Part shown: positions 1-64,000 of the stretch, in pieces
How the letters are laid out: each line of letters opens with the position of its first letter
How positions within the stretch are numbered: the first letter of the stretch is position 1
Assembly (NCBI GenBank): GCA_019637335.1
Contig: JAHBVV010000005.1
Location: 124,001 to 188,000, forward strand
Reading direction: 5' to 3'
Length of the DNA stretch: 64,000 nt
DNA from: Candidatus Hydrogenedentota bacterium
GTDB lineage: Bacteria; Hydrogenedentota; Hydrogenedentia; Hydrogenedentales; JAEUWI01
Made by a program: the position numbers and the translations under genes
The notes under the pieces: model-generated
What the model saw: only the letters and a program-made list of their open reading frames with translations
The model's database searches: none
What the model was told of the DNA's origin: nothing

Positions 1-732
1 GTGCCGGTGTATAACGAGGAAGCTACGCTTGAACCCCTGGCGCGCGGCATTGCGGAGCAACTCAGCGCATACGATTACCGGATACTCTTCATCGATGATG
101 GCAGCACGGATGGCTCGTATGCGGCGCTCCTGCGCCTGCGGGCGGAAAACGACCGGATCGATGTGATCAAGTTCGCGCGCAACTGTGGCAAGACCCAGGC
201 CCTGGCGGTGGCATTCGCCCAGATAACCGGCGAAGTCGTCGTGACGATGGACGCCGACTTGCAGGATGATCCGGTTGAGTTGCCGCGGATGCTTGCGAAG
301 CTCGAAGAGGGCTATGACGTGGTGTGCGGCTGGAAGGCCAACCGCCGTGACCCATTCCACAAGACCATTCCATCCCGCTTTTACAACAAGGGCGTCAACG
401 CGCTCTTCGGCCTCGACATCCACGATGTAAACACCGGCTTCAAGGCCATGCGGGCCCCGGTGGCCAAGTCCTTGACCCTGTACGCCGATCTGCACCGGCT
501 CATTCCCGTGATGGCGGCCCAGGCCGGCTTCCGCGTCACCGAAATCCCCGTGACGCATCATCCCCGGCGATTCGGCCACTCGAAGTACGGTTTTTCGCGC
601 TTTTACCAGGGCATGCGCGATGCGGCCCGCCTCTGGTTCCGCGGCCACGCCGCCCGCGCCGCTGAGGCGCAGTCCGAACTGGCCCAGGCGCAGGCCTGTA
701 TCGAGACGAGCCACGTGGGGGCGGCGTCATAA
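1..732 (+). CDS. Family 2 glycosyltransferase, 5' end missing
   Basis: This is a GT-A fold glycosyltransferase of the dolichyl-phosphate mannose synthase/GtrB type, which moves a sugar from a nucleotide donor to a lipid carrier at the cytoplasmic membrane. Visible motifs are PVYNEE at the very start, IDDGSTDGS near residue 31, the DADLQDD metal-binding motif near residue 84, and the HHPRRFGHSKYG segment typical of this family near residue 186. The reading frame is open at base 1 and the usual few residues before the VPVYNEE motif are absent, so the true start lies upstream and the GTG at base 1 is most likely an internal valine codon. The C-terminus after about residue 205 is charged, with no transmembrane pair, unlike GtrB. 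The substrate cannot be told. Confidence 0.85.
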   Translation: MPVYNEEATLEPLARGIAEQLSAYDYRILFIDDGSTDGSYAALLRLRAENDRIDVIKFARNCGKTQALAVAFAQITGEVVVTMDADLQDDPVELPRMLAKLEEGYDVVCGWKANRRDPFHKTIPSRFYNKGVNALFGLDIHDVNTGFKAMRAPVAKSLTLYADLHRLIPVMAAQAGFRVTEIPVTHHPRRFGHSKYGFSRFYQGMRDAARLWFRGHAARAAEAQSELAQAQACIETSHVGAAS

Positions 733-783
733 AGCCTGAACGGCCCTCCCGGAAGAGCCACCGCGAGATCCCGGACTGCTCCG

Positions 784-830
784 GGGAATATACGCGATCC
801 CGCGGAAAAGGATCGCGGACACGTATTCCC
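784..830. repeat. Nested inverted repeat between convergent genes
   Basis: GGGAATA at 784-790 pairs with TATTCCC at 824-830, and inside it CGCGATCC (793-800) pairs with GGATCGCG (810-817) around a nine-base loop. It sits between two convergent genes, where a bidirectional terminator would be expected, but there is no T-tract. The AAGGATCGCGGACA core also recurs near 48844, 48996 (reverse) and, with one base missing, 49296, so this is more likely a copy of a dispersed hairpin repeat that may also stop transcription. Confidence 0.45.
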
Positions 831-851
831 ATCTGAGAACCCCCCCCGCCT

Positions 852-1799
852 TCATACCCCCCCGGCGTCCTCCGCCAACCGCGCCCGAACCGCCTCCAGC
901 ACCCGATCCACCGCAATGTCCTCCAGGCAGCTCCCATGCCCCGCGGGACACACCCCGCCCGCGCCCGCGCGCGCCGCGTGGTTCCAGAACCCGCTGCACG
1001 GCAGGCCACTTCGGATCGCGGTCAGGTTGGGATCGCCGCGCACCAGGAATTCCGGATCCGTCGGGCCGAAAAGCCCCACCACCCGGGTACCCGACGCCAG
1101 GGCCAGGTGCAGCAGGCCGGAATCGCACGCCACCGCCACATCCGCCGCATGCAGCAGGCAGGCCGCGTCGCGCACCGAGGTCTGGCCCGTCAGATCCAGC
1201 CCCGGGCCGAGCCCTTCGCCCGCGGCCCCAACCACGATCACCCGCAGGCCGTCTCGGTGCAGTGCCGACGCCAGTTCCGCCCAGTGTTCGCGGGGCCAGC
1301 GCTTGATGGGCCACGACGCCCCCGGCGCCAGCGCAACCAGCGGCGCCGCGTCGCGCGGCACGCGCGCCAGCAACTCCGAGTCCCAGTCTCGATAGTGCAG
1401 GCGCGGGCGGGCGTCCGGAACCGCGATTCCCGCCTTGCGGCTGTACTCCGCCAGGCGCCACATACGCCGGCTCGCGCCCCGCAACAGCACGTAGCGATCC
1501 GGCCGTGGATGCGCCGGGTTCACCGCGCGCACCGCGGGATGATCCTCAAAGAGCGCGGGGTAATTGCTGATGACCTCAATGGCGGCATCTGGATAGCGCG
1601 TGTGCAGCGCCTCCAGCACGGGCAGCGCCATGATCTCGTCGCCCAGGCGCCAGTTCAGTTCCACCAGCAGCGTACGCGGGCGGCGCAGCAGCCCCTTCAG
1701 ACGCCACCGAACCGCGCGCGCCAGTCGGCCCGCGCGCCGCGCGATAGCGCCCCGCCGCTCGTCATACGTCGGGTGCACGGGCGTCTCCCCGGCGCGCAT
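852..1799 (-). CDS. Family 9 (heptosyltransferase-like) glycosyltransferase
   Basis: The 315-residue product resembles ADP-heptose:LPS heptosyltransferases (GT9, GT-B fold), cytoplasmic enzymes that extend the LPS core. Supporting motifs are the N-terminal LVELNWRLGDEIMALPVLEAL, which matches the family's opening strand and glycine-rich loop, APGASWPIKRWP in the linker, and CDSGLLHLALASGTRVVGLF followed by GPTDPE in the donor-binding half. It is the last gene of the surface-glycan operon that begins with the MFS gene at 6360. The ATG at 1799 overlaps the preceding GT4 gene by 38 bases; a GTG at 1778 would shorten the overlap to 17. The first residues, MRAGETPVHP, look more like dispersed-repeat sequence than family sequence, so the later start is a real option. 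Confidence 0.82.
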   Translation of the reverse strand: MRAGETPVHPTYDERRGAIARRAGRLARAVRWRLKGLLRRPRTLLVELNWRLGDEIMALPVLEALHTRYPDAAIEVISNYPALFEDHPAVRAVNPAHPRPDRYVLLRGASRRMWRLAEYSRKAGIAVPDARPRLHYRDWDSELLARVPRDAAPLVALAPGASWPIKRWPREHWAELASALHRDGLRVIVVGAAGEGLGPGLDLTGQTSVRDAACLLHAADVAVACDSGLLHLALASGTRVVGLFGPTDPEFLVRGDPNLTAIRSGLPCSGFWNHAARAGAGGVCPAGHGSCLEDIAVDRVLEAVRARLAEDAGGV

Positions 1800-2958
1800 C
1801 GCGCATCTCCGCGTAGACCCGCGCAAGCCCCCGGGTATAGGCGTCCAGCCCGAATCGACGCTGCGCCAGTTCGAGGCCCCGGTCCGCATACGTTTTTCGA
1901 AGGGACGCGTCTTCCACCAGCTGTTTGATCTTCTCCCAGAGCGCCAGGAAGTCGTTCGGCTGGCATAGCATCGCCGCGTCCTCCACGATCTCCGGGATCG
2001 CGCCGCTGTAGGTCGTGACCACCGGCGCGCCACAGGCCAGGCTCTCGATAAGCGACATGCCAAACTGCTCCTGCCACGTATCCGTGGCGATGCTCGGCAG
2101 CACGAACACATCCGCACTGCGAAACACGGCCGGCATCGTGTCGTAGGGGCGCGCGCCGAGAAACGTGCAGTGCTCCGCGACGCCCAGCCGCGCCGCGAGC
2201 CGGTCCACCCGATCGCGTCCCGGCCCCGATCCCACAATTGCCAGGCGGAACTTCGTACCGGCAAGTTCGGGCGCGTGGATCAGTTCGCGCAGCGCGAGCA
2301 GCAGAAAATCGATCCCCTTGCGCGGCAGCATCCAGCCGACAAACAGGATCACAAACTCGTCTTCCGCCAGTCCGAGCGCCGCCCGTTCCCCGGGTCCGGG
2401 GCAGAAACGGGCCAGATCGACGCCGGGGTCAATCCGCGTGATCCGCGCCGGATCCGCGCCCTCGATCAGCAGGGTCCGCCGGGATCGCTCCGTGTGCACA
2501 ATGAAATGGTCCGCCTCCGCGATGCACCGGGCCTTGCGCGCGCGGATCACGTCCGAACGCTCCATGTTGAAGGGAATGTTGTCCCAGACCATGACGCTGA
2601 CCGGCACGCCCCACTTCCGCCGGGCTTCCAGCGCCTGCTCGGTCCAGTCCGTGAACAGTTCCCAGGTCTGAATCAGGTCGAAATCCCGGAGCTGCTCATG
2701 AAACGGCAGGATACGGGGCGGCCGGTTTCGGTAGCGCGTCGCGATAAGGTTCGGAAGGCGCCGCCACGCGGGTCCGGCCTGGTAGTCGAAGTAGATCGGG
2801 CGCGTCTCCAGGCCGCTGGCGTCCGCGCCGCGCTCCGCGAAATAGCGCTGGATCTCCGAGTCCGCGCGGAACGCCACCGCATCCGTGTTCGGCAGTCCGG
2901 AAAATGCCGCCAGGTGCCACGGATTGAAGCGGTTCCCCTTCAGGACGGCCAGCTTCAT
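1762..2958 (-). CDS. Family 4 glycosyltransferase
   Basis: A 398-residue GT-B retaining glycosyltransferase. The C-terminal Glycos_transf_1 domain shows GWMLPRKGIDFLL near the domain start, GSGPGRDRVDRLA, and the EX7E donor-binding motif EQFGMSLIE followed by CGAPVVTTYSGAIPE. The N-terminal acceptor domain (roughly residues 1-185) is divergent. The ATG at 2958 overlaps the stop of the acyltransferase gene as ATGA, so the two are probably translationally coupled. The position between an acetyltransferase and a heptosyltransferase-like gene suggests assembly of a lipopolysaccharide or capsule oligosaccharide; the sugar it transfers is unknown. Confidence 0.88.
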   Translation of the reverse strand: MKLAVLKGNRFNPWHLAAFSGLPNTDAVAFRADSEIQRYFAERGADASGLETRPIYFDYQAGPAWRRLPNLIATRYRNRPPRILPFHEQLRDFDLIQTWELFTDWTEQALEARRKWGVPVSVMVWDNIPFNMERSDVIRARKARCIAEADHFIVHTERSRRTLLIEGADPARITRIDPGVDLARFCPGPGERAALGLAEDEFVILFVGWMLPRKGIDFLLLALRELIHAPELAGTKFRLAIVGSGPGRDRVDRLAARLGVAEHCTFLGARPYDTMPAVFRSADVFVLPSIATDTWQEQFGMSLIESLACGAPVVTTYSGAIPEIVEDAAMLCQPNDFLALWEKIKQLVEDASLRKTYADRGLELAQRRFGLDAYTRGLARVYAEMRDARRGDARAPDV

Positions 2959-3482
2959 TCCGTATCCGCCCCGCCGCCCCAGAAGCGCGCCTCCAGCATC
3001 CGCCGCGCCGCCGCACGATCCGTGGGAATGTCGATGTGGCGCGCCAGGCATTTCTCCTCGTACTCGGCCATCGTGCAAATCACGCGCGCCGGATTCCCCG
3101 CCACCACCGTGTCCGGCGGGACGTCCTTCGTCACCACGCTGCACGCCCCCACGATGCTGTTTGGCCCGATCGTCACGTGCGGCAGAATGGTCGCGCGCAC
3201 CCCGATCTGGCAATTATCTCGAATGTCGATCGGCCCGAAGCCCGTCAGCGATTCATACTTCTCCTGGAACGGCCAGTTCAGCCCGTGGTTCACAAAGGTC
3301 ACGTCGTTCGAAATGCACACCCGGTTGCCGATCCGGATAAGCCACGGTTCGCCGCCGAAATCCGACGTGTAGATCCGGCACCCTTCCCCGATGCGCACGC
3401 CCATCTCGCGGAGCGTCCGGATCACGGTCGCCTGCGATCCGTAGCGAAGTTTGAGCTTTTGAATAAGGTGTCGTAGAGACAT
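2955..3482 (-). CDS. Hexapeptide-repeat acyltransferase (WbbJ/maltose acetyltransferase type)
   Basis: The 175-residue product has the left-handed beta-helix of the hexapeptide acyltransferases, which O- or N-acetylate sugars from acetyl-CoA. Imperfect hexapeptide turns run from about residue 27 (IGEGCRIYTSD) to residue 136 (IGPNSIVGACSVVTKDVPP), ending in the family's AGNPARVI segment; FVNHG near residue 64 probably supplies the catalytic histidine. I chose the ATG at 3482 because the MSLRHL opening matches related proteins; an upstream ATG at 3521 would add 13 residues with no family resemblance. It overlaps the next gene by four bases and probably decorates a glycan made by this operon. 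Confidence 0.85.
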   Translation of the reverse strand: MSLRHLIQKLKLRYGSQATVIRTLREMGVRIGEGCRIYTSDFGGEPWLIRIGNRVCISNDVTFVNHGLNWPFQEKYESLTGFGPIDIRDNCQIGVRATILPHVTIGPNSIVGACSVVTKDVPPDTVVAGNPARVICTMAEYEEKCLARHIDIPTDRAAARRMLEARFWGGGADTE

Positions 3483-3567
3483 GGAAGGTGGCCAGAGTTC
3501 GGTACGCGGTTTCACGCCCATTCAATCAGAACGGGGCGCGCCTTGGCAATATCTGGCGGGCGTTCCC

Positions 3568-4326
3568 TCAGCCACCCGGCTTGTCCATCCGCCAGAACAA
3601 ATGCAGGCTCGCGGACGGCGCCCAGTCCACCACCCGCGGTCCGACCGCCGAGAAGAGCCGTTGCAGCCGGAACTGTATGGATTCCGGCATGCGCGGGTGA
3701 TCCACCCACGGGAACAGCCCCAGCCCCACTTCGGGCGCATGGCCAATTGCACGCGTCACCTGAAAGCCCGCTTCACCGTAGATCTGCCTTACAAAGCCGG
3801 GCGTCAGCGGTTGCTCCAGTTCCTGCGGCTGCCACCGGCCGAACGGGGCCCAGGTATGCTTCTTGTACAGGCCGACGCCCTCGCAGGCCCACTTCACCAG
3901 CCCCGCCACGTTGCCGTAGTTCGGCGCGCTCAGAAAGAAGACGCCCCCCGGCCGCAGCACGCGATAGAACTCCAGCGCCGCCGCCGCCGGATCCGGGAAG
4001 TGCTCCGACGAGTCCACGCACAGCAGCACGTCCGCGCTCCCGCTGGCAAAGGGCATCCGCGCCACATCCGCGCGGATCAGCGGAAAGCCCTTCCGGCTGA
4101 TCACAAAGTCCACCCCGGCGTAATGCCCGCCGCGCGCCGCCACCAGATCGGCGATGTAGCCGCGCCCGCATCCGGCATCGACCACGCGCCTCCCCGAGAA
4201 GTCGATGCCGAGCTCGTCGAGCACCGTGGAGAGCAGCGTCGTGTTGATGCCGTCGATCCCGCCGAACGGCGAGCTGATCATCCGCGGGTTGCTCTCGTAG
4301 AAGCGTTGAATTGGATCGTAGGGCAT
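3568..4326 (-). CDS. SAM-dependent methyltransferase (class I)
   Basis: A 252-residue Rossmann-fold methyltransferase. Motif I is VVDAGCGRGYIADL (near residue 48), an acidic end of strand 2 follows at GVDF, and DVLLCVDSSEHFPDP plus LRPGGVFFLSAPNYGN are the post-motif II and III segments of the Methyltransf_11 group. The ATG at 4326 lies one base after the stop of the glycosyltransferase gene upstream, and the product probably methylates a sugar or lipid intermediate of the same pathway. The C-terminal WVDHPRMPESIQF segment resembles translated dispersed-repeat sequence (see rejected items). A nine-residue-longer start at 4353 would overlap the upstream gene and is less likely. Confidence 0.85.
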   Translation of the reverse strand: MPYDPIQRFYESNPRMISSPFGGIDGINTTLLSTVLDELGIDFSGRRVVDAGCGRGYIADLVAARGGHYAGVDFVISRKGFPLIRADVARMPFASGSADVLLCVDSSEHFPDPAAAALEFYRVLRPGGVFFLSAPNYGNVAGLVKWACEGVGLYKKHTWAPFGRWQPQELEQPLTPGFVRQIYGEAGFQVTRAIGHAPEVGLGLFPWVDHPRMPESIQFRLQRLFSAVGPRVVDWAPSASLHLFWRMDKPGG

Positions 4327-4327
4327 A

Positions 4328-5194
4328 CTAATACCATACCATTTTCCGCGCAAACCGGCTGCCGGTATAGACCGCCAACGGCCGCAACACCGGGTACAGC
4401 AACGCCGCGCTGTTCCGCAGGCTGCCGCGCTTCAATTCCCGCAGCCACTGCGCGTATTTCGCCGGGCTCGCCAGATCCGCAATCAAGTCCGCCTCCGTGT
4501 AGGCGCAGCCCATCTCCCGCAGCGCGAGCCCCTCGTTCCGGCAGCGCCGGAATACGCCGCGCAGGCTGTAATTGTGGTGGTGCAGCACCGGCGCGTCGTC
4601 TGGAAACACGATTGTGACGCCCGCCGCGTGCAACTTCTTCTGGAAGCCGAAATCTTCGCCCGTCGCCTGTGGATCGATGCGGAGCGGTTCCCAGACCGAC
4701 CGCCGCACCGCCGTGTTCGCGAAGGAAAGCCCCTTCCCATACCGCGCCGTGAACTTTGCAATCTCCCGCGTGAAGTAGTAGTACCCGTTCTTCTCCCAGG
4801 GAAACTGCGGGAAGGCGCGATCCGGGTCGGGAATGGACGATCCGCACGATACTCCAACCCCCGGGTCCGACAGGGGCGCCACCAGCCGCTCCAGCCAGTC
4901 CAGGCGCGCGGGAACCGCGTCCTGCGAAAGGTTTACCACGAGCGCCCCGCGCGCTTCGGCAAAGATCCGCTCGCGCAGCCGGCCCCAGTCGAATGCCGCG
5001 GGGTCCACAGGGACGACCCGGACCGGATAGGCCGCCAGGGCCTCCAGCGTGCCGTCCGTGGAGCCGGAATCATATGCGACCACTTCGAAGTTCCGTCGCG
5101 TCTCCTGCGCGAAGACACGGTCCAGCGCGCGCCGCAGGATTTCCCCGCCGTTTCGGCACGGGATGCCGATCGTAATCTCCGGCGCCCCGGTCAT
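4328..5194 (-). CDS. Family 2 glycosyltransferase, rhamnosyltransferase-like
   Basis: A 288-residue GT-A fold enzyme. It opens with ITIGIPCRNGGEILRRAL and has the AYDSGSTDGTLE nucleotide-sugar motif near residue 40. NLSQDAVP near residue 89 stands where a DxD-type motif is expected, as in rhamnosyltransferases of the RfbF/WsaF group, and GEDFGFQKKLHAAG near residue 185 is the ED-containing acceptor motif. The ATG at 5194 overlaps the MFS stop codon as ATGA. No transmembrane segment is evident, so it acts on the cytoplasmic face. The donor sugar is not determinable; rhamnose is only the best-known case for this subgroup. Confidence 0.85.
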   Translation of the reverse strand: MTGAPEITIGIPCRNGGEILRRALDRVFAQETRRNFEVVAYDSGSTDGTLEALAAYPVRVVPVDPAAFDWGRLRERIFAEARGALVVNLSQDAVPARLDWLERLVAPLSDPGVGVSCGSSIPDPDRAFPQFPWEKNGYYYFTREIAKFTARYGKGLSFANTAVRRSVWEPLRIDPQATGEDFGFQKKLHAAGVTIVFPDDAPVLHHHNYSLRGVFRRCRNEGLALREMGCAYTEADLIADLASPAKYAQWLRELKRGSLRNSAALLYPVLRPLAVYTGSRFARKMVWY

Positions 5195-6360
5195 CGCCGC
5201 GCGAATCCCATCCGGTCCCCGAACATCAGGAAAACGACCAGGAGCAGCGGATAGGCCGCGCCCAGCCCGAGCGCCGCGCGCAGCCCGATCTGCTCCGCCA
5301 GGAGCCCGCAGATATACGGGGCCAGCAGGCACCCCGCGTTACCCGCCGCCGACATCGCTGCGAAGAGCGTGGCCCCGCCCTGCGGAAAGGCCTCCGCCGC
5401 CATCGCCAGGGCCGTGGGCCAGAGCACGCTGCAACCCAGGCCCACCAGGACACACGCCCCCAGCGCCACGCCCGGCGCGGAAGCCCCCAGGGCCGCGCCC
5501 GCAGCAAAACCCGCGCTGCACAAGAGCGCGCCGCCCACCATCATCAGGCGTCCCGGGAGGTTGCGCCCGTATCCGCTCGCCAGCAGCCGCCCGCTGCCCA
5601 TCGCCAGTGCAAATCCACCCAGACCCAGCCCCGCCGCCGCCTTGCTGAAACCCAACTCGCGCTCCGCATAGGCCGGCAGCCATTGCGCCATCCCTTCCTC
5701 TGTCGCTCCTATCAGCAGGATCCCGATCAGGCCCGCGTAGAACAGCGGAATCCGCGCGAGCTGCCGCAGGCGCAGACGTTTTTTGCTTCCGCTCACCAGG
5801 GGCGGCACGGGCTCCACCGCGAAGCCCGCAAGCACCAGCGCGGGCGCCGCCGCAAACCCGATCATCACAACGCGCCAGTTGACATCGAGCCGGATCAGCA
5901 GCGAGGCGATCAGCAGGGTGGTGAGCGCGCCGGCGCAGTAGAAGGCGTGGAGACGGTTCAGGGCCGCCGCGCGGTGGGAGACCGACAGCGCCGACACGAT
6001 CGGGCTCATTACCATATCGATAACACCCGCCCCGAACCCGGTCACGAAACACGCGGCGAGGAGCGTCGGAAAACTGAACGCGTCCGCCAGTAGGATCAGC
6101 CCCGCCGCGCTGAAGCCCGCGCCCGCCAGGCAGAACGGCTTCGCGCCCAGCCGGTCCGCCAGCGGCCCGCTCAGGAGGATGCCGCTCACGAACCCGGCAT
6201 ACAGCAGACCGGCCATCAGGCCCATCTGGCCCTCCGCCAGCCCGCCCATCGCCTCGCTCAGCGTCGTCAGGTAGACGGGGATCAGGCTCGTGCCAATCGC
6301 CACGCACATCATGCCGGCATAGCAAAGGCGCAAGAGCACCTCATCGCGGTAAATCGTCAT
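5191..6360 (-). CDS. MFS transporter
   Basis: A 389-residue major facilitator superfamily protein with about twelve hydrophobic segments in two halves. The MFS signature between segments 2 and 3 is GPLADRLGAKPF (near residue 65) and a matching loop in the second half is ASGYGRNLPGRLM. It is somewhat closer to the FucP/sugar-efflux style than to drug exporters, but the substrate is unknown. It is the first gene of the operon that continues through GT2, methyltransferase, acyltransferase, GT4 and GT9 genes, so it may move a glycan precursor or sugar. The upstream 1.1 kb is noncoding repeat sequence, and I saw no clear promoter next to the start. Confidence 0.85.
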   Translation of the reverse strand: MTIYRDEVLLRLCYAGMMCVAIGTSLIPVYLTTLSEAMGGLAEGQMGLMAGLLYAGFVSGILLSGPLADRLGAKPFCLAGAGFSAAGLILLADAFSFPTLLAACFVTGFGAGVIDMVMSPIVSALSVSHRAAALNRLHAFYCAGALTTLLIASLLIRLDVNWRVVMIGFAAAPALVLAGFAVEPVPPLVSGSKKRLRLRQLARIPLFYAGLIGILLIGATEEGMAQWLPAYAERELGFSKAAAGLGLGGFALAMGSGRLLASGYGRNLPGRLMMVGGALLCSAGFAAGAALGASAPGVALGACVLVGLGCSVLWPTALAMAAEAFPQGGATLFAAMSAAGNAGCLLAPYICGLLAEQIGLRAALGLGAAYPLLLVVFLMFGDRMGFARR

Positions 6361-7470
6361 GCCACCTTCTTTCCAGAAAAAGCAACGGAGTTGGGCAACA
6401 CTTTAGCCGCCCGAGGCATCATATTGAAAATCGGCAGCACGACAACCGTCCGATGCGGCGGCGCGCAGAAACGGCGGCAAGCGAACCGGCGAATTACACA
6501 ACATTTCAGCAGTCTGGTGTAAGGCGCCCGGTAACATTTTAGCCGGCTGAAGCAAAGAAGGTTTTCAACCACGAATGAACACGAATTCACACGAATAAGA
6601 GAGACTATTGACCCGGTTCGAAGACTCAAATGGAACGGTAATAGGTCCGCCTTTTATCCTTTGAGCCCATGAAGAGGAGAATTTTCCCACAGATTTGCAC
6701 AGATCGCCACAGATAGGAGGTAGAGACCGGCAGCCGGTACCGGCACACAGGTGACGGATTAGTATTCGAAATAGGCGATCCTCTGGTTTAGGTAGGTGGA
6801 GCATTTCTGATCTATCTGTGCGGATCCGCGCGAAGCTTTGGGAAGACCCCTTCGTTGGGGCGAAAGGGTTGAGCTATGTTCTCCGCGGCCAATCAGGTTT
6901 CTCGCTGCTTGGTTGCCTGGCTGCGGGCCTGGGTAAAGGCCGGCCTCATGAACTGAATCTCGGTTTCTTATTCGCGTCTATTCGTGTCCATTCGTGGTTA
7001 AACCACTTTTCAACTTCATTCCGCCAAAGTCTTACAAGAATCCAAACAAGTCACATCGGAAACAGCACGCAGCCGCCTGCAAACCCCAACGACCGAAATC
7101 ATTTTCTGTTTTCTATCCGTGTCATCAGTGCAATCCGTGGGCACAATTCTTGATCACCGCCAGCGGCTGCTCCCGATGCATTCGTGTGCATTGGTGTTCA
7201 TTCGTGGTTAAGAATGCGCTCTCGATCATCGACCCAATCCATCTGCGTAACAGAAATCACCCTATGCGCTCTCTGCGTTCTATGCGGTTAAAGCTATTCT
7301 CTTTTTTTCTTCGTGACCTTCGTGCCCTTCGTGGTGATCAATTCCTTGGTTGCGGCCAGCGGCTGCCCCGTGTTCATTCGTGGTTCACTTTGTCTTCGTT
7401 GCGGTCAATGGTCGCCCCGTACTACGCAACGTTCCCGTTCTATCGGATGCGTGGCCCAAACCAAAGGGCC
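6361..7470. repeat. Patchwork of decayed dispersed repeats, no gene
   Basis: No credible gene lies in this 1.1 kb. It contains at least five kinds of short, degenerate repeats: ATTCGTGTTCATTCGTGGTT (near 6970-7000, 7188-7210, 7369-7386 and reversed at 6567-6597), CACAGAT strings (6687-6716 and reversed at 6810-6821), CTCTGCGTTCTATGCGGTTA (7270-7290), triple CTTCGTG units (7309-7335) and AACATTTTAGCCGGCTGAAG (6533-6552, related at 6398-6417). The block GCCAGCGGCTGC plus a following ATTCGTG stretch occurs twice (7159 and 7357). TGACCCGGTTCGAAG at 6609-6623 recurs exactly, reversed, at 49159-49173. Short open frames here are translations of the repeats. Confidence 0.75.
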
Positions 7471-8877
7471 TTACCCCTCAAAACCCGGATTCAGCGTGTG
7501 CCGCACCTCGCACACCCCCTCCAGGTACGCATTGAGTTCCGCGCGCAATTCCGACACCTTTTCGGGCATCTGTTCCGCCAGATTGGCGCTCTCGGATAGG
7601 TCCGCCTCCAGATCGTACAGTTCCACATCCACCGGATCGTAGGTCTCGATCAACTTGTAGCGCCCCTTCCGGATCGCCACGCCCGGGCGTTTCGCGCGTT
7701 CGTGGTAATGCGGGTAATACCAGACCTGGGGCTTGCGATCGATCTCCGCGGCGCCCCGCCAGAGCGGGCTCAGGTCATACCCGTCAATGGTCTCCGCTGC
7801 CGGTTCATCCGCACCGGTCACCGCGTCAATGGTCGGCAGGAGGTCCGTGCCCATGGAGATCTGATCGGTCACCGCGCCCGCCGGAACATGCCCCGGCCAG
7901 CGCACGATCAGCGGCACCCGGATCCCGCCTTCGTACAGCGTGCCCTTGCCCTCGCGAAGTGGGGTCTGAACTCCGCTGGTTTCCAGGCCGCCGTTATCGG
8001 AGGTGAAAACAACAAATGTCTCCTCTTCCAGGTCCAGTTCCTTCAACGTGTCGAGCACGCGACCGACGTTCCGGTCCATATTTTCGACCATCGCGGCATA
8101 GGCGGGATGAATACCCGTTTCCTTCCCGGCGAATTTCGCGCGGTATTTCTCCTCCAGGCCGCCCGGGGCCTCGAGCGGCGTGTGCACCGCGTAGTAAGTC
8201 AGGTACAGGAAGAACGGCTGCTTGCGGTGCTCCCGAACGAACGCGATAGCCTCGTCGGTCAGCCGATCGGTGAGGTACTGGCCTTCCGGCCCCGGTTTCA
8301 GCGTGGGAATGCGCGCGTTCCAATCCTTCTCCGGGTTTTCGTACGGGTAGTAGTAGGTCGGCGGGCTCCCGTGGGTCCAGCCGCCGATGTTCACATCAAA
8401 GCCCTGGTCCTCCGGCCAGTAGCCTTCGTGGCCCAAATGCCATTTCCCCACGCTGGCCGTGGCGTACCCCTTCGCCTTGAGCACCTCCGCGATCGTCACT
8501 TCTTCGTGCGGCAGATACATGCGGTCCTGCGGCGGGATGATGCGCCCCTTTTCCGGCCAGCGGTGGCGGCCGATCGCCGTAATGTGACCCGTGAAGCCCA
8601 GCCGCGCGGGATTCTTCCCCGTCATCAGCGCGGCGCGGCTCGGGGAGCACACGGGACAGTTTGCATACGCCTGCGTGAAGCGCAGCCCCTCCCGCGCCAG
8701 CTGGTCGGTGTGTGGCGTCTCGTACAGCGCGCCGCCGTAGCAGCCCAGGTCCTTCCAACCCAGGTCATCGATAAGGATCAGCAGCACGTTCGGCTTGCGC
8801 GCCGCCAGGGCGCGGCGGTCCCATGCGAGTCCACCCAGGGCAGCGGCGCCCGCGGCCAGGAATTGGCGTCGATTCAT
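7471..8877 (-). CDS. Tat-exported arylsulfatase-family sulfatase
   Basis: A 468-residue sulfatase, hydrolysing sulfate esters outside the cytoplasm, probably on sulfated glycans. The N-terminus MNRRQFLAAGAAAL is a twin-arginine signal. DD at 37-38 are calcium ligands, and CPVCSPSRAALMTG (74-87) is the sulfatase signature in which Cys77 would be converted to formylglycine by an FGE or anSME enzyme not present in this window. GKWHLGH and FTSDNGG are further active-site motifs. It follows the unknown secreted protein at 8922 by 44 bases and may be the last gene of an operon starting at 13352. The C-terminal DUF4976-like region (RKGRYKLIE, ELYDLEADLSE) is intact. Confidence 0.93.
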   Translation of the reverse strand: MNRRQFLAAGAAALGGLAWDRRALAARKPNVLLILIDDLGWKDLGCYGGALYETPHTDQLAREGLRFTQAYANCPVCSPSRAALMTGKNPARLGFTGHITAIGRHRWPEKGRIIPPQDRMYLPHEEVTIAEVLKAKGYATASVGKWHLGHEGYWPEDQGFDVNIGGWTHGSPPTYYYPYENPEKDWNARIPTLKPGPEGQYLTDRLTDEAIAFVREHRKQPFFLYLTYYAVHTPLEAPGGLEEKYRAKFAGKETGIHPAYAAMVENMDRNVGRVLDTLKELDLEEETFVVFTSDNGGLETSGVQTPLREGKGTLYEGGIRVPLIVRWPGHVPAGAVTDQISMGTDLLPTIDAVTGADEPAAETIDGYDLSPLWRGAAEIDRKPQVWYYPHYHERAKRPGVAIRKGRYKLIETYDPVDVELYDLEADLSESANLAEQMPEKVSELRAELNAYLEGVCEVRHTLNPGFEG

Positions 8878-8921
8878 CTATTTGGCCTCCTGCATTCGTG
8901 GTTTCGGAAACGGCGGACGCA

Positions 8922-10352
8922 TCACCAGGGACCCGTTCCTCGGAAATCCAGGCGCAGCGGGTTCCGCATCCGCCGCGCGGCCGCGTCCAGTTTTTCGTGC
9001 GCCGCGTCGGGTTCGTAGACCACCAGCATTTCCTCCGTGCCGAATATCGCGCCGGCGGCGACCGCGGTGTTCAGGTCAAGCGGGGAATTCAGCGCGCCCA
9101 GGGGATACACCATGGGCCGCGACCAGTACACAAAACCCCAGCCATACTGGCCGAGGTACGTGCACGGCGCGGATTGGGGCGTCTCGCCGCCCAGGTAATT
9201 GCCCGCGAACTGGTTCAGGCGCACCGTCGCCAGCCCGAAGCCCAGCGCCGCATTGTAGCCCGCCACCCACACCGCGTCGCGATCCAGCACGGCCAGCCCG
9301 CCAGGCGTGAAACCCGCCACCGCCGCCTCGCCCGCGACGCTTCGGAAGGCGTTGATCTCGCGCGACACCGGCGCGGTGTCTCCGGCTCGCCACGCGTAGT
9401 GTGTGAACAGCTCCGGCGACTCCGGCTCTCCGCCATCGGGGCTGCCCGGCGGTCGGCGCGAATGGCTCACCACGATCTCGCCCATGCGTATCGCGTGCGC
9501 GGACCGGGCCCGCGTCAGGCGCATGGTCGACGACACGTGCACGTGCGGATTGCGAGCGTAAAAAGTGTAGGTGATCGAAACCTCCACATCGCGGTAATTG
9601 TGCAGCGGCCCCCAGCGGCGGTAGCGGAGCGCGAGCGGACCGCCTTCCAGCGCGTGGTTGGGCGGCGCCGGCCAGTCGTAATCGTGGTCCCACGGCTGGG
9701 GCGGGCTCCAGATGTCCACCCCGAAGTGAATCGGGATGTTGCGGTAGAACAATTCCATGTCCTCGCCCTGCTTCGCGGGCAGGATACGCTGAATCGCGCC
9801 GGACCTGGGATCGAGCGCCATCCGGTAGAATTCGTTTGCCACCGTCAACCCAGGCGCCTCGCCCGCGATGTCGAGCCCGTCCGTGATTGCCGCCGCCGGA
9901 ATTGCCGCAGGCGCCTCGCCCCCGTCGGGTACCCCCCAGTGCAGCCGGTAGGTCACCGTTTCCCCCGCCGGGCAGTCCGCCAGAAAGACCACGTTGATGC
10001 TCGCGGCCGGATGCGGGGTATCCCCATCCGGCTCGGCCACGCCGCCCGCCGTCACCTCCCCCAGCGTCTGATGCGGAACCAGCGCGCCCCTGCCGTTCTC
10101 AAGCACCCGCGTCACGCGAATCGAGTCCCGCCACCGGCCGGGCGGATCCCCCGCCACGGTGAGCGTAACCTCCACCGGCTCGGCGCGGCGGGCCAGGCCG
10201 GCCGTCTCCTGAAGCACATAGTCGTAGGTATGCGCGTAGCGCCTCGCAAAGTCCGAAAGCGCGATCTCCATGGCCGCCGGCTGGGACTCCAGGCACAGCA
10301 GCGCTGCGCACGGAAAGCAAAGAAGAAAATGTACCACTCGCCGCGCCGCCAT
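8922..10352 (-). CDS. Secreted protein of unknown function, beta-rich
   Basis: A 476-residue protein with an N-terminal Sec-type signal (RRVVHFLLCF to about residue 25). I do not recognise the family with confidence. The body is rich in short beta-strand patterns, aromatic residues and Gly/Pro turns, for example DIWSPPQPWDHDYDWPAPP near residue 213, and it resembles the beta-sandwich layout of polysaccharide lyases or exo-rhamnogalacturonan lyase-like proteins; this is an impression only. It lies between a CehA-like metallohydrolase (142 bases upstream) and a sulfatase (44 bases downstream), which supports a role in breaking down an external substrate, possibly a sulfated polymer. Confidence 0.7.
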   Translation of the reverse strand: MAARRVVHFLLCFPCAALLCLESQPAAMEIALSDFARRYAHTYDYVLQETAGLARRAEPVEVTLTVAGDPPGRWRDSIRVTRVLENGRGALVPHQTLGEVTAGGVAEPDGDTPHPAASINVVFLADCPAGETVTYRLHWGVPDGGEAPAAIPAAAITDGLDIAGEAPGLTVANEFYRMALDPRSGAIQRILPAKQGEDMELFYRNIPIHFGVDIWSPPQPWDHDYDWPAPPNHALEGGPLALRYRRWGPLHNYRDVEVSITYTFYARNPHVHVSSTMRLTRARSAHAIRMGEIVVSHSRRPPGSPDGGEPESPELFTHYAWRAGDTAPVSREINAFRSVAGEAAVAGFTPGGLAVLDRDAVWVAGYNAALGFGLATVRLNQFAGNYLGGETPQSAPCTYLGQYGWGFVYWSRPMVYPLGALNSPLDLNTAVAAGAIFGTEEMLVVYEPDAAHEKLDAAARRMRNPLRLDFRGTGPW

Positions 10353-10494
10353 GCGCCTGATATCCTTCCGGTTATGTGGCCCGATTCGCTCGCCCGGACC
10401 CTTCTATCACGCGCCTCCATCGGGAGTCAATGACCGGGCAGCCGTCTGCGCGGACCCTGATAGGCGAATTCATTCGGCGCGGGGGGGAGGGGCG

Positions 10495-12690
10495 TCAGGG
10501 ACGCGCGTTCTCCAGCGTTCCGCGCGCCGCGGCTTCACGGGCGAAGGTCTCGCGCAGGGCCTCGTAGGCAGCCCGCGCCTCCCGCACGCGCTCCTTCAAC
10601 GCTTCCGCCTGAAGCGCGAGCTCCTCGATCCACTTGTCGGCGCCGATGGCGCCTTGCGCCTGGCGCGCAAGCGCGTCCGCGATTACCGTGTCGATTTCGT
10701 CGAGGCTCGCGCCGCGTTTGACCAACAGCGCGTCCACCGAATCGTACTTCCAGAAGCGGAGGTCCTCCCGCACCACATAAACGGGCGTCGTGTGGGCGCG
10801 ATAGCCTTCGGTCGCCTCGGCCCGCGCGGCGATCCAGCAACCGCCCGCCGGGTCCACCTCGATCTCGGCTTCCAGCACCGGTTTTCCGCCGGGACCCGCC
10901 TCAACCGTATGAACCACCTCGCCATGCTGGACGATTTCCAGCTTCACCGGCGTGGTGAAGCCGTCCGCCCCCCAGGTGCGCGCCCGGACCCGAACCGTTT
11001 TGCCCGGCGTGGCCGCGATTTCGTCTCCGGGAAGCGCATCGTCCACCCGCAGGTCGATCATCGGGCCGTTGGTGACGAAGGTGCGGCCACGCTCCACCGC
11101 GTCAAACCACGTGTCCGCCGTGAACTGCCCCGGGCCGGTGTAGGCGTAGACGCGGACCTCCCCGACGGTGCCGCCCCAGGGTACATCCGATCCCGCCGAG
11201 GCCGTCACCTTGATGCCGAGGTTCAGGAAGTCGTAATAGAGGTCCGTGCCCAACTGGGCGAACTGAAGCAGCTCCACGAAATCGATCAGCCCTTTCGGCG
11301 CGACCAGGGTCATGCCCCGGTGCACGTGAAATATCCCCGAATTCACGTGCGCGAAGCCCGAGAGCCCGCCCTGCGCCGACACCTGCTCGAAAATGTCGTC
11401 GTAATGGTAGTAGCGCGCCGTATCCCGCACCATATCCGTGATGTTCAGCGAGATGGTGTGCCCCAGTTCGTTATGCGTGCGCGGGCATTCCTGGCCCGGC
11501 ACGATGATATAGTCGTCCTCCTGGATGCGGAAGTCCGGACCGAACCCGCGCTGCTCGAACCAGGTGCGGTACATATCGCCCATTTTCAGCGCGTTGCCCA
11601 GGTGCACATCCTCGGCCTTCAGCCAGGTCATAAGCTGCTGTGCGTCGAAATCGCTCAGCAGTTGAAAATGAACATGGTCGTCGCCGCTGTACCACCCGCT
11701 TTCGCGCATGTCCACCCACCGCTTCGGGCGGTAGCTTCGCTCGACCGCACCGCCGGGCTGCACCGTGAACCGATCGATCACCGGAATGTGCTCCGTGCCG
11801 CGCCGCACCACCACTTCCCAGTCGCCGGGCGGCAGCACCATGTCCACCGGGCCCGGCACGCACCAGTAATTGCCCCGCAGCGCGCCGTGTAGGTTCGCCG
11901 TGCGTTTGCCCGTGCTCATGCCCGATTGCGAGTCAAACTGCGGCGTGAAGTCGAGCGCGTTCCGGGGCCGGTAGTCGCTGCGGTTGTTCAGCCAGTACAG
12001 GCGAACCATTGCGGGCGCCGGTTCGCCGGTGTCGTCGGAGAGCACCGTCATTTGCAGCCGTCCCGGCGCCGGCGTGGCCAGGTCCACGGGCAGGCTGAAC
12101 GCGGCGCCGCCGGCGGTGCGGAGCTCCACCACGATCGAGGTCGTGCGCGCCGGCGCGTTGTGCAGGGAAACCAGCACGTAACTCGTCCGGGCGGGATCGA
12201 TCTCCGGCGTGCGTACCGTGCTGAGCCCGTCGGCGAAGTCCAACTCGATCGCGATGCACGCGGGATTCCCGGCATCCTTGTTGATGCGGAAAAGCAACGA
12301 TCCCGTATCGCCGGGGAGCGTCACCGTCTCGGGTTTCGGCAGCGTCGCCGCCGGCGCGGGCAGCGACAGATCACGCAACGACGGGATACGGCCGATCATT
12401 GAGAGCAGTTCCGCCGCGCGTTCCGATCGATCCGCTTGGGCGGCCGCGCGCGCCTCGTCGGTCTGGGCCTGATCCACGGCGCGGCCAAACTGCCGGAGTT
12501 CGCGGTTAATGAGGTCCAGTTGGGCGTGCTCTTCCTGTCCCAGCAGGCCTCCGTGATGTTGGAAGAGCGCCCCCGCCAGATCCGCCGCTCCGGGGTAGGG
12601 CGTCGGCTCCTGGGATCGCGCGGAAAGCGTGAATAGCGTCAGGAGAAGCAGGCTCGCGGTGATGAAGATCATGGGGCGCGGTGGATTCAT
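10495..12690 (-). CDS. Exported CehA/McbA-like metallohydrolase (PHP domain)
   Basis: A 731-residue exported protein whose signal peptide spans about residues 1-26. After a helical N-terminal region and beta-rich modules, SGWYSGDDHVHFQ near residue 340 is the DxH metal motif of the PHP-type CehA/McbA family; later HNELGHTISLNI, GFAHVNSG and SAGSDVPWGG fit the remaining metal-ligand motifs. Known members hydrolyse carbamates or phosphoesters, but most are uncharacterised and the substrate is open. The C-terminal about 60 residues are a charged helical segment rich in Ala, Glu and Arg. Its ATG overlaps the upstream EF-hand gene as ATGA, so the two are coupled. Confidence 0.75.
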   Translation of the reverse strand: MNPPRPMIFITASLLLLTLFTLSARSQEPTPYPGAADLAGALFQHHGGLLGQEEHAQLDLINRELRQFGRAVDQAQTDEARAAAQADRSERAAELLSMIGRIPSLRDLSLPAPAATLPKPETVTLPGDTGSLLFRINKDAGNPACIAIELDFADGLSTVRTPEIDPARTSYVLVSLHNAPARTTSIVVELRTAGGAAFSLPVDLATPAPGRLQMTVLSDDTGEPAPAMVRLYWLNNRSDYRPRNALDFTPQFDSQSGMSTGKRTANLHGALRGNYWCVPGPVDMVLPPGDWEVVVRRGTEHIPVIDRFTVQPGGAVERSYRPKRWVDMRESGWYSGDDHVHFQLLSDFDAQQLMTWLKAEDVHLGNALKMGDMYRTWFEQRGFGPDFRIQEDDYIIVPGQECPRTHNELGHTISLNITDMVRDTARYYHYDDIFEQVSAQGGLSGFAHVNSGIFHVHRGMTLVAPKGLIDFVELLQFAQLGTDLYYDFLNLGIKVTASAGSDVPWGGTVGEVRVYAYTGPGQFTADTWFDAVERGRTFVTNGPMIDLRVDDALPGDEIAATPGKTVRVRARTWGADGFTTPVKLEIVQHGEVVHTVEAGPGGKPVLEAEIEVDPAGGCWIAARAEATEGYRAHTTPVYVVREDLRFWKYDSVDALLVKRGASLDEIDTVIADALARQAQGAIGADKWIEELALQAEALKERVREARAAYEALRETFAREAAARGTLENARP

Positions 12691-13352
12691 GGCGGGCTCC
12701 CTTCAGATGGGTCCTGGGACGGGGTCTTGGTCGAATTCAAAGGCGCGTGTTCGGGCGATTCGCGGATCAGCAGCGCCTCCAATGGCAGTGGTTCCTTCGC
12801 GCCGGCCGCGCGCGACATCGATTGGCCGACTTCCGCCGCGCGTACCCGCACGCCATCGCGCCCGGCGACATGCAACGCGGTCATCGCGGCAAAGTCGGGA
12901 AAGAGGCCGTTCCGAAGCTGCACAAGCGCCTCGGCCCTCCCGGCCGGCGGAACAGGCGCGAAAAACACCAGTTCAATCTCGAAGCGCCGGTGTGGCGCGT
13001 CGCCCGGGGGAGGCGCGGTTATGGACGGATCGTGCAGCGGCGCCAGCTCGACTGGTTCGCCATCCACGGAAAGCGCCAGCTCCCGCGCCGCCTGCTCCAG
13101 CACGTCCCGGCCGTACGCGGACCGCTCGGGGCGGCTGATGTGGCCGTCGCCATCCGCATCCGCAAACGCCTCCTGCACGGCCGCGTGTCGGTCGAAAAAG
13201 GTCAGGCGCACGGTCAGGTCGATGTAGTCCGGGCCGGCCTCCAGGAGAATGTCGTGCTGAACGCAATCCGAGAGCGTGGGGTGGGCCGGCGCGGGCGGCG
13301 ACAACAGCGCGCACCAGGCGCCGATCATGCACAAGAGAATTCCCCGAAACAT
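12687..13352 (-). CDS. Secreted EF-hand protein
   Basis: A 221-residue protein with a Sec signal (MFRGILLCMIGAWC, probable cleavage after PAPA near residue 23). DADGDGHISRPE near residue 65 is a canonical EF-hand calcium loop. The remainder is predicted beta-rich, including a pattern at YIDLTVRLTFFD seen in periplasmic proteins of similar layout. Its function is unknown. It starts what looks like an operon with the CehA-like gene, with which it overlaps by four bases. The intergenic region to argS is 231 bases and must hold divergent promoters. Confidence 0.72.
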   Translation of the reverse strand: MFRGILLCMIGAWCALLSPPAPAHPTLSDCVQHDILLEAGPDYIDLTVRLTFFDRHAAVQEAFADADGDGHISRPERSAYGRDVLEQAARELALSVDGEPVELAPLHDPSITAPPPGDAPHRRFEIELVFFAPVPPAGRAEALVQLRNGLFPDFAAMTALHVAGRDGVRVRAAEVGQSMSRAAGAKEPLPLEALLIRESPEHAPLNSTKTPSQDPSEGSPP

Positions 13353-13583
13353 TCGTCCTCCCGATCGCCCCGGGCGCGGGGCGTTGAAGCCGAATCCACG
13401 CTCCTATTAGAGCAGAACGCCCGAATTTGCGCAAGCGCCCCGCGCGCCACGGCCCCGGCGAACGCGCGGTCCGCCGCGCCGCCGGGACCCCGCCGCAGCC
13501 CGCGATCTGGCCGTGCGCATGGGAAATGCGCTATTATAGGCGGCTCAACACATCCATCCCGATTGCCCGTGAGGAGTATCTCC

Positions 13584-15281
13584 GTGAATCCGTTTGAACG
13601 TCTTGTCACCCCCATTCTGGCCGCGTTTCCCGAGCTGGGCGCCGAGGACATTTCGGTGGGCGCGCCGCCAAAGCTGGATATGGGCGACGTGGCGATTCCG
13701 ATGTTCCTGGCCGCCAGGAAGCTGAAGGCCGCGCCCCCGAAGCTTGCCGCGGAGGCCGCGCAGAAGGTGGCGTTTGGTCCGGAAGTGACCGAGGCGAAGC
13801 CGATGGGGCCGTACCTCAACCTGCGGCTGGACCGGGGCGCGTTCGGGCGGGCGATTGTGAGCGGGGTGCTGGAAGCGGGCGACCGCTTCGGCTCGAACAA
13901 CCTGGGCGCGGGCAGGAAGGTGGTGCTGGAGCACACAAGCATCAACCCCAACGCCAGCCCGCACGTGGGCCGCGCGCGGAACGCGATGATCGGCGACAGC
14001 CTCGCACGGCTCTTCCGCTTCGAGGGCCACGACGTGGAGGTGCACTATTACGTCAACGACATGGGGCGGCAGATCGGGCTGCTGGTGCTCATCGCGGAGG
14101 AGCTCCAGGACCTGACCTTCGACCAGATTCTCGATGCGTACGTGGCGGCGAACGAGCGGGCGAAGGAGGACGAGGCCTTTGCGCAGGCGGGCTACGAATT
14201 GCTCGCAAAAATGGAGCAGGGCGACCCGGAGACGCAGAAAAAATTCACGGCGGTGACGGATCTGTGCCTCAAGGGCCAGCTCGACGTGCTCCAACGGCTC
14301 GGCGGGACCTACGACGTCTTCGATCACGAGTCGAAGTACGTGAAGGACCCGCGCCTGGACGAGATTGTGGCGCGGCTGAAGGAGAAGGACGCGGTCTTCA
14401 CGGACGAGGACGGCCGGCTGGTGGTGGATCTGGCGCAGATCGGGCATACGCAGGACGAGGGCCGTTTTTTTGTGCTGTTGCGCGGCAACGGCAGCTCGAT
14501 GTATGGCTTCCGCGATCTGGCCTACACGCTGGACAAGGAAGCGCTCGGCGCGGATATCAACCTGATGGTCCTGGGCGAGGATCACAAGCTCTACGCGCAG
14601 CAGCTGGCGCTGATTCTCGAAGCGGCGGGCCACTCCGCGCCGGAGCCCATCTACTACGCCTACATCCTGCTGAAAAGCGGCAAAATGTCGACGCGCCAGG
14701 GCAAGGTGGTCCTGCTGTCGGAATTCCTCGACGAGGCGTCGCGGCTTGCGCACGAGCGCGTGGCGGAACAGTGCCAGGAGCTCTCGAAAGAGGAGCAGCA
14801 CGCGATTGCCGAGCAGGTGGCCGTGGCCGCGATCCGCTTCAGCGTCCTGCGCGTGACGCCGAACAAGAACGTGATCTTCGATATGGAGGAGAACATGAAG
14901 TTCGTGGGCGACACGGGCCCCTACATCCAGTACTCCTGCGCGCGGATCAACTCCATCATGCGGAAGTACGAAGGCGCGCTCCCCGATGCGCCGCCCACGG
15001 ATTTCCCCCTGGCGGCGGACGCCGAGTGGGCGCTATTGGCGAAGATCAACGAGTTCCCGAATGTCGTCGCCGCCGCGCTCAACCAGCGGGTCTGCGCGCC
15101 CATCGCGAACTACGCCCTGGAGCTCGCGCGGCTCTTCTCCAGCTTCTACAACGACTGCCCCGTGCTCAAAGCCGAAAGCGAGGCGCTCGTCGCAGCGCGT
15201 CTACTGCTTTGCCGCGCGACCTTGCAGACGCTCAAGAACGCGCTGGGGATTCTGGGGATTGAGGCGCCCGAACGGATGTAG
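13584..15281 (+). CDS. argS: Arginyl-tRNA synthetase
   Basis: A 565-residue class I aminoacyl-tRNA synthetase that charges tRNA-Arg, of normal length for the family. The N-terminal Add-1 domain occupies about residues 1-100. The HIGH-equivalent is SPHVGRARN near residue 129, the KMSK-equivalent is KMSTRQGKV near residue 368, and the C-terminal DALR anticodon-binding domain follows (NYALELARLFSSFYNDCP). I chose the GTG start at 13584, which has GAGGAG at 13571-13576 in good position. The frame is open for a further 900 bases upstream, but that stretch is antisense to the EF-hand and CehA genes and has no ArgS similarity. A TATTAT at 13532 could be a -10 element, without a convincing -35. Confidence 0.95.
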   Translation: MNPFERLVTPILAAFPELGAEDISVGAPPKLDMGDVAIPMFLAARKLKAAPPKLAAEAAQKVAFGPEVTEAKPMGPYLNLRLDRGAFGRAIVSGVLEAGDRFGSNNLGAGRKVVLEHTSINPNASPHVGRARNAMIGDSLARLFRFEGHDVEVHYYVNDMGRQIGLLVLIAEELQDLTFDQILDAYVAANERAKEDEAFAQAGYELLAKMEQGDPETQKKFTAVTDLCLKGQLDVLQRLGGTYDVFDHESKYVKDPRLDEIVARLKEKDAVFTDEDGRLVVDLAQIGHTQDEGRFFVLLRGNGSSMYGFRDLAYTLDKEALGADINLMVLGEDHKLYAQQLALILEAAGHSAPEPIYYAYILLKSGKMSTRQGKVVLLSEFLDEASRLAHERVAEQCQELSKEEQHAIAEQVAVAAIRFSVLRVTPNKNVIFDMEENMKFVGDTGPYIQYSCARINSIMRKYEGALPDAPPTDFPLAADAEWALLAKINEFPNVVAAALNQRVCAPIANYALELARLFSSFYNDCPVLKAESEALVAARLLLCRATLQTLKNALGILGIEAPERM

Positions 15282-15293
15282 GGGGGCACTGGG

Positions 15294-15593
15294 TCAGGAG
15301 AGCTCCGGCGGCAGCGCAACGGGATGAACCACAATCTGGTTGGCCCGCTTTCGAACCAGATTCAAGTCGTAGTTGACCTGCAGCCGCAGCCATCCATCGG
15401 CGGCGCCCCATCCCATCTTCTCGAGGCGCACCGACATTTCCGGAGAGATGCCGGACTTTTCATTCAGGAGGTTGTTCAGGGTTTGCCGCGCTACCCCAAG
15501 GGCCCTGGCGGCATCGGTCACCGACAGGCCGAGCGGCTCGATGCAGTTCATTCGCACGTGGCGTCCCGGGTGGGGTGGATTCTTCATGGGCAT
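15294..15593 (-). CDS. HigA-type antitoxin (XRE family), orphan
   Basis: A 99-residue helix-turn-helix protein of the HigA/VapI antitoxin family. HPGRHVRMNCIEPLGLSV is the family's characteristic opening (PGxxL-x8-GLS), ALGVARQTLNNLLNEKSGIS is the DNA-binding helix pair, and WGAADGWLRLQVNYDLN is the conserved helix that follows. Such proteins bind and neutralise HigB-type mRNA interferases and repress their own operon. No intact HigB gene lies in the 170 bases between it and hcp, where one is usually found, so it is either a solitary regulator or the survivor of a decayed module. It converges on argS with a 12-base gap. ATG at 15587 is an alternative start. Confidence 0.8.
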   Translation of the reverse strand: MPMKNPPHPGRHVRMNCIEPLGLSVTDAARALGVARQTLNNLLNEKSGISPEMSVRLEKMGWGAADGWLRLQVNYDLNLVRKRANQIVVHPVALPPELS

Positions 15594-15762
15594 GATGTGT
15601 TTCCCTTTGATCGGTAGTCCACCCAGTCTATTCCAGCAAGTCCAGGTTTTTCCACGGCCGCGCGACCGGCAGCAAGCCTTGCGCCGGCGGATCGACAACG
15701 GCGCGAAGGACCCAATCAGAGATCGGACCCATCGCGCCGGTGGTTTCGCTTGAGAGGGCGCC

Positions 15763-17070
15763 CTATACGCCGGCGAGCAGCGCCTCGACGTCGGCTTTGG
15801 CGTCGGTTCCGACGGGTTTCAGGCCGTACTTCTTCTGCAGGAGCGCCAGCACGTTGGGCGTGACGAAGGCGGGCAGGTTGGGGCCGAGGTGGATGTTGTG
15901 GACGTCGAGGTAGAGCAGCGTCAGCAGCACGGCGACGGCCTTTTGCTCGAACCAGCTGATCATGAGGGAGAGCGGCAGGTCGTTTACACCGCACTCGAAG
16001 GCCTTCGCGAGGGCCAAGGCGACCTGGATGGCGCCGTAGGCGTCGTTGCACTGGCCCATGTCGAGGAAACGCGGGAGGCCGGCCACGGTGCCGTAGTCGT
16101 AGTCGCGGATGCGGTACTTGCCGCAGCCGAGCGTGAGCACGAGGGAGTCCATGGGCGTGTTCTGCGCGAAGTCGGCGTAGTAGTTTCGTCCGGGTTCCGC
16201 GCCGTCACAACCGCCGATGAGGAAGACGTGTCGGATGTCGCCATCCTTGAAGGCCTTGACCAGGGTGTCGGCGAGATTCAGAATCTGAGTGTAGTGGAAG
16301 CCGATGGTGGAGGTTTTGAGCTCGGTGGGCTTCAGGGGGCCGATTTCCAGCGCACGCTCGATAATCGGGCCGTAGTTGTTGTCCGTGATCCGCGTAGCGC
16401 CGGGCACGGCGGTGGTGCGGGTGGTATAGAAGCGGTCGAGGTAGGTGTTGGAATCCCAGGGGATGAGGACGCAGTTGGTGGTGCCGAGGATGGGCCCGCC
16501 GAAGCGCTCGAATTCGACGCGCTGCTTCTGCCAGGCCGAACCGAAGTGGCCCTTCAGGTGCGGGAAGCGCTTGAGGCCGGGGTAGCTGTGGCCGGGGAGC
16601 ATCTCGCCGTGCGTGTAGACATTCACGCCCGCGCCCTGCGCCTGGACGAGAAGATCCTTGAGATCCATGAGGTCATGGCCGGTGACGAGGATGCCCGGGC
16701 CTTCCTGAATGCCCTCGGTTACTTCGGTGGGCTCGGGGGTCCCGAAGTTTTCCACGTGGCCATCGTTCAAGAGCTGCATGGTCTTCAGGTTCATGCGGCC
16801 GCACTCAAGCGCCATCTCCACGAGCGCGCCGAGATCGAAGTTCACGTTCGTCATGGTGGCGAACAGCGCCTCTTCGATAAAGGCTTCCACCTCGGGGTCG
16901 GTCTTGCCCAGGCGCCGGGCATGGTGCTTGTACGCCGCCATCCCCTTCAGGCCGTAGAGCAGGATCTTCTGCACGGACTCGACATCGGGATCTTTTCCGC
17001 AAATGCCGCGCTCCACGCAGCCGGTACCGCGAAAGGTTTGTTCACACTGGTCGCAAAACATGGTGGCCAT
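15763..17070 (-). CDS. hcp: Hybrid-cluster protein (hydroxylamine/NO reductase-type), short class III form
   Basis: A 435-residue Hcp/prismane protein, a cytoplasmic Fe-S/Fe-S-O enzyme linked to nitric oxide and nitrosative-stress metabolism. Cys6, Cys9, Cys18 and Cys24 form the N-terminal cluster motif (CX2CX8CX5C). Hybrid-cluster ligands are visible in GTTNCV, IGGCDGAEPGR, LGCGKYRIRD and DMGQCNDAYGAI. It is about 110 residues shorter than class I/II enzymes, and what is missing lies right after the N-terminal cysteine region, as in class III proteins. The ATG at 17070 follows GGGAG at normal spacing; a longer frame upstream crosses the operator and is rejected. No hcr reductase gene is adjacent, so the electron donor is unknown. 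Confidence 0.93.
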   Translation of the reverse strand: MATMFCDQCEQTFRGTGCVERGICGKDPDVESVQKILLYGLKGMAAYKHHARRLGKTDPEVEAFIEEALFATMTNVNFDLGALVEMALECGRMNLKTMQLLNDGHVENFGTPEPTEVTEGIQEGPGILVTGHDLMDLKDLLVQAQGAGVNVYTHGEMLPGHSYPGLKRFPHLKGHFGSAWQKQRVEFERFGGPILGTTNCVLIPWDSNTYLDRFYTTRTTAVPGATRITDNNYGPIIERALEIGPLKPTELKTSTIGFHYTQILNLADTLVKAFKDGDIRHVFLIGGCDGAEPGRNYYADFAQNTPMDSLVLTLGCGKYRIRDYDYGTVAGLPRFLDMGQCNDAYGAIQVALALAKAFECGVNDLPLSLMISWFEQKAVAVLLTLLYLDVHNIHLGPNLPAFVTPNVLALLQKKYGLKPVGTDAKADVEALLAGV

Positions 17071-17113
17071 GGCCGTTTCTCCCTGCTGCTCCGCCGGACA
17101 ATCCCGGCGGTAA

Positions 17114-17136
17114 AACATACATTCTGAATGCATTTT
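17114..17136. promoter_or_regulatory. NsrR-like operator upstream of hcp
   Basis: An 11-1-11 inverted repeat centred on 17125, with left arm AACATACATTC and right arm GAATGCATTTT. Nine of eleven arm positions pair. It closely follows the AAnATGCATTTnAAATGCATnTT pattern of NsrR, the NO-sensing Rrf2-family repressor known to control hcp in proteobacteria. It overlaps the proposed -10 of hcp, as a repressor site should. No Rrf2 gene is in the window. Confidence 0.65.
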
Positions 17137-17161
17137 ATCTCGCAGGGAGAAGCGCCCGCAA
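17132..17161 (-). promoter_or_regulatory. Candidate hcp promoter
   Basis: Read on the minus strand, TAAAAT (17137-17132) fits a -10 in five of six positions and lies 18 bases after TTGCGG (17161-17156), a weak -35. The predicted transcript start is near 17125, inside the NsrR-like palindrome and about 55 bases before the ATG. Confidence 0.5.
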
Positions 17162-17223
17162 CCTGTATGCTGAACAGAAGTCGGCGCGCTGCGCGCCCGC
17201 ATATCCGCCCTGCGTCAACGCGG

Positions 17224-19137
17224 CTATTCCGCGGGCACGGCGTAGCTGTAGAGGTGCGATCCGCTGCCGAAATAGATGCGCCCGTCGAGGAAGGCGCCGC
17301 CGGGTCCGATGGGCACGGGGGACTCCGAGAGGAGGGTGATGGCGTGGGTATTGAGATCAACCCGGGCGATGCCCTTGCGGAAGAGCATGTAGAGCGCGCC
17401 GCCGGGCGTCGCGACAAAGACGCGCGGCCCCTGGTGTGAGATGGTGCTGCCGAGGGTCTCGCTGGTGTCGAACTGGTGCACGATTTTTCGTTCGACCGGG
17501 TCGAACACGAAGAAGTGGCGCTGGTCGGCGACGCCGTAGAGTTGGCCTTCCGGCGCAGCGTAGAGGTCGGTGTAGCTGTTGGCGCCGGGGATAACGGGCG
17601 CATGCCAGACGACCTTCTTCTCCGCGAGATCGAGCAGGTAAAGCTCGGCCACCTCGGCCTTTTTCTCGCCGCCGGTGCCGGCCGCCGTCGTCGTTCCGCC
17701 GGCGATCAGGCCGCCCGGCAGGGGCGCCAGGCTCATGGTGGAGAGATCCGGCAGGAGGTCGGTGTGTTTCAGGAGGGTGTGCGTTTGCGCCTCGCGATCC
17801 CAGAAGAGGAGGCCACCGCCGGTATACCCGTAGCCCGGGGTTCCGGCGAGGATCAGGTGTTTGCCGTCGGGGTGGGCCAGCAGGTCGTGGGGCCGGTTGA
17901 TGTCCGGCGCGGACTCCGCCAGGAAGCGCGGGTTGCCTTCCGGATCGCCCTTTACGGTTTCCTTCCACGGTTGCGCGGGATCCCACTCGAGGAGGAAACC
18001 GCCGCCGTATCCGCCGACGAAAAAGCGATCGCCGTGGCGGGCCACGGTATTCCACTGGCCATAGCTGGCGCGGTTCTCCCACTCATCCTTCGCGGGGTCG
18101 TAGCTGAAAAAGCGCATGGGGAAGGCCGTGCCACCGGCGATCATCCCGCCGGGCGCGTCCGACACCCCCATGATATGCGCGCCCTCGCTGGTGTAGTCGA
18201 AGGCGTGGCGAAGGACCTGGCCCGTGGCCGGATCTTCGATTTCGAGCACGCGCTCCACCGTATCACAGCGCTTGAGGCGCTTGCCGTCGGGGAAGTCCTT
18301 GTGCACGAGGCCCTGGTGCCCGGTGATGATCGGCTTTGCGTTCACCGTTGGCTTGTCGATCGGGGTGGCGGAACCCTGGTGGAGCTCGTACCAGCGCTCG
18401 CCATCGCCCGCGTGGCCGTAGACCTTCCCGTTCACGTCGCGCACGACGAAACCGCTGCCGGTGATCCGCTGCTCCTCCGGTACGATGGGCGCAGCGGTTC
18501 GGGCGGCGGGGTCGAAGGCGATGATCTGGCTCGCGGTATTGCCGACGCCGAAATAGACCCAGCCGGCGTCGTCCGCGGCGACCTGGCGCTGGTACTGCGC
18601 CCAGTTCTCCGCGTGCACGTGGCCGTAGTCCGTGAATTCGCGCGATTTCGGGTCGAAGGAGGCGACCCCGCTGTTGGGATAGGTCACGGACCAGATGACG
18701 CCGCTGTCGTCCTCCGTCATGCCCATGGCCATCTGCGGGACGGTCTGCTGGTGAAACGTAAAGGCGCGCTTCACCGGATCGAACTCGGTGAAATAGCTGT
18801 TGAAGTGGGTGTAGTACTTGTTGTCGCTCGAGAGGATGGACGCGTAGGGGCAGTCGCCGCCGGGCGGGAACGGCACGGGATACTGTTCGGCCTCGCCGGT
18901 GGCGGCGTCGATCATGAGGATGGCGTAGCCGCCGGTGTGGTCGAAGAGCCACACCAGCACGACGTTGCGCCCCTCGCCGTCGACGGTGGCGACGATGCCC
19001 CGGTGGTTGCTCACGGGCGTGGCGACGCCGTGGTGCTGGAAGCCGTTGCCGAGGTCCTCGCGCTCGGCGAATGCGGGGACGGCGAGCAAGGCGGCGGCGA
19101 GCAGGGTGAACGCGATTCGGCGGGAATCGATGCGCAT
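17224..19137 (-). CDS. Exported beta-propeller-like protein of unknown function
   Basis: A 637-residue protein with a Sec signal (RRIAFTLLAAALLAVPAFA, cleavage near residue 24). The mature part is made of repeated strand-turn units such as GVIWSVTYPNSGVASFDPKS, GWVYFGVGNTASQIIAFDP and GQLYGVADQRHFFVFDP, spaced about 40-60 residues apart, which indicates a beta-propeller of the kind used by PQQ-like, SMP-30-like or lyase-associated proteins. No catalytic signature is recognised. The ATG at 19137 begins an ideal signal peptide; the longer upstream frame is a translation of the heptamer repeats at 19184-19292 and is rejected. It is probably transcribed alone. Confidence 0.75.
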   Translation of the reverse strand: MRIDSRRIAFTLLAAALLAVPAFAEREDLGNGFQHHGVATPVSNHRGIVATVDGEGRNVVLVWLFDHTGGYAILMIDAATGEAEQYPVPFPPGGDCPYASILSSDNKYYTHFNSYFTEFDPVKRAFTFHQQTVPQMAMGMTEDDSGVIWSVTYPNSGVASFDPKSREFTDYGHVHAENWAQYQRQVAADDAGWVYFGVGNTASQIIAFDPAARTAAPIVPEEQRITGSGFVVRDVNGKVYGHAGDGERWYELHQGSATPIDKPTVNAKPIITGHQGLVHKDFPDGKRLKRCDTVERVLEIEDPATGQVLRHAFDYTSEGAHIMGVSDAPGGMIAGGTAFPMRFFSYDPAKDEWENRASYGQWNTVARHGDRFFVGGYGGGFLLEWDPAQPWKETVKGDPEGNPRFLAESAPDINRPHDLLAHPDGKHLILAGTPGYGYTGGGLLFWDREAQTHTLLKHTDLLPDLSTMSLAPLPGGLIAGGTTTAAGTGGEKKAEVAELYLLDLAEKKVVWHAPVIPGANSYTDLYAAPEGQLYGVADQRHFFVFDPVERKIVHQFDTSETLGSTISHQGPRVFVATPGGALYMLFRKGIARVDLNTHAITLLSESPVPIGPGGAFLDGRIYFGSGSHLYSYAVPAE

Positions 19138-19442
19138 GGTGCGGAATCTCCTTATCCTCTGGTCGTTGAACGCGCATCTTAGCAGTTGACAGTTGACAGT
19201 TGACAGTTGGGAATAGGCTTTAGGCTTTAGGCTGTGGGCTTTGGGCTTTGGGCTTTGGGCTTTGGGCTTTGGGCTTTGGGCTGTGGGCTGTAGCGAGTCA
19301 AGGGGTGAGGGCTGGTGGCTGGGGGGCTGGTAGTTGGGGGCCATCTTCCGGCTTGACCGCCGTGGCGCGGGGTGCTTAAATGGTGGCGCGTGTTTTTTCT
19401 TACCCATCCGCGGGCTGGTTTCCGCGATTGAAGGAGTTTTTC
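19138..19442. repeat. Heptamer tandem repeats between divergent genes
   Basis: Bases 19184-19211 hold four AGTTGAC/AGTTGGG units. Bases 19216-19292 hold eleven uninterrupted 7-base units of the form GGCTKTR, mostly GGCTTTG. A looser GGCTGG-rich stretch continues to about 19340. GGCTKTA is the reverse complement (circularly permuted) of the CCTAMAG unit at 30457-30582, so the two arrays belong to one family in opposite orientation. The array lies between the divergent beta-propeller and ThuA genes, whose promoters must be in or beside it; I could not pick a convincing one. Confidence 0.85.
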
Positions 19443-20321
19443 ATGCGATTCATTGCCCTCGCCCTTGCGGCCCTGTATCTCCTGGGCGCCTTGCCCGGCT
19501 CCGCCGAAGAGAAGAAGAAAATCGTGTTTGTGGCGGGCAAGCCGAGCCATGCGCCGGGCGATCACGAGCACCGCGCGGGTTCCATGTTGCTTGCGAAGGC
19601 GCTGAACGAAAACATGCCCAACGTGGAGGCGGTGGTGACGTGGTATGGATGGCCGGAAGACACCAGCATCTTCGAGGACGCGGCGGCGGTGGTCATTTAC
19701 TGCGACGGCGGCGGAAACCACGTGCTGAATCCGCACCTGGACTATTTCCAGGGGCTGATCGACAAAGGCGTGGGCCTGGCCTGCATCCACTACGCCGTCG
19801 AGACCACCAAAGGCGAATGCGGGGACAAGTTCCTGGAGTGGCTGGGCGGCTACTTCGAGATTGACTGGTCGGTGAATCCGCACTGGGACGCCAACTACAC
19901 GAAAATGCCCGAGCACCCGATAGCGTCGGGCGTGCCGGCGTTTGAGATCAACGACGAGTGGTATTACCACATGCGCTTCGTGGACGGGATGAAGGGCGTC
20001 ACGCCGATCCTGACCGCGCTTCCCCCCGAATCGACCCTGACGCGCCCGGACGGCCCGCACAGCGGCAACCCGCACGTGCGCGCGGCCGTCGCGCGGGGCG
20101 AGGAACAGCACACCGCCTGGGCGTTTGAACGTCCGGACGGGGGGCGGAGCTTCGGGTTCACGGGCGCGCACTTCCACCGCAACTGGCAGGACGACAACTT
20201 CCGCACGCTGGTGCTGAACGCCATCGTCTGGACGGCGGGCCTGGATGTGCCCGAAGGCGGCGTGCCCTCCCGGACGCCGACGGACGATGAAATGAAGGAG
20301 AACCTCGACGAGAAGGGCTGA
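19443..20321 (+). CDS. Exported ThuA-like protein
   Basis: A 292-residue protein with a Sec signal (MRFIALALAALYLLGALPGSA). The mature part is a ThuA domain (trehalose-utilisation, class I glutamine amidotransferase-like fold): IVFVAGKPSHAPGDHEHRAG opens it, GVGLACIHYAVE near residue 106 occupies the nucleophile-elbow region with Cys but in a ThuA context, and GRSFGFTGAHFHRNWQDDNFR closes it. These proteins are abundant beside sugar oxidoreductases in Planctomycetes-like genomes; their reaction is unproven. The ATG at 19443 follows AGGAG at 19431-19435 with seven bases between. A longer frame back to 19380 lacks a signal peptide and is rejected. Confidence 0.85.
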   Translation: MRFIALALAALYLLGALPGSAEEKKKIVFVAGKPSHAPGDHEHRAGSMLLAKALNENMPNVEAVVTWYGWPEDTSIFEDAAAVVIYCDGGGNHVLNPHLDYFQGLIDKGVGLACIHYAVETTKGECGDKFLEWLGGYFEIDWSVNPHWDANYTKMPEHPIASGVPAFEINDEWYYHMRFVDGMKGVTPILTALPPESTLTRPDGPHSGNPHVRAAVARGEEQHTAWAFERPDGGRSFGFTGAHFHRNWQDDNFRTLVLNAIVWTAGLDVPEGGVPSRTPTDDEMKENLDEKG

Positions 20322-20385
20322 GGCGCTCCGGCGCGTCCGTCCGACCGATCGCAACGCAGCCGTTCGAGGCTGGGGAGGAGCCGGC

Positions 20386-22263
20386 ATGGGTTTGCTAAAG
20401 GCGGTACCGGCCGTTATCGGCTTGATGTCAGTCCTGCTTTCTCCGGCCGGCGCGAGCGCTCCCCTGCTGATCGCGGCGGAAGGTTCAAGCGCATACACCA
20501 TTGTTTTGTCGACGGACGCCCTGCCGGCGGAATCGCGCGCGGCTGCGGAATTGCAGTATTTTCTACGCGAGATGACGGGCGCCACGCTACCGGTTGAACG
20601 TGGTGAATCGGCGATTCCGGAACGGGCGATTGTCCTGGGCGACGGCCCCCATCTTCGGGCCGTCGCGCCAGAACTTGCGCTGGACGGACTCGGCGAAGAA
20701 GGGTTCGTGATCCAGACGCTGGGCGAGCGCCTGATTATCGCGGGGCCGGGCAAGCGGGGGACGATGTACGGCGTGTACACATTCCTGGAGGAATACCTCG
20801 GCTGCCGCTTCTTCGCGCCGGAGGTCACGCACATTCCGAAGCGCCCCCGGCTGGAGATCGGCGCATTGAATATACGCCACACGCCCGTGATGGAATACCG
20901 CGAGGTGTACTATGCGGCCTCGAAAGACCTCGACTGGTGCACACGGAACCGGCTCAACGGGCACCTGACCGAACTGGGCGAGGAGCACGGGGGCAAGGTT
21001 GCCTATCACCCGTTTGGCCATTCGTTCTGGACGCTGATCCCGCCGGAGGAGTATTTCGAAACGCACCCCGAGTGGTTTTCGCTGGTGGACGGCGAGCGTA
21101 CGCTAACCGGACGCTTCACACGGACGCAGCTTTGCCTCACGAACGAGGCGCTGATCGAGGAAGCCATCCGGCGGACGCGGCAGTGGATCGAGGAGAATCC
21201 CGACGCGACGATTATCAGCATTTCGCAGAACGATGGCCCCGGCGGCTGGTGCGAATGCGAGAACTGCGCGGCGATGGAAGCGGCGCAGGGCGGGGCCCAT
21301 TCCGCGCCGGTAATTCACTTCGTCAACCGAATCGCGGAGGCGCTGGGCGGCGACTACCCGAACCACGTATTCGACACGTTCGCCTACTCATACACCACGG
21401 GGGCGCCGCGCGACCTCAAACCGCTTCCCAACGTCGTCGTGCGGCTGTGCACGTCGGGCTGCAAGTCCCACGCCTTCGACGATCCGAAGTGCGCGACCAA
21501 TGAAGGCATCCGCGGCGCGGTCCGCGATTGGTTTCGGCTGACGGACCGGATTTATATCTGGGACTACACGATCAATTTCCGGCAATACCTCCTGCCGTTT
21601 CCCAACCTGCACACGGTCGGGCCGAATGTCCGGTTCTTCGTGAACCACGGTGTGCGGGGCATGTTTGCGCAGGGGAGCGGCGACGTTTCGCACAGCGATA
21701 TGGGCCCCTTGCGTTCCTATCTGCTGGCCAAGTTGCTGTGGAATCCGGACTATGATCGGGAAACGGCGATCAACGAGTTCCTGGCGGCGTACTTTGGCCC
21801 CGCGGCGGAGCCCATGCGCGCCTATGTCGACCTGCTGGAGGCGGAGGTGCGGGGCAGCGACTACCACGCGTTGCACATGAGCAACTTCGAGCCAAAGATT
21901 GAAGCGGCTTACCTCGGCCCGAAGGTGCTCGCGCGCGCCACCGTACTGTTTGAAGACGCCGAGGCCCGCTGCGCCGATGCGCCCGCGTTTCTTGGACGTG
22001 TCCAGCAGGCCCGGCTCTCCATCGATTACGTCAAGGTATCGTTTGCGGCGCTCGTCAACGCGATGCTGACCGACGCGGAAAAACAGCTGCCGGCGGGCGC
22101 ATTCTTCCCCGACGCGCTGGACCGTTTCTTCGGCGCGGCGGAGCGAACCGGAGTCGAGTACATGCGCGAGTCGTCGCGCAGCAACAGCTCGATGGAAGAA
22201 TTCAGGCAGATGCTCGAATCCAGCGCGTGGCGCCGGGAAGGCGGCGGCACGGAAATCGAATAG
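20386..22263 (+). CDS. Exported DUF4838 protein, glycoside hydrolase-like
   Basis: A 625-residue protein with a signal peptide (to about residue 24). An N-terminal alpha/beta domain like the GH20/GH67 accessory domain (ESRAAAELQYFLREMTGATLP, then GKRGTMYGVYTFLEEYLGCRFF) is followed by a barrel-like DUF4838 domain (about 170-480) with SISQNDGPGGWCECENC, TFAYSYT, and IWDYTINFRQYLLPFPNL. The fold relation to alpha-glucuronidases suggests action on a glycan, but no enzyme activity is established for DUF4838. GGGGAGGAG precedes the ATG. It is co-oriented with the ThuA gene 64 bases upstream and converges on the Gfo/Idh gene with a nine-base gap. Confidence 0.82.
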   Translation: MGLLKAVPAVIGLMSVLLSPAGASAPLLIAAEGSSAYTIVLSTDALPAESRAAAELQYFLREMTGATLPVERGESAIPERAIVLGDGPHLRAVAPELALDGLGEEGFVIQTLGERLIIAGPGKRGTMYGVYTFLEEYLGCRFFAPEVTHIPKRPRLEIGALNIRHTPVMEYREVYYAASKDLDWCTRNRLNGHLTELGEEHGGKVAYHPFGHSFWTLIPPEEYFETHPEWFSLVDGERTLTGRFTRTQLCLTNEALIEEAIRRTRQWIEENPDATIISISQNDGPGGWCECENCAAMEAAQGGAHSAPVIHFVNRIAEALGGDYPNHVFDTFAYSYTTGAPRDLKPLPNVVVRLCTSGCKSHAFDDPKCATNEGIRGAVRDWFRLTDRIYIWDYTINFRQYLLPFPNLHTVGPNVRFFVNHGVRGMFAQGSGDVSHSDMGPLRSYLLAKLLWNPDYDRETAINEFLAAYFGPAAEPMRAYVDLLEAEVRGSDYHALHMSNFEPKIEAAYLGPKVLARATVLFEDAEARCADAPAFLGRVQQARLSIDYVKVSFAALVNAMLTDAEKQLPAGAFFPDALDRFFGAAERTGVEYMRESSRSNSSMEEFRQMLESSAWRREGGGTEIE

Positions 22264-22272
22264 CCGCCGGCG

Positions 22273-23334
22273 CTACACGTCCTCGCCGCAGGCCCGGAGC
22301 ACGGTCCGCTGCACGGCATAGTCGTGTGACGTCGGGTAGGCGAATTCCGATTCCCCGCGAATACAGGCCGCCAGGTCGGTCAGGTCCGCCACGTGGCGCG
22401 GGAGATTCTCGAATGGCACGGGCTGGACGCCCTTCTTGTATTCGCCCCAGTCGCGGCGCAGGCTGAGCGTGCCGGCGGGCGGCTCCAGCGGCATGAGGGT
22501 AAAGCTGCCCTCCGTGCCCACCACGCGAAAACGGCGCGAGGCGAAGGCGTTGGGTTCCCGCGCGCCGCTCTCGACGGTGACCAGGGCGTTGTCGTACTCG
22601 AGCACGGCCAGTGTGTTGTCGTTGAGGGTGTCATCGATGCCGGTGTCGTGCCGGAGGAAGGATGTCACCTTCGATGGCTCGCCCATGAGCAGCACGATCA
22701 TGTCGATCAAGTGGCAGCCCAGCTCCAGCATCAAGCCACCGGGATGAAACAGCAGCTCCTGGCGCTTCGCCGGTGACAGATCGGTGCACATGCTCGCGTG
22801 GATGCTGTAGATGTCGCCCAGCATGCCCTCCTTCACGAGTTTGCGCAGGAAGTCGAATCCAGGGTTGTAGCGGTACATGTAGCCCATCTGGACGAGAAGA
22901 TCCTGCCGGTCCGCGGCGTCGAGCAGCGCGCGCCACTCCTCCAGGGAGGTCCCGGCGGGCTTGTCGAGGTAAAGATGCTTGCCCGCATCCACGACCGCGC
23001 GCCCGAGCTTCAGCAGGCGCTGCACATCGCTTTCCACGGCAATCATCTGGATGTCCGGGTTTCCGAGGAGGGCGTCCTGATCCAGCCAGGGGATGTCCCG
23101 CATCAGCTCGTGGTCCGCGAACGCGGCGCGCCGATCGGGATCCGGCTCGCATACGCCGTTCAGTGCGTAGTCGGGCGACTCGCGGAGTATTCGCAGCACG
23201 CTCAGGCCGTGGGCGTGTCCGAGGCCGAGGATCCCGCAGGGTATGGGACGCTTCATCGTGTTCTGTCCGGCGGCGAGCAGTTGCGGCCCGGCCAGCATGC
23301 CGGCGACCGCGCCGAGGAATTGGCGGCGTTTCAT
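22273..23334 (-). CDS. Tat-exported Gfo/Idh/MocA-family oxidoreductase
   Basis: A 353-residue NAD(P)-dependent oxidoreductase-like protein. MKRRQFLGAVAGMLAG is a twin-arginine signal, followed by the Rossmann domain (CGILGLGHAHGLSVLRIL; glycine-rich loop GLGHAHG). LYLDKPAG near residue 120 is the conserved [E/D]KP motif of the family, and GCHLIDMIVLLMGEP carries the catalytic-region histidine. Gfo/Idh proteins oxidise sugars or their derivatives with tightly bound nicotinamide cofactor. The ATG at 23334 has GGGAG seven bases upstream. The convergent DUF4838 gene is its neighbour, and both fit periplasmic sugar handling. ATG at 23259 lacks the Tat signal. Confidence 0.88.
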   Translation of the reverse strand: MKRRQFLGAVAGMLAGPQLLAAGQNTMKRPIPCGILGLGHAHGLSVLRILRESPDYALNGVCEPDPDRRAAFADHELMRDIPWLDQDALLGNPDIQMIAVESDVQRLLKLGRAVVDAGKHLYLDKPAGTSLEEWRALLDAADRQDLLVQMGYMYRYNPGFDFLRKLVKEGMLGDIYSIHASMCTDLSPAKRQELLFHPGGLMLELGCHLIDMIVLLMGEPSKVTSFLRHDTGIDDTLNDNTLAVLEYDNALVTVESGAREPNAFASRRFRVVGTEGSFTLMPLEPPAGTLSLRRDWGEYKKGVQPVPFENLPRHVADLTDLAACIRGESEFAYPTSHDYAVQRTVLRACGEDV

Positions 23335-23441
23335 CGTGTTCTCCCTGTCTCCGTTGCGGGCGCCAGAGGCGCTCATTCGCGCCCCATCTTCCCGCGCGCG
23401 CCGCGCCAATGTCAAAGGCGGGACCGCCGCGGCGTCCGCGC

Positions 23442-24209
23442 TCAGTACCCGTCGATCAGGATCGCGCCCACCTCCGTGCGCAGCTGGATTGTCGCGCCGC
23501 CCTCTCCGGTCGCGCCCGCCGCCGAGGCGCCCGTGACGTTGTAGCGCGCCGTGTCAATCGGGAATGCGTCGGATATCTGTATCGCGCCGATATCCGTCCG
23601 TGCGTCCAGCGTGAAGACGCTCGCGGCCGGCAGCACCACGTGCAGATTGCCCACGCCCGTCTCCCCGGTAATGTCCTCGTCGGCTTCGGGCGCCGTTACG
23701 CGTTCGAGATAGACGCCGCCCGAGTCCAGCTCGAAATCGATCGCGCCCCGCATGCCGTACACGGTGACCGCGCCCATGTTCACCCGCAGATCGGTGATGG
23801 CGTCCGCGGGCGCCTCGATGACCAACTCCACCGCGCCGCTGAAGGACGCGCTGTTGGCGGGGACGCTGCCTGAAACGTTGACCGTGTTCCCGGAGCGCGT
23901 TACGCGCACCTCGATCTGGTTGAGATAGACGCCCGGCGCCTGCCGATTGGTCGCGTTCTCGGGGATATAGGCGACCTTCACCCAGGAGACGTTCACCGTC
24001 TCCTCTTCGGTCCCCACCAGCGTGATGGGCCCGACGTGGTTCGTGATGTTGAGGCGTCCGCCCGCGGGCAGCGCCTGCGACGCGGTACCGTCCTCGCTCG
24101 CGTATTCAATGTAGATCGTCGGGGCCTGCGGCGGGCATCCGGACAGCGCGGCAAGCATCGCCACAAGCACAACTACCAGCAATAACCTCGCATGCAACAG
24201 GGCAAACAT
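23442..24209 (-). CDS. Lipoprotein with DUF4097-like beta-helix
   Basis: A 255-residue lipoprotein. The N-terminus is a type II signal with lipobox LSGC, placing the lipidated cysteine at residue 25. The rest is a run of short repeated beta-strands with alternating hydrophobic residues (GPITLVG, GAVTVYGMRGAIDFELDSGGVYLERV, GNLHVVLP, GAIQISD, GAILIDGY), the pattern of DUF4097/DUF2807 putative adhesin-like beta-helices. The role is unknown; in related genomes such proteins are envelope-associated. It is transcribed as a single gene, followed downstream by the Gfo/Idh gene after 107 bases. Confidence 0.75.
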   Translation of the reverse strand: MFALLHARLLLVVVLVAMLAALSGCPPQAPTIYIEYASEDGTASQALPAGGRLNITNHVGPITLVGTEEETVNVSWVKVAYIPENATNRQAPGVYLNQIEVRVTRSGNTVNVSGSVPANSASFSGAVELVIEAPADAITDLRVNMGAVTVYGMRGAIDFELDSGGVYLERVTAPEADEDITGETGVGNLHVVLPAASVFTLDARTDIGAIQISDAFPIDTARYNVTGASAAGATGEGGATIQLRTEVGAILIDGY

Positions 24210-24607
24210 GGCGACATACCCTCCCGGGTAGCGCCCCGCAAACGCTGTACAAGGCCAGTATAGGCCGGAACGGGAGCGCCGTCAATGGAAAGATCTCTGG
24301 CTCCTCCGGCGCGGTGCGGGCGGGACGGCTATCCTGCTTTTGACGCGAACAGGAAAGATACCTGACGCCTTCGGCGCGGTGCGGGCGGGCCGCCCGCACC
24401 TCATAGACCTGTTCTGCGCTCACCAAGTGTTGAAACGCAGTGTATGGAGCGCCAGCGGCCCGCTGGCCCGGTGTCGAAGACACCGGAATTCCGAGGAACA
24501 AGACGTAACTGAAGCCTTTCTTAGAAGGTACTCAGGCTGCGCGGACGGTCTCAATTGCGCCGTTAGCGCAATGCGGGCGGGCCGCCGGCGCTCCATAGAG
24601 TTACCTG
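24210..24607. repeat. Noncoding stretch with GC-rich dispersed repeats
   Basis: No gene is supported here. GCGGTGCGGGCGGG occurs at about 24312 and 24376, GGAGCGCCAGCGGCCCGCTG at 24447-24466, and a reversed relative, GCGGGCGGGCCGCCGGCGCTC, near 24573-24593. GGGACGGCTATCCTGC at 24322-24337 recurs exactly near 49036. Similar GGAGCGCGGGCGGCCCGCCC sequence is found at 60600. The pieces are self-complementary and look like decayed palindromic elements. Confidence 0.6.
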
Positions 24608-25780
24608 CTACGAGAGAAAGGAAAGCATTCGCCCATAAATCGCATGCACCGCCGCGGCCTGGACTTCTAGCGTATATCGCGTTTCGGCAAGCACGCGTGC
24701 GGCAGCCCCCATTTGCGTGCGACGTTCGGGCTCTCCACCCAGGCCTTCCAGCGCATCGAAGAGCGACGCTGGCCTGCCATCCGTCACCACGCCGCTTTCC
24801 CCGTCAACCACGATTTCCCGCAGCATGCCCCGATCCGCGACGACCAGGGGCTTCCCCATGGACAGAATCTCCCGGGCAGCACGACAGGTGCCGTCGCTGC
24901 CGGGAACGAGATAGACCCCCACGTCAAATGATTGAATGGCCGCGATGAGTTCATCGCCTTCCACATAGCCGGTGATGTGAACGTGGTCCGCGATGCCCAG
25001 TTCCCGCGCGGGTTGCTCCACCACGGTCTTTTGATTCGTACCTCGACCGACAATGAGCAGGTGGGTATTCGGAACTACCTCAATGAGCCACTTCGTCGCT
25101 TCGAGCAAGTCCTCGAAGTGGCGGTGGGTCTGCATGCGGGCGACGATACCCACGACGTAGGCATCCGCCGGGATATTCCACCGGGCGCGCAAGTCCTGGA
25201 TCCCCGCGTTCGCGGGGATGGCGGGCGGGGAGAGGTTTAATGCCCTCTTCGGGTCGAAGCGCTTCGTATCAATTGCATTCGGCGCCACGGCCACCTGCTC
25301 CAGGCGCAGGCCATAGATCTCCACGTCATGCTCCCGGGCCATCTCGGAGGGCTCGATCAACACCGCGGTCCGGGCCATCATCGCGCGCCGGCGGCGGTTT
25401 GGCGCGAGACCCACGCCTTCGTAGCTCGTGCGCACGAGGGGGATGTCCAGCCCGCGCAACGCGCGCGCGGCGATTTCATGGTCGTTGTCGAGGTGACAAT
25501 GCACAATATCGACGGGGTGTTCGTGCAGGTAGCGGCGCAGGCGCCGGACATCCAGGAAATTCTTCAGCGGGTGGCGGTGCTTGCGCAGGTGGAATTCGAG
25601 GATGGGCTCGATGCCCCGTTCCCGGGCCGACTCGACGACCCGGTTCACCGACTTGCCGGCGTCCGGCGCGCAGGCAAATTCCGCCTCCACGCCGAGCCCG
25701 CGCAGGCGCCAGCAAAGGTTCAGGGCCGGCTCGGCCGGCCCTGTCCATTTACTGTTGCTGAAGAGATGCAGAACCCTCAT
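24608..25780 (-). CDS. Family 4 glycosyltransferase with in-frame repeat insertion
   Basis: A 390-residue GT-B glycosyltransferase: LHLFSNSKWTGPAEPALNLC is the glycine-rich acceptor-domain opening, VGIVARMQTHRHFEDLLEA the second Rossmann domain. The usual EX7E motif reads DGTCRAARE, so the first glutamate is replaced by aspartate. Residues near 185-195 (PAIPANAGIQ) are translated from a dispersed palindromic repeat at 25197-25225 lying in the linker between domains, where an insertion would be tolerated. Its ATG overlaps the smc stop by four bases, so it is likely translated with smc although the functions are unrelated. The substrate is unknown. Confidence 0.85.
   Translation of the reverse strand: MRVLHLFSNSKWTGPAEPALNLCWRLRGLGVEAEFACAPDAGKSVNRVVESARERGIEPILEFHLRKHRHPLKNFLDVRRLRRYLHEHPVDIVHCHLDNDHEIAARALRGLDIPLVRTSYEGVGLAPNRRRRAMMARTAVLIEPSEMAREHDVEIYGLRLEQVAVAPNAIDTKRFDPKRALNLSPPAIPANAGIQDLRARWNIPADAYVVGIVARMQTHRHFEDLLEATKWLIEVVPNTHLLIVGRGTNQKTVVEQPARELGIADHVHITGYVEGDELIAAIQSFDVGVYLVPGSDGTCRAAREILSMGKPLVVADRGMLREIVVDGESGVVTDGRPASLFDALEGLGGEPERRTQMGAAARVLAETRYTLEVQAAAVHAIYGRMLSFLS
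25197..25225. repeat. Palindromic dispersed repeat inside a glycosyltransferase gene
   Basis: ATCCCCGCG (25200-25208) and CGCGGGGAT (25211-25219) form a perfect nine-base stem around TT. With its TGG and GGCGGG flanks it matches the common bacterial element of type TGGATTCCCGCTTTCGCGGG, which in the protein reads as PAIPANAGIQ. It keeps the frame open. Confidence 0.7.
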
Positions 25781-28700
25781 GCCGCGTTTTCGTCTTTGAC
25801 ATCCTCAAACTTCACCGAGACCAGCTGCGACACGCCGCGCTCCTGCTGCGTGACGCCGAAAATGGCGCCGGCCTTGGCCATGGTCAGCTTGTTGTGCGTG
25901 ATGATGATGAACTGGCTCTGGCCGACGAATTCCTCGACCAGCTCCAGGAAGCGGCCCACGTTCGCGTCGTCCAGCGGCGCGTCGACTTCGTCGAGCACGC
26001 AGAAGGGGCTCGGCTTGGCCGTGAAGATGCTGAACAGCAGCGCGATCGCGGTCATGGCCTGCTCGCCGCCGGACAGCAGCGAGATGGTCTGCGGCTTCTT
26101 GCCGGGCGGGCGCGCCTCGATCTCGATGCCGCTCTCGAGCGGGTCGTCCTCGTCGAGCAGGTACACCCGGGCCTGGCCGCCGTTGAAGAGGCGGCGGAAA
26201 TAGTTCTTGAAGCACTCGCTCACCGTCCGGAAGGTCTCCATGAAGAGCTCCTTGATGGTGGTGTCGATGCGGTCGACCACGCCCAGGAGGGTTTCCCGGG
26301 CCTTGCGGAGGTCTTCCTCCTGCGAGCAGAGGAACTGATCGCGCTTTTCGAGCGCCTCGTATTCCTCAATGGCCATCAGGTTCACCGTGCCCAGGCGCTG
26401 GAGGTCCTTCCGGTGCTCCTTGATGAGCTTTTCGCGTTCCTGCTCGTCGTACTCGTCGGTGCCGACATCCTTTTCTTCGAGCGAGGCCAGCGCCAGGTTG
26501 TACTCGGTCAGAATGCGCTCCTGGTGGAAGGCGATTCGGTCTTCCCGGTGCGTCAGCTCCAGCTCCAGCGTGTGGACTTCCTTCTGCGCGCGCGAGGTTT
26601 CAGCGCGGAGCTCCTTCAGGTCGCGCGCGAGGGCGCTGGACTCCTCGTTCAGCGCGTTCTGCTCCTTCTGCGCCTCCAGGACCTTGTCGTGCGCCTGCTC
26701 CTTCGTCTCGGAGAGGGCCTGCGCGCGTTCGAGGTGGTCCGCGATGCCCGCTTCCAGGTCGCGCACCTTGACGGCGAGATCCGCCATGACTTTGTCGCGG
26801 CGGGCCGCCTCTTCGAGCGCCTCCTGGTGCTCGCGCGCCTCGCGGAGCCGGTTGCGCTCCGCCTCTTCCAGGCTCTGGGTCAGCGAGGCGACCTTCACGC
26901 GCAGATCCGCCAGCGCGTCGCTGCACGTCGAGAGCGCGGCGCGCATTTTCGCGGCGTGATCCTGCGCCTCGGCGGTCTCCCGTTGGATAAGGTCGTCGTC
27001 GCCTTCCATGGCGTCGATCCGGCCCTGCGCCTCGGCGCGGCGCGCTTCGAGCTCCTCCCGCTGCGCCAGCAGCTTGTCGCGCTGCTCGCCCAATTGCGAT
27101 CCCGACATGGTCAGGGTGTCGACTTCGGTGGCCAGGCGCGCCACCTCGACGCCGGCCTTGTTCAACTGCTGCCGGAGGCCGTCTTCCTTCTCCTCCAGGC
27201 CTGAGATATTGCGCGCCAGCTCCTGCAGGGCGGCGGTCATCTGCTGCGCCTGCTGCACCAGCGTGTTGATCCGGCCCGCCGCCTGTTGCACCGCCCCCTC
27301 CAGCTCCTCGATCTCCGCACTGCGCCCGAGCATGCCCTGGCTCTCGTTGCGTGTGCGCCCGCCGGTCACCGCGCCGGACGAGGTCACGACGTCGCCATCG
27401 AGCGTGACCAGGCGCGGGTAGCGCCGTTCGGACCGCGCGATGCGGATGGCGTCGTCAATGGTCTCGACGATCATGGTGTTGTACAGCAGATATTCGACCG
27501 CGGGCATGATGCGCGCTTCGCACTGCACGTAGTTGATCGCCTTGCCGATCACGCCGGCGGCGCCGCGGAGCGTATCGGAGTCGTCGCGGTTGTTGCTGCG
27601 GATCGTGTCCAGCGGCAGGAAGGTTACGCGGCCCGCGCGGTGCTGCTTGAGGAAGGCGATGGCTGATTTTGCGGCGTCCGCGTCCTCGCAGATGATGTTG
27701 TTGATGTTCCCGCCGAGGGCCGCCTCGATGGCCTTGCCGTACGCCTTCTCCGTGGAAAGCAGATCGCCCACCGGGCCGATAATCCCGTCCACCTCCGGCA
27801 TTTCGTGCTGCCTGGCCTTCATCACCGCCTTTACGCCCGTCGCAAAGCCTTCGTAGCTGTCGCGGAGTTCGCGCAGCGAGTTTAGCCGAGCCTCCTTGCT
27901 GCTCTTTTCTTCCCGGAGCCGCTGCCATTCGTCGTTGGCGGCCTTCATTTGCTCGGAAATACCGCGGTGCTTCTCCTGGGTTTCCTTACGCGAACCCACA
28001 GTCTCGGTAAGCTGCTTCTGGACCTCCGTCTCCTGCTGGCGCGCCGTGTTCAGCTGCCCGGTGAGGTCCTCATGGCGCGTGCTCTGCGCCTTCTGCCGGT
28101 CGAAGATGCCCGCGAGCTGGTCGTCCACGCTCTTTAGGCTCACCGCGACCGTCTCGAGCTCGGTCTGTGTGCGGTTGCGCGTATTGATGGTATCGAGGGT
28201 TCGCGCGCGCGCCGCCTCCACCCGCTGCTCCGCCGCCGCGACCGCGGCCTCGGCTTCCGCGTATTCGGCCTGCTTCTCCTTCGTGGCGGCTTCGGCGCGT
28301 TCGATTTCCGCCGTGAGCTCCGAGCTCTTCGCGCCGGTTTCGCCCTGGGTGTCCTTCACCGATTCGGCGCGCTTGAGAAACTCCTCCTTCTCCTTTTGCG
28401 CCTGCTCGTGGCGGGTCTGGGAGAATTCGATTTCCTTGCGAATTATTGCGATCTCGCTCTCGATCTTCTCCATTTCGGAGTCGACCTGGTATTCGCCCTC
28501 GCGCCGGGCCATGAGCATGCGTTCGAGCCCCACGCGCTTGAGGCCGAGCTCCTCCTGCCGCGCTTCGAGCTTGCTCGTCCGGGAGGAGGCCTTTTCGTAA
28601 GCCTTTTCGGCGGCGCCGTACCGCTCCTTCAGATCGTCGATCTGGCCGCTAAGCTCGTTGTAGTGAAGCCACGCGTTGCGCACTTCCAAATCGCGCAGGG

Positions 28701-29361
28701 CCTCCGTCAATTCGCGGTGGCGGATAGCGGCGTTCACCTGGCGCTTGAGGTTGCGCATCTGGCGCTGGACTTCCGTGATGATGTCCGAAAGCCGCAGCAG
28801 GTTCTGCTCGGCGCTGTCGAGCTTGCGCAGGGCGACCTTCTTCCGCGCCTTGTACTTGATGATGCCCGCGGCTTCCTCGAAGAGAAAGCGGCGGTCGTCG
28901 GGCTTGGAGCTCAGCACCATGCCGATCTTGCCCTGGCCGATGAGCGAGTACGCGTTGGTGCCGATGCCGGTATCCATAAACAGTTCCTGGATATCGCGCA
29001 GGCGGCACGGGGCCTTGTTGATCAGGTATTCGCTCTCCCCCGAACGGTAGACGCGCCGCGTGACCTGGACTTCCGCGAAGTCCAGCGGCAGCTTGTTGTC
29101 GGCGTTGTCGAAGGTCAGCGTGACCTCGGCCATCCCCATGGGCGAGCGCTGCTCGCTGCCGTTGAAGATGATGTCCTGCATATGCGAGCCGCGCAGGGCC
29201 TTTGCGCTCTGCTCGCCCAGGCACCAGCGGAGCGCGTCGAGGATATTGCTCTTTCCGCAGCCGTTCGGGCCCACGATGGACGTCGTTCCGGCCTGGAGGT
29301 CGATGTGGGTCTTGTCCGCGAAGGACTTAAACCCGAAAAGGTCTATTCGCTTAAAGTACAT
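25777..29361 (-). CDS. smc: Chromosome segregation protein SMC
   Basis: A full-length 1194-residue SMC, the ATPase of the condensin-like complex that organises the chromosome. The N-terminal head has Walker A GPNGCGKS (31-38) and the R-loop/Q-loop region (LIGQGKIGMVLSSKPDDRR). Two long coiled coils (about 170-500 and 670-1020) flank a hinge (about 505-660) with EGFATGVKAVM and the VTSSGAVTGGR segment. The C-terminal head has LLSGGEQAMTA (signature, from 1095) and Walker B VLDEVDAPLDD (about 1122-1132). The start MYFKRIDLFGFKSFAD is canonical. The downstream glycosyltransferase overlaps its stop. No scpA or scpB gene is in the window. Confidence 0.97.
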   Translation of the reverse strand: MYFKRIDLFGFKSFADKTHIDLQAGTTSIVGPNGCGKSNILDALRWCLGEQSAKALRGSHMQDIIFNGSEQRSPMGMAEVTLTFDNADNKLPLDFAEVQVTRRVYRSGESEYLINKAPCRLRDIQELFMDTGIGTNAYSLIGQGKIGMVLSSKPDDRRFLFEEAAGIIKYKARKKVALRKLDSAEQNLLRLSDIITEVQRQMRNLKRQVNAAIRHRELTEALRDLEVRNAWLHYNELSGQIDDLKERYGAAEKAYEKASSRTSKLEARQEELGLKRVGLERMLMARREGEYQVDSEMEKIESEIAIIRKEIEFSQTRHEQAQKEKEEFLKRAESVKDTQGETGAKSSELTAEIERAEAATKEKQAEYAEAEAAVAAAEQRVEAARARTLDTINTRNRTQTELETVAVSLKSVDDQLAGIFDRQKAQSTRHEDLTGQLNTARQQETEVQKQLTETVGSRKETQEKHRGISEQMKAANDEWQRLREEKSSKEARLNSLRELRDSYEGFATGVKAVMKARQHEMPEVDGIIGPVGDLLSTEKAYGKAIEAALGGNINNIICEDADAAKSAIAFLKQHRAGRVTFLPLDTIRSNNRDDSDTLRGAAGVIGKAINYVQCEARIMPAVEYLLYNTMIVETIDDAIRIARSERRYPRLVTLDGDVVTSSGAVTGGRTRNESQGMLGRSAEIEELEGAVQQAAGRINTLVQQAQQMTAALQELARNISGLEEKEDGLRQQLNKAGVEVARLATEVDTLTMSGSQLGEQRDKLLAQREELEARRAEAQGRIDAMEGDDDLIQRETAEAQDHAAKMRAALSTCSDALADLRVKVASLTQSLEEAERNRLREAREHQEALEEAARRDKVMADLAVKVRDLEAGIADHLERAQALSETKEQAHDKVLEAQKEQNALNEESSALARDLKELRAETSRAQKEVHTLELELTHREDRIAFHQERILTEYNLALASLEEKDVGTDEYDEQEREKLIKEHRKDLQRLGTVNLMAIEEYEALEKRDQFLCSQEEDLRKARETLLGVVDRIDTTIKELFMETFRTVSECFKNYFRRLFNGGQARVYLLDEDDPLESGIEIEARPPGKKPQTISLLSGGEQAMTAIALLFSIFTAKPSPFCVLDEVDAPLDDANVGRFLELVEEFVGQSQFIIITHNKLTMAKAGAIFGVTQQERGVSQLVSVKFEDVKDENAA

Positions 29362-29440
29362 GCATTCACCGTTCTAATGGAAAGCGCCCATGCGGGGGCG
29401 GTGTTATTGAATAAGGCGCAACGGCGCGGCCCCGGCCGCT

Positions 29441-30232
29441 TCACTTCGCGACGCCGTCCCGGAGGAGAATCCGCTCAATGGCCGTCGCGCGCCCGGAGGC
29501 GTCGTCGATTTCGAGGTAGACCGCGGAAAGCAACGCCGGCCCCCGCGCCACCACGAACTTTTCGGGCATGCCGGAGATAAACCGGTTCACCACGATATCT
29601 TTGTCCGTGCCGATCACGGAATGGTAGGGGCCGCACATGCCCGCATCCGAAATATAGCCGGTGCCGCCCGGCATGATCCATTCGTCGGCGGTCTGGACAT
29701 GGGTATGGGTCCCGATGACGGCGGAGCAGCGCCCGTCCACGTGCCAGCCCAGCGCAATCTTCTCGGAAGTCGCCTCGGCGTGCATGTCGATAAGGATGAC
29801 CGGCGTCTCCCGGCGCAGTTCCGGCAGCAGGCTGTCCGCCATGCGGAAGGGGCATTCCACCGGCTCCATATAGATGCGCCCGATCAGGTTCAGCAGGCCG
29901 AGCTTGCGCCCATCCGGCAGCGAGATAACCGTGTGGCCGTGTCCGGGCATTCCGGGCGGGAAATTGGCCGGCCGCACGAGCTCCGGGTAGGACGGCATGA
30001 CCGGGATAATGACCTTCTTCCGCCACGTGTGGTTGCCCATCGTGAAGCCGCCGATGCCCAGGCGCTTGAGTTCGGCCAGGGTCTCCGGCGTGGCCCCGAG
30101 GCCCCCCGCGGAATTCTCGGCGTTCGCCACGATGATATCGGGCGACCAGCGGTCGCGGATCTGCCCCAGCCGCTGGGACACAATCTGGCGGCCCGGTTTG
30201 CCGACGATATCACCAAGGAAGACGAGTTTCAT
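29441..30232 (-). CDS. ymdB: YmdB-type metallophosphoesterase (cyclic-nucleotide phosphodiesterase family)
   Basis: A 263-residue dinuclear-metal phosphoesterase of the TIGR00282/YmdB family. Metal motifs are FLGDIVGKPGR (near residue 5), NAENSAGG (39), GNHTWRKK (66), DMHAEATSEK (about 145) and GTHTHVQTAD (about 175). YmdB of Bacillus hydrolyses 2',3'-cyclic nucleotides and binds RNase Y, and its gene follows rny there as here. The ATG at 30232 gives the canonical MKLVFLGDIVG opening; the upstream frame is repeat-derived. No good ribosome-binding site is visible before this ATG. The symbol reflects family membership, not proven activity. Confidence 0.9.
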   Translation of the reverse strand: MKLVFLGDIVGKPGRQIVSQRLGQIRDRWSPDIIVANAENSAGGLGATPETLAELKRLGIGGFTMGNHTWRKKVIIPVMPSYPELVRPANFPPGMPGHGHTVISLPDGRKLGLLNLIGRIYMEPVECPFRMADSLLPELRRETPVILIDMHAEATSEKIALGWHVDGRCSAVIGTHTHVQTADEWIMPGGTGYISDAGMCGPYHSVIGTDKDIVVNRFISGMPEKFVVARGPALLSAVYLEIDDASGRATAIERILLRDGVAK

Positions 30233-30583
30233 ATAGTTAAGAGGCTTTGGGTTCAGAGCTTCAGGCTTTAGGCTGGAGGCTTTTGGGATTCGAAAATCCT
30301 TCTCGAACCCTGTATGCAAAACAAAACACCCAACCTGCCCTTGCAATTGCGATTGTATAAAATCCAGCGGCAAGAACCACATGCCGACGGTGCGATACAG
30401 GTTAGTACCCGATCCGAGAACCAGAAGCCCCGATTCTGGACCCTTAACGCTTAAACCCTACAGCCTAAAGCCTACAGCCTACAGCCTACAGCCTACAGCC
30501 TAAAGCCTACAGCCTACAGCCTACAGCCTAAAGCCTAAAGCCTAAAGCCTAAAGCCTAAAGCCTAAAGCCTAAAGCCTAAAGC
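30233..30583. repeat. CCTAMAG heptamer array between ymdB and rny
   Basis: Bases 30457-30582 are eighteen contiguous 7-base units, ten CCTAAAG and eight CCTACAG in intermixed order, with six consecutive CCTAAAG at the 30582 end. The next unit is a degenerate CCTATTT whose CTA (30584-30586) is the rny stop codon read on the minus strand. Near the ymdB end, GGCTTTAGGCTGGAGGCTTT at 30264-30283 is the same family inverted, so a long stem is possible in the ymdB-rny transcript. Bases 30285-30456 show no gene. Confidence 0.9.
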
Positions 30584-32146
30584 CTATTTAGCCATTTCCA
30601 CCGCGCGCGTCTCTCGGACCACGGTGACGCGGATCTGGCCCGGATACGTCATTTCGGACTCGACGCGGCGCGCCACATCGCGCGCCATGGCGGCCGCCTC
30701 GGCGTCACTCACGCGGTCCGGCTGGACCACCAGGCGCACCTCGCGACCGGCCTGGATAGCGAAGGCCTTCTCCACGCCGTCGAACTCGTGGGCGATCTGC
30801 TCAAGCTGTTCAAGGCGCTTGATGTAATTCTGCATCGTCTCGCTGCGCGCGCCCGGGCGGGACGCGGACATCGCGTCCGCCGCCTGCACGATCATGGAGA
30901 TCGGCGAGGTCATCGGCATTTCGTTGTGGTGCGCGCCGATGGCGTTGCAGATGACCTCGTGCTCCCCGTGCCTCTTGGCAATATCGTGGCCGAGGATGGC
31001 GTGGGACCCTTCGATCTCGTGCGTGAGGGCCTTGCCCATATCGTGGATGAGCCCGGCGCGCTTCGCCTCCTGCACATTCAGGCCCAACTCCGCCGCCATG
31101 ATCCCCGAAAGGTGGCACACCTCAATCGAGTGCTGGAGCACGTTCTGGCCGTAGGAGGTGCGGAAACTCAAGCGGCCCAAGAGCTTAACAATCTCCGGAT
31201 GGAGCCCGTGCACGTCCGCCTCCAGGCAGGCGGCCTCCCCACGCTCCTTGATCGTCTTGGCCATCTCCTCGTTGACTTTCTCCACCATCTCCTCAATGCG
31301 GGCGGGGTGGATGCGGCCGTCCTGGATAAGCCGTTCGAGGGTGATGCGGGCAACCTGACGCCGGATCGGGTCGAACCCGGACAGGATAACGGCTTCGGGG
31401 GTATCGTCAATAATGACGTTGATGCCCGTCGCGTTTTCCAGCGCCCGGATATTGCGGCCCTCGCGCCCGATAATCCGGCCCTTCATTTCGTCGTTAGGCA
31501 GATCGACCACCGAAACCGTGGTCTCGGCCACGTGGTCTGAAGCACAGCGGCCAATGGCCTCGCCTATAATCCAGCGGGCCTTCTTCTCCGCCTGTTCCTT
31601 CAGTTCGTCTTCGGTGCGCTTGAGCTGGAGCGCGCAATCGCGCTTGACTTCGTTCTCCAGCGTAACAAAAAGCTCGCGGCGCGCCTGTTCCGCCGTCAGG
31701 CCGGAAATGTCCTCCAGCTTCTTGGTTTGTTCAGTGATAACGTTGGCGACCTTTTCGAGCTCTTTCTCCAGGTCTTTCTCGCGCTTGACCAGGTTGCGCT
31801 CTTCCGCGGCCAGATCGAGCGCGGTCTTATCCAATGCGGTGGCGCGCTTATCGAGGGTTTCCTCCTTGGAAAGCATCCGCTTTTCAATCGCCGCGATTTC
31901 CTTGCGCTGCTCGCGGGCTTCCTGCTCCATCTTCGCGCGCAGGTCGATCTCCAGTTCCTTGACCTGCGTCCTGGCTTCTTTCTGGAGAGTCGCCGACTCC
32001 CTTTCGGCGTCCGTCAGGATTTGGGCGGCGTCCCGCCGGGCCTTCCCCATGAGGCCCTTGCCCCGGGCTTGCGCCAGGACAATACAAAGAAGATAGCCGG
32101 CGGCGAGGCCCGCGGCCAGGCCAATGCCGAGTGCTGTAAAATCCAT
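30584..32146 (-). CDS. rny: Ribonuclease Y
   Basis: A 520-residue membrane-anchored endoribonuclease that starts mRNA decay. Residues 5-27 are the single N-terminal membrane segment, about 35-195 a long charged coiled coil, KH domain about 207-270 with GRIIGREG (223-230), and an HD domain about 335-430 with catalytic [12 protein letters not shown] (His368, Asp369). Length and order match the family. It is followed by a ymdB homologue, the conserved rny-ymdB order. A strong promoter lies about 255 bases upstream, leaving a long leader. The stop codon falls within the edge of a heptamer repeat array, but the C-terminal [11 protein letters not shown] motif is intact, so only the last few residues could be repeat-affected. 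Confidence 0.97.
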
Positions 32147-32399
32147 CTACATAAACCTCCGCCCCATGCAGGGTTATAGGTTAAGAACAACCGGCGGAAG
32201 GTATATGAACAGGCAGGGATCTAGATCAGATTGTCAGTCCGGGAAAAGTAAACAGCGGCAATCGCTCGGTTGACAAGACACGACATGAAAAACTCACCGT
32301 ATAAATGAATATCCAGCGGCCCAGCCAAACCCGGCTGCTGGGTATTGACCTAAATCCTTGCTTCTCACGTACCTGATGCCGGATCAGCAATATTGATTG
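32147..32399 (-). other. Long 5' leader of rny, possibly structured RNA
   Basis: Between the predicted transcript start near 32399 and the rny ATG lie about 250 noncoding bases. CCCAGC and GCTGGG (a stem at 32319-32341) and other short inverted repeats suggest structure. I compared it loosely with 6S RNA, which often lies near rny-linked loci, but could not trace the 6S long closing stem, so I leave it unassigned: leader, small RNA or riboregulator. Confidence 0.35.
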
Positions 32400-32405
32400 A
32401 ACCTA

Positions 32406-32434
32406 ATTATAGGGGCGCGGATGCCCGAAGTCAA
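32406..32434 (-). promoter_or_regulatory. Strong sigma70-type promoter for rny/leader RNA
   Basis: On the minus strand TTGACT (32434-32429) and TATAAT (32411-32406) are separated by exactly 17 bases: five of six and six of six matches. This is the best -10 element I found in the window. Confidence 0.8.
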
Positions 32435-32521
32435 CGCGGTGCAGGGGCTTGTGACGTAGTCATCTCAGGCGCCGGCGCGGGACCGCCCGCCGGGCAGGCG
32501 CCCCAATAAGGATTGGATTCG

Positions 32522-32989
32522 TCAACGGACCTGGAAACGGCCATGCTCCAGAAGGAATTGTCCGCCGTCCTCCAGGCATTGCCCGACACTTATGATCGGG
32601 TGCGTTGTGTCCATAATAATGAATGGCGCTTCGCCAAGCATCGGTATCTGACGGGATTGGAGGCGGCCCCAGAATTCGAATCGCACACGCGGTTTGGCTT
32701 CCACACCGCCGATCGGCATCGGGAATAGGCCGCTGTGGGGCAACTCAATGTTTACCTTCCTATTCCCGGACTCGGTCAGTTCCACACCGATCCGCTCAAC
32801 GAGCCGGGCCTCTCCCGGGCTGTCGAAACTCGGGGCGCGACCCGGGATGACATGCACGGGCGAGCCCGTATCAAGTATCGCATCGTCCCATTCCAGAGAA
32901 TATAATACCCCTCCCGACGAATTCGGAATGTAAAGCCGCAACGATGTTCGCCACATTCGCCGCGCAAAAAAGCCCCATGACTGCGTCAT
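32522..32989 (-). CDS. Retropepsin-like aspartic protease domain protein
   Basis: A 155-residue protein consisting essentially of one retropepsin-like domain. AILDTGSPVHVIPG near residue 36 is the hydrophobic-hydrophobic-DTG(S/A) active-site motif of clan AA peptidases, and FIIMDTTHPIISVGQ near the end occupies the place of the second hydrophobic-Gly flap motif. There is no signal peptide, so it is cytoplasmic. The start at 32989 has GGGAG upstream; a longer frame to 33091 crosses the promoter. It is divergent from a small DUF5678-like gene 145 bases away. Similar single-domain retropepsins are common in bacterial genomes and mostly uncharacterised. Confidence 0.72.
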   Translation of the reverse strand: MTQSWGFFARRMWRTSLRLYIPNSSGGVLYSLEWDDAILDTGSPVHVIPGRAPSFDSPGEARLVERIGVELTESGNRKVNIELPHSGLFPMPIGGVEAKPRVRFEFWGRLQSRQIPMLGEAPFIIMDTTHPIISVGQCLEDGGQFLLEHGRFQVR

Positions 32990-33050
32990 CGATTTTAACT
33001 CCCGTCTTTCCGCGGTTCTCGCACGACCACCAGACGCGCCGCACAACGGA

Positions 33051-33079
33051 AGTCTAACGAATCGGCGAGGTCTTGCCAA
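33051..33079 (-). promoter_or_regulatory. Candidate promoter of the retropepsin gene
   Basis: On the minus strand TTGGCA (33079-33074) and TAGACT (33056-33051) are 17 bases apart, five of six and four of six matches, about 60 bases before the ATG at 32989. Confidence 0.5.
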
Positions 33080-33099
33080 GGACCGGAGCATGGCGCGTA

Positions 33100-33128
33100 T
33101 TGCCAGCTATTCGCCAATCCGGTATACT
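33100..33128 (+). promoter_or_regulatory. Candidate promoter of the DUF5678-like gene, implying a leaderless mRNA
   Basis: TTGCCA (33100-33105) and TATACT (33123-33128) are 17 bases apart, each matching consensus in five of six positions. The expected start of transcription, about seven bases on, is the A of the ATG at 33135. Confidence 0.6.
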
Positions 33129-33134
33129 TAGGGT

Positions 33135-33425
33135 ATGTCAAAGACCATGCTCCATACTGAAGCTGGGCTTCCTGAAGGCGCCGTGGTGGATCCTGATCGC
33201 GACGAGGCGTATTTCCGGTCGCAGCAAGATCGCTTGCTTCGGGACTACGCCAACAAGTTCGTGGCTGTTCGCGACCAGCAAGTTGTGGCCACTGCGAATA
33301 CGTATTTCGATCTTCACGCCCAGCTGTGCGCGAGATACGGACAGCCCGTGTACGCCCTTGTTCGGCGGGTTGTTCCGTCGGCATTTCAGGCGCGCGATAC
33401 CGACCCCGTCAATATTGTGCTGTAA
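33135..33425 (+). CDS. Small DUF5678-like protein
   Basis: A 96-residue cytoplasmic protein. The core LLRDYANKFVAVRDQQVVATANTYFDLHAQL matches the short DUF5678 pattern (xYx[G/N]K[W/F]VAVxDxxVVxxxxxxxEL), a small alpha/beta unit of unknown function. The ATG has no ribosome-binding site and lies where transcription should begin, pointing to leaderless translation. Its divergent neighbour is a retropepsin-like protein; I recall these two types being found near each other in other bacteria, but did not check this. Confidence 0.65.
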   Translation: MSKTMLHTEAGLPEGAVVDPDRDEAYFRSQQDRLLRDYANKFVAVRDQQVVATANTYFDLHAQLCARYGQPVYALVRRVVPSAFQARDTDPVNIVL

Positions 33426-33481
33426 GCACAACCTATGGACCAGCGGGCCATAGGCGGTCCGTGATCGCGTTTTACCCACCC

Positions 33482-34870
<1,389 letters not shown>

Positions 34871-34934
34871 GGGCGGAATTGTAGCATAACGAAGCGGATC
34901 CGGGGCGCGTGGGAATGCCCTGCGCCCCGCCCGA

Positions 34935-36695
34935 TCAGCCGCGATCGCTCTCCGTCATCGAATAGCTCATGCGGGGCTGGGACGTGCGCCGGGCCTCGGG
35001 AACCAGCTCGCCAAACCACGCGTCGTTCTTTCGCATCACCTGTACCGCGCGGTGGCACACCTCGCACGACACCTCCGCCCCCTCGGTCGTGGCTTCGTTC
35101 AGCTGGATGAAGGTGCTGCAGAACGGGCAGGCGATGCTGCGCTCGGAACTCTTGTAGTAATCCTGGAGGATCCGGTCGATTTTTCCGTTGCGGAAGCAGC
35201 GGATCAGCGCGTCCGCACACGCGGGATCGAACTGGGTGCCCTTGTTCTCCTCGATGATCTGGATGGCCTTTTCCGGATCGAGTCCCTTGCGGTACGGGCG
35301 GTTGCTCGTGAGCGCGTCGAAGGTGTCGCCCACGGCCAGGGCGCGGCCCTCAATGGGTATGTCTTCCCCGGCGAGGCCCTTGGGGTAGCCCTTGCCGTCG
35401 TAGCGCTCGTGGTGGTACAGGCAGTACGGGATCAGCGGCTCCAGGAAACTGACGTCTTGCAGGAGTTGCGCGCCCTTCTCCGGATGCACCTTGATCTTAT
35501 CGAACTCCTCGTCGGTGAGGCGGTCGGGTTTCCGGAGGATCGCGTCGTCCACGGCGATCTTGCCGACATCGTGGAGTACGCCGCCCATCCTGACTTCCTT
35601 GATCTTTTCCTCGGACCAGCCCAGTTCGCGCGCCACCTCGATCGTGAAATTCGTCACGCGCCACGTGTGGCCCACGGTGTAGTGGTCCCGCAATTCGATG
35701 GCGTTTGCGAGCACGAGCAGCGTGTCTTCGTAGGCTTTTTCCAGCATGCGGACATATTGCGCATTCTTGATGGCGACGCCGGCGGGGCCCGCCAGGGCGA
35801 CGAGCAACTCCAGGTCGCTGTTGACGAACGCGTTCGTGGCGCCCCGGGTATCCACGTAAATGACCCCGAGCCGCTCGCTCTGGCAGGTGAGCGGCGCGCA
35901 CATCGCCGACGCGATATTGTGGCTGATGATGCTGGCGCCAGTCTCGAAGCGGGAGTCGTCGGCGGCGTCAAACGTAATAATCGCCTCGCCATGCTCGAAT
36001 GCGCGGTTCACGATCGAGGAACTGATCTTCACGTCGACATTCTGGTTGCCCGACCGCACGTACTCCGTCACCAACTCGTCGCTGCCGGGCGCCTGGAGCA
36101 GGATCACCCCGTTGTGGGCCGGGATGAGCTGGAAGATTTCCTCCATGACCCGCGCGAAGAGCTTGGAAAGGTTGCGCTCGCTCGTGATGATTTCGTTCGC
36201 GGAGTACACCGCGCGGAGGCGCTGCTGGATTTCGGCCAGCTTCGCGTCGCTCGCCGCCGCCCCCGGGCTCTGAAAAAACGTCTCGTACACGTTGGCGGCC
36301 TTGGCCGTCTCGTAGCGCGTACCCATGGAGTTGTCGAACTTCACGCCGCTGCTACCGCGCTCCGCTTCGCGGGTGGCCTCGGCCTGGACCTCTCCCTGAT
36401 CCACGGCTTCGGACTCAAAGCGCAGATCGTGGGTGCCGAGCCGGATGATGTTCCCGCTGGAGAGCTTGTACTCCACGATCTTGCGATCGCCAATCCAGGT
36501 GCCGTTGCCGCTGCCCAGATCCTTGACGACGGTGGCGTGCTCTTTCTGCTCGATCACGGCGTGCTGCCGGGATATCTGGAGATCCTCAAGCTGCAAGTCG
36601 TTGTCGGGGTTGCGCCCGATCGAGAGCTTGCCCTTGATCTCCACCGACGACCCCTGAAGGGGGCCAGTGAGTATTACCACCCGTTCTTTTCTCAT
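34935..36695 (-). CDS. FHA-GAF-HD-GYP signalling protein with zinc-ribbon tail
   Basis: A 586-residue cytoplasmic signalling protein. An FHA phosphothreonine-binding domain (about 20-95: SIGRNPDNDLQL, ISRQHA, GSGNGTWI) is followed by a GAF sensor domain (about 170-320) and an HD-GYP phosphodiesterase domain (about 330-510) with HDVGK and HHERYDGKGYP, the motifs of active cyclic-di-GMP hydrolases. The C-terminus carries CPFC and CEVC (Cys523/526/544/547), a likely zinc ribbon. This FHA-plus-zinc-ribbon arrangement around HD-GYP links Ser/Thr phosphorylation, a small ligand and cyclic-di-GMP. It is divergent from the exopolysaccharide operon starting at 37065, a process often under cyclic-di-GMP control. 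Confidence 0.9.
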   Translation of the reverse strand: MRKERVVILTGPLQGSSVEIKGKLSIGRNPDNDLQLEDLQISRQHAVIEQKEHATVVKDLGSGNGTWIGDRKIVEYKLSSGNIIRLGTHDLRFESEAVDQGEVQAEATREAERGSSGVKFDNSMGTRYETAKAANVYETFFQSPGAAASDAKLAEIQQRLRAVYSANEIITSERNLSKLFARVMEEIFQLIPAHNGVILLQAPGSDELVTEYVRSGNQNVDVKISSSIVNRAFEHGEAIITFDAADDSRFETGASIISHNIASAMCAPLTCQSERLGVIYVDTRGATNAFVNSDLELLVALAGPAGVAIKNAQYVRMLEKAYEDTLLVLANAIELRDHYTVGHTWRVTNFTIEVARELGWSEEKIKEVRMGGVLHDVGKIAVDDAILRKPDRLTDEEFDKIKVHPEKGAQLLQDVSFLEPLIPYCLYHHERYDGKGYPKGLAGEDIPIEGRALAVGDTFDALTSNRPYRKGLDPEKAIQIIEENKGTQFDPACADALIRCFRNGKIDRILQDYYKSSERSIACPFCSTFIQLNEATTEGAEVSCEVCHRAVQVMRKNDAWFGELVPEARRTSQPRMSYSMTESDRG

Positions 36696-36754
36696 CGCAT
36701 TGCGACTCCCGGTGCGGACGGCTCCAGCCCCGCCGTTGTACGCTACTGCTCAAG

Positions 36755-36783
36755 GTTATAGCACGATTGCCGCCTGAAACCAA
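36755..36783 (-). promoter_or_regulatory. Candidate promoter of the HD-GYP gene
   Basis: On the minus strand TATAAC (36760-36755), five of six matches, lies 17 bases after TTGGTT (36783-36778), three of six. It is about 60 bases before the ATG at 36695. Confidence 0.45.
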
Positions 36784-36835
36784 GTTATTTTCACCGACCG
36801 CGGCTTGGATCCCGACAGCCGCCACGGGTAATCGG

Positions 36836-36864
36836 TTGACAGCGCTAAACCGTTTCGATATCAT
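36836..36864 (+). promoter_or_regulatory. Sigma70-type promoter of the polysaccharide-secretin operon
   Basis: TTGACA (36836-36841, perfect) and TATCAT (36859-36864, five of six) are separated by 17 bases. Transcription would begin near 36871, leaving about 190 bases of leader before the ATG at 37065. The remaining part of the 369-base divergent region (36865-37064) is very GC-rich, with no gene seen. Confidence 0.7.
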
Positions 36865-37064
36865 GGCTTTGGTGAGTTAGCGCCCGGACCGGCGCCGCCT
36901 CGCTGGCGCCCGGGCGGGTGCGCCCCGGAGACTGGCGCGCGCCAACACGCCCCCGCCCCCGGGAGGCCCTGGCCGCGTGGTCGGGCAGCGACCGGCGGCG
37001 ATCGCTTCATCGCAGGGTCCCGGGCGCGCGTCCCCCGGAGTCCCCGACAACCTGGGCTAAGCGC

Positions 37065-38078
37065 ATGGATGAATCGCAGTCGTATCTTGGCCTGCTGGGC
37101 TTACGGGAGCAGCCCTTTGCACCCACCGCGGACCCCGTGTATTTCTTCGCCACCCAGGGCCACAAGGAGTGCCTCTTCCGCCTCTGGAACGCGATTGACG
37201 CCCGCCATGGCATTGCCGTCGTGCTCGGGAACTACGGCACCGGCAAGACCACGCTCCTGCGCAAGTTGCTCACCGGCATGGCCGCGGATCCCGACCGCTA
37301 CCTGACCGCTGTCGTTGGCTCGCCCATCCCCTCCTGGACGAGTTTTGCGCTGCTGGAAAGCATCGTCGCCCAGTTCGGGCTGCGCCCCCGGGAAAACTCC
37401 TTCGTCGCCCACATGGAGGCGCTGAACCAGCACCTGCTCGAGAACCGCGGCCGCATCTGCACCCTGATCATCGACGACGCGCAAAACCTCAACAAGCGCG
37501 GCCAGCTCGAGCTCCTGCGGCTGATACAGAACCTCGAAACCCAACAGCAGAAACTGCTCAACCTGCTCCTCTTCGCTCAACTCGAATGGGTCCAGGTGCT
37601 TCGCGCAGCCCCCAATTTCGAGCAGCGCGTCAACCTCACCTACACCCTCCAGCCCATCGAGTTCGAGGAAATGCGGCAGTTCATCGACTTCCGGCTGCGC
37701 CAGGCCGGCGCGGATACCGGCACGGGGCCCGCCTTCGAGGACGCCGCCCTCCGCGCTATCCATGCCTGGGCCGAGGGCAGCCCCCGCGTCATCGTGACGC
37801 TCTGCCGGAACGCGCTGCTGCTCGCCGCCCAGTTACAGACGAAGACCATTACGCCCGAAAATATCCTGCACACCATCGACAAGACGGCCCTTCCCGACCC
37901 GGAACGCCGCGCCCGCGCCGCCGCGGCGGCGGGAATGCCCGCGCGCGTGCTCGGGGAAACGACCGGCGCCGGAATCTTCCGGGAACCGGCGCCGAGGACC
38001 CCACAGGCCCGCGATCGCCGCGCCGCCGACATGCTGCTGCGGTCGGCCCGCGATCGCCAGGGAGCGGGCGGCGAATGA
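37065..38078 (+). CDS. ExeA/GspA-like AAA ATPase
   Basis: A 337-residue ATPase of the ExeA/GspA group, which in type II secretion helps assemble the secretin through the cell wall. The opening YLGLLGLREQPFAPTADP is diagnostic, followed by YFFATQGHKECLFRL. Walker A is GNYGTGKT (55-62) and Walker B LIIDDAQNL (about 134-142); sensor residues follow at LLNLLLFAQLEW. Unlike ExeA it has no membrane segment or peptidoglycan-binding domain at the C-terminus, which is a short disordered tail. It begins the operon containing a secretin-fusion gene, so a role in secretin or exporter assembly is a reasonable inference. Its stop overlaps the next start as ATGA. The ATG at 37065 was chosen over a repeat-like upstream extension to 36918. 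Confidence 0.88.
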   Translation: MDESQSYLGLLGLREQPFAPTADPVYFFATQGHKECLFRLWNAIDARHGIAVVLGNYGTGKTTLLRKLLTGMAADPDRYLTAVVGSPIPSWTSFALLESIVAQFGLRPRENSFVAHMEALNQHLLENRGRICTLIIDDAQNLNKRGQLELLRLIQNLETQQQKLLNLLLFAQLEWVQVLRAAPNFEQRVNLTYTLQPIEFEEMRQFIDFRLRQAGADTGTGPAFEDAALRAIHAWAEGSPRVIVTLCRNALLLAAQLQTKTITPENILHTIDKTALPDPERRARAAAAAGMPARVLGETTGAGIFREPAPRTPQARDRRAADMLLRSARDRQGAGGE

Positions 38079-40096
38079 GCGCGGAAGCCGAACACGATCG
38101 GGCCCCTCTCGCCACCGGCGATGAATGGCAGTCGTCTGACGTTGATGATTCTCTGGAGGGCGCGCTCATGCGCGGGATTCCCGCGGATGCCCGCCTCGAC
38201 AGCGGCGTACCCGAGGGGCAGCGCGCGAATGCGCTCGACTTCATTCAAATGTCCGGCTTGACGCGCCCGCCCGCCCGCGCCACCGAAGCGCCCGATCCCG
38301 ATTTGAACCCGTCCGCGCCCCTGAGCTTCTACGAGGCCGGCGTGGCGGATGTCGACGAGGAGGCGAGTCTCGCGGCGCTCTCCAGCGGTCCCCGGGACCT
38401 CACACTCGACGCCAACCTGGCCCCCGATCCCGCCGGGGAGACCCTGGGCGCGGAAAGCGAGCACGCCGCGGCGGCCTTTCAGGCAATTATTGACGCGTTG
38501 GAAGCCGGGCGGGCGCCCGGTCACGTGCTCGAGGATCCACCCGCGCCGGCCCCCGAAGCCGTCGAGCTCCCCGAGGGCCTGGATGCGCATGGCGTGGATC
38601 CCGGCCCGCTCCCGGAATCGGCCAATCCCATCCGTGATCACCGGCCAGTTGCGTGGCGATCGGCGCCGTCCGCCGGCGATCCCGAGGAGGACGGGCCCGC
38701 CGTGCCCGATCCGGATCCCGGCGGCGCCGGCGTGGAGTTCGCGGTCCCGGAAGCGATTCCCGGCGAGGACGGCGACTTCGACAATTTTCTGGAAGACGGG
38801 GTCATCCATTCCGCCGTGGACGAGGCGCCCCACCTGGAGCTGGCGGCTCGCGCGGAACTTGATTGCGATCCGGAGGGAATGGCGCCGGAAACCGCCCCGT
38901 CCGTTTCCAGCCCCCACCGCGAGGCGCTGCAAAAAGCCGAGCAATTGATGAATTCCCTCGGGCAGCCGCCAGCGGCCGGAATGCCCGCCCTCCCGGAAAT
39001 CCACATTGGCGAAGAACCCGCCGCCGCTCCGCCTCGTGCGCTGGAGCTGAACGGGAGTGGGGGAGAGGAAAGCTACAGCCAGGCCCATGCCCGCCGCCGG
39101 TCGCGCCGGCACTCCCGCCTCGCCCGAAGGATGTGGCGCACCGCGCGTCTGATCGCCGGCGTGGCCACGGCCGCGGCCATCGTGGCGGGAATCTGGTTCT
39201 ATGTGCTCGCGCCGGGGCTCGTCCGAACGGAAGACCGCGCCGCGCAGGCTGCCCGATTCATGGTCGGCCGGCAGTACGCGGATGCCGCCGCGGCGTATGA
39301 GCAGGTCGCCTCCCGCGGTGGCCCGAGCCGCGCCGACGCGCTGTTTCACGCCGCGAACGCGACCCTGCTTTCGGTCGGGAATGACACCCCGACCGACGCC
39401 GCCCGGCCCCGCTACGAGCGGGCGCTCGCGCTTTTCGCGTCCTTTGCCGAAGAATTTCCCCAGCACCCGAAGCGCCCGCGGGCGCTCGCGTTGACCGGAC
39501 GGGTGCACTTCGAAGCGCAAAATTACGACGCGGCGATCGCTGTGCTACGCGATCAAATCGTTCCCGCGGACGATCCCGCGGCCGCCTTGATGGTCCTGCG
39601 CTACCTGGCGCGGGCCTACCGGATGAAGGGCGCGTACGACGAGGCCGAAACCGCATACCTACAGGCGGCCACGCTCCCCGACAATTTCAGCGCGGAGGTC
39701 GACTACCGGGAACTGGGCGATATGCACCGCACCCGCGCCGGCCTCGCCGAAACCGACGCGGACGCGCGCCGCGCGCACGAAGAAACCGCCTCGCGATACT
39801 GGAACCGTGCGCTCCAGACGCCCGGAATCGCCCCCGCGGCGGCGGCGGAACTTCACGAGCGCCTTCAGTGGCAGTCTTTCACAGGCGATCCGCCCGCAAC
39901 CGCGGCATCCGAGCCGGTGGCCGTGGCGCGGCCCGCGGCACAGACGCCGGCGGATGATACGGCCGAATTCGGCGTGGCGGCGCCGGGTGCGCCCGCCCCG
40001 CCATACGATTCGCCCGTCGAGCGCCGGGAGGACCCGGGGGCCGAACTGGAGGCCTGGACGCGCGGCGCTGCCGCCGCGGGCGCTCCGCATGAATAG
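38075..40096 (+). CDS. Single-pass membrane protein with acidic N-region and TPR-like tail
   Basis: A 673-residue protein I do not recognise as a whole. Residues 1-340 are low-complexity, rich in Asp, Glu, Pro and Ala and probably disordered in the cytoplasm. A basic stretch (RRRSRRHSRLARR) precedes one membrane segment at about 357-380 (LIAGVATAAAIVAGIWFYVL). The periplasmic part has TPR-like helical repeats (MVGRQYADAAAAYEQVA, ALALTGRVHFEAQNYDAAIA, AYRMKGAYDEAETAYLQAA), then a Pro/Ala-rich end. This architecture resembles GspB-like or pilotin partners that pair with ExeA-type ATPases, which is suggestive because such an ATPase gene overlaps its start. Codon use is GC-rich like its neighbours. 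Confidence 0.75.
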   Translation: MSAEAEHDRAPLATGDEWQSSDVDDSLEGALMRGIPADARLDSGVPEGQRANALDFIQMSGLTRPPARATEAPDPDLNPSAPLSFYEAGVADVDEEASLAALSSGPRDLTLDANLAPDPAGETLGAESEHAAAAFQAIIDALEAGRAPGHVLEDPPAPAPEAVELPEGLDAHGVDPGPLPESANPIRDHRPVAWRSAPSAGDPEEDGPAVPDPDPGGAGVEFAVPEAIPGEDGDFDNFLEDGVIHSAVDEAPHLELAARAELDCDPEGMAPETAPSVSSPHREALQKAEQLMNSLGQPPAAGMPALPEIHIGEEPAAAPPRALELNGSGGEESYSQAHARRRSRRHSRLARRMWRTARLIAGVATAAAIVAGIWFYVLAPGLVRTEDRAAQAARFMVGRQYADAAAAYEQVASRGGPSRADALFHAANATLLSVGNDTPTDAARPRYERALALFASFAEEFPQHPKRPRALALTGRVHFEAQNYDAAIAVLRDQIVPADDPAAALMVLRYLARAYRMKGAYDEAETAYLQAATLPDNFSAEVDYRELGDMHRTRAGLAETDADARRAHEETASRYWNRALQTPGIAPAAAAELHERLQWQSFTGDPPATAASEPVAVARPAAQTPADDTAEFGVAAPGAPAPPYDSPVERREDPGAELEAWTRGAAAAGAPHE

Positions 40097-40145
40097 CGCC
40101 GCCGGGATATACGCCAGGCTCGAGAACCACACAGGGAGTAATGCG

Positions 40146-41624
40146 ATGATAAGCATGGTGAAAATCGGGTGGGCCGCCGCCCTGATCGCGGCCCTGTGCG
40201 CGGCGGCCACGGCTCCCGCGCAGCCCGCGGAGGATGGCCCGCTGAAGCCGGGCGATCTGGTCTACATCAACGTACACCGCCAGCCCGAGCTGTCCGCCGC
40301 CACCCAGGTCGATGGGAATGGCAACGTGGAAATGCCCTACATCGGCAACGTTGCCGTTCAGGGCCTCGCGCTCGAAGCCGCCGCCGACCGCATCGCGCTC
40401 GGGCTCAAGAGCGTACTGAAAAGCCCGCGTGTTACCGTGACCCGTAGTTCGGAACGGGGAGCCTTCCCCCAGGCGTACATGCGAACCCAGTCCATGCAGA
40501 CCCAGGTCGTTCCGCTGGACAACGCCGATGCGGCAACCCTCGAAGCGGCCCTGTCCGGTATGTCCAGCGGCGGCGGAAGCGTCAGCTTCGATCCGGCGAC
40601 CAACAGCATGATTCTCACCGACGAGCCCGCCGTGTTGCAGAACATGATGGGCGTCATCCGCGAGCTGGACCAGATGAAATCCCAGATCACGCAGGTGCTG
40701 ATCGAGGCCAAAATCGTCGAAGTCGAGACGGAGGCCGCCAGGGAGCTGGGTGTGCGCTGGTTCGTGCAGGGCGATCGCGCGGGCGGCGGCTACACCCCCT
40801 CGCCCCGCCGCGACGCCCTCCTCAATTCAATCCGCCAGTTCTCGGGGCCCAACGCCAACGAGTCCCTCCAGAGCAACGCCCGGAACACGGGCGCCGCCCT
40901 CAACAGGCGCTTCATCGACGAGGACATGTTCGACCGCCGGCTCCAGGTGCCCGTCCAGGTCGCCGCGCCCGGGCAGATGTTCTTCGGCTACATGAACAGC
41001 GGCATCGACCTCGGCCTCATGCTCGATGCCCTCGTCGCCGACGGCAAGGCCGAATTGCTCGCATCCCCCTACATCGGAACGGTAAACCACCGGTCGGCCT
41101 CGATCCGCATGATCGAGGAATTCCCCTACACCGAACTCGGAACCGCCGGCTTTTCCGCTGTGGAACACATCCGCTTTCTGGAAATCGGAATTAAGATGGA
41201 CGTGACGCCCCATGTACGGCGGGATCCCGACGGCGAGCGCTACATCCTCGTGGAGCTCTCGCCCGAAGTCTCCACCGCCGTCGGCGTTTCCAACGGCGTG
41301 CCCGTACGCGCGGTCCGCTCCAGCGAAAGCCAGCGCATCGTCCGCGACGGACAGTCCCTCGTAATCGGCGGGATCGTCATGGCCGACAACCACACCGTGA
41401 TCCAGAAGCTGCCCGGGCTTGGGAGTCTGCCCATCTTCGGCAATCTCTTCAAACACAAGGAGCGAAGCCAGACGAGCCGTGAACTCATGATCTTCGTGAC
41501 ACCCACCATTCACGACCGCCCCGAGGATATCCGATGGGAACGCAGCCTCGACCTGCAGGGATTCGGCCACGACGACGCGTTCCTGGCCGCCCTCGAAGCG
41601 CGCGCCGAGGTGCGAAAAGACTAG
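40146..41624 (+). CDS. Fusion of polysaccharide-export domain and secretin
   Basis: A 492-residue exported protein with a Sec signal (cleavage near APAQ, residue 25). Residues about 31-100 form a Wza-type polysaccharide biosynthesis/export domain (LKPGDLVYINVHRQPELSA, VDGNGNVEMPYIGNVAVQGL). About 117-178 is a NolW/N-type secretin ring domain (VVPLDNADAATLEAALSG, TNSMILTDEPAVLQNMMGVI), and about 180-455 is the secretin beta-barrel domain ending in VIGGIVMADNHTVIQKLPGL and GSLPIFGNLFKHKERSQTSR. Wza proteins normally end in an alpha-helical outer-membrane barrel and secretins normally lack the export domain, so one chain appears to join the glycan-recognition part of one exporter to the pore of another. 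GGGAG at 40134-40138 fixes the ATG at 40146. It is four bases from the BY-kinase gene. Confidence 0.88.
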   Translation: MISMVKIGWAAALIAALCAAATAPAQPAEDGPLKPGDLVYINVHRQPELSAATQVDGNGNVEMPYIGNVAVQGLALEAAADRIALGLKSVLKSPRVTVTRSSERGAFPQAYMRTQSMQTQVVPLDNADAATLEAALSGMSSGGGSVSFDPATNSMILTDEPAVLQNMMGVIRELDQMKSQITQVLIEAKIVEVETEAARELGVRWFVQGDRAGGGYTPSPRRDALLNSIRQFSGPNANESLQSNARNTGAALNRRFIDEDMFDRRLQVPVQVAAPGQMFFGYMNSGIDLGLMLDALVADGKAELLASPYIGTVNHRSASIRMIEEFPYTELGTAGFSAVEHIRFLEIGIKMDVTPHVRRDPDGERYILVELSPEVSTAVGVSNGVPVRAVRSSESQRIVRDGQSLVIGGIVMADNHTVIQKLPGLGSLPIFGNLFKHKERSQTSRELMIFVTPTIHDRPEDIRWERSLDLQGFGHDDAFLAALEARAEVRKD

Positions 41625-41628
41625 CGCC

Positions 41629-43887
41629 ATGTCCACGAGCCTCGATACCCCCATACTGGACGACGCGCCGCGCCAGGGAAGAGACAACTTCCGATCCGTG
41701 CTCAACGTGCTCGCGGATCGGTGGCTGTTGCTACTCGCCGGCACGCTGCTCGGCGCGCTCGCGTTCGGCGGGGGGATGTGGCTCACGCGCGAAGTCACCC
41801 CGGCGCGCTACCAGGCCACCGGAAGCCTCTATATCAAGCCGGCCCAGTACTCTATCCTCTCCCCTCAGTCACCGCGCTCCGATTTCACGCTGCGGGCGGA
41901 ACAGATCGTCAAGGAAACCAGCGTCGCCGCGCTCGCCGAAAAGGTGGCGCAGGCCCTCATACAGCGCGACATCGCCACCGGCGGGCCGCTCAGCGGCGTC
42001 GTTGCCCCGGAGGAGTTCAAGCGCGAGGCCGCCCGGATCGAGGCCCGGCTCGCCCTCAGCCCCCTGACCGAGGACGGCGTCGGAAAGGTCGAGATCCACG
42101 TGCGGGATTGCGCGTCTCCGGGCGAGGCGGAGGATATTGCCGAGTACGCCTCCCGGGTCTTCGTGGAAATGAACCGGCAGGTGCACCTCGAAGACGTCCG
42201 GGAGAAACACGCCTTCATACGGCGCCATATCGAATCCCTCAGGACGGCCCTGGCCGGCGCGGAAGCCGATCGCCTCGCCTTCAAGCAGCGCCACAGCGGA
42301 CGCCCCTACGAAAACATCGACGAGGAATTGGCGCGCAAGGACCGCGAACTGCGCGAAATCGAGGCCGCAGGCGAGGCCGCGGCGCGGAAACTGAGCGATC
42401 TCGAGGCGGAGCTTGTGCTTGCCGGGGAGCAGTTCCCGGAAGCCCTGAACCAGCCCAGCGACAACCTCGTGGCCGGACTGTTCGCCGAGCTGGACGCCCT
42501 GCTCGAAGAGAAAATGACCCTCAGCGCAATCTACCAGCCCGCATGGCCGCGTCTCGTCGAGCTGGAGGAAGAGATCGCCGAGGTCCGCGAGGTCATCCTC
42601 GAAGCGGAGCGGAGGCGCGATTCCGGCGTCCCCGGAGGCAGCGATATCTGGGCCAAACGCAAGGAAATATACCAGCAGCAGATCGACCTCCGGCTTCAGA
42701 TGGCCTCCCTCGAAATCCAGGCCGGGGCCATCGAGCGAGAGCGGGAAACCCTCCTGCCCCAACTGCCCGAACTCGCCAACCTCAAGTGGACCGCGGACAG
42801 CCTCAAGCGCGAAGTCGACAACATCGAGGAGCAACTCAACAAAGCCTCCGACAGGGAGCTCGAAGTGCGCGCAAGTATCGAGCACGGCCTCGGCACCGTG
42901 GAGCGGTCCGCCTCCGCGCCCATCGTCGGCGTGCCCGAACGGCAGCCGGGCAGCCGCAATGTCTGGATCAACTTCCTGATTGGCGGGCTGGCCGGCGCGC
43001 TACTTTCCTTCGCCCTGGCCATGGCCGTCGAGTTTAACGATACCTCCATCCGCAGCATCGACGATGTGAACGAATACATCGGACTCGAAGTCATCGGAAC
43101 CATCCCCCGAATGCGCTTCGGCCGCCCCCGCGGAAACCGCCGCCGCCGCGCAACCTACGTCAGCACCGTCGACGAGGAACAGATCGACAGCTGCATCGTC
43201 ACCCAGCACGACCCCAAGTCGCCAATCTCGGAGGCCTACCGCACCCTCCGAACCAACTTCCAGTTCGCGACCATTCAGAAGAAACCGCGCACCCTCATGG
43301 TGACCAGCGCGGTCCCCGGTGAAGGCAAGACCACCACAGCCGTGAATCTTGCCGTGACCATGGCCGACCGCGGCATGCGCGTCCTCCTCGTCGATACCGA
43401 CCTGCGCCGCCCCAACGTACACCGCGTCCTCCGCATGGAGCGCGGCCCCGGGCTCGCCGATGTCTTGCGCGAGGGCGTTGACCCCGACACCGTCATACGA
43501 AAAACACGCATCGACAACCTCTGGGTCGTCTCCAGCGGGCGCGTGCCGCCCAATCCGTCCGAGCTGATGGGCTCCGACGCAATGGAGCACCTCATGCGCA
43601 AGCTCGGAGCCGCCTTCGACCTCGTCATCTGCGACGCGCCCTCGGTACTCGTCGTGACCGACCCCGTCCTCCTCGCCACCCATGTCGACACCTGTATGAT
43701 GGTCGTCTCCACAAACAATGCCCGCCGCGAGACCGTTGTCCGCGCGAAAAAGCTCCTCCTCACCGCCAAAGTCGATGTCGCAGGCGTCGTCGTGAACGGC
43801 CTGGAGACCACCCGCCGCCACTACTACTATTACTATTACTACTACGACGACGGCTCCGCCGGCCGCCGCAAGTGGTACCACTTCTAG
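41629..43887 (+). CDS. Wzc-like tyrosine autokinase (Wzz plus BY-kinase)
   Basis: A 752-residue polysaccharide co-polymerase with fused bacterial tyrosine kinase. Membrane segments lie at about 31-50 and 441-463. Between them is a long coiled-coil periplasmic region. The cytoplasmic kinase has Walker A SAVPGEGKTT (560-569), Walker A' LLVDTDLRRP (586-595) and Walker B VICDAPS. The C-terminal autophosphorylation cluster is eight consecutive tyrosines (732-739) plus one more near the end. In Wzc-type systems cycling of this phosphorylation sets chain length and controls export through the outer-membrane partner, here presumably the secretin fusion encoded four bases upstream. It therefore ties the fusion protein to polysaccharide rather than protein secretion. 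Confidence 0.93.
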   Translation: MSTSLDTPILDDAPRQGRDNFRSVLNVLADRWLLLLAGTLLGALAFGGGMWLTREVTPARYQATGSLYIKPAQYSILSPQSPRSDFTLRAEQIVKETSVAALAEKVAQALIQRDIATGGPLSGVVAPEEFKREAARIEARLALSPLTEDGVGKVEIHVRDCASPGEAEDIAEYASRVFVEMNRQVHLEDVREKHAFIRRHIESLRTALAGAEADRLAFKQRHSGRPYENIDEELARKDRELREIEAAGEAAARKLSDLEAELVLAGEQFPEALNQPSDNLVAGLFAELDALLEEKMTLSAIYQPAWPRLVELEEEIAEVREVILEAERRRDSGVPGGSDIWAKRKEIYQQQIDLRLQMASLEIQAGAIERERETLLPQLPELANLKWTADSLKREVDNIEEQLNKASDRELEVRASIEHGLGTVERSASAPIVGVPERQPGSRNVWINFLIGGLAGALLSFALAMAVEFNDTSIRSIDDVNEYIGLEVIGTIPRMRFGRPRGNRRRRATYVSTVDEEQIDSCIVTQHDPKSPISEAYRTLRTNFQFATIQKKPRTLMVTSAVPGEGKTTTAVNLAVTMADRGMRVLLVDTDLRRPNVHRVLRMERGPGLADVLREGVDPDTVIRKTRIDNLWVVSSGRVPPNPSELMGSDAMEHLMRKLGAAFDLVICDAPSVLVVTDPVLLATHVDTCMMVVSTNNARRETVVRAKKLLLTAKVDVAGVVVNGLETTRRHYYYYYYYYDDGSAGRRKWYHF

Positions 43888-43949
43888 CCATGCGCCGCCC
43901 CCATCTCGCCAATGGCCCGTTTCGCGCCCCGGCCACGAGGTGACCGGAA

Positions 43950-45461
43950 ATGGCCCTGTTCCGATCAGAGCGCGGCATCGGCCGCGGCGAAGTCGCCGAA
44001 AGCCAGATCGAAGTCCCCGTGTTCGCGGCCTGCATGCTGCTGTGCAGCCTCTGCCTGGTGCTCCAGCATCTCATCCTGGCCAACGACAGCCTCACACTGG
44101 CCCTCGCCGTAAGCCTCGTTGTCTTCGGCGGGACCGTCCTCAAGGTCGAAGTCGGCCTCTTCGTCCTCCTCGCCGCCATGATGCTCTCCCCCGAGATCGA
44201 ATTGGCGGAAGGCTCCAATGTGCTCCGGAGCGTTACCGTGCGCTACGGCGATCTCCTGATCGTCATTATCTTCCTCGGCGTCATGGTGAAGCTTACCTTC
44301 GAGGGCCGCGTCAGATTGTGGCAGCCCAGCCCGATCAACGCCGCTATCGTGACCTACTACGGCGTGTGCATACTCTCGACCCTCCTGGCGCTCGAACGCG
44401 CCCTCCCCGCCTGGGACCGCGTCGACGCCTTCTTCGTCATGGTCAAAATGCTCGAGTTCTACCTGATCTTCTTCCTCGTCGCGCACGCGGTCCGGCGCTC
44501 CCGGGAGATTCGCGCCCCCCTCGCCATGCTCTACCTCGTCATGCTGGCCGTCAGCATCTACGCCATCTACAGCATCCGGACAACGCCGAGGGTGAGCGCC
44601 CCCTTCGAGCACGGCGGCACCGAGCCCAATACCCTCGGCGGCTATCTCGTGCTCTGCCTGTGCGTGGCGTTGGGGCTCCTGTTGCAGGCGCCCCGCCCCC
44701 GCCAGAAGCTCCTCTTCCTCGCCATCGGCATCACGGGCTTCATCCCCCTCCTCTACACCCTTTCGCGCGCATCCTACGGCGCGCTCGTCGCCGGCGTCGT
44801 CGTCATCGCGCTCGTTACCCGAAACTACATCATTATCGCCGCCGTCGCGGGCGTACTCCTGTTCTCGGCCGCCATCATGCCCGAACGCGTCATCGAGCGC
44901 GTCACCAACACCGTGCCCGATCAGGGAGGCGTGCAGCTCGAAATCCTGGGCAGGGACCTCGGGGTGAGCGTCGACAAATCCACCTACGAGCGCGTCCACG
45001 TCTGGCGCAAGGTGGGCTTCATCCTCTCCCTCGGCGCGCCCTATTTCCTGCTTGGCGGCGGCGTGGCCTGGGAGTCCGTCCTCGACAGCCAGTACGCGCG
45101 CGTGCTCCTGGAAACCGGCTTCCTCGGATTCCTCGCCTTCCTGTTCCTCCAGTGGCGGCTCCTGAAAACCGCCCGGGAAGCCTACCTCTGGACCGAGGAT
45201 TGGATGTCGCGGGGAATTGCCCTGGGCATGCTGGGAGCCACCGTCGCCCTCATCGTCCACTCCATCGGAACGATATCATTCCTGATCGTGCGGATTATGG
45301 AGCCGTACTGGTTCCTGATGGCCCTCGTCGTCTCCATTCGCAACGAGGCCCTCGCTATACACTGGCATCGGCACCGTGCCAGGAAGCAGGCCCCGCCAAC
45401 CCGGGAAACGCCCGAAACCCCAGATCCGGCGGTACACGGGACTGGCGTTTCGCCGGTATAG
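43950..45461 (+). CDS. O-antigen ligase/polymerase-family membrane protein (Wzy/WaaL)
   Basis: A 503-residue integral membrane protein with about twelve hydrophobic segments. The family's large periplasmic loop lies near residues 308-372 (MPERVIERVTNTVPDQ to GGGVAWESVLDSQYARVLLE), and ALERALPAWDR and LYTLSRASYGA carry conserved arginines typical of the Wzy_C/O-antigen ligase superfamily. It either polymerises the repeat unit or ligates the finished chain; sequence alone does not decide. It starts 62 bases after the BY-kinase and is the last gene of the operon. The last about 25 residues (TRETPETPDPAV, ending TGVSPV) look like translated dispersed repeat sequence, so the original C-terminus may have been earlier. 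Confidence 0.85.
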   Translation: MALFRSERGIGRGEVAESQIEVPVFAACMLLCSLCLVLQHLILANDSLTLALAVSLVVFGGTVLKVEVGLFVLLAAMMLSPEIELAEGSNVLRSVTVRYGDLLIVIIFLGVMVKLTFEGRVRLWQPSPINAAIVTYYGVCILSTLLALERALPAWDRVDAFFVMVKMLEFYLIFFLVAHAVRRSREIRAPLAMLYLVMLAVSIYAIYSIRTTPRVSAPFEHGGTEPNTLGGYLVLCLCVALGLLLQAPRPRQKLLFLAIGITGFIPLLYTLSRASYGALVAGVVVIALVTRNYIIIAAVAGVLLFSAAIMPERVIERVTNTVPDQGGVQLEILGRDLGVSVDKSTYERVHVWRKVGFILSLGAPYFLLGGGVAWESVLDSQYARVLLETGFLGFLAFLFLQWRLLKTAREAYLWTEDWMSRGIALGMLGATVALIVHSIGTISFLIVRIMEPYWFLMALVVSIRNEALAIHWHRHRARKQAPPTRETPETPDPAVHGTGVSPV

Positions 45462-45527
45462 ACAGCCGGGACGGCCGCCCTGCCTTCACGCGGGCTTCTC
45501 GCCGGTCCAGGTCGTCGGCACGGGCCG

Positions 45528-47030
45528 TTAGTGGCCGCGCGCGGAGTCCAGCCGCGGCACCGCGTAGGTCCCCATGCGAATCTGGTCAAACATGCTCTGG
45601 TCCGTCGCGAAGGCCTGCGCGTGCTCCAGGTCAATCATCTTGTCCTTGAAGAGCTTATGCAGATAATGCTCGAACAGGAACGAATGCGAAACCGTCTGCT
45701 GCATCCCGACCCGGATATGGTCGGTGCTCCCTTCCATGATGCCGTCCGCAATGGCCTTCACATCGTTCAGCATCATCTCCAGCGCGGGGACGCGCCCGCC
45801 GCCGATCCGCGGCACCAGGCGCTGGTTAATCACGCACTTCAGCGCGTCGCGCAGCTGGAGCTTCACCAGATCGCGCTCGACCGGGTCGAAGAAGCTGACG
45901 ACCCGGTTGACCACCTCCGCCGCCGTGTTCGCGTGCAGCGTGCTGATCACCAGGTGCCCCGTGGCCGCCGCGTTGATTGCGGCCCGGATCGTGTCCGGAT
46001 CGCGCATCTCGCCGATAAGGATCACGTCCGGATCGTGGCGCAATGCGCCCGTGACCGCATCGTAGAACGACTCCACATCCGCGCCCAGGTTTCGCTGCGA
46101 GAGGATGGACTTCTTATTCGAGTGCACAAACTCGATCGGGTTCTCGATCGTGAGGATGTGGCTCGACCGGTTCGCGTTGATCCAGTCGACCAGCGCCGCC
46201 ACCGTCGTGGTCTTGCCGCTGCCGGTCATTCCGGTCACGAGCACCAGGCCCCGGTGCAGCTTCGCCATCTGCTCCATCGTCTTCCGCGGCACGTGCAGAT
46301 CCTCGAAGCTCGGGATCGTCTCCGGGAGGTACCGGATCGTGCAGTGCGGCGCGCCGGATTTCAGGAACGCCGAAATGCGCGAATAGCCCAGGCCGGACTG
46401 GTGGTAATTGAAGCTGGTTTGCTTGTGCTCGACGAACTCGTTCCAGTATTCGTCCAGCGCCACCTCGCGGATAAGCGCCGTGATCTGCACCGCCGAAAGC
46501 GGCCCCATCAGGTCTGACGTGCGGGTGTCGCCGTCAATGCGGAATACCGGGCTGCAACCCGGCGAAAGGTGCACGTCGCTCGCCTTGTACTGGACCATCG
46601 CCTGGAACAACAGCTCCACGCTCACGCGATCGATCCGGTACTTGTCGCCCTCCGCGCGCCAGACTTCCGGAATGCTCAGGCCCGCGCACAGCGCGTCGAG
46701 CTTGGCCAGGCAAGCCTGCGCCGATCCCGGATCCGGCGGCGCAAACGCGATCCGCAGGGAGCCGCCGTCCCGGGTGCACGCGCAGCAATCCGCCATGGCC
46801 CCGGCGCGGCGCTCCATTTCCGCGGCCAGCGGGTGATCCGGCTCCAGCGTGATCCAGAAATGGGTGAACGGCCCCTCAAACTCCGCGCGCTCCGCCACAA
46901 AATGAAACCCACCGCTCGTGGCCGAAATCTTCCGGGGAACGCCCTCCGTGCGCACGGCATGCTTCACCAGCATATCCGAAATCTGGCGCAGATTCTTCTG
47001 CGCTCCCGTACCTAACAAAAACAAGGCCAT
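45528..47030 (-). CDS. PilT-like ATPase with N-terminal extension
   Basis: A 500-residue AAA+ ATPase of the PilT/PilU twitching-motility group. Residues 1 to about 128 form an extra alpha/beta domain with no family I recognise. The core starts at LFQAMVQYKASDVHL (the PilT PAS-like domain), then GMTGSGKTTTVAALVDW (Walker A), the Asp box ILTIENPIEFVH, Walker B DVILIGEMRDPDTI and the His box STLHANTA. AIRAGK-like pilus signature is replaced by QTVSHSFLFEHYLH. No pilin, pilC or pilQ gene is nearby. It converges with the polysaccharide-secretin operon, so it could power a retraction or export step there, or be a solitary PilT-like regulator. Confidence 0.9.
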   Translation of the reverse strand: MALFLLGTGAQKNLRQISDMLVKHAVRTEGVPRKISATSGGFHFVAERAEFEGPFTHFWITLEPDHPLAAEMERRAGAMADCCACTRDGGSLRIAFAPPDPGSAQACLAKLDALCAGLSIPEVWRAEGDKYRIDRVSVELLFQAMVQYKASDVHLSPGCSPVFRIDGDTRTSDLMGPLSAVQITALIREVALDEYWNEFVEHKQTSFNYHQSGLGYSRISAFLKSGAPHCTIRYLPETIPSFEDLHVPRKTMEQMAKLHRGLVLVTGMTGSGKTTTVAALVDWINANRSSHILTIENPIEFVHSNKKSILSQRNLGADVESFYDAVTGALRHDPDVILIGEMRDPDTIRAAINAAATGHLVISTLHANTAAEVVNRVVSFFDPVERDLVKLQLRDALKCVINQRLVPRIGGGRVPALEMMLNDVKAIADGIMEGSTDHIRVGMQQTVSHSFLFEHYLHKLFKDKMIDLEHAQAFATDQSMFDQIRMGTYAVPRLDSARGH

Positions 47031-47207
47031 GGTGCGTCCTCCGGCGTAGGCGTTTGCAGGCGGTGGTATGATCCCCGTCCGCTATGGTAGCGCGGGCGGG
47101 CGCGCCGTTCAATGAAAATCGTCGGGCGGGAACGCGGCCCCCCGTATGCGCTACTATACCCGGGCCGATTCACGGGCGCGAGCCCCACAAACCCAGCAGG
47201 AGCCGCC

Positions 47208-48713
47208 ATGGGCGAATACATTCTGGAGATGCGCGGAATAACCAAACGCTTTCCCGGCGTCGTCGCGCTGAAGGGCGCAAACCTGGAGCTGCGTCCCGCC
47301 GAGGTGCATTGCCTCCTCGGAGAAAACGGGGCCGGCAAGTCCACACTGATGAAAATCCTGGCCGGCGCGCAGCCGATGGACGAAGGCGAGATCCTGATTG
47401 AGGGGGAGCCCGTCTCCATCCAATCGCCCCTGCACGCCCAGGAACTGGGCATCAGCATGATCTACCAGGAGTTCAACCTCAGCCCCTACCTCAGCGTCGC
47501 GGAGAACATCTTCCTCGGTCGCGAGCCCTGCCTCGGCAACTCGCCCATTATCGACTGGAAGCGCCTCTACCGCGAGGCGGAGGCCATACTGGAGCGGATC
47601 CGCGTGCGGCTTGACGTCCGGCGCCCCGTCCACGAGTTGAGCATCGCCCAGCAGCAGATGGTCGAGATCGCAAAGGCCCTCTCGGTCAACGCGCGGATTA
47701 TCGTGATGGACGAGCCCTCCGCCACGCTCACCGACCACGAGCTGGAAGCGCTATTCGCCCTCATCCACACCCTCAAGCGCCAGGGCATCGCGCTCGTCTA
47801 CATCTCCCACCGCCTGGAGGAGGTCTTCGAGATCGGGACCCGCGCCACCATCATGCGCGACGGGGAACACATCCATACCGGCGACCTCTGCGACCTCTCC
47901 CGCGAGCGCATTATTCAGATGATGGTCGGCCGCGAGCTGAAAGACGAGTTTCCAAAAGAGATCTTCGATCGCGGCGCCGAGCGCCTCCGCGTCGAAGGCC
48001 TCGCCCGCCGGGGCGTCTTCGAGGACGTCAGCTTTTCGATCCATTCAGGCGAGATCGTAGGCCTCACCGGCCTCGTGGGCGCCGGGCGAACCGAGGTCGC
48101 GCGCGCAATCTTCGGCGCCGACCGGCCAGACGCCGGCGCGCTCCACCTCGACGGCCAGCCCATCACCGTCCGGAACCCGCAAGACGCCATCCGCCACGGC
48201 ATCGGCCTCCTCACCGAAGATCGCAAGAACCAGGGGCTCGTGCTCGGCATGACCGTCGCCGAGAACACGACCCTCGCTAACCTCAAGTCGCTCACCCGCC
48301 GTGGGCTGCTCGACCGGCGCCGCGAACGGATCGCAACCGAGGAATACATCCAGAGCCTCCGCATCAAGACCCCCGGCGCCGGCCAGGCCGTCCAGAACCT
48401 CTCCGGCGGCAACCAGCAGAAAGTCGTTCTGGCGAAGTGGCTGTTCACGCAATCGCGCCTGCTGATCTTCGACGAGCCCACCCGCGGCATCGATGTCGGG
48501 GCGAAAGTCGAAATCTACAAGCTCATGAACGCGCTCGTGCGCCAGGGCGTCGGCATCCTCGTGATTTCGAGCGAGCTACCCGAGGTCATCGGAATGTGCG
48601 ACCGCATACTCGTCATGCACGAAGGGCGCATCGCCGGCGAAATCGCCCGCGACAAGGCCACCCAGGAAGCCATCATGCACCTCGCCACCGGCGCCGTCGA
48701 GGCCCCTGCCTGA
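47208..48713 (+). CDS. Sugar-type ABC transporter ATP-binding protein (RbsA/MglA type), orphan
   Basis: A 501-residue protein with two fused nucleotide-binding domains, the form used by ribose/galactose/xylose importers. Domain 1 has Walker A GENGAGKS (about 38-45), signature LSIAQQQM and Walker B IIVMDEPSATL. Domain 2 has a degenerate P-loop (GLVGAGRTE), signature LSGGNQQK and Walker B LLIFDEPTRGID, the usual asymmetric pattern. AGGAG at 47198-47202 precedes the ATG. Normally a permease and a binding protein follow, but here the next 755 bases are noncoding repeats, so the partners must be encoded elsewhere or be lost. Confidence 0.92.
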   Translation: MGEYILEMRGITKRFPGVVALKGANLELRPAEVHCLLGENGAGKSTLMKILAGAQPMDEGEILIEGEPVSIQSPLHAQELGISMIYQEFNLSPYLSVAENIFLGREPCLGNSPIIDWKRLYREAEAILERIRVRLDVRRPVHELSIAQQQMVEIAKALSVNARIIVMDEPSATLTDHELEALFALIHTLKRQGIALVYISHRLEEVFEIGTRATIMRDGEHIHTGDLCDLSRERIIQMMVGRELKDEFPKEIFDRGAERLRVEGLARRGVFEDVSFSIHSGEIVGLTGLVGAGRTEVARAIFGADRPDAGALHLDGQPITVRNPQDAIRHGIGLLTEDRKNQGLVLGMTVAENTTLANLKSLTRRGLLDRRRERIATEEYIQSLRIKTPGAGQAVQNLSGGNQQKVVLAKWLFTQSRLLIFDEPTRGIDVGAKVEIYKLMNALVRQGVGILVISSELPEVIGMCDRILVMHEGRIAGEIARDKATQEAIMHLATGAVEAPA

Positions 48714-49468
48714 GACGCCGGATCCCGCCACGCTGCGCTGTCCGCCTACGGCGCGTCTTCGACCTGCGCTCTCAGCCTTGCGCACTCTCGTCGTAGTATC
48801 GCGGGAAGCGAACAAAGAGACTGGCTCAACTTCATACGGGGTAAAGGATCGCGGGCATTCTTGCCTGCGGCAACGCCAGCTTCGGCTTTCAACGGGCATG
48901 GCTGGCCTGGAATGGAAATCCCCGCGCCCCCAAAACCGGATTTCAATGGGGACCTGCTGTGGGCTATGGATAACCAACGTGGCTACTATAAGAAATGTCC
49001 GCGATCCTTTCGCGCCGTTGGCGCGGTGGACAGCCGGGACGGCTATCCTGCATTTGCCGCGGACAGGCCGAAAGTGCGCGGCGGCGGAAATCTCCACGAA
49101 CCTTCGATTCACGCTCTCCTGCCGGGGGATACTTCATTCCGCTAATGTGTCACGAATCTTCGAACCGGGTCATTCGTCTTTCTTATTCGTGTCATCCGTA
49201 CTACTATCCGTCATTTTCGTAACATTTTAGCCGCCTGAAGCAGTAACGCGCGGAAATAGCACGAACGGACCGTTAATAACGAGGAAGCGCGCCCCAAGAT
49301 CGCGGACATTCCGCAGCAACGTGAGCCCACTTCCAAGAGTTCTCCTCCCCCCCGCCAAAACCACCGTGCAAGGAAAGTGGCACAGCCGTCCTGGCTGTGT
49401 TCAGCGCCGAAGGCGCCCCAGGATCACACCCGGCTTGACCGATTCACCCTTTCCGGCGGGCGCCCCCC
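48714..49468. repeat. Noncoding patch of dispersed repeats
   Basis: No credible gene. GATCGCGG hairpin copies are at 48844-48866 (CGCGGGCATTCTTGCCTGCG), reversed at 48996, and at 49296. GGGACGGCTATCCTGC near 49036 equals 24322-24337. CTTCGAACCGGGTCA at 49159-49173 is the exact reverse complement of 6609-6623, and the neighbouring TCTTATTCGTGTCAT continues the match to about 49190. AACATTTTAGCCGCCTGAAG at 49221-49240 matches 6533-6552 with one change. CACAGCCGTCCTGGCTGTG at 49381-49399 is a short palindromic element. Confidence 0.7.
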
Positions 49469-50347
49469 TCACCCATTCCCCGCCAGGCCGAAGCTTTGCG
49501 CGAAGCGCCGGAAGAATCCGCCCTCCTTGTGCCCATCCTGCGGCGCATGCTGCTGGAGCAGGCGGCTCGCGATCTGATTCATGCACTGCGACACCGGCGC
49601 GTGCGGGTAAGCCACGAGAAACGGCTTGCTCTGCATGACCGCCTGCGACACGTGCGGATCGCGCGCCAGGTGGCCCAGGTACGAGATATTGCGCCCGAGG
49701 TAGCGCTGCGACACGCCGGAGAGCTTGGTGTACACCGCCTGCGCCAGCGCCGGATTCGCCACCATGTTCACGATCAGCCGCACTACCGTTTCCGGGCGGT
49801 TGGCGTACAGCGTCTTCAGCATCGCGTACGCGTCCACAATCGCGGGGTGCTCGGGTGTCGTAATCAGCAACACCTCGTCCGCCGCCAGCGAAAAGGCCAC
49901 CGCGTTTCGCCCGATCCCGGCCATCGTGTCGAGCACAATAAAATCGCTCTGCGCCTGGAGGTCGCGCAGGCCGCCAATCAGGTTCTGGCGCCCGACATGC
50001 GTCAGGTCCGCAATCTTCGCCAGCCCCGACGACCCCGGCACCACGTAAATGCCCCCCGGCCCGCGCACGAGAATCTCCGGCATCGTCTTCTCGCCCTCGA
50101 TCACGTGCTCCAGGTTGTGCAGCGAACTCAGCCCAAGCACCACCTCCACATTCGCCAGGCCAAGATCCGCGTCCATCAGGATCACCCGCTTCCCCTGCGC
50201 CGCCAGGGCAATCGCCAGGTTTACGCTGGTGTTCGTCTTGCCGACACCGCCCTTGCCGCTCGTCACCGCGATGACGCGCGCCGCCCGGTTCTTGTTCCCG
50301 ACCATCGTTCTCAATCGCTGCGCTTGATCAGCCACGTCGTATGCCAC
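49469..50347 (-). CDS. flhG: FlhG (MinD-like flagellar number regulator)
   Basis: A 292-residue MinD/ParA-family ATPase (also YlxH/FleN). The N-terminal DQAQRLR (7-13) is the DQAxxLR motif that stimulates the FlhF GTPase. The deviant Walker A is SGKGGVGKTN (30-39), with LMDADLGLANVE and VLDTMAGIG following. FlhG with FlhF sets position and number of flagella at the cell pole or along the cell. Its ATG overlaps the end of flhF by 20 bases, and it is last in the fliQ-fliR-flhB-flhA-flhF-flhG string. The usual C-terminal membrane-targeting helix may be the GFFRRFAQSFGL stretch near the end. Confidence 0.93.
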   Translation of the reverse strand: MAYDVADQAQRLRTMVGNKNRAARVIAVTSGKGGVGKTNTSVNLAIALAAQGKRVILMDADLGLANVEVVLGLSSLHNLEHVIEGEKTMPEILVRGPGGIYVVPGSSGLAKIADLTHVGRQNLIGGLRDLQAQSDFIVLDTMAGIGRNAVAFSLAADEVLLITTPEHPAIVDAYAMLKTLYANRPETVVRLIVNMVANPALAQAVYTKLSGVSQRYLGRNISYLGHLARDPHVSQAVMQSKPFLVAYPHAPVSQCMNQIASRLLQQHAPQDGHKEGGFFRRFAQSFGLAGNG

Positions 50348-51635
50348 CTTCCAGGATCAGGTTCGCCAGGATGGCCGGTGAGGCCAGGCAGATGTCGTCG
50401 GGCACGTTCTGCCCCGTGCTCAGATAACTCGCCGGCAGGCCGCTTTCCGCCAGCACGCTGAGCATCGCGCCGTATTGGCGTGTTTCGTCGATTTTCGTAA
50501 ACAGGATGGACGTCGGATTACAGCAATTGAAATTCGCCACGATATTCCGCATGTCCCCCAGCGGCGTGCTCGCGCTCATCACGAGGATCGTCTCGTGAGG
50601 CCGCGCCGCTCGCAGACAGCCTTTCAATTCATTGATCTGCTCGAGGTTGAACTGGCTGCCGCCCGCCGTATCGATCAGCACCAGATCGTAGCCCCGGAAA
50701 GCCTCCAGCGCCTCCGCCATGTCCTCCTCGCCGTGCGCGATCCTCATCGGCAAACCGATGATATTCGCGTACACCCGCAACTGCTCGGGAGCCGCCACGC
50801 GGTACGTATCCGACGTAATCAGCGCCACCCGCGCGCGCTCGCGCACGCTGAAGTGCGCCGCGACCTTCGCCAGGTTCGTCGTCTTGCCCACGCCCGTGGC
50901 CCCGCAGAACGCCACCACCCGCGCCGAGCCCGCCTGCACCGCCAGCCCGCCGGTCCCGTGGATGATCTTCCGGATCTCCATGTGCAGACGCTCGGCGAAA
51001 ACGCGCCGGTCCCGCATGAGCGCCGGGTCGCTGTTCTTGACCGCCGACCCGATCAGGACCGCCGCCACCTTCCGCGAGACGCCTCGATCCACCAGCGCGC
51101 GGTAGTGCGGCGCAAACTCCGACGGCAACCCCGCGCCCGGGCTCTCCGCGTACAGCACCTCCATCATCTCCCGGATTTCCTGAAGCTCCCGTTGCAGGGC
51201 CGCATTGGGCTGCGCCGGCTCCTGGCGCGGAAAAGGCACCACCGGCGCCGCCGCCCCCGTTGCCTGGCCCTGCGCGCGCGCCACGCCGCCGTTTGGCGAG
51301 GAGGCCGCCGGCGAAGCGTTCATCCGCTGCTGGGCGTCGCGCACGAGGCGCTCAAAGTACTCCACCGTCTCCGCCGGGCGCGCGGGGGCGGGCGCGCGGC
51401 TCGTTTCCGCGTACTTGCGGGCGGCGGGGCCCGGCGCCCGCACCTGGGCCGCAAGCGCGCCGGCGGGCACGGAAGCCGTCACCTCGACCATCTTCCGGCC
51501 AAAGAGCCCGAACAGGCCGCCGTCGCGCACTTCGCTGGTGTTGATCACGAGCGCCTCCGGCCCGAAGCGCCGGCGCACTTCTCGCCACGCTTCCGCCAGG
51601 GTGCGGGCGCGGATTTTGTGGAACTCTTGGGCCAT
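50328..51635 (-). CDS. flhF: FlhF (signal-recognition-like flagellar GTPase)
   Basis: A 435-residue SRP-type GTPase. The basic, disordered N-terminal B region (about 1-150, rich in Ala, Pro and Arg) opens with KIRARTLAEAWREVRRRFG, as in FlhF. The N domain follows and the G domain has G1 GATGVGKTTNLAK, LITSDTYRVAAPEQL, G3 DTAGGSQ and the G4 region TKIDET. FlhF recruits early flagellar components to the assembly site. It begins one base after flhA ends and overlaps flhG by 20 bases. No rpoF/fliA or chemotaxis genes follow within the window. Confidence 0.93.
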   Translation of the reverse strand: MAQEFHKIRARTLAEAWREVRRRFGPEALVINTSEVRDGGLFGLFGRKMVEVTASVPAGALAAQVRAPGPAARKYAETSRAPAPARPAETVEYFERLVRDAQQRMNASPAASSPNGGVARAQGQATGAAAPVVPFPRQEPAQPNAALQRELQEIREMMEVLYAESPGAGLPSEFAPHYRALVDRGVSRKVAAVLIGSAVKNSDPALMRDRRVFAERLHMEIRKIIHGTGGLAVQAGSARVVAFCGATGVGKTTNLAKVAAHFSVRERARVALITSDTYRVAAPEQLRVYANIIGLPMRIAHGEEDMAEALEAFRGYDLVLIDTAGGSQFNLEQINELKGCLRAARPHETILVMSASTPLGDMRNIVANFNCCNPTSILFTKIDETRQYGAMLSVLAESGLPASYLSTGQNVPDDICLASPAILANLILEGGIRRG

Positions 51636-51636
51636 C

Positions 51637-53724
51637 TTATACGCTCACCTGACCCGCGCTCTCCAGGGCCACCGCCGGGTCAATTTCGTTATAGGATAGC
51701 ACAACGACCTTCGGAATGCGCCGCTCCACAACGCGGCGGAAATAGCGCCGCACCGGCGCCGACGTAAGCACCACCGGGTCGAGCCCGCTGGCGATGAGCG
51801 GCTGCAGGGCCCCCGCGCACGCATTGCTGATCGCGTCCGCGCGTTCGGGCGGCACCGGCACGTAGTCGCCCGTCTGCGACGTGTTTACCGCCTCCAGGAT
51901 CTCCTGCTCCAGCGCCGGCGACAGCGTCACCACGCGCAGCACCCCATCCTCGTCCGCGTAGCCCGCGCAGATTTCCCGCGCCAGCGCGTGGCGCACGTAC
52001 TCCGTAAGCACCTCCGTGTCCCGCGTGCGCGGCGCGTAGTCGCACAGCACCTCCAGCACCACCTCCAGGTTGCGGACAGACACCCGCTCGCGAAGCAGGT
52101 TGTGCAGCACCTTCTGCAGCTCGCCCATGCTCAGCAGCTTGGGAAGCAGTTCCTCCACCACCGTCGGCGCCGATTCCTTCGCGTGGTTCACCAGCGCCTG
52201 CACATCCTCGCGCGTCAGCAGCTCGTCCGCATGGCTCATCAGCAATTCGGTCAGGTGCGTCGCCACCACCGCCGTCGGCTCCACGATCGTGTAGCCCAGG
52301 CGCTCGGCCTTGTCCCGATCGCGCGCGGGCACCCACACCGCCTGCAGCCCGAAGGCCGGCTCCTGCGTCGGGTAGCCCTCGATTTCCTCCTCCACCAGCC
52401 CCGGGTTCATCGCCAGGAAGTGATCCGGCATGAGCTCGTAGGTCGCGATGACGGATTCGCGCAATTTCACCTGGTACTCGTTCGGGCGCAGGCGCATGTT
52501 GTCCACGATCCGGATGACCGGAACGATAAAGCCCATCTTCGTGGCGAGTTGCTGCCGGATGACCTGGATACGCGTCAGAAGATCGCCCCCCTGGCCCGGA
52601 TCCGCCATGCTGATAAGCCCGTACCCGAGCTCGATCTTCAGCGCGTCCACCGTGAGCAGGTCCTCGGTCCGCGCCGGAGGAGGCGCCTCCGCCTGCGCCA
52701 CCTGCCGCGCCTCCAGCTCGGCGACCTCCAGCGCCTGCCGCACCTGCATCTGCGTCGAGAGGTAGGTGAGACCGGCCAGAAACGCCGCCACCGTCATAAA
52801 CGGCAGCGTCGGCATCCCCGGCACAATACCGAAGCCCGCCAGCATCAGCGCCGACACCCCCAGCGCCCGCGGATACTTTGTAAGCTGGGTGCTCAGATCG
52901 CGCCCGAGGTTCTCGTCGGAAACGGTCCGCGTCACGACCAGGCCGGCCGATATCGAAATGATCAGCGAAGGCACCTGCGATACGAGCCCGTCGCCGATCG
53001 TCAGAACCGTGTAGCGGTTCGCCGCCTCCGGGAAGGTCATCCCGAGCACATAGATGCCGATGATCAGGCCCATGAGGATATTGATAATCGTGATGATCAG
53101 GCCCGCGATCGCGTCCCCGCGCACAAACTTTGTCGCGCCGTCCATCGCCCCGTAGAAATCCGCTTCCCGCTCGATCGCGCGCCGCCGCTCCCGCGCCTCC
53201 TGCTCGGTGAGCAGCCCCGCGTTCAGGTCGGAGTCGACGCCCATCTGCTTGCCCGGCATCGCGTCCAGCGTGAAGCGCGCCGCCACTTCGGAAATGCGCG
53301 TGGCGCCGCGCGTGATCACCACGAACTGGATAATCACCAGGATGCTGAAGATCACGATGCCCACCAGCGGGCTGCCCGCCGTCACGAAGCCGCCAAACGC
53401 CTCCACCACGTTGCCCCCGTCCGCCTGGCTCAGGATAAGCCGCGTCGTCGCCACGTTGAGGCTCAGCCGGAACAGCGTCAGCAGCAGCAGCAGGGAGGGG
53501 AAAACCGCGAATTCCGTCGGGCGCTGCAGGTAGATCGTCGCCAGCAACACCACCACCGACAGCGAAATGTTGATCGTCAGCATTACGTCGATGGCGGTCG
53601 TCGGGATCGGGATGATAAGAATCAGCAGAATGCCGATCACCAGCACCGATAGCGCAATGTCCTGGTTCTGGCCCAGGGATCCGAGGATCGCCCCGCCCCG
53701 GCTCTGTTCCGCGGGCGCCGCCAT
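51637..53724 (-). CDS. flhA: FlhA (flagellar type III export gate)
   Basis: A 695-residue inner-membrane export-gate protein of normal length. About eight membrane segments occupy residues 22-310, with the FHIPEP family signature RISEVAARFTLDAMPGKQMG near residue 147. The large cytoplasmic domain, which forms the nonameric ring that receives chaperone-substrate complexes, follows from about 330 and keeps FLAMNPG and LSMGELQKVLHNLLRE. Its ATG follows the flhB stop directly, with no gap. The conserved Asp of the proton-conducting FHIPEP loop is present in GVDSDLNAG. Confidence 0.96.
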   Translation of the reverse strand: MAAPAEQSRGGAILGSLGQNQDIALSVLVIGILLILIIPIPTTAIDVMLTINISLSVVVLLATIYLQRPTEFAVFPSLLLLLTLFRLSLNVATTRLILSQADGGNVVEAFGGFVTAGSPLVGIVIFSILVIIQFVVITRGATRISEVAARFTLDAMPGKQMGVDSDLNAGLLTEQEARERRRAIEREADFYGAMDGATKFVRGDAIAGLIITIINILMGLIIGIYVLGMTFPEAANRYTVLTIGDGLVSQVPSLIISISAGLVVTRTVSDENLGRDLSTQLTKYPRALGVSALMLAGFGIVPGMPTLPFMTVAAFLAGLTYLSTQMQVRQALEVAELEARQVAQAEAPPPARTEDLLTVDALKIELGYGLISMADPGQGGDLLTRIQVIRQQLATKMGFIVPVIRIVDNMRLRPNEYQVKLRESVIATYELMPDHFLAMNPGLVEEEIEGYPTQEPAFGLQAVWVPARDRDKAERLGYTIVEPTAVVATHLTELLMSHADELLTREDVQALVNHAKESAPTVVEELLPKLLSMGELQKVLHNLLRERVSVRNLEVVLEVLCDYAPRTRDTEVLTEYVRHALAREICAGYADEDGVLRVVTLSPALEQEILEAVNTSQTGDYVPVPPERADAISNACAGALQPLIASGLDPVVLTSAPVRRYFRRVVERRIPKVVVLSYNEIDPAVALESAGQVSV

Positions 53725-54840
53725 CTATCGGCCGCCTTCCGAAGCCGCCCAGGCCGCCTCGCGCGACCGCGCCTTCTCCGCGCGCCGGTCGATCCGGTAC
53801 ACGAACGACAACACTTCCGCCACCGCCCGGTACAGGTTCTCCGGAATCCCCTGGCCCACCTCAATGCTCTTGTAAAGCGCGCGCGCCAGCTCCGGCTTCT
53901 GCACGATCGGCACCTCGTTCTCCGCCGCGATCTCGCGGATGCGCTCCGCCACCTTCCGCGCGCCCTTCGCCACCACCACGGGCGTCTCCATCTCGCCCAT
54001 CTCGTAGCGCAGCGCCACGGCAAACCGCACCGGGTTCGTGATCACCACGTCCGCCTGCGGCACATCCTTCATCATCCGCTGCATCGCCATCTGGCGCTGG
54101 AGCTGCCGCACGCGCCGCTTGATGTGCGGATCCCCTTCCAGCTCCTTCGCCTCCCGCCGCGCCTCCTGGTGCGTCATGCGAAGGTCGCGCAGGTGCTGCC
54201 AGCGCTGGTAGCCGAAGTCGAAAAGGCCGAGCAGCACCATCACCAGCGCGATCCGCCACCACACCGAAAATACAAGCGCCGCCACCTCATAGGTGATCCC
54301 CGCGGGCGTCAGCGCCATCAGCATGATGATCTCGTCCAGCCGGCTGCGCAACGCAAACCAGACGACCGTTACCACCAGCACGAGCTTCAGGATGGACTTT
54401 ATCAGTTCAATGAGCGACCGCAACGAAACGAAGCGCTTGAAGCCGCTGATCGGGTTAACGCGGGAGAACTTCGGCGTGATCGGCTTGGGCGTCAGCAGCA
54501 GCCCAACCTGCATCACGTTGGACACCACGCCCGAAACCACCAGTACCAGCGCGATGGGGAGGACGCACAGCGCAAGCACCCAGATCGCGCCGGCGGCCAG
54601 CCCCGCCAGGCTGCTCCGCTCCGGCGTGATCTCCGGCGCGTGCGCTATGTAATACCGCGACGACGCCAGCAACGTCTCAAACATGCTCTGGCCGAACAGA
54701 ACGATGCCAAGCAGCGCCACGGCCAGCGCGATGCCCGCACTGAGGTCCTGGCTCCGCGCAATGTTCCCCTCTTCGCGCGCGCGCCGGATTTTCTGCGCGC
54801 TCGCCGGGAGTGTCTTTTCGCCGCCGGTGTCTTCCGCCAC
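53725..54840 (-). CDS. flhB: FlhB (flagellar export switch) with NPVR in place of NPTH
   Basis: A 371-residue export-gate protein with four membrane segments (about 34-58, 84-110, 148-165, 188-210) and a cytoplasmic domain. Autocleavage between Asn269 and Pro270 switches export from rod/hook to filament proteins. Here Asn269 and Pro270 are kept at the canonical numbers, but the following Thr and His are Val271 and Arg272 (ITNPVRFAVALRYE). The rest of the C-terminal domain (PVVVAKGARKVAERIREIA, ENEVPIVQKPELARALY) is normal. It starts ten bases after fliR ends. Confidence 0.95.
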   Translation of the reverse strand: MAEDTGGEKTLPASAQKIRRAREEGNIARSQDLSAGIALAVALLGIVLFGQSMFETLLASSRYYIAHAPEITPERSSLAGLAAGAIWVLALCVLPIALVLVVSGVVSNVMQVGLLLTPKPITPKFSRVNPISGFKRFVSLRSLIELIKSILKLVLVVTVVWFALRSRLDEIIMLMALTPAGITYEVAALVFSVWWRIALVMVLLGLFDFGYQRWQHLRDLRMTHQEARREAKELEGDPHIKRRVRQLQRQMAMQRMMKDVPQADVVITNPVRFAVALRYEMGEMETPVVVAKGARKVAERIREIAAENEVPIVQKPELARALYKSIEVGQGIPENLYRAVAEVLSFVYRIDRRAEKARSREAAWAASEGGR

Positions 54841-54850
54841 GGATCAGCCC

Positions 54851-55618
54851 TCAACCCAGCCCGCGAATGAGCAGGTCCACCCGCTCAAACGTCCGGTGAA
54901 ACATCCCATCCAGGATACGCACGTAGATTCCAATGCTCAGCGCCGTGATAAACAGCCCCGTCGCGATCGTCAGCGGAAATCCCACCACAAACAGCTGGAT
55001 CTGCGGGATTACACGCCCGATCAGGCCCATCGTCACGTACGCGAGCATCATCGAGGCCGCCACGGGAGCCGCAATTATCAGCCCGTCGATGAACATCGCG
55101 TCGCCCCAGCGGCTTACCTCCCAGAGCAGCGCGGGCCGCGCCATGAAGCCCCCGATCGGGATGACCTTGAAGGTGTGCGCGAGCCCGATGATCATGAGGT
55201 GATGGAGGCTGGTGACAAGCATATAGAGCACCGCGAGAATAAAGAGGAAGAAACCGAAAATCGGGAACTGGGTCTCCAGCGCCGGGTTGAACACGTTCAT
55301 CATGCCGAAGCCCGTCTGCAAGTCCATGATCTGGCCGCCCACCTGCACCGCCGCAAACACAAGACCCACCACAAAACCGATCATCAGGCCGATCAGAAAC
55401 TCCCCGATCGCAAGCACCGCAAACGGAAGCGCCGCCGAAGGAAGACCCGTCTCCAGCACCGGAAGCAACGGCGTAATCAGCATCGCGCCGAAAAAGGCAA
55501 GCCCGATCTTCGCCGCCACCGGCACGTTCGTCGATCCCAGCACCGGCGCGGATACCATCAATCCCGAGAAGCGCACCATCACGAGCAGGAACAACTTGAA
55601 GATTTCAATCTCGGCCAT
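54851..55618 (-). CDS. fliR: FliR (flagellar export apparatus)
   Basis: A 255-residue membrane protein with about six hydrophobic segments, part of the FliP5-FliQ4-FliR1 export pore. Conserved features are RFSGLMVSAPVLGSTNVPV near the start, GEFLIGLMIGFVVGLVFAAV, GGQIMDLQTGFGM and NPALETQFPIFGFF. It follows fliQ by 45 bases, whereas most joints in this operon are tighter, and precedes flhB by ten. Confidence 0.95.
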   Translation of the reverse strand: MAEIEIFKLFLLVMVRFSGLMVSAPVLGSTNVPVAAKIGLAFFGAMLITPLLPVLETGLPSAALPFAVLAIGEFLIGLMIGFVVGLVFAAVQVGGQIMDLQTGFGMMNVFNPALETQFPIFGFFLFILAVLYMLVTSLHHLMIIGLAHTFKVIPIGGFMARPALLWEVSRWGDAMFIDGLIIAAPVAASMMLAYVTMGLIGRVIPQIQLFVVGFPLTIATGLFITALSIGIYVRILDGMFHRTFERVDLLIRGLG

Positions 55619-55663
55619 TCCGACACGCTTTCTCCGGCGCTGCCGGGCGCCGCGCCGGCGCGC

Positions 55664-55936
55664 CTACCGCAGCACGATCTGATCGAAATTTCCGTACAGT
55701 TCCTGGACAAAACGCAGGATCGTATCGGACATCCACGGCAGGAACAGGATGAACGCCACCAGCACAAAAACAATCTTCGGCACGAAGGTCAGGGTGATTT
55801 CCTGGATCTGGGTAACCGACTGGAAAATACTGATCACCAGCCCGACGACCATTCCCGTCAACAGCATCGGCGCGGAGGCCAGCAAGGTGACCAGCATCGC
55901 CGTCTGTCCGATGTCTACGATATCATCAACCGTCAT
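55664..55936 (-). CDS. fliQ: FliQ (flagellar export apparatus)
   Basis: A 90-residue protein with two membrane segments (about 14-38 and 52-70), the standard FliQ size. LISIFQSVTQIQEITLTFVPKI is the family signature and GMVVGLVISI the first hairpin. FliQ joins FliP and FliR in the export pore. The ATG at 55936 gives the usual length; the open frame extends further upstream into the promoter. It is the first gene of the operon, so fliP, normally directly before it, is not adjacent. Confidence 0.95.
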   Translation of the reverse strand: MTVDDIVDIGQTAMLVTLLASAPMLLTGMVVGLVISIFQSVTQIQEITLTFVPKIVFVLVAFILFLPWMSDTILRFVQELYGNFDQIVLR

Positions 55937-55987
55937 GAAAACCCATCCGGCGCCCGCCCGGGGGCGCAGCCTTCGAGCCATGGGAAC

Positions 55988-56016
55988 ACAATACCACAAC
56001 ATATAGTGTCTGTCAA
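55988..56016 (-). promoter_or_regulatory. Promoter of the fliQ operon with overlapping inverted repeat
   Basis: On the minus strand TTGACA (56016-56011, perfect) and TATTGT (55993-55988, four of six) are 17 bases apart, with transcription expected near 55981, about 45 bases before fliQ. ACACTATA and TATTGTGT around an eight-base spacer form an imperfect inverted repeat covering the spacer and -10 (55986-56009), a possible repressor site. The remainder of the 302-base divergent region up to menB at 56239 shows nothing else distinct. Confidence 0.6.
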
Positions 56017-56238
56017 GCGAGCCGTGCGTCCTAAAACTAAAATTGACAACAGGTTGCGCCCGGCTTCCATCCCTCGAATCCGCCCGGCGGCCTACATATA
56101 GTAGTCGCTCTCCGCTGGCGGCCACGGGCCGGTTCCTGATACACTATGCGCCTGGCAACCCATGGCGCGTACGCGGCGGCGCTCGGCCCCAACCGGCCCG
56201 CCAACACACGCCCCACCCGCACCTGAGGAACAACCGGC

Positions 56239-57063
56239 ATGGCATCGATTAACTGGACCACAGCCAAAGAATACTCCGAAATCCTGTACCACAAGGCCGA
56301 CGGTATCGCGAAAATCACCATAAACCGGCCCCACGTGCGCAATGCCTTCACCCCCACGACCAATGACGAGATCAGCGACGCGCTGCGCGACGCCCGGTTT
56401 GATTCGAATGTCGGCGTCATCATTCTCACGGGACAGGGCAGGGAGGCCTTCTGCTCCGGCGGCGACCAGAAGATTCGGGGAGAGTCCGGGTACGTCGACG
56501 GCGGCACGGGCGTGCATCGCCTGAATGTGCTCGACCTGCACCGCCAGATCCGCACCCTGCCCAAGCCCGTCATCGCGATGGTCGCCGGCTACGCCATCGG
56601 CGGCGGCAATATCCTCGCCATGGTCTGCGACCTGACCATCGCGGCGGACAACGCGATTTTTGGCCAGACCGGCCCGAAGGTGGGCTCCTTTGACGCGGGC
56701 TATGGCTCCGCGCACCTGGCGCGGATGGTGGGCCAGAAGAAGGCGCGGGAGATCTGGTTTCTCTGCCGCCAGTACAACGCGCAGCAGGCGCTCGACATGG
56801 GCCTCGTGAACACCGTCGTGCCTTACGACCGGCTCGAAGAGGAGACGGTGCAGTGGTGCCGCGAAATCCTGGCGAATTCGCCGACCGCCATCCGCTGCCT
56901 CAAGGCCGCGCTCAACGCCGATGAAGACGGCCAGGCGGGCCTCATGGAGCTCGCGGGCAACGCCACCTCCCTCTTCTATCAGACCGAGGAGGGCCAGGAG
57001 GGCCGCAACGCCTTCAACGAGAAGCGCAAGCCGGATTTCAGCAAGTTCCCGCGCAACCCCTGA
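56239..57063 (+). CDS. menB: 1,4-dihydroxy-2-naphthoyl-CoA synthase
   Basis: A 274-residue crotonase-fold enzyme that cyclises o-succinylbenzoyl-CoA in menaquinone synthesis. Conserved MenB segments include [66 protein letters not shown] and the closing [16 protein letters not shown] and the Gly in FGQTGPKVG are active-site features. The start ATG follows GAGGAACAACCGGC, giving weak ribosome binding. It opens the men operon, 24 bases before menA. Confidence 0.97.
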
Positions 57064-57087
57064 CCCCGCGCGAATCAACCCCGTAGA

Positions 57088-57981
57088 GTGCTTCCCAACG
57101 TGCATCCCGCAAAGATATGGCTGCTGGCGGCCCGGCCCAAGACCCTGGCGGCCGGCCTCACGCCCGTTCTCATCGGCTCGGCGCTGGCCGCCGGCGCGGG
57201 CGCGTTCCATCTCACCGCGGCGCTCTGCGCGGGCCTCGGCGCCCTCCTGATCCAGATCGGCGCCAACTTCGCCAACGATTACTTCGACTTCGTAAAGGGC
57301 ACGGACACCGAGGACCGTGTCGGGCCGCTCCGCGCAACGCAGGCGGGGCTCGTCGCGCCCAAGACCATGCTCGCGGCCACCATCATCGTCTTCGCGCTGG
57401 CCTTTCTCCCCGGCGGCTGGCTCATTTACCGCGCGGGCTGGCCTTTGCTCGCCATCGGTGTCATTTCCGTGGTGTGCGGCCTGCTCTACACCGGCGGCCC
57501 CTACCCCTTGGGCTACCTCGGCCTCGGCGATGTGTTCGTCCTCGTGTTCTTCGGGCCCGTGGCCGTCGGCGGAACCTACTACGTCCAGGCGCTGGAACTG
57601 CCCACCGAAGTCCTCATTGCCGGCCTGATGCCCGGGCTCTTCTCCACCGCGATACTGACCGTCAACAATCTCCGCGACGCGGACACGGACGTGCGCACGG
57701 GCAAGCGGACCCTGGCGGTGCGCTTCGGCAAGGGATTCGCCCGCTGGGAATATCTCGTCTGCATCGTGCTCGCGGCCGGCGTTATTCCCGTCTACCTCTG
57801 CGCCCGCGCCGGCGGCAATTGGGCCGCGCTGGCAGGCTGCCTCGTGCTGCTTCCCGCCGCGCGCATGATCCGCACCGTCTTCACCTCGGCGGACGGCGAA
57901 ACGCTCAACACCGTTCTGGCGAACACGGGCAAGGCGCTCCTGATCTTCGGCCTGCTGTTCTCGGCCGGGTGGCTGTGGTGA
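57088..57981 (+). CDS. menA: 1,4-dihydroxy-2-naphthoate polyprenyltransferase
   Basis: A 297-residue UbiA-family membrane enzyme that attaches the polyprenyl chain to 1,4-dihydroxy-2-naphthoate. It has about eight or nine membrane segments, the first Asp-rich motif NDYFDFVKGTD (near residue 64) and the second NNLRDADTDVRTGKRTLAVR (near 192), plus LAARPKTLAAGLTPV at the start. The GTG at 57088 is taken; a second in-frame GTG at 57100 is equally possible and neither has a strong ribosome-binding site. The stop overlaps the menC start as GTGA. The product acts in the cytoplasmic membrane. Confidence 0.93.
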   Translation: MLPNVHPAKIWLLAARPKTLAAGLTPVLIGSALAAGAGAFHLTAALCAGLGALLIQIGANFANDYFDFVKGTDTEDRVGPLRATQAGLVAPKTMLAATIIVFALAFLPGGWLIYRAGWPLLAIGVISVVCGLLYTGGPYPLGYLGLGDVFVLVFFGPVAVGGTYYVQALELPTEVLIAGLMPGLFSTAILTVNNLRDADTDVRTGKRTLAVRFGKGFARWEYLVCIVLAAGVIPVYLCARAGGNWAALAGCLVLLPAARMIRTVFTSADGETLNTVLANTGKALLIFGLLFSAGWLW

Positions 57982-59114
57982 AGATCGCGCGGGCCGAAGT
58001 CTTCGCCTACCGGCTGCGCCTCGATTCCCCGATCCCCTTGCGCGGGCGCGATCTGCCGGAACGAACGGGCCTCCTGCTGCGCCTCGAATCGGAATCCGGT
58101 CGCCAGTCGTGGGGCGAGGCCGCGCCGCTGCCGGGCTTCAGCCGCGAGACGGTAGCCGCATGCCGCCGCAAACTCGAAGAAGCCCTCGCCGCCCTCCGCA
58201 GTCTCGAAGGCGGCGCGGAGCGGGACTCCATTCGCGGGCTGCGCGCCTTTCGCGGGCCCATCGCGCACAGCGCCTCCTACTTCGCGGTCGAATCCGCCTG
58301 GCGCCGCCTCCAGGCCGAGGATCACGGCGTCTCCCCCTGGCACGACAAGGCCCCGGATCGCGCGCCCATCATCCAGCTCAACGCGCTTCTCGCCGGAACC
58401 GAGGAACGCATCCTCGCGCGCGCGCAAGAGGCCGCAACGCAGGGGTACCGCGCGGTGAAGCTCAAGGTCGGGCGGGACCGCATGACCGACGACATCCGCG
58501 TCGTGCGCGCAGTCCGCGAGGCCATCGGCCCCGGCGTCGCGCTGCGGCTCGACGCCAACCAGGCCTGGTCCATCGAAGACGCCGTCCTGTTCGGCAAGGC
58601 CGTCGCCGCATCGGATATCGCCTACATCGAAGAACCCTGCCAGCAATTCGGCGACCTGCCGGCCTTTCGTCTCCGGACCGGAATCCCCTACGCCATCGAC
58701 GAGTCGATCTTCACCGTGCACGACATGCTGCGCGGGCGCGGGAAGACCCCGCTCCCCGAGCGAGCGCTCGCGGGCATCGTCCAGGAAGCGGAGGCGCTGG
58801 TCTGGAAGCCCACGCTCGTGCACACCCCGACCCTCGGCGACCTGCTCTTTCACGACGTGGCCCAGGGCCAGTCCAGCCGCATCGTGATCAGCGCGGCCTT
58901 TGAGTCCGGCGTGGGGACCGCCGCCCTGGCCAACTACGCCGCGATGTTTGCCTCGCCGGACACGCCAGCGGGCCTCGACACCTACACCTGGATCGCCCCG
59001 GACATTCTCCGGGAACGCCTGCCGCTACAGGGGGGGGCCGCCGACCTCAACGCGATCAACGCCGCCGCTGAAACGGTGGATACGGATCGCCTCACCCGGG
59101 TGTGGGCGCTATGA
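57978..59114 (+). CDS. menC: o-Succinylbenzoate synthase
   Basis: A 378-residue enolase-superfamily enzyme that dehydrates SHCHC to o-succinylbenzoate. The capping domain occupies about residues 1-125 (GEAAPLPGFSRET). Catalytic barrel features are YRAVKLKVGRD (the KxK lysines), RLDANQAWS, YIEEPCQQF and AIDES (metal-binding Asp, Glu, Asp), and VWKPTLVHTPTLGDLL with the second lysine. The GTG at 57978 overlaps the menA stop and the stop overlaps menE as ATGA. Some family members are dipeptide epimerases; the men operon context argues for OSBS. Confidence 0.9.
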   Translation: MKIARAEVFAYRLRLDSPIPLRGRDLPERTGLLLRLESESGRQSWGEAAPLPGFSRETVAACRRKLEEALAALRSLEGGAERDSIRGLRAFRGPIAHSASYFAVESAWRRLQAEDHGVSPWHDKAPDRAPIIQLNALLAGTEERILARAQEAATQGYRAVKLKVGRDRMTDDIRVVRAVREAIGPGVALRLDANQAWSIEDAVLFGKAVAASDIAYIEEPCQQFGDLPAFRLRTGIPYAIDESIFTVHDMLRGRGKTPLPERALAGIVQEAEALVWKPTLVHTPTLGDLLFHDVAQGQSSRIVISAAFESGVGTAALANYAAMFASPDTPAGLDTYTWIAPDILRERLPLQGGAADLNAINAAAETVDTDRLTRVWAL

Positions 59115-60520
59115 CGGCCTGCAACTGCCCCGTCGCCGCGCTGGCGGCCGAAAATCCCAACGGCCTGGCCATCTGGTCGCCCGAAAAATATATCTCGTAC
59201 GCGGAGTGGCACGCCGCGATCGTCAACGCGGCGGCGTCGTTCCGCGACGTGGGCCTTGATGCGGGCGGGCGTATAACTTTCTCCCTACCGCTCCGGCCCG
59301 GGGCCCTGACCATTCTGCTCGCGGCCTTTCGGGCCGGCATCGTGGTCTGCCCCCTGGATCCGGCGTTTCCCGAGGAATACCGCCAGAAATTCGTGCGGCG
59401 CTTCGACGCCAAGTACGATATGACCTGGGACGGCGTCCCCCTGCCCGTTCGTTCGGAGGCGGAACGCGCCATCGTCCCCATGGCGGCCGAGCCGCATCCC
59501 GGCGAATTCATCTGGCCCGATCTCGAAGGGCCCGCCACGGCAATCCTCACCTCGGGCAGCACCGGAACGCCCAAGATCGCCGTCTTGAGCCTCGCGAACC
59601 ACCTGGCCGCCGCGCGCGCCTCCAATGCGAACATCCCGCTCGGGCCGGACGACGCGTGGCTGATGTCCCTGCCGCCACACCATGTGGCCGGCCTGGGCAT
59701 TCTCTTCCGCTGCCTCGCGGCCGGCGCCATGATCGCGTTTCCAGGCGATCTGCCGCTGCGCGAGGCCATCGAGCAGAGCGGCGCCACCCACCTTTCGCTC
59801 GTCCCGGCGCAGTTGGCGCGCCTGCTCGACGGCGGCCCGGTCCCGCCCCTGAAAGCCATCCTCCTCGGGGGCAGCGCCATCCCCGCGCGCCTGCTGGACC
59901 GGGCTTTCGACGCGGGGCTGCCGGTGCACACCAGCTATGGCATGACGGAAATGGCCACGCAAGTCGCAACGTCGCCGCCCGGCGCCTCCCGTGCGATGCT
60001 AAGCTCCTCCGGGCGGCCGCTGATTCCGGGGACGCTCCGCATCGGATCGGACGGACGCCTGCACGTCAACGGCCCCGCGCGCTTTCTCGGGTACTGGATC
60101 AATGGCCAAATCGAAATGCCGTATAACTTCGAGGGATGGTTCGCCACGGGCGACTGCGGCCATCTCGACGAAGACGGCTGCCTGCACGTAACCGGGCGCG
60201 CCGACAACATGTTTGTCGCGGGCGGTGAAAACGTGCAGCCGGAGGAGATCGAGCGCGCCCTGCTGCGCCTTCCCGGCGTGGCACAGGCCGTCGTCGTCCC
60301 GGTTCCACACCCCGAGTTCGGCGCGACGCCCGTGGCCTTCGTGGAGACGGACGGACCGCTGGATCCGGACGCGATGCGCGCCGCCCTGGCGCCGGCCCTG
60401 CCGCGATTCAAAATCCCGCGGCGCATCCTCCCCTGGCCCGAGGGCCTCGCAGGCGGGGGCATCAAGATCGCCCGCGCCGCATTTATCGAAGAAGCCATAC
60501 GCAGGATCGAGAAAGAATAG
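59111..60520 (+). CDS. menE: o-Succinylbenzoate-CoA ligase
   Basis: A 469-residue ANL-family adenylate-forming enzyme. AILTSGSTGTPKIAVLS (about 146-162) is the P-loop, HTSYGMTEMATQVA the adenine-binding motif, GWFATGDCGHLDEDG and VTGRADNMFVAGGENVQPEE the hinge and C-terminal domain. The C-terminal catalytic lysine is probably in GGGIKIARAAFI. It converts o-succinylbenzoate to its CoA thioester, the MenB substrate. The ATG at 59111 overlaps the menC stop. This is the last gene of the operon; menD, menF and menH are not in the window. Confidence 0.92.
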   Translation: MTACNCPVAALAAENPNGLAIWSPEKYISYAEWHAAIVNAAASFRDVGLDAGGRITFSLPLRPGALTILLAAFRAGIVVCPLDPAFPEEYRQKFVRRFDAKYDMTWDGVPLPVRSEAERAIVPMAAEPHPGEFIWPDLEGPATAILTSGSTGTPKIAVLSLANHLAAARASNANIPLGPDDAWLMSLPPHHVAGLGILFRCLAAGAMIAFPGDLPLREAIEQSGATHLSLVPAQLARLLDGGPVPPLKAILLGGSAIPARLLDRAFDAGLPVHTSYGMTEMATQVATSPPGASRAMLSSSGRPLIPGTLRIGSDGRLHVNGPARFLGYWINGQIEMPYNFEGWFATGDCGHLDEDGCLHVTGRADNMFVAGGENVQPEEIERALLRLPGVAQAVVVPVPHPEFGATPVAFVETDGPLDPDAMRAALAPALPRFKIPRRILPWPEGLAGGGIKIARAAFIEEAIRRIEKE

Positions 60521-60800
60521 GTGTAATACTTTAGCGGAATGACGCTGGCCTGAATCCTCGGCGACACAATCCCGCGTTGCAACGGAAGTGCGGACCAATG
60601 GGAGCGCGGGCGGCCCGCCCGCATCGCGCCGAAGGCGCGAATTTGATTCGTGGCGCCAGCCCGGGCCGATCTTCTTCCCGATCAAAGGTGTCGATATTGC
60701 GATCACGCTATGCACCTCCGGTGCATTGCAGGCGGGGACTCAGGCATTGCCGCCCGAGAGAATCGCGCACGATCCCAGACATCCTCCACCCGCCCCGGCG
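60521..60800. repeat. Noncoding repeat-bearing spacer
   Basis: TAATACTTTAGCGGAATGAC at 60525-60544 is a partial match to the ACATTTTAGCCG element at 6533 and 49221. GGAGCGCGGGCGGCCCGCCC at 60600-60619, followed by GCGCCGAAGGCGC, belongs to the self-complementary family seen at 24447 and 49403. No gene is supported. Confidence 0.55.
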
Positions 60801-62075
60801 CTACAGCTTCAGGTCGATGAAGCGCCAGAAATTTCCGCCCAGCAGCTGCGCGGCGTCACGCTGGATCTCCGCCTCGCTGACCGTCCATCCGGCCTCGACG
60901 AGATCCGCGTACTTGTGCCGGAGCACCTTCGCGATAATCTCTCGGGAATGGCGCCACTTGTAGATCACCTGGTCCAGAACGCGCGCGTCGGAATGCTGGG
61001 GAATGACCGACGGCCCGAGCAGTTCCAGGCGCATTTCGGTCATCTCCTGGATGAGGCTGGGGTTGTTCAGGAACCACCAGCAGCCGAATATCAGAAGGTT
61101 GCGGAACTTCCGCCCGGTTACGCAGAGGCTGTGCTGGTCCTCGCGGGAGAGGGTGGTGATCATGAACTTGTTGTGCGGGTATTTCGCGCAGAGGTATTCC
61201 ACCGGCTTCATGCTCGATGGCGCCACGCTGTCGCCGGCCAGCCGCAGCAGCGGGTTGATCTGGCGGGTCACCCCGATCATCATCGCGAACGGGATGTTGA
61301 ACTCGCGCGCAACGGGGAGAATGCACTCCTCGATGAGCACGGCCCGGGCGGACTCCTCGGGCATCATGAAGTCGGGCGGCAGCGACACCGCCATGTAGAG
61401 CGCCTTCATCCGTTTGACCCAGTCGGTCAGGAACCGGCGCACCTCGGCCCGGGTTTTCTCGTTGAGCGACGGCTCCACGTCGTAACCCCACCCCTTCAGC
61501 ATCTCGTAGCTCCCGCCCCAGCCGTTCAGGAGCGGGTCGATGCGGAGCACGCCGTAGAAGCGAGCGTCCGTCTGATAGGCGCCTTCCCAGACCGGACGTT
61601 CCTGCGGGTCGAAGGGGTCATTCGTCATCACGGCGCACTTCAGGTTCGCCACTTCAAAGACCCGGTCCACGTGCCCGGCGGTGTCCTGCGCGGCGAACCA
61701 GGCGCGATACCCGTGGAGATCGCGCGCGGAAACATCCAGCCCGAGCGCGTCCAGCACCGTGATCACCCCACGGCATGCCTCGCTGATCGGGCTGTTCTCG
61801 ATAAAGAGCGTCTTCCAGATCGCGTCGGCCTGGGCCGGCTTGTCGAGCGCCCAGAACTGCTCGTACGGCATGTCCGACAGCCGGAAAAACTCGGCGATGA
61901 GATAATGGTAGGTGAGCAGCTCGTCGATACCCCAGAGCAGAAGGCCGCCGAAGTCGGTGGCGTAGAGGTGCGTGTGGATGTCCGTGACGGGCGTTTCGGT
62001 GACGGCGCGGTTGACCGCCGCGCGAAGTCCCACGGCGTCGCCGCGGGAAAAGACGGGCGTTTCGGGTGCGTTCAT
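60801..62075 (-). CDS. Uronate isomerase-like amidohydrolase
   Basis: A 424-residue protein of the amidohydrolase/glucuronate isomerase (UxaC) superfamily. TDIHTHLY near residue 31 supplies the first two metal-binding histidines (34 and 36), and GYRAWF, IPFAMMIGVTRQINP and LLGPSVIPQHSDARVLDQ align with later barrel strands and the catalytic Asp. The C-terminal KWRHSREIIAKVLRHKYADL is seen in this group. It is somewhat shorter than UxaC, and several similar planctomycete-type proteins have unknown substrates. No uxaA, uxaB or transporter is adjacent; it follows apbE by 26 bases, perhaps by chance. Confidence 0.62.
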   Translation of the reverse strand: MNAPETPVFSRGDAVGLRAAVNRAVTETPVTDIHTHLYATDFGGLLLWGIDELLTYHYLIAEFFRLSDMPYEQFWALDKPAQADAIWKTLFIENSPISEACRGVITVLDALGLDVSARDLHGYRAWFAAQDTAGHVDRVFEVANLKCAVMTNDPFDPQERPVWEGAYQTDARFYGVLRIDPLLNGWGGSYEMLKGWGYDVEPSLNEKTRAEVRRFLTDWVKRMKALYMAVSLPPDFMMPEESARAVLIEECILPVAREFNIPFAMMIGVTRQINPLLRLAGDSVAPSSMKPVEYLCAKYPHNKFMITTLSREDQHSLCVTGRKFRNLLIFGCWWFLNNPSLIQEMTEMRLELLGPSVIPQHSDARVLDQVIYKWRHSREIIAKVLRHKYADLVEAGWTVSEAEIQRDAAQLLGGNFWRFIDLKL

Positions 62076-62101
62076 GGTGCTCCTGCTGATTCGTTCTGGC
62101 G

Positions 62102-63157
62102 TCAGGGGGCGCTCGGGCGCGCCACCACATACGGGGCGAAGGCGGGCGTCTCGCGAACAAGCAGTTCGTCGCCCTCGCCGTGAACTATAAACAATACCGC
62201 GAGGTCATGCGCCCGCGCAAAGGCCTCGCCGGCGTCGGGGCCGAGCGCCATCAGCGCGGTGGCGTAGGCGTCCGCAAGCGCGCATTCCTCGTGAATCACG
62301 CTGGCGGAGGCCAGGGCGTGGTTCACCGGCTGCCCGGTTTTCGGGTCGATCGTGTGGGATACGCGGCGCCCGCCGGATTCGTAGAAGTTTCGGTAGTCCC
62401 CGGATGTCGCCAGCGAGACCCCGTCGAGCGCCACGACCTCCTGCACGGCCCGCTCGTAGTCGCGCGGCTTCTCGATCGCGATCCGCCAGGGCACGCCATT
62501 GGCGTTGCGCCCCGCCGCGCGGACCTCGCCGCCGACCTCGACCATGTAGTTGGCGTGGCCGAGGGCGTCGAGCGCCGCGGCCGCCCGGTCCACGGCGTAG
62601 CCTTTGGCGATCGCGGAAAGATCGCAATACACGCCGGCCTCCGCCTTGGTGACCGTTTTGGCCTCGGCGTCGAGCGCCAGCTTGTCCGGCCCGGTCAGCG
62701 CGCGCAGCCGCGCGATCTCCTCGGGCGGCGGATCCCGGCCCGCTTCCGGGCCAAAGCCCCACGCGTTCACCAGCGGCCCCACGGTGATGTCAAAGGCCCC
62801 GCCCGATTTCGCGCCAACTTCCACCGCCAGCGCGATTACCGCGAAGGTTTCCTCCGACAGGGGAAAGGGCTCTCCGGCGCCGTGCTGATTCAAGCGCGAG
62901 ATTTCCGAATCCGGCTTGTAGGTCGACATCAGGCCGTCCACCCGTTGCAGGGCGGCGTCCACCGCCGCAGCCGCGGAATTGGTCGCGGCGGGATCCAACT
63001 CGCCCACGACCTTCACATGGTAGGTCGTGCCCATAATCGCGCCGGAAAGCACGGTGGTGTCCGGAACGGGCGGGCGGCGCGTGCAGCCGGCCGCCAGACA
63101 GCACAAGAGCGCGGCGAGGGCCGCGCTCTTGAAAGCGATTGGTCGGGGGCGGGACAC
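62102..63157 (-). CDS. apbE: ApbE-type FMN:protein transferase, lipoprotein
   Basis: A 351-residue periplasmic lipoprotein that covalently attaches FMN to threonines of Nqr/Rnf subunits. The lipobox is LAAGC, with the lipid cysteine at 25. GAIMGTTYHVKV starts the fold, MSTYKPDSEISRLNQ and GGAFDITVGPLVNAWGFG are FAD/substrate motifs, CDLSAIAKGYAVD and EVGGEVRAAGRN follow, and SGDYRNFYE, SHTIDPKTGQPV and ADAYATALMALG carry the metal-binding Asp and Thr. It starts four bases after the nqrF stop, so it very likely serves the Nqr complex. Confidence 0.94.
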   Translation of the reverse strand: MSRPRPIAFKSAALAALLCCLAAGCTRRPPVPDTTVLSGAIMGTTYHVKVVGELDPAATNSAAAAVDAALQRVDGLMSTYKPDSEISRLNQHGAGEPFPLSEETFAVIALAVEVGAKSGGAFDITVGPLVNAWGFGPEAGRDPPPEEIARLRALTGPDKLALDAEAKTVTKAEAGVYCDLSAIAKGYAVDRAAAALDALGHANYMVEVGGEVRAAGRNANGVPWRIAIEKPRDYERAVQEVVALDGVSLATSGDYRNFYESGGRRVSHTIDPKTGQPVNHALASASVIHEECALADAYATALMALGPDAGEAFARAHDLAVLFIVHGEGDELLVRETPAFAPYVVARPSAP

Positions 63158-63161
63158 GGGT

Positions 63162-64000
63162 TCAGCCGAAGTCGTCGTAGGCGATCATGTCGTCTTCGAC
63201 GCCCAGGTCGTGCAGCATATTCGTGACTGCCGCAAGCATCATCGGCGGGCCGCAGAGGTAGTATTCGATGTCCTCCGGCGCCGGGTGTTCCTTCAGGTAG
63301 TTCTCCAGCAGGACCTGGTGAATGAACCCGGTGTGGCCGGTCCAGTTGTCCTCGGGAAGCGGCTCGGAAAGCGCCGTGTACCACTTGAAGTTCGGGTTCT
63401 CCGCCTGGATCGTGTCGAAGTCGTCCTCGTAGAACATCTCGCGCTTGCTCCGCGCGCCATACCAGAAGGTGACCTTCCGGTCGGTGTGGACCCGGCGGAA
63501 CTGGTCGAAGATGTGCGAGCGCATCGGAGCCATGCCGGCGCCGCCGCCCACAAAGCACATCTCGCGCTTGGTTTCCTTCGCGAAGAACTCGCCGAAGGGC
63601 CCGGAAATGGTCACTTCATCGCCCGGCTTCAGGCTGAAGATGTAGGAGGACATGATGCCCGGAGGAATACCCTCGCTCCGCGGCGGCGGCGTGGCGACGC
63701 GCACGTTGAGCATGATCACGCCCCACTCTTCCGGGTAGTTCGCCATGGAGTAGGCGCGGGTGACGGGTTCGTCCACCTTGGACACATACTGCCAGAGGTT
63801 GTACTTGTCCCAGTCGGGGCGGTATTCCTCGCCGATGTCGAAATCCTTGTAGTGGACCTCGTGGGGCGGGCATTCGATCTGGATGTAGCCGCCGGCGCGG
63901 AACGGCACGCTCTCGCCCTCGGGAAGCTCGAGCACGAGCTCCTTGATGAACGTGGCCACGTTGTCGTTGCTGCGCACCTTGCACTTCCACTTCTTAACGT
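63162..64000 (-). CDS. nqrF: NqrF subunit of Na+-NADH:quinone oxidoreductase, 5' part outside the window
   Basis: The 279 residues visible are the FAD and NADH-binding domains of NqrF, the electron-input subunit of the sodium-pumping NADH:quinone oxidoreductase. VKKWKCKV at the window edge, [28 protein letters not shown] (FAD), [12 protein letters not shown] (NADH) and the end [20 protein letters not shown] with [11 protein letters not shown] match the family. The N-terminal membrane segment and [2Fe-2S] domain lie beyond base 64000, where nqrA-E probably precede it. With menaquinone genes nearby, the acceptor is probably menaquinone. Confidence 0.95.

Follow-up and report, generated by a model that had tools for sequence, protein, structure and literature searches.

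Can a secretin let a polysaccharide out of the cell? The question is raised by an operon known from the Hydrogenedentota, a little-studied bacterial phylum, where sugar polymers may leave the cell through such a pore, as predicted here from sequence. The OPX literature recognizes three routes for polysaccharides across the outer membrane: the alpha-helical pore of an OPX protein, the single-chain barrel found in synthase pathways, and a composite of OPX protein and barrel. The original prediction, made from the window (the whole stretch of DNA analysed, 64,000 nucleotides), was that one protein of this operon joins a Wza-type export domain to a secretin, and that the locus encodes a glycan exporter with a secretin outer-membrane pore.

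The fusion protein and its domains

A single uninterrupted frame on the forward strand (40146-41624), its ATG at 40146 preceded by GGGAG, encodes a protein of 492 aa (Table 1). Poly_export (PF02563; 63.6 bits, cut-off 28), one Secretin_N domain (PF03958; 53.3 bits, cut-off 28.2) and Secretin (PF00263; 117.3 bits, cut-off 27.5; profile positions 1-167 of 169) all score above the Pfam cut-offs, so the predicted joining of the two kinds of domain in one protein is borne out. The VIGGIV and LPIFGNLF motifs that had been claimed are both in the sequence. The export domain is N-terminal as stated, but it does not fill a third of the protein; it takes up 72 of the 492 residues, about a sixth. Neither STN/N0 nor SLBB was found when searched for on the fusion (Pfam, E<=1). 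Past the Secretin domain no further domain is matched at the same threshold, and the last 30 residues are variable save for E-x-R-K-[DE]. This motif ends nearly all Hydrogenedentota fusions, behind the otherwise variable tail, and may be where an assembly partner binds.

Table 1. Features of the operon and its upstream flank, in window coordinates
Feature	Position	Strand	Basis or conservation
Sigma-54 response regulator, beside the FHA-GAF-HD-GYP gene	33482..34870	-	Found in only 3 other loci
Divergent FHA-GAF-HD-GYP protein	34935..36695	-	Divergent neighbour in 15/20 loci with room
AAA_22 ATPase, XrtA/PEP-CTERM-ATPase-like	37065..38078	+	TIGR03015, Pfam; kept in 21/21 loci
Inner-membrane-anchored protein, C-terminal TPR region	38075..40096	+	TPR matches; kept in 25/25 loci
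Fusion protein: signal peptide, Poly_export (PES/D1), Secretin_N, Secretin	40146..41624	+	Pfam, orthologues
Sec signal peptide, approx. residues 1-26, without lipobox	40146..40223	+	Sequence prediction
Poly_export/PES domain, residues 28-99, in place of the usual secretin N0	40227..40442	+	Pfam
Secretin_N (KH-like N domain), residues 119-180	40500..40685	+	Pfam; GspD N domains in PDB match
Secretin barrel/gate domain, residues 295-455	41028..41510	+	Pfam; PDB PilQ/GspD matches
Conserved C-terminal motif E-x-R-K-[DE]	41607..41621	+	Orthologue alignment
Wzc-type co-polymerase with BY-kinase domain	41629..43887	+	TIGR01007, 178.6 bits, cut-off 108
Eight-tyrosine tail of the kinase	43822..43845	+	Run of eight in 16/18 orthologues examined
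Wzy-type polymerase/ligase, polytopic membrane protein, last gene	43950..45461	+	Wzy_C E=0.015, below cut-off

The fusion is present in 28 of 68 Hydrogenedentota genomes, spread over several families at 40-79% identity. The contig of one (G065) holds it only from residue 190 on, and in another (G026) one stop interrupts the reading frame; a 29th match (G039) was rejected as an ordinary long secretin. Starts of open reading frames in genomes other than that of the window were set by rule. Poly_export, Secretin_N and Secretin are present in all 21 aligned Hydrogenedentota orthologues. The original prediction had set a domain search as the test of whether the N-terminus is just an ordinary N0, and it is not: STN/N0 is matched by Pfam in none of the 21, while a control type IV pilus secretin (L161:8747-10300) does give an STN match. 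SLBB (E<=0.1) and a lipobox pattern are likewise found in none of the 21 sequences.

A profile of the junction (fusion residues 31-195), built from the 21 orthologues and run against the PDB, points the same way. Its first half matches the D1 domain in crystal structures of Wza (2w8i, 7.7e-7; 2j58, 9.2e-7) and another polysaccharide export protein (9n9a), and its second half the N domains of GspD and PilQ, with E down to 1e-19. With Poly_export matching Wza D1 and N0 missing, the fusion is therefore a secretin in which N0 is replaced by the D1, or PES, domain of Wza. A monomer structure prediction, made from an alignment of two sequences only (window and L009), gave a mean pLDDT of 32.5.

Gene neighbourhood in two phyla

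In the Hydrogenedentota loci with room, the order on the same strand is ATPase, TPR protein, fusion, Wzc-type protein and Wzy-type protein. Several loci are cut by contig ends, and neighbours were counted in loci with room only: the fusion is accompanied on its own strand by the ATPase in 21 of 21, the TPR protein in 25 of 25, the Wzc-type protein in 24 of 24 and the Wzy-type protein in 20 of 20. The predicted co-occurrence with Wzc and Wzy is thus conserved. The homologues lie outside pilus, type II and type III gene neighbourhoods; a consistent place in pilus or type II loci, without glycan genes, had been named as grounds for rejecting the idea. When the 68 genomes were searched independently for the Wzy-type protein, an orthologue was found in exactly the 28 that carry the fusion and in none of the 40 others, a correspondence inflated by shared ancestry. 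Neither the operon nor the conserved surroundings of the Hydrogenedentota loci showed a gene for a pilin, PilC, GspE/F or PilMNOP, and the conserved five genes include no separate beta-barrel gene.

The Wzc-like kinase gene starts at 41629, four bases downstream of the fusion as had been stated, and its score against TIGR01007, the model of the polysaccharide tyrosine autokinase family, is above the cut-off. Two membrane segments flank the periplasmic part of the protein. The run of eight tyrosines in its tail is almost unchanged across the phylum, a regularity unusual for a BY-kinase tail. The operon does end in a Wzy-like enzyme. A second-phylum homologue, with 26% identity to the window protein (E=1e-41), passes the Wzy_C cut-off, and the polymerase role of the window protein is putative, by way of this homologue rather than its own score.

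An ExeA-like ATPase of the secretin-assembly kind had been proposed for the first gene of the operon, and this identification falls. Its best match is the XrtA/PEP-CTERM exopolysaccharide ATPase family (TIGR03015; 153.2 bits, below the cut-off of 324.5), it has no peptidoglycan-binding domain among its Pfam matches and no predicted membrane segment, and no counterpart lies beside the second-phylum fusion. The TPR protein has a single membrane segment at residues 359-377, with the TPR part after it. The N-terminus of about 358 residues (window 38075-39150) is long, acidic, cytoplasmic and poorly conserved, with no domain detected.

Upstream, the divergent FHA-GAF-HD-GYP protein is likely a c-di-GMP phosphodiesterase and probably a regulator of the operon; the sigma-54 response regulator is a possible one. 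Together they suggest c-di-GMP-linked control of the operon. Matches to a sigma-54 promoter upstream of the ATPase gene were no better in the window than in shuffled sequence, and the other loci had no consistent site. Downstream, a convergent gene (45528-47030, reverse strand) encodes a PilT/PilU-family ATPase (344.7 bits, cut-off 319) with about 139 additional residues at its N-terminus; eight other genomes have such a gene in the same place.

A search for conserved glycosyltransferases around the Hydrogenedentota operon found none. In these bacteria the glycosyltransferases, flippase and initiating transferase do not adjoin the operon, a point against the exporter reading, and in the genome of the window the initiating transferases and flippases are sited elsewhere. 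The Secretin model matches eight places in the genome of the window, and the fusion is therefore not its only secretin. The one other Poly_export protein there is an ordinary lipoprotein-type OPX protein without a secretin domain, in an exosortase exopolysaccharide locus (L076 about 5038-13563, on contig C39 of G000) that also holds a Wzc-like protein and a PrsT-like TPR protein. The exosortases of this genome, on C39 and at C5:56895, are more than 100 kb from the operon.

The same fusion is carried by two genomes (G152 and G387) from one family of another phylum. In G152 it scores 62.8 bits for Poly_export, 39.5 for Secretin_N and 146.5 for Secretin (Pfam). The genes run in the order TPR protein, fusion, Wzz/GNVR co-polymerase, tyrosine kinase, Wzy_C protein (above the Pfam cut-off) and four glycosyltransferases, three with group-1 (GT4-type) domains and one of family 2; the order in G387 agrees. 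This arrangement is the strongest evidence for the putative glycan substrate of the fusion. The second-phylum TPR partner (L130:10108-11772) has, ahead of its membrane segment, a cytoplasmic part resembling a RecG C-terminal/HATPase_c_4 regulator. When several hundred other bacterial genomes were searched with the junction profile, no further phylum appeared among the best few candidates per genome, a search in which rare or divergent cases can be missed; among the best matches in plasmid records there were only ordinary secretins. One N0-type secretin of another phylum (L162:1813-4134, 773 aa) has an unusual architecture of its own, with some 300 extra C-terminal residues containing TPR-like repeats.

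When secretin domains are placed on a tree, the Hydrogenedentota fusions come together in a single clade (100/99). The pair from the second phylum clusters with an N0-bearing secretin encoded in a PilM-PilN-PilO locus (99/93). By this grouping the secretin half is therefore nearest, in the present sample, to pilus-type secretins. The two groups of fusions are separate on the tree; a topology that places them in a single clade is not rejected (AU p 0.189). The common gene order in both phyla argues for a single origin, or a transfer, of the fusion. An exchange of N0 for PES on a pilus-type secretin describes the change most simply.

A predicted export route and its alternatives

Three things are established from the sequences: that the fusion exists, that it is conserved, and that it stands in fixed linkage with genes for a co-polymerase/kinase and a Wzy-type enzyme, joined in the second phylum by glycosyltransferases. 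We consider it probable that the operon encodes a Wzy-dependent system for exopolysaccharide assembly and export with a hybrid outer-membrane translocon; the idea of a glycan exporter with a putative secretin pore thus finds support in both the domain and the neighbourhood surveys. The Wzy-type enzyme would polymerize (or ligate) lipid-linked repeat units in the periplasm, and the Wzc-type protein would set chain length, itself controlled through phosphorylation of the eight tyrosines in its tail. By its PES domain the fusion would dock on the co-polymerase at the periplasmic part, in the way that D1 of Wza docks on Wzc. The polymer would then cross the outer membrane through the beta-barrel and gate of the secretin, and not through an alpha-helical pore like that of Wza or a separate barrel of the EpsX type. 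A part in assembly or energizing is likely for the TPR protein and the ATPase, their roles being guesses.

N0 is the domain by which ordinary secretins attach to the inner-membrane parts of type II and pilus machines. Wza without D1 shows markedly lowered colocalization with Wzc (PMC12881504). D1 in place of N0 would retarget a secretin to a Wzc-type co-polymerase, such as the next gene encodes, and it is by such a swap that a pilus-type secretin may have been turned to the service of a polysaccharide machine. In solved PDB entries, rings contain 8 chains in Wza and 12-15 in secretins. A secretin ring would therefore not fit an octameric co-polymerase one to one, and how an eight-fold ring and a 12-15-fold ring fit together is the structural problem posed. 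Despite this mismatch, we lean somewhat towards a fourth kind of outer-membrane polysaccharide translocon, a gated, multimeric secretin barrel coupled to a Wzc-type protein by replacement of N0 with PES. If this is true, the secretin route is a fourth way for polysaccharides across the outer membrane, and secretins serve generally as export pores, the docking domain at the N-terminus deciding what they carry. It suggests that they can be retargeted to new cargo by the swap of one such domain.

The fusion might instead be a secretin for a protein or filament, such as a matrix protein secreted together with the polysaccharide, its PES domain merely anchoring it near the exopolysaccharide machine while the polysaccharide leaves by another route. 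Its secretin domain does group with the pilus type, the nearest N0-type secretin being that of the PilM-PilN-PilO locus, and in the window and the eight other genomes the PilT/PilU-family gene is found convergently downstream. That gene, however, is on the opposite strand and is absent from many loci, and the pilus and type II parts listed above are seen neither in the operon nor conserved around it. Such tasks could fall to the other secretins of the genome, and the operon has no other candidate outer-membrane pore; we judge this explanation to be rather unlikely. The complete secretin barrel domain of the fusion (profile positions 1-167 of 169) and the lack of a barrel gene in the conserved operon also tell against a periplasmic or outer-membrane scaffold, with the polymer passing through a separate beta-barrel encoded elsewhere in the manner of EpsX/EpsY. 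Short Myxococcus OPX proteins without an outer-membrane segment do work with a separate barrel (PMC9601211, PMC9603273), and a scaffold here would have a precedent, yet we think it decidedly unlikely.

It is very improbable that the fusion is an ordinary type IV pilus or DNA-uptake secretin lying beside glycan genes by chance. The matches to PilQ (TIGR02515, 183.7 bits) and GspD (TIGR02517, 185.8 bits) that favour this are under the curated cut-offs of 284 and 351, N0 is absent in 21 of 21 orthologues, and in both phyla the gene has a fixed exopolysaccharide context. An artefact of gene fusion or assembly might be suspected, as most of the genomes are draft assemblies in many contigs, but the same fusion at such varied identity in 28 Hydrogenedentota genomes of several families, and in two of another phylum, cannot be put down to chance or to chimeric assembly; we regard this explanation as already refuted, with practically no probability left to it.

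Comparison with known export systems

One of the nearest parallels is the Wza-Wzc capsule exporter of E. coli, a Class 1 OPX system (PMC12881504, PMC9603273), with which the operon shares a PES/D1 domain in the outer-membrane component, a BY-kinase co-polymerase with a tyrosine tail and a Wzy-type enzyme. Where Wza has SLBB domains (D2/D3), a Wza_C alpha-helical pore and a lipidation motif, none of these is detected in the fusion, which has a secretin barrel domain in their stead. All three published OPX classes contain SLBB domains, and a lipoprotein signal is present in about 78% of Class 1 proteins and is not strictly defining (PMC9603273). EpsY/EpsX of Myxococcus xanthus (PMC9601211) likewise combine an OPX domain with a beta-barrel outer-membrane pore in a Wzx/Wzy-type pathway. 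EpsX, however, is a separate 18-stranded barrel, whereas here OPX domain and secretin barrel belong to one chain, and no gene for the Wzx step lies nearby. The word ‘secretin’ is absent from the two OPX surveys (PMC9603273, PMC9601211), and a literature search, with most subscription papers outside its reach, found no paper pairing Poly_export with Secretin_N or ‘secretin domain’.

From the other side, PilQ and GspD share with the fusion the Secretin_N and Secretin domains, their order and the motifs of the gate region; in the fusion N0 gives way to PES, and the operon is without pilus or type II parts. XrtA/PEP-CTERM loci contain related families of co-polymerase (TIGR03007), tyrosine kinase (TIGR03018) and ATPase (TIGR03015), and the operon proteins score below the cut-offs for the first two (67.8 bits against 278.85 and 155.7 against 230.65). 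There is no exosortase in the operon, in contrast to those loci, and its export protein is the secretin fusion, unlike the OPX lipoprotein of the genome's own exosortase locus.

A further comparison is with filamentous cyanobacteria, in which mutation of pilB or pilQ abolishes exopolysaccharide production, and export of the Wzx/Wzy-type hormogonium polysaccharide through the secretin PilQ has been proposed (PMC12288463). There, PilQ is an ordinary pilus secretin and the Wza-type protein is separate, whereas here the two are one polypeptide in a glycan operon. The fusion bears on the cyanobacterial question of whether a Wzx/Wzy-type polysaccharide can leave through a secretin, because both halves are on one chain and in one operon and can be tested jointly.
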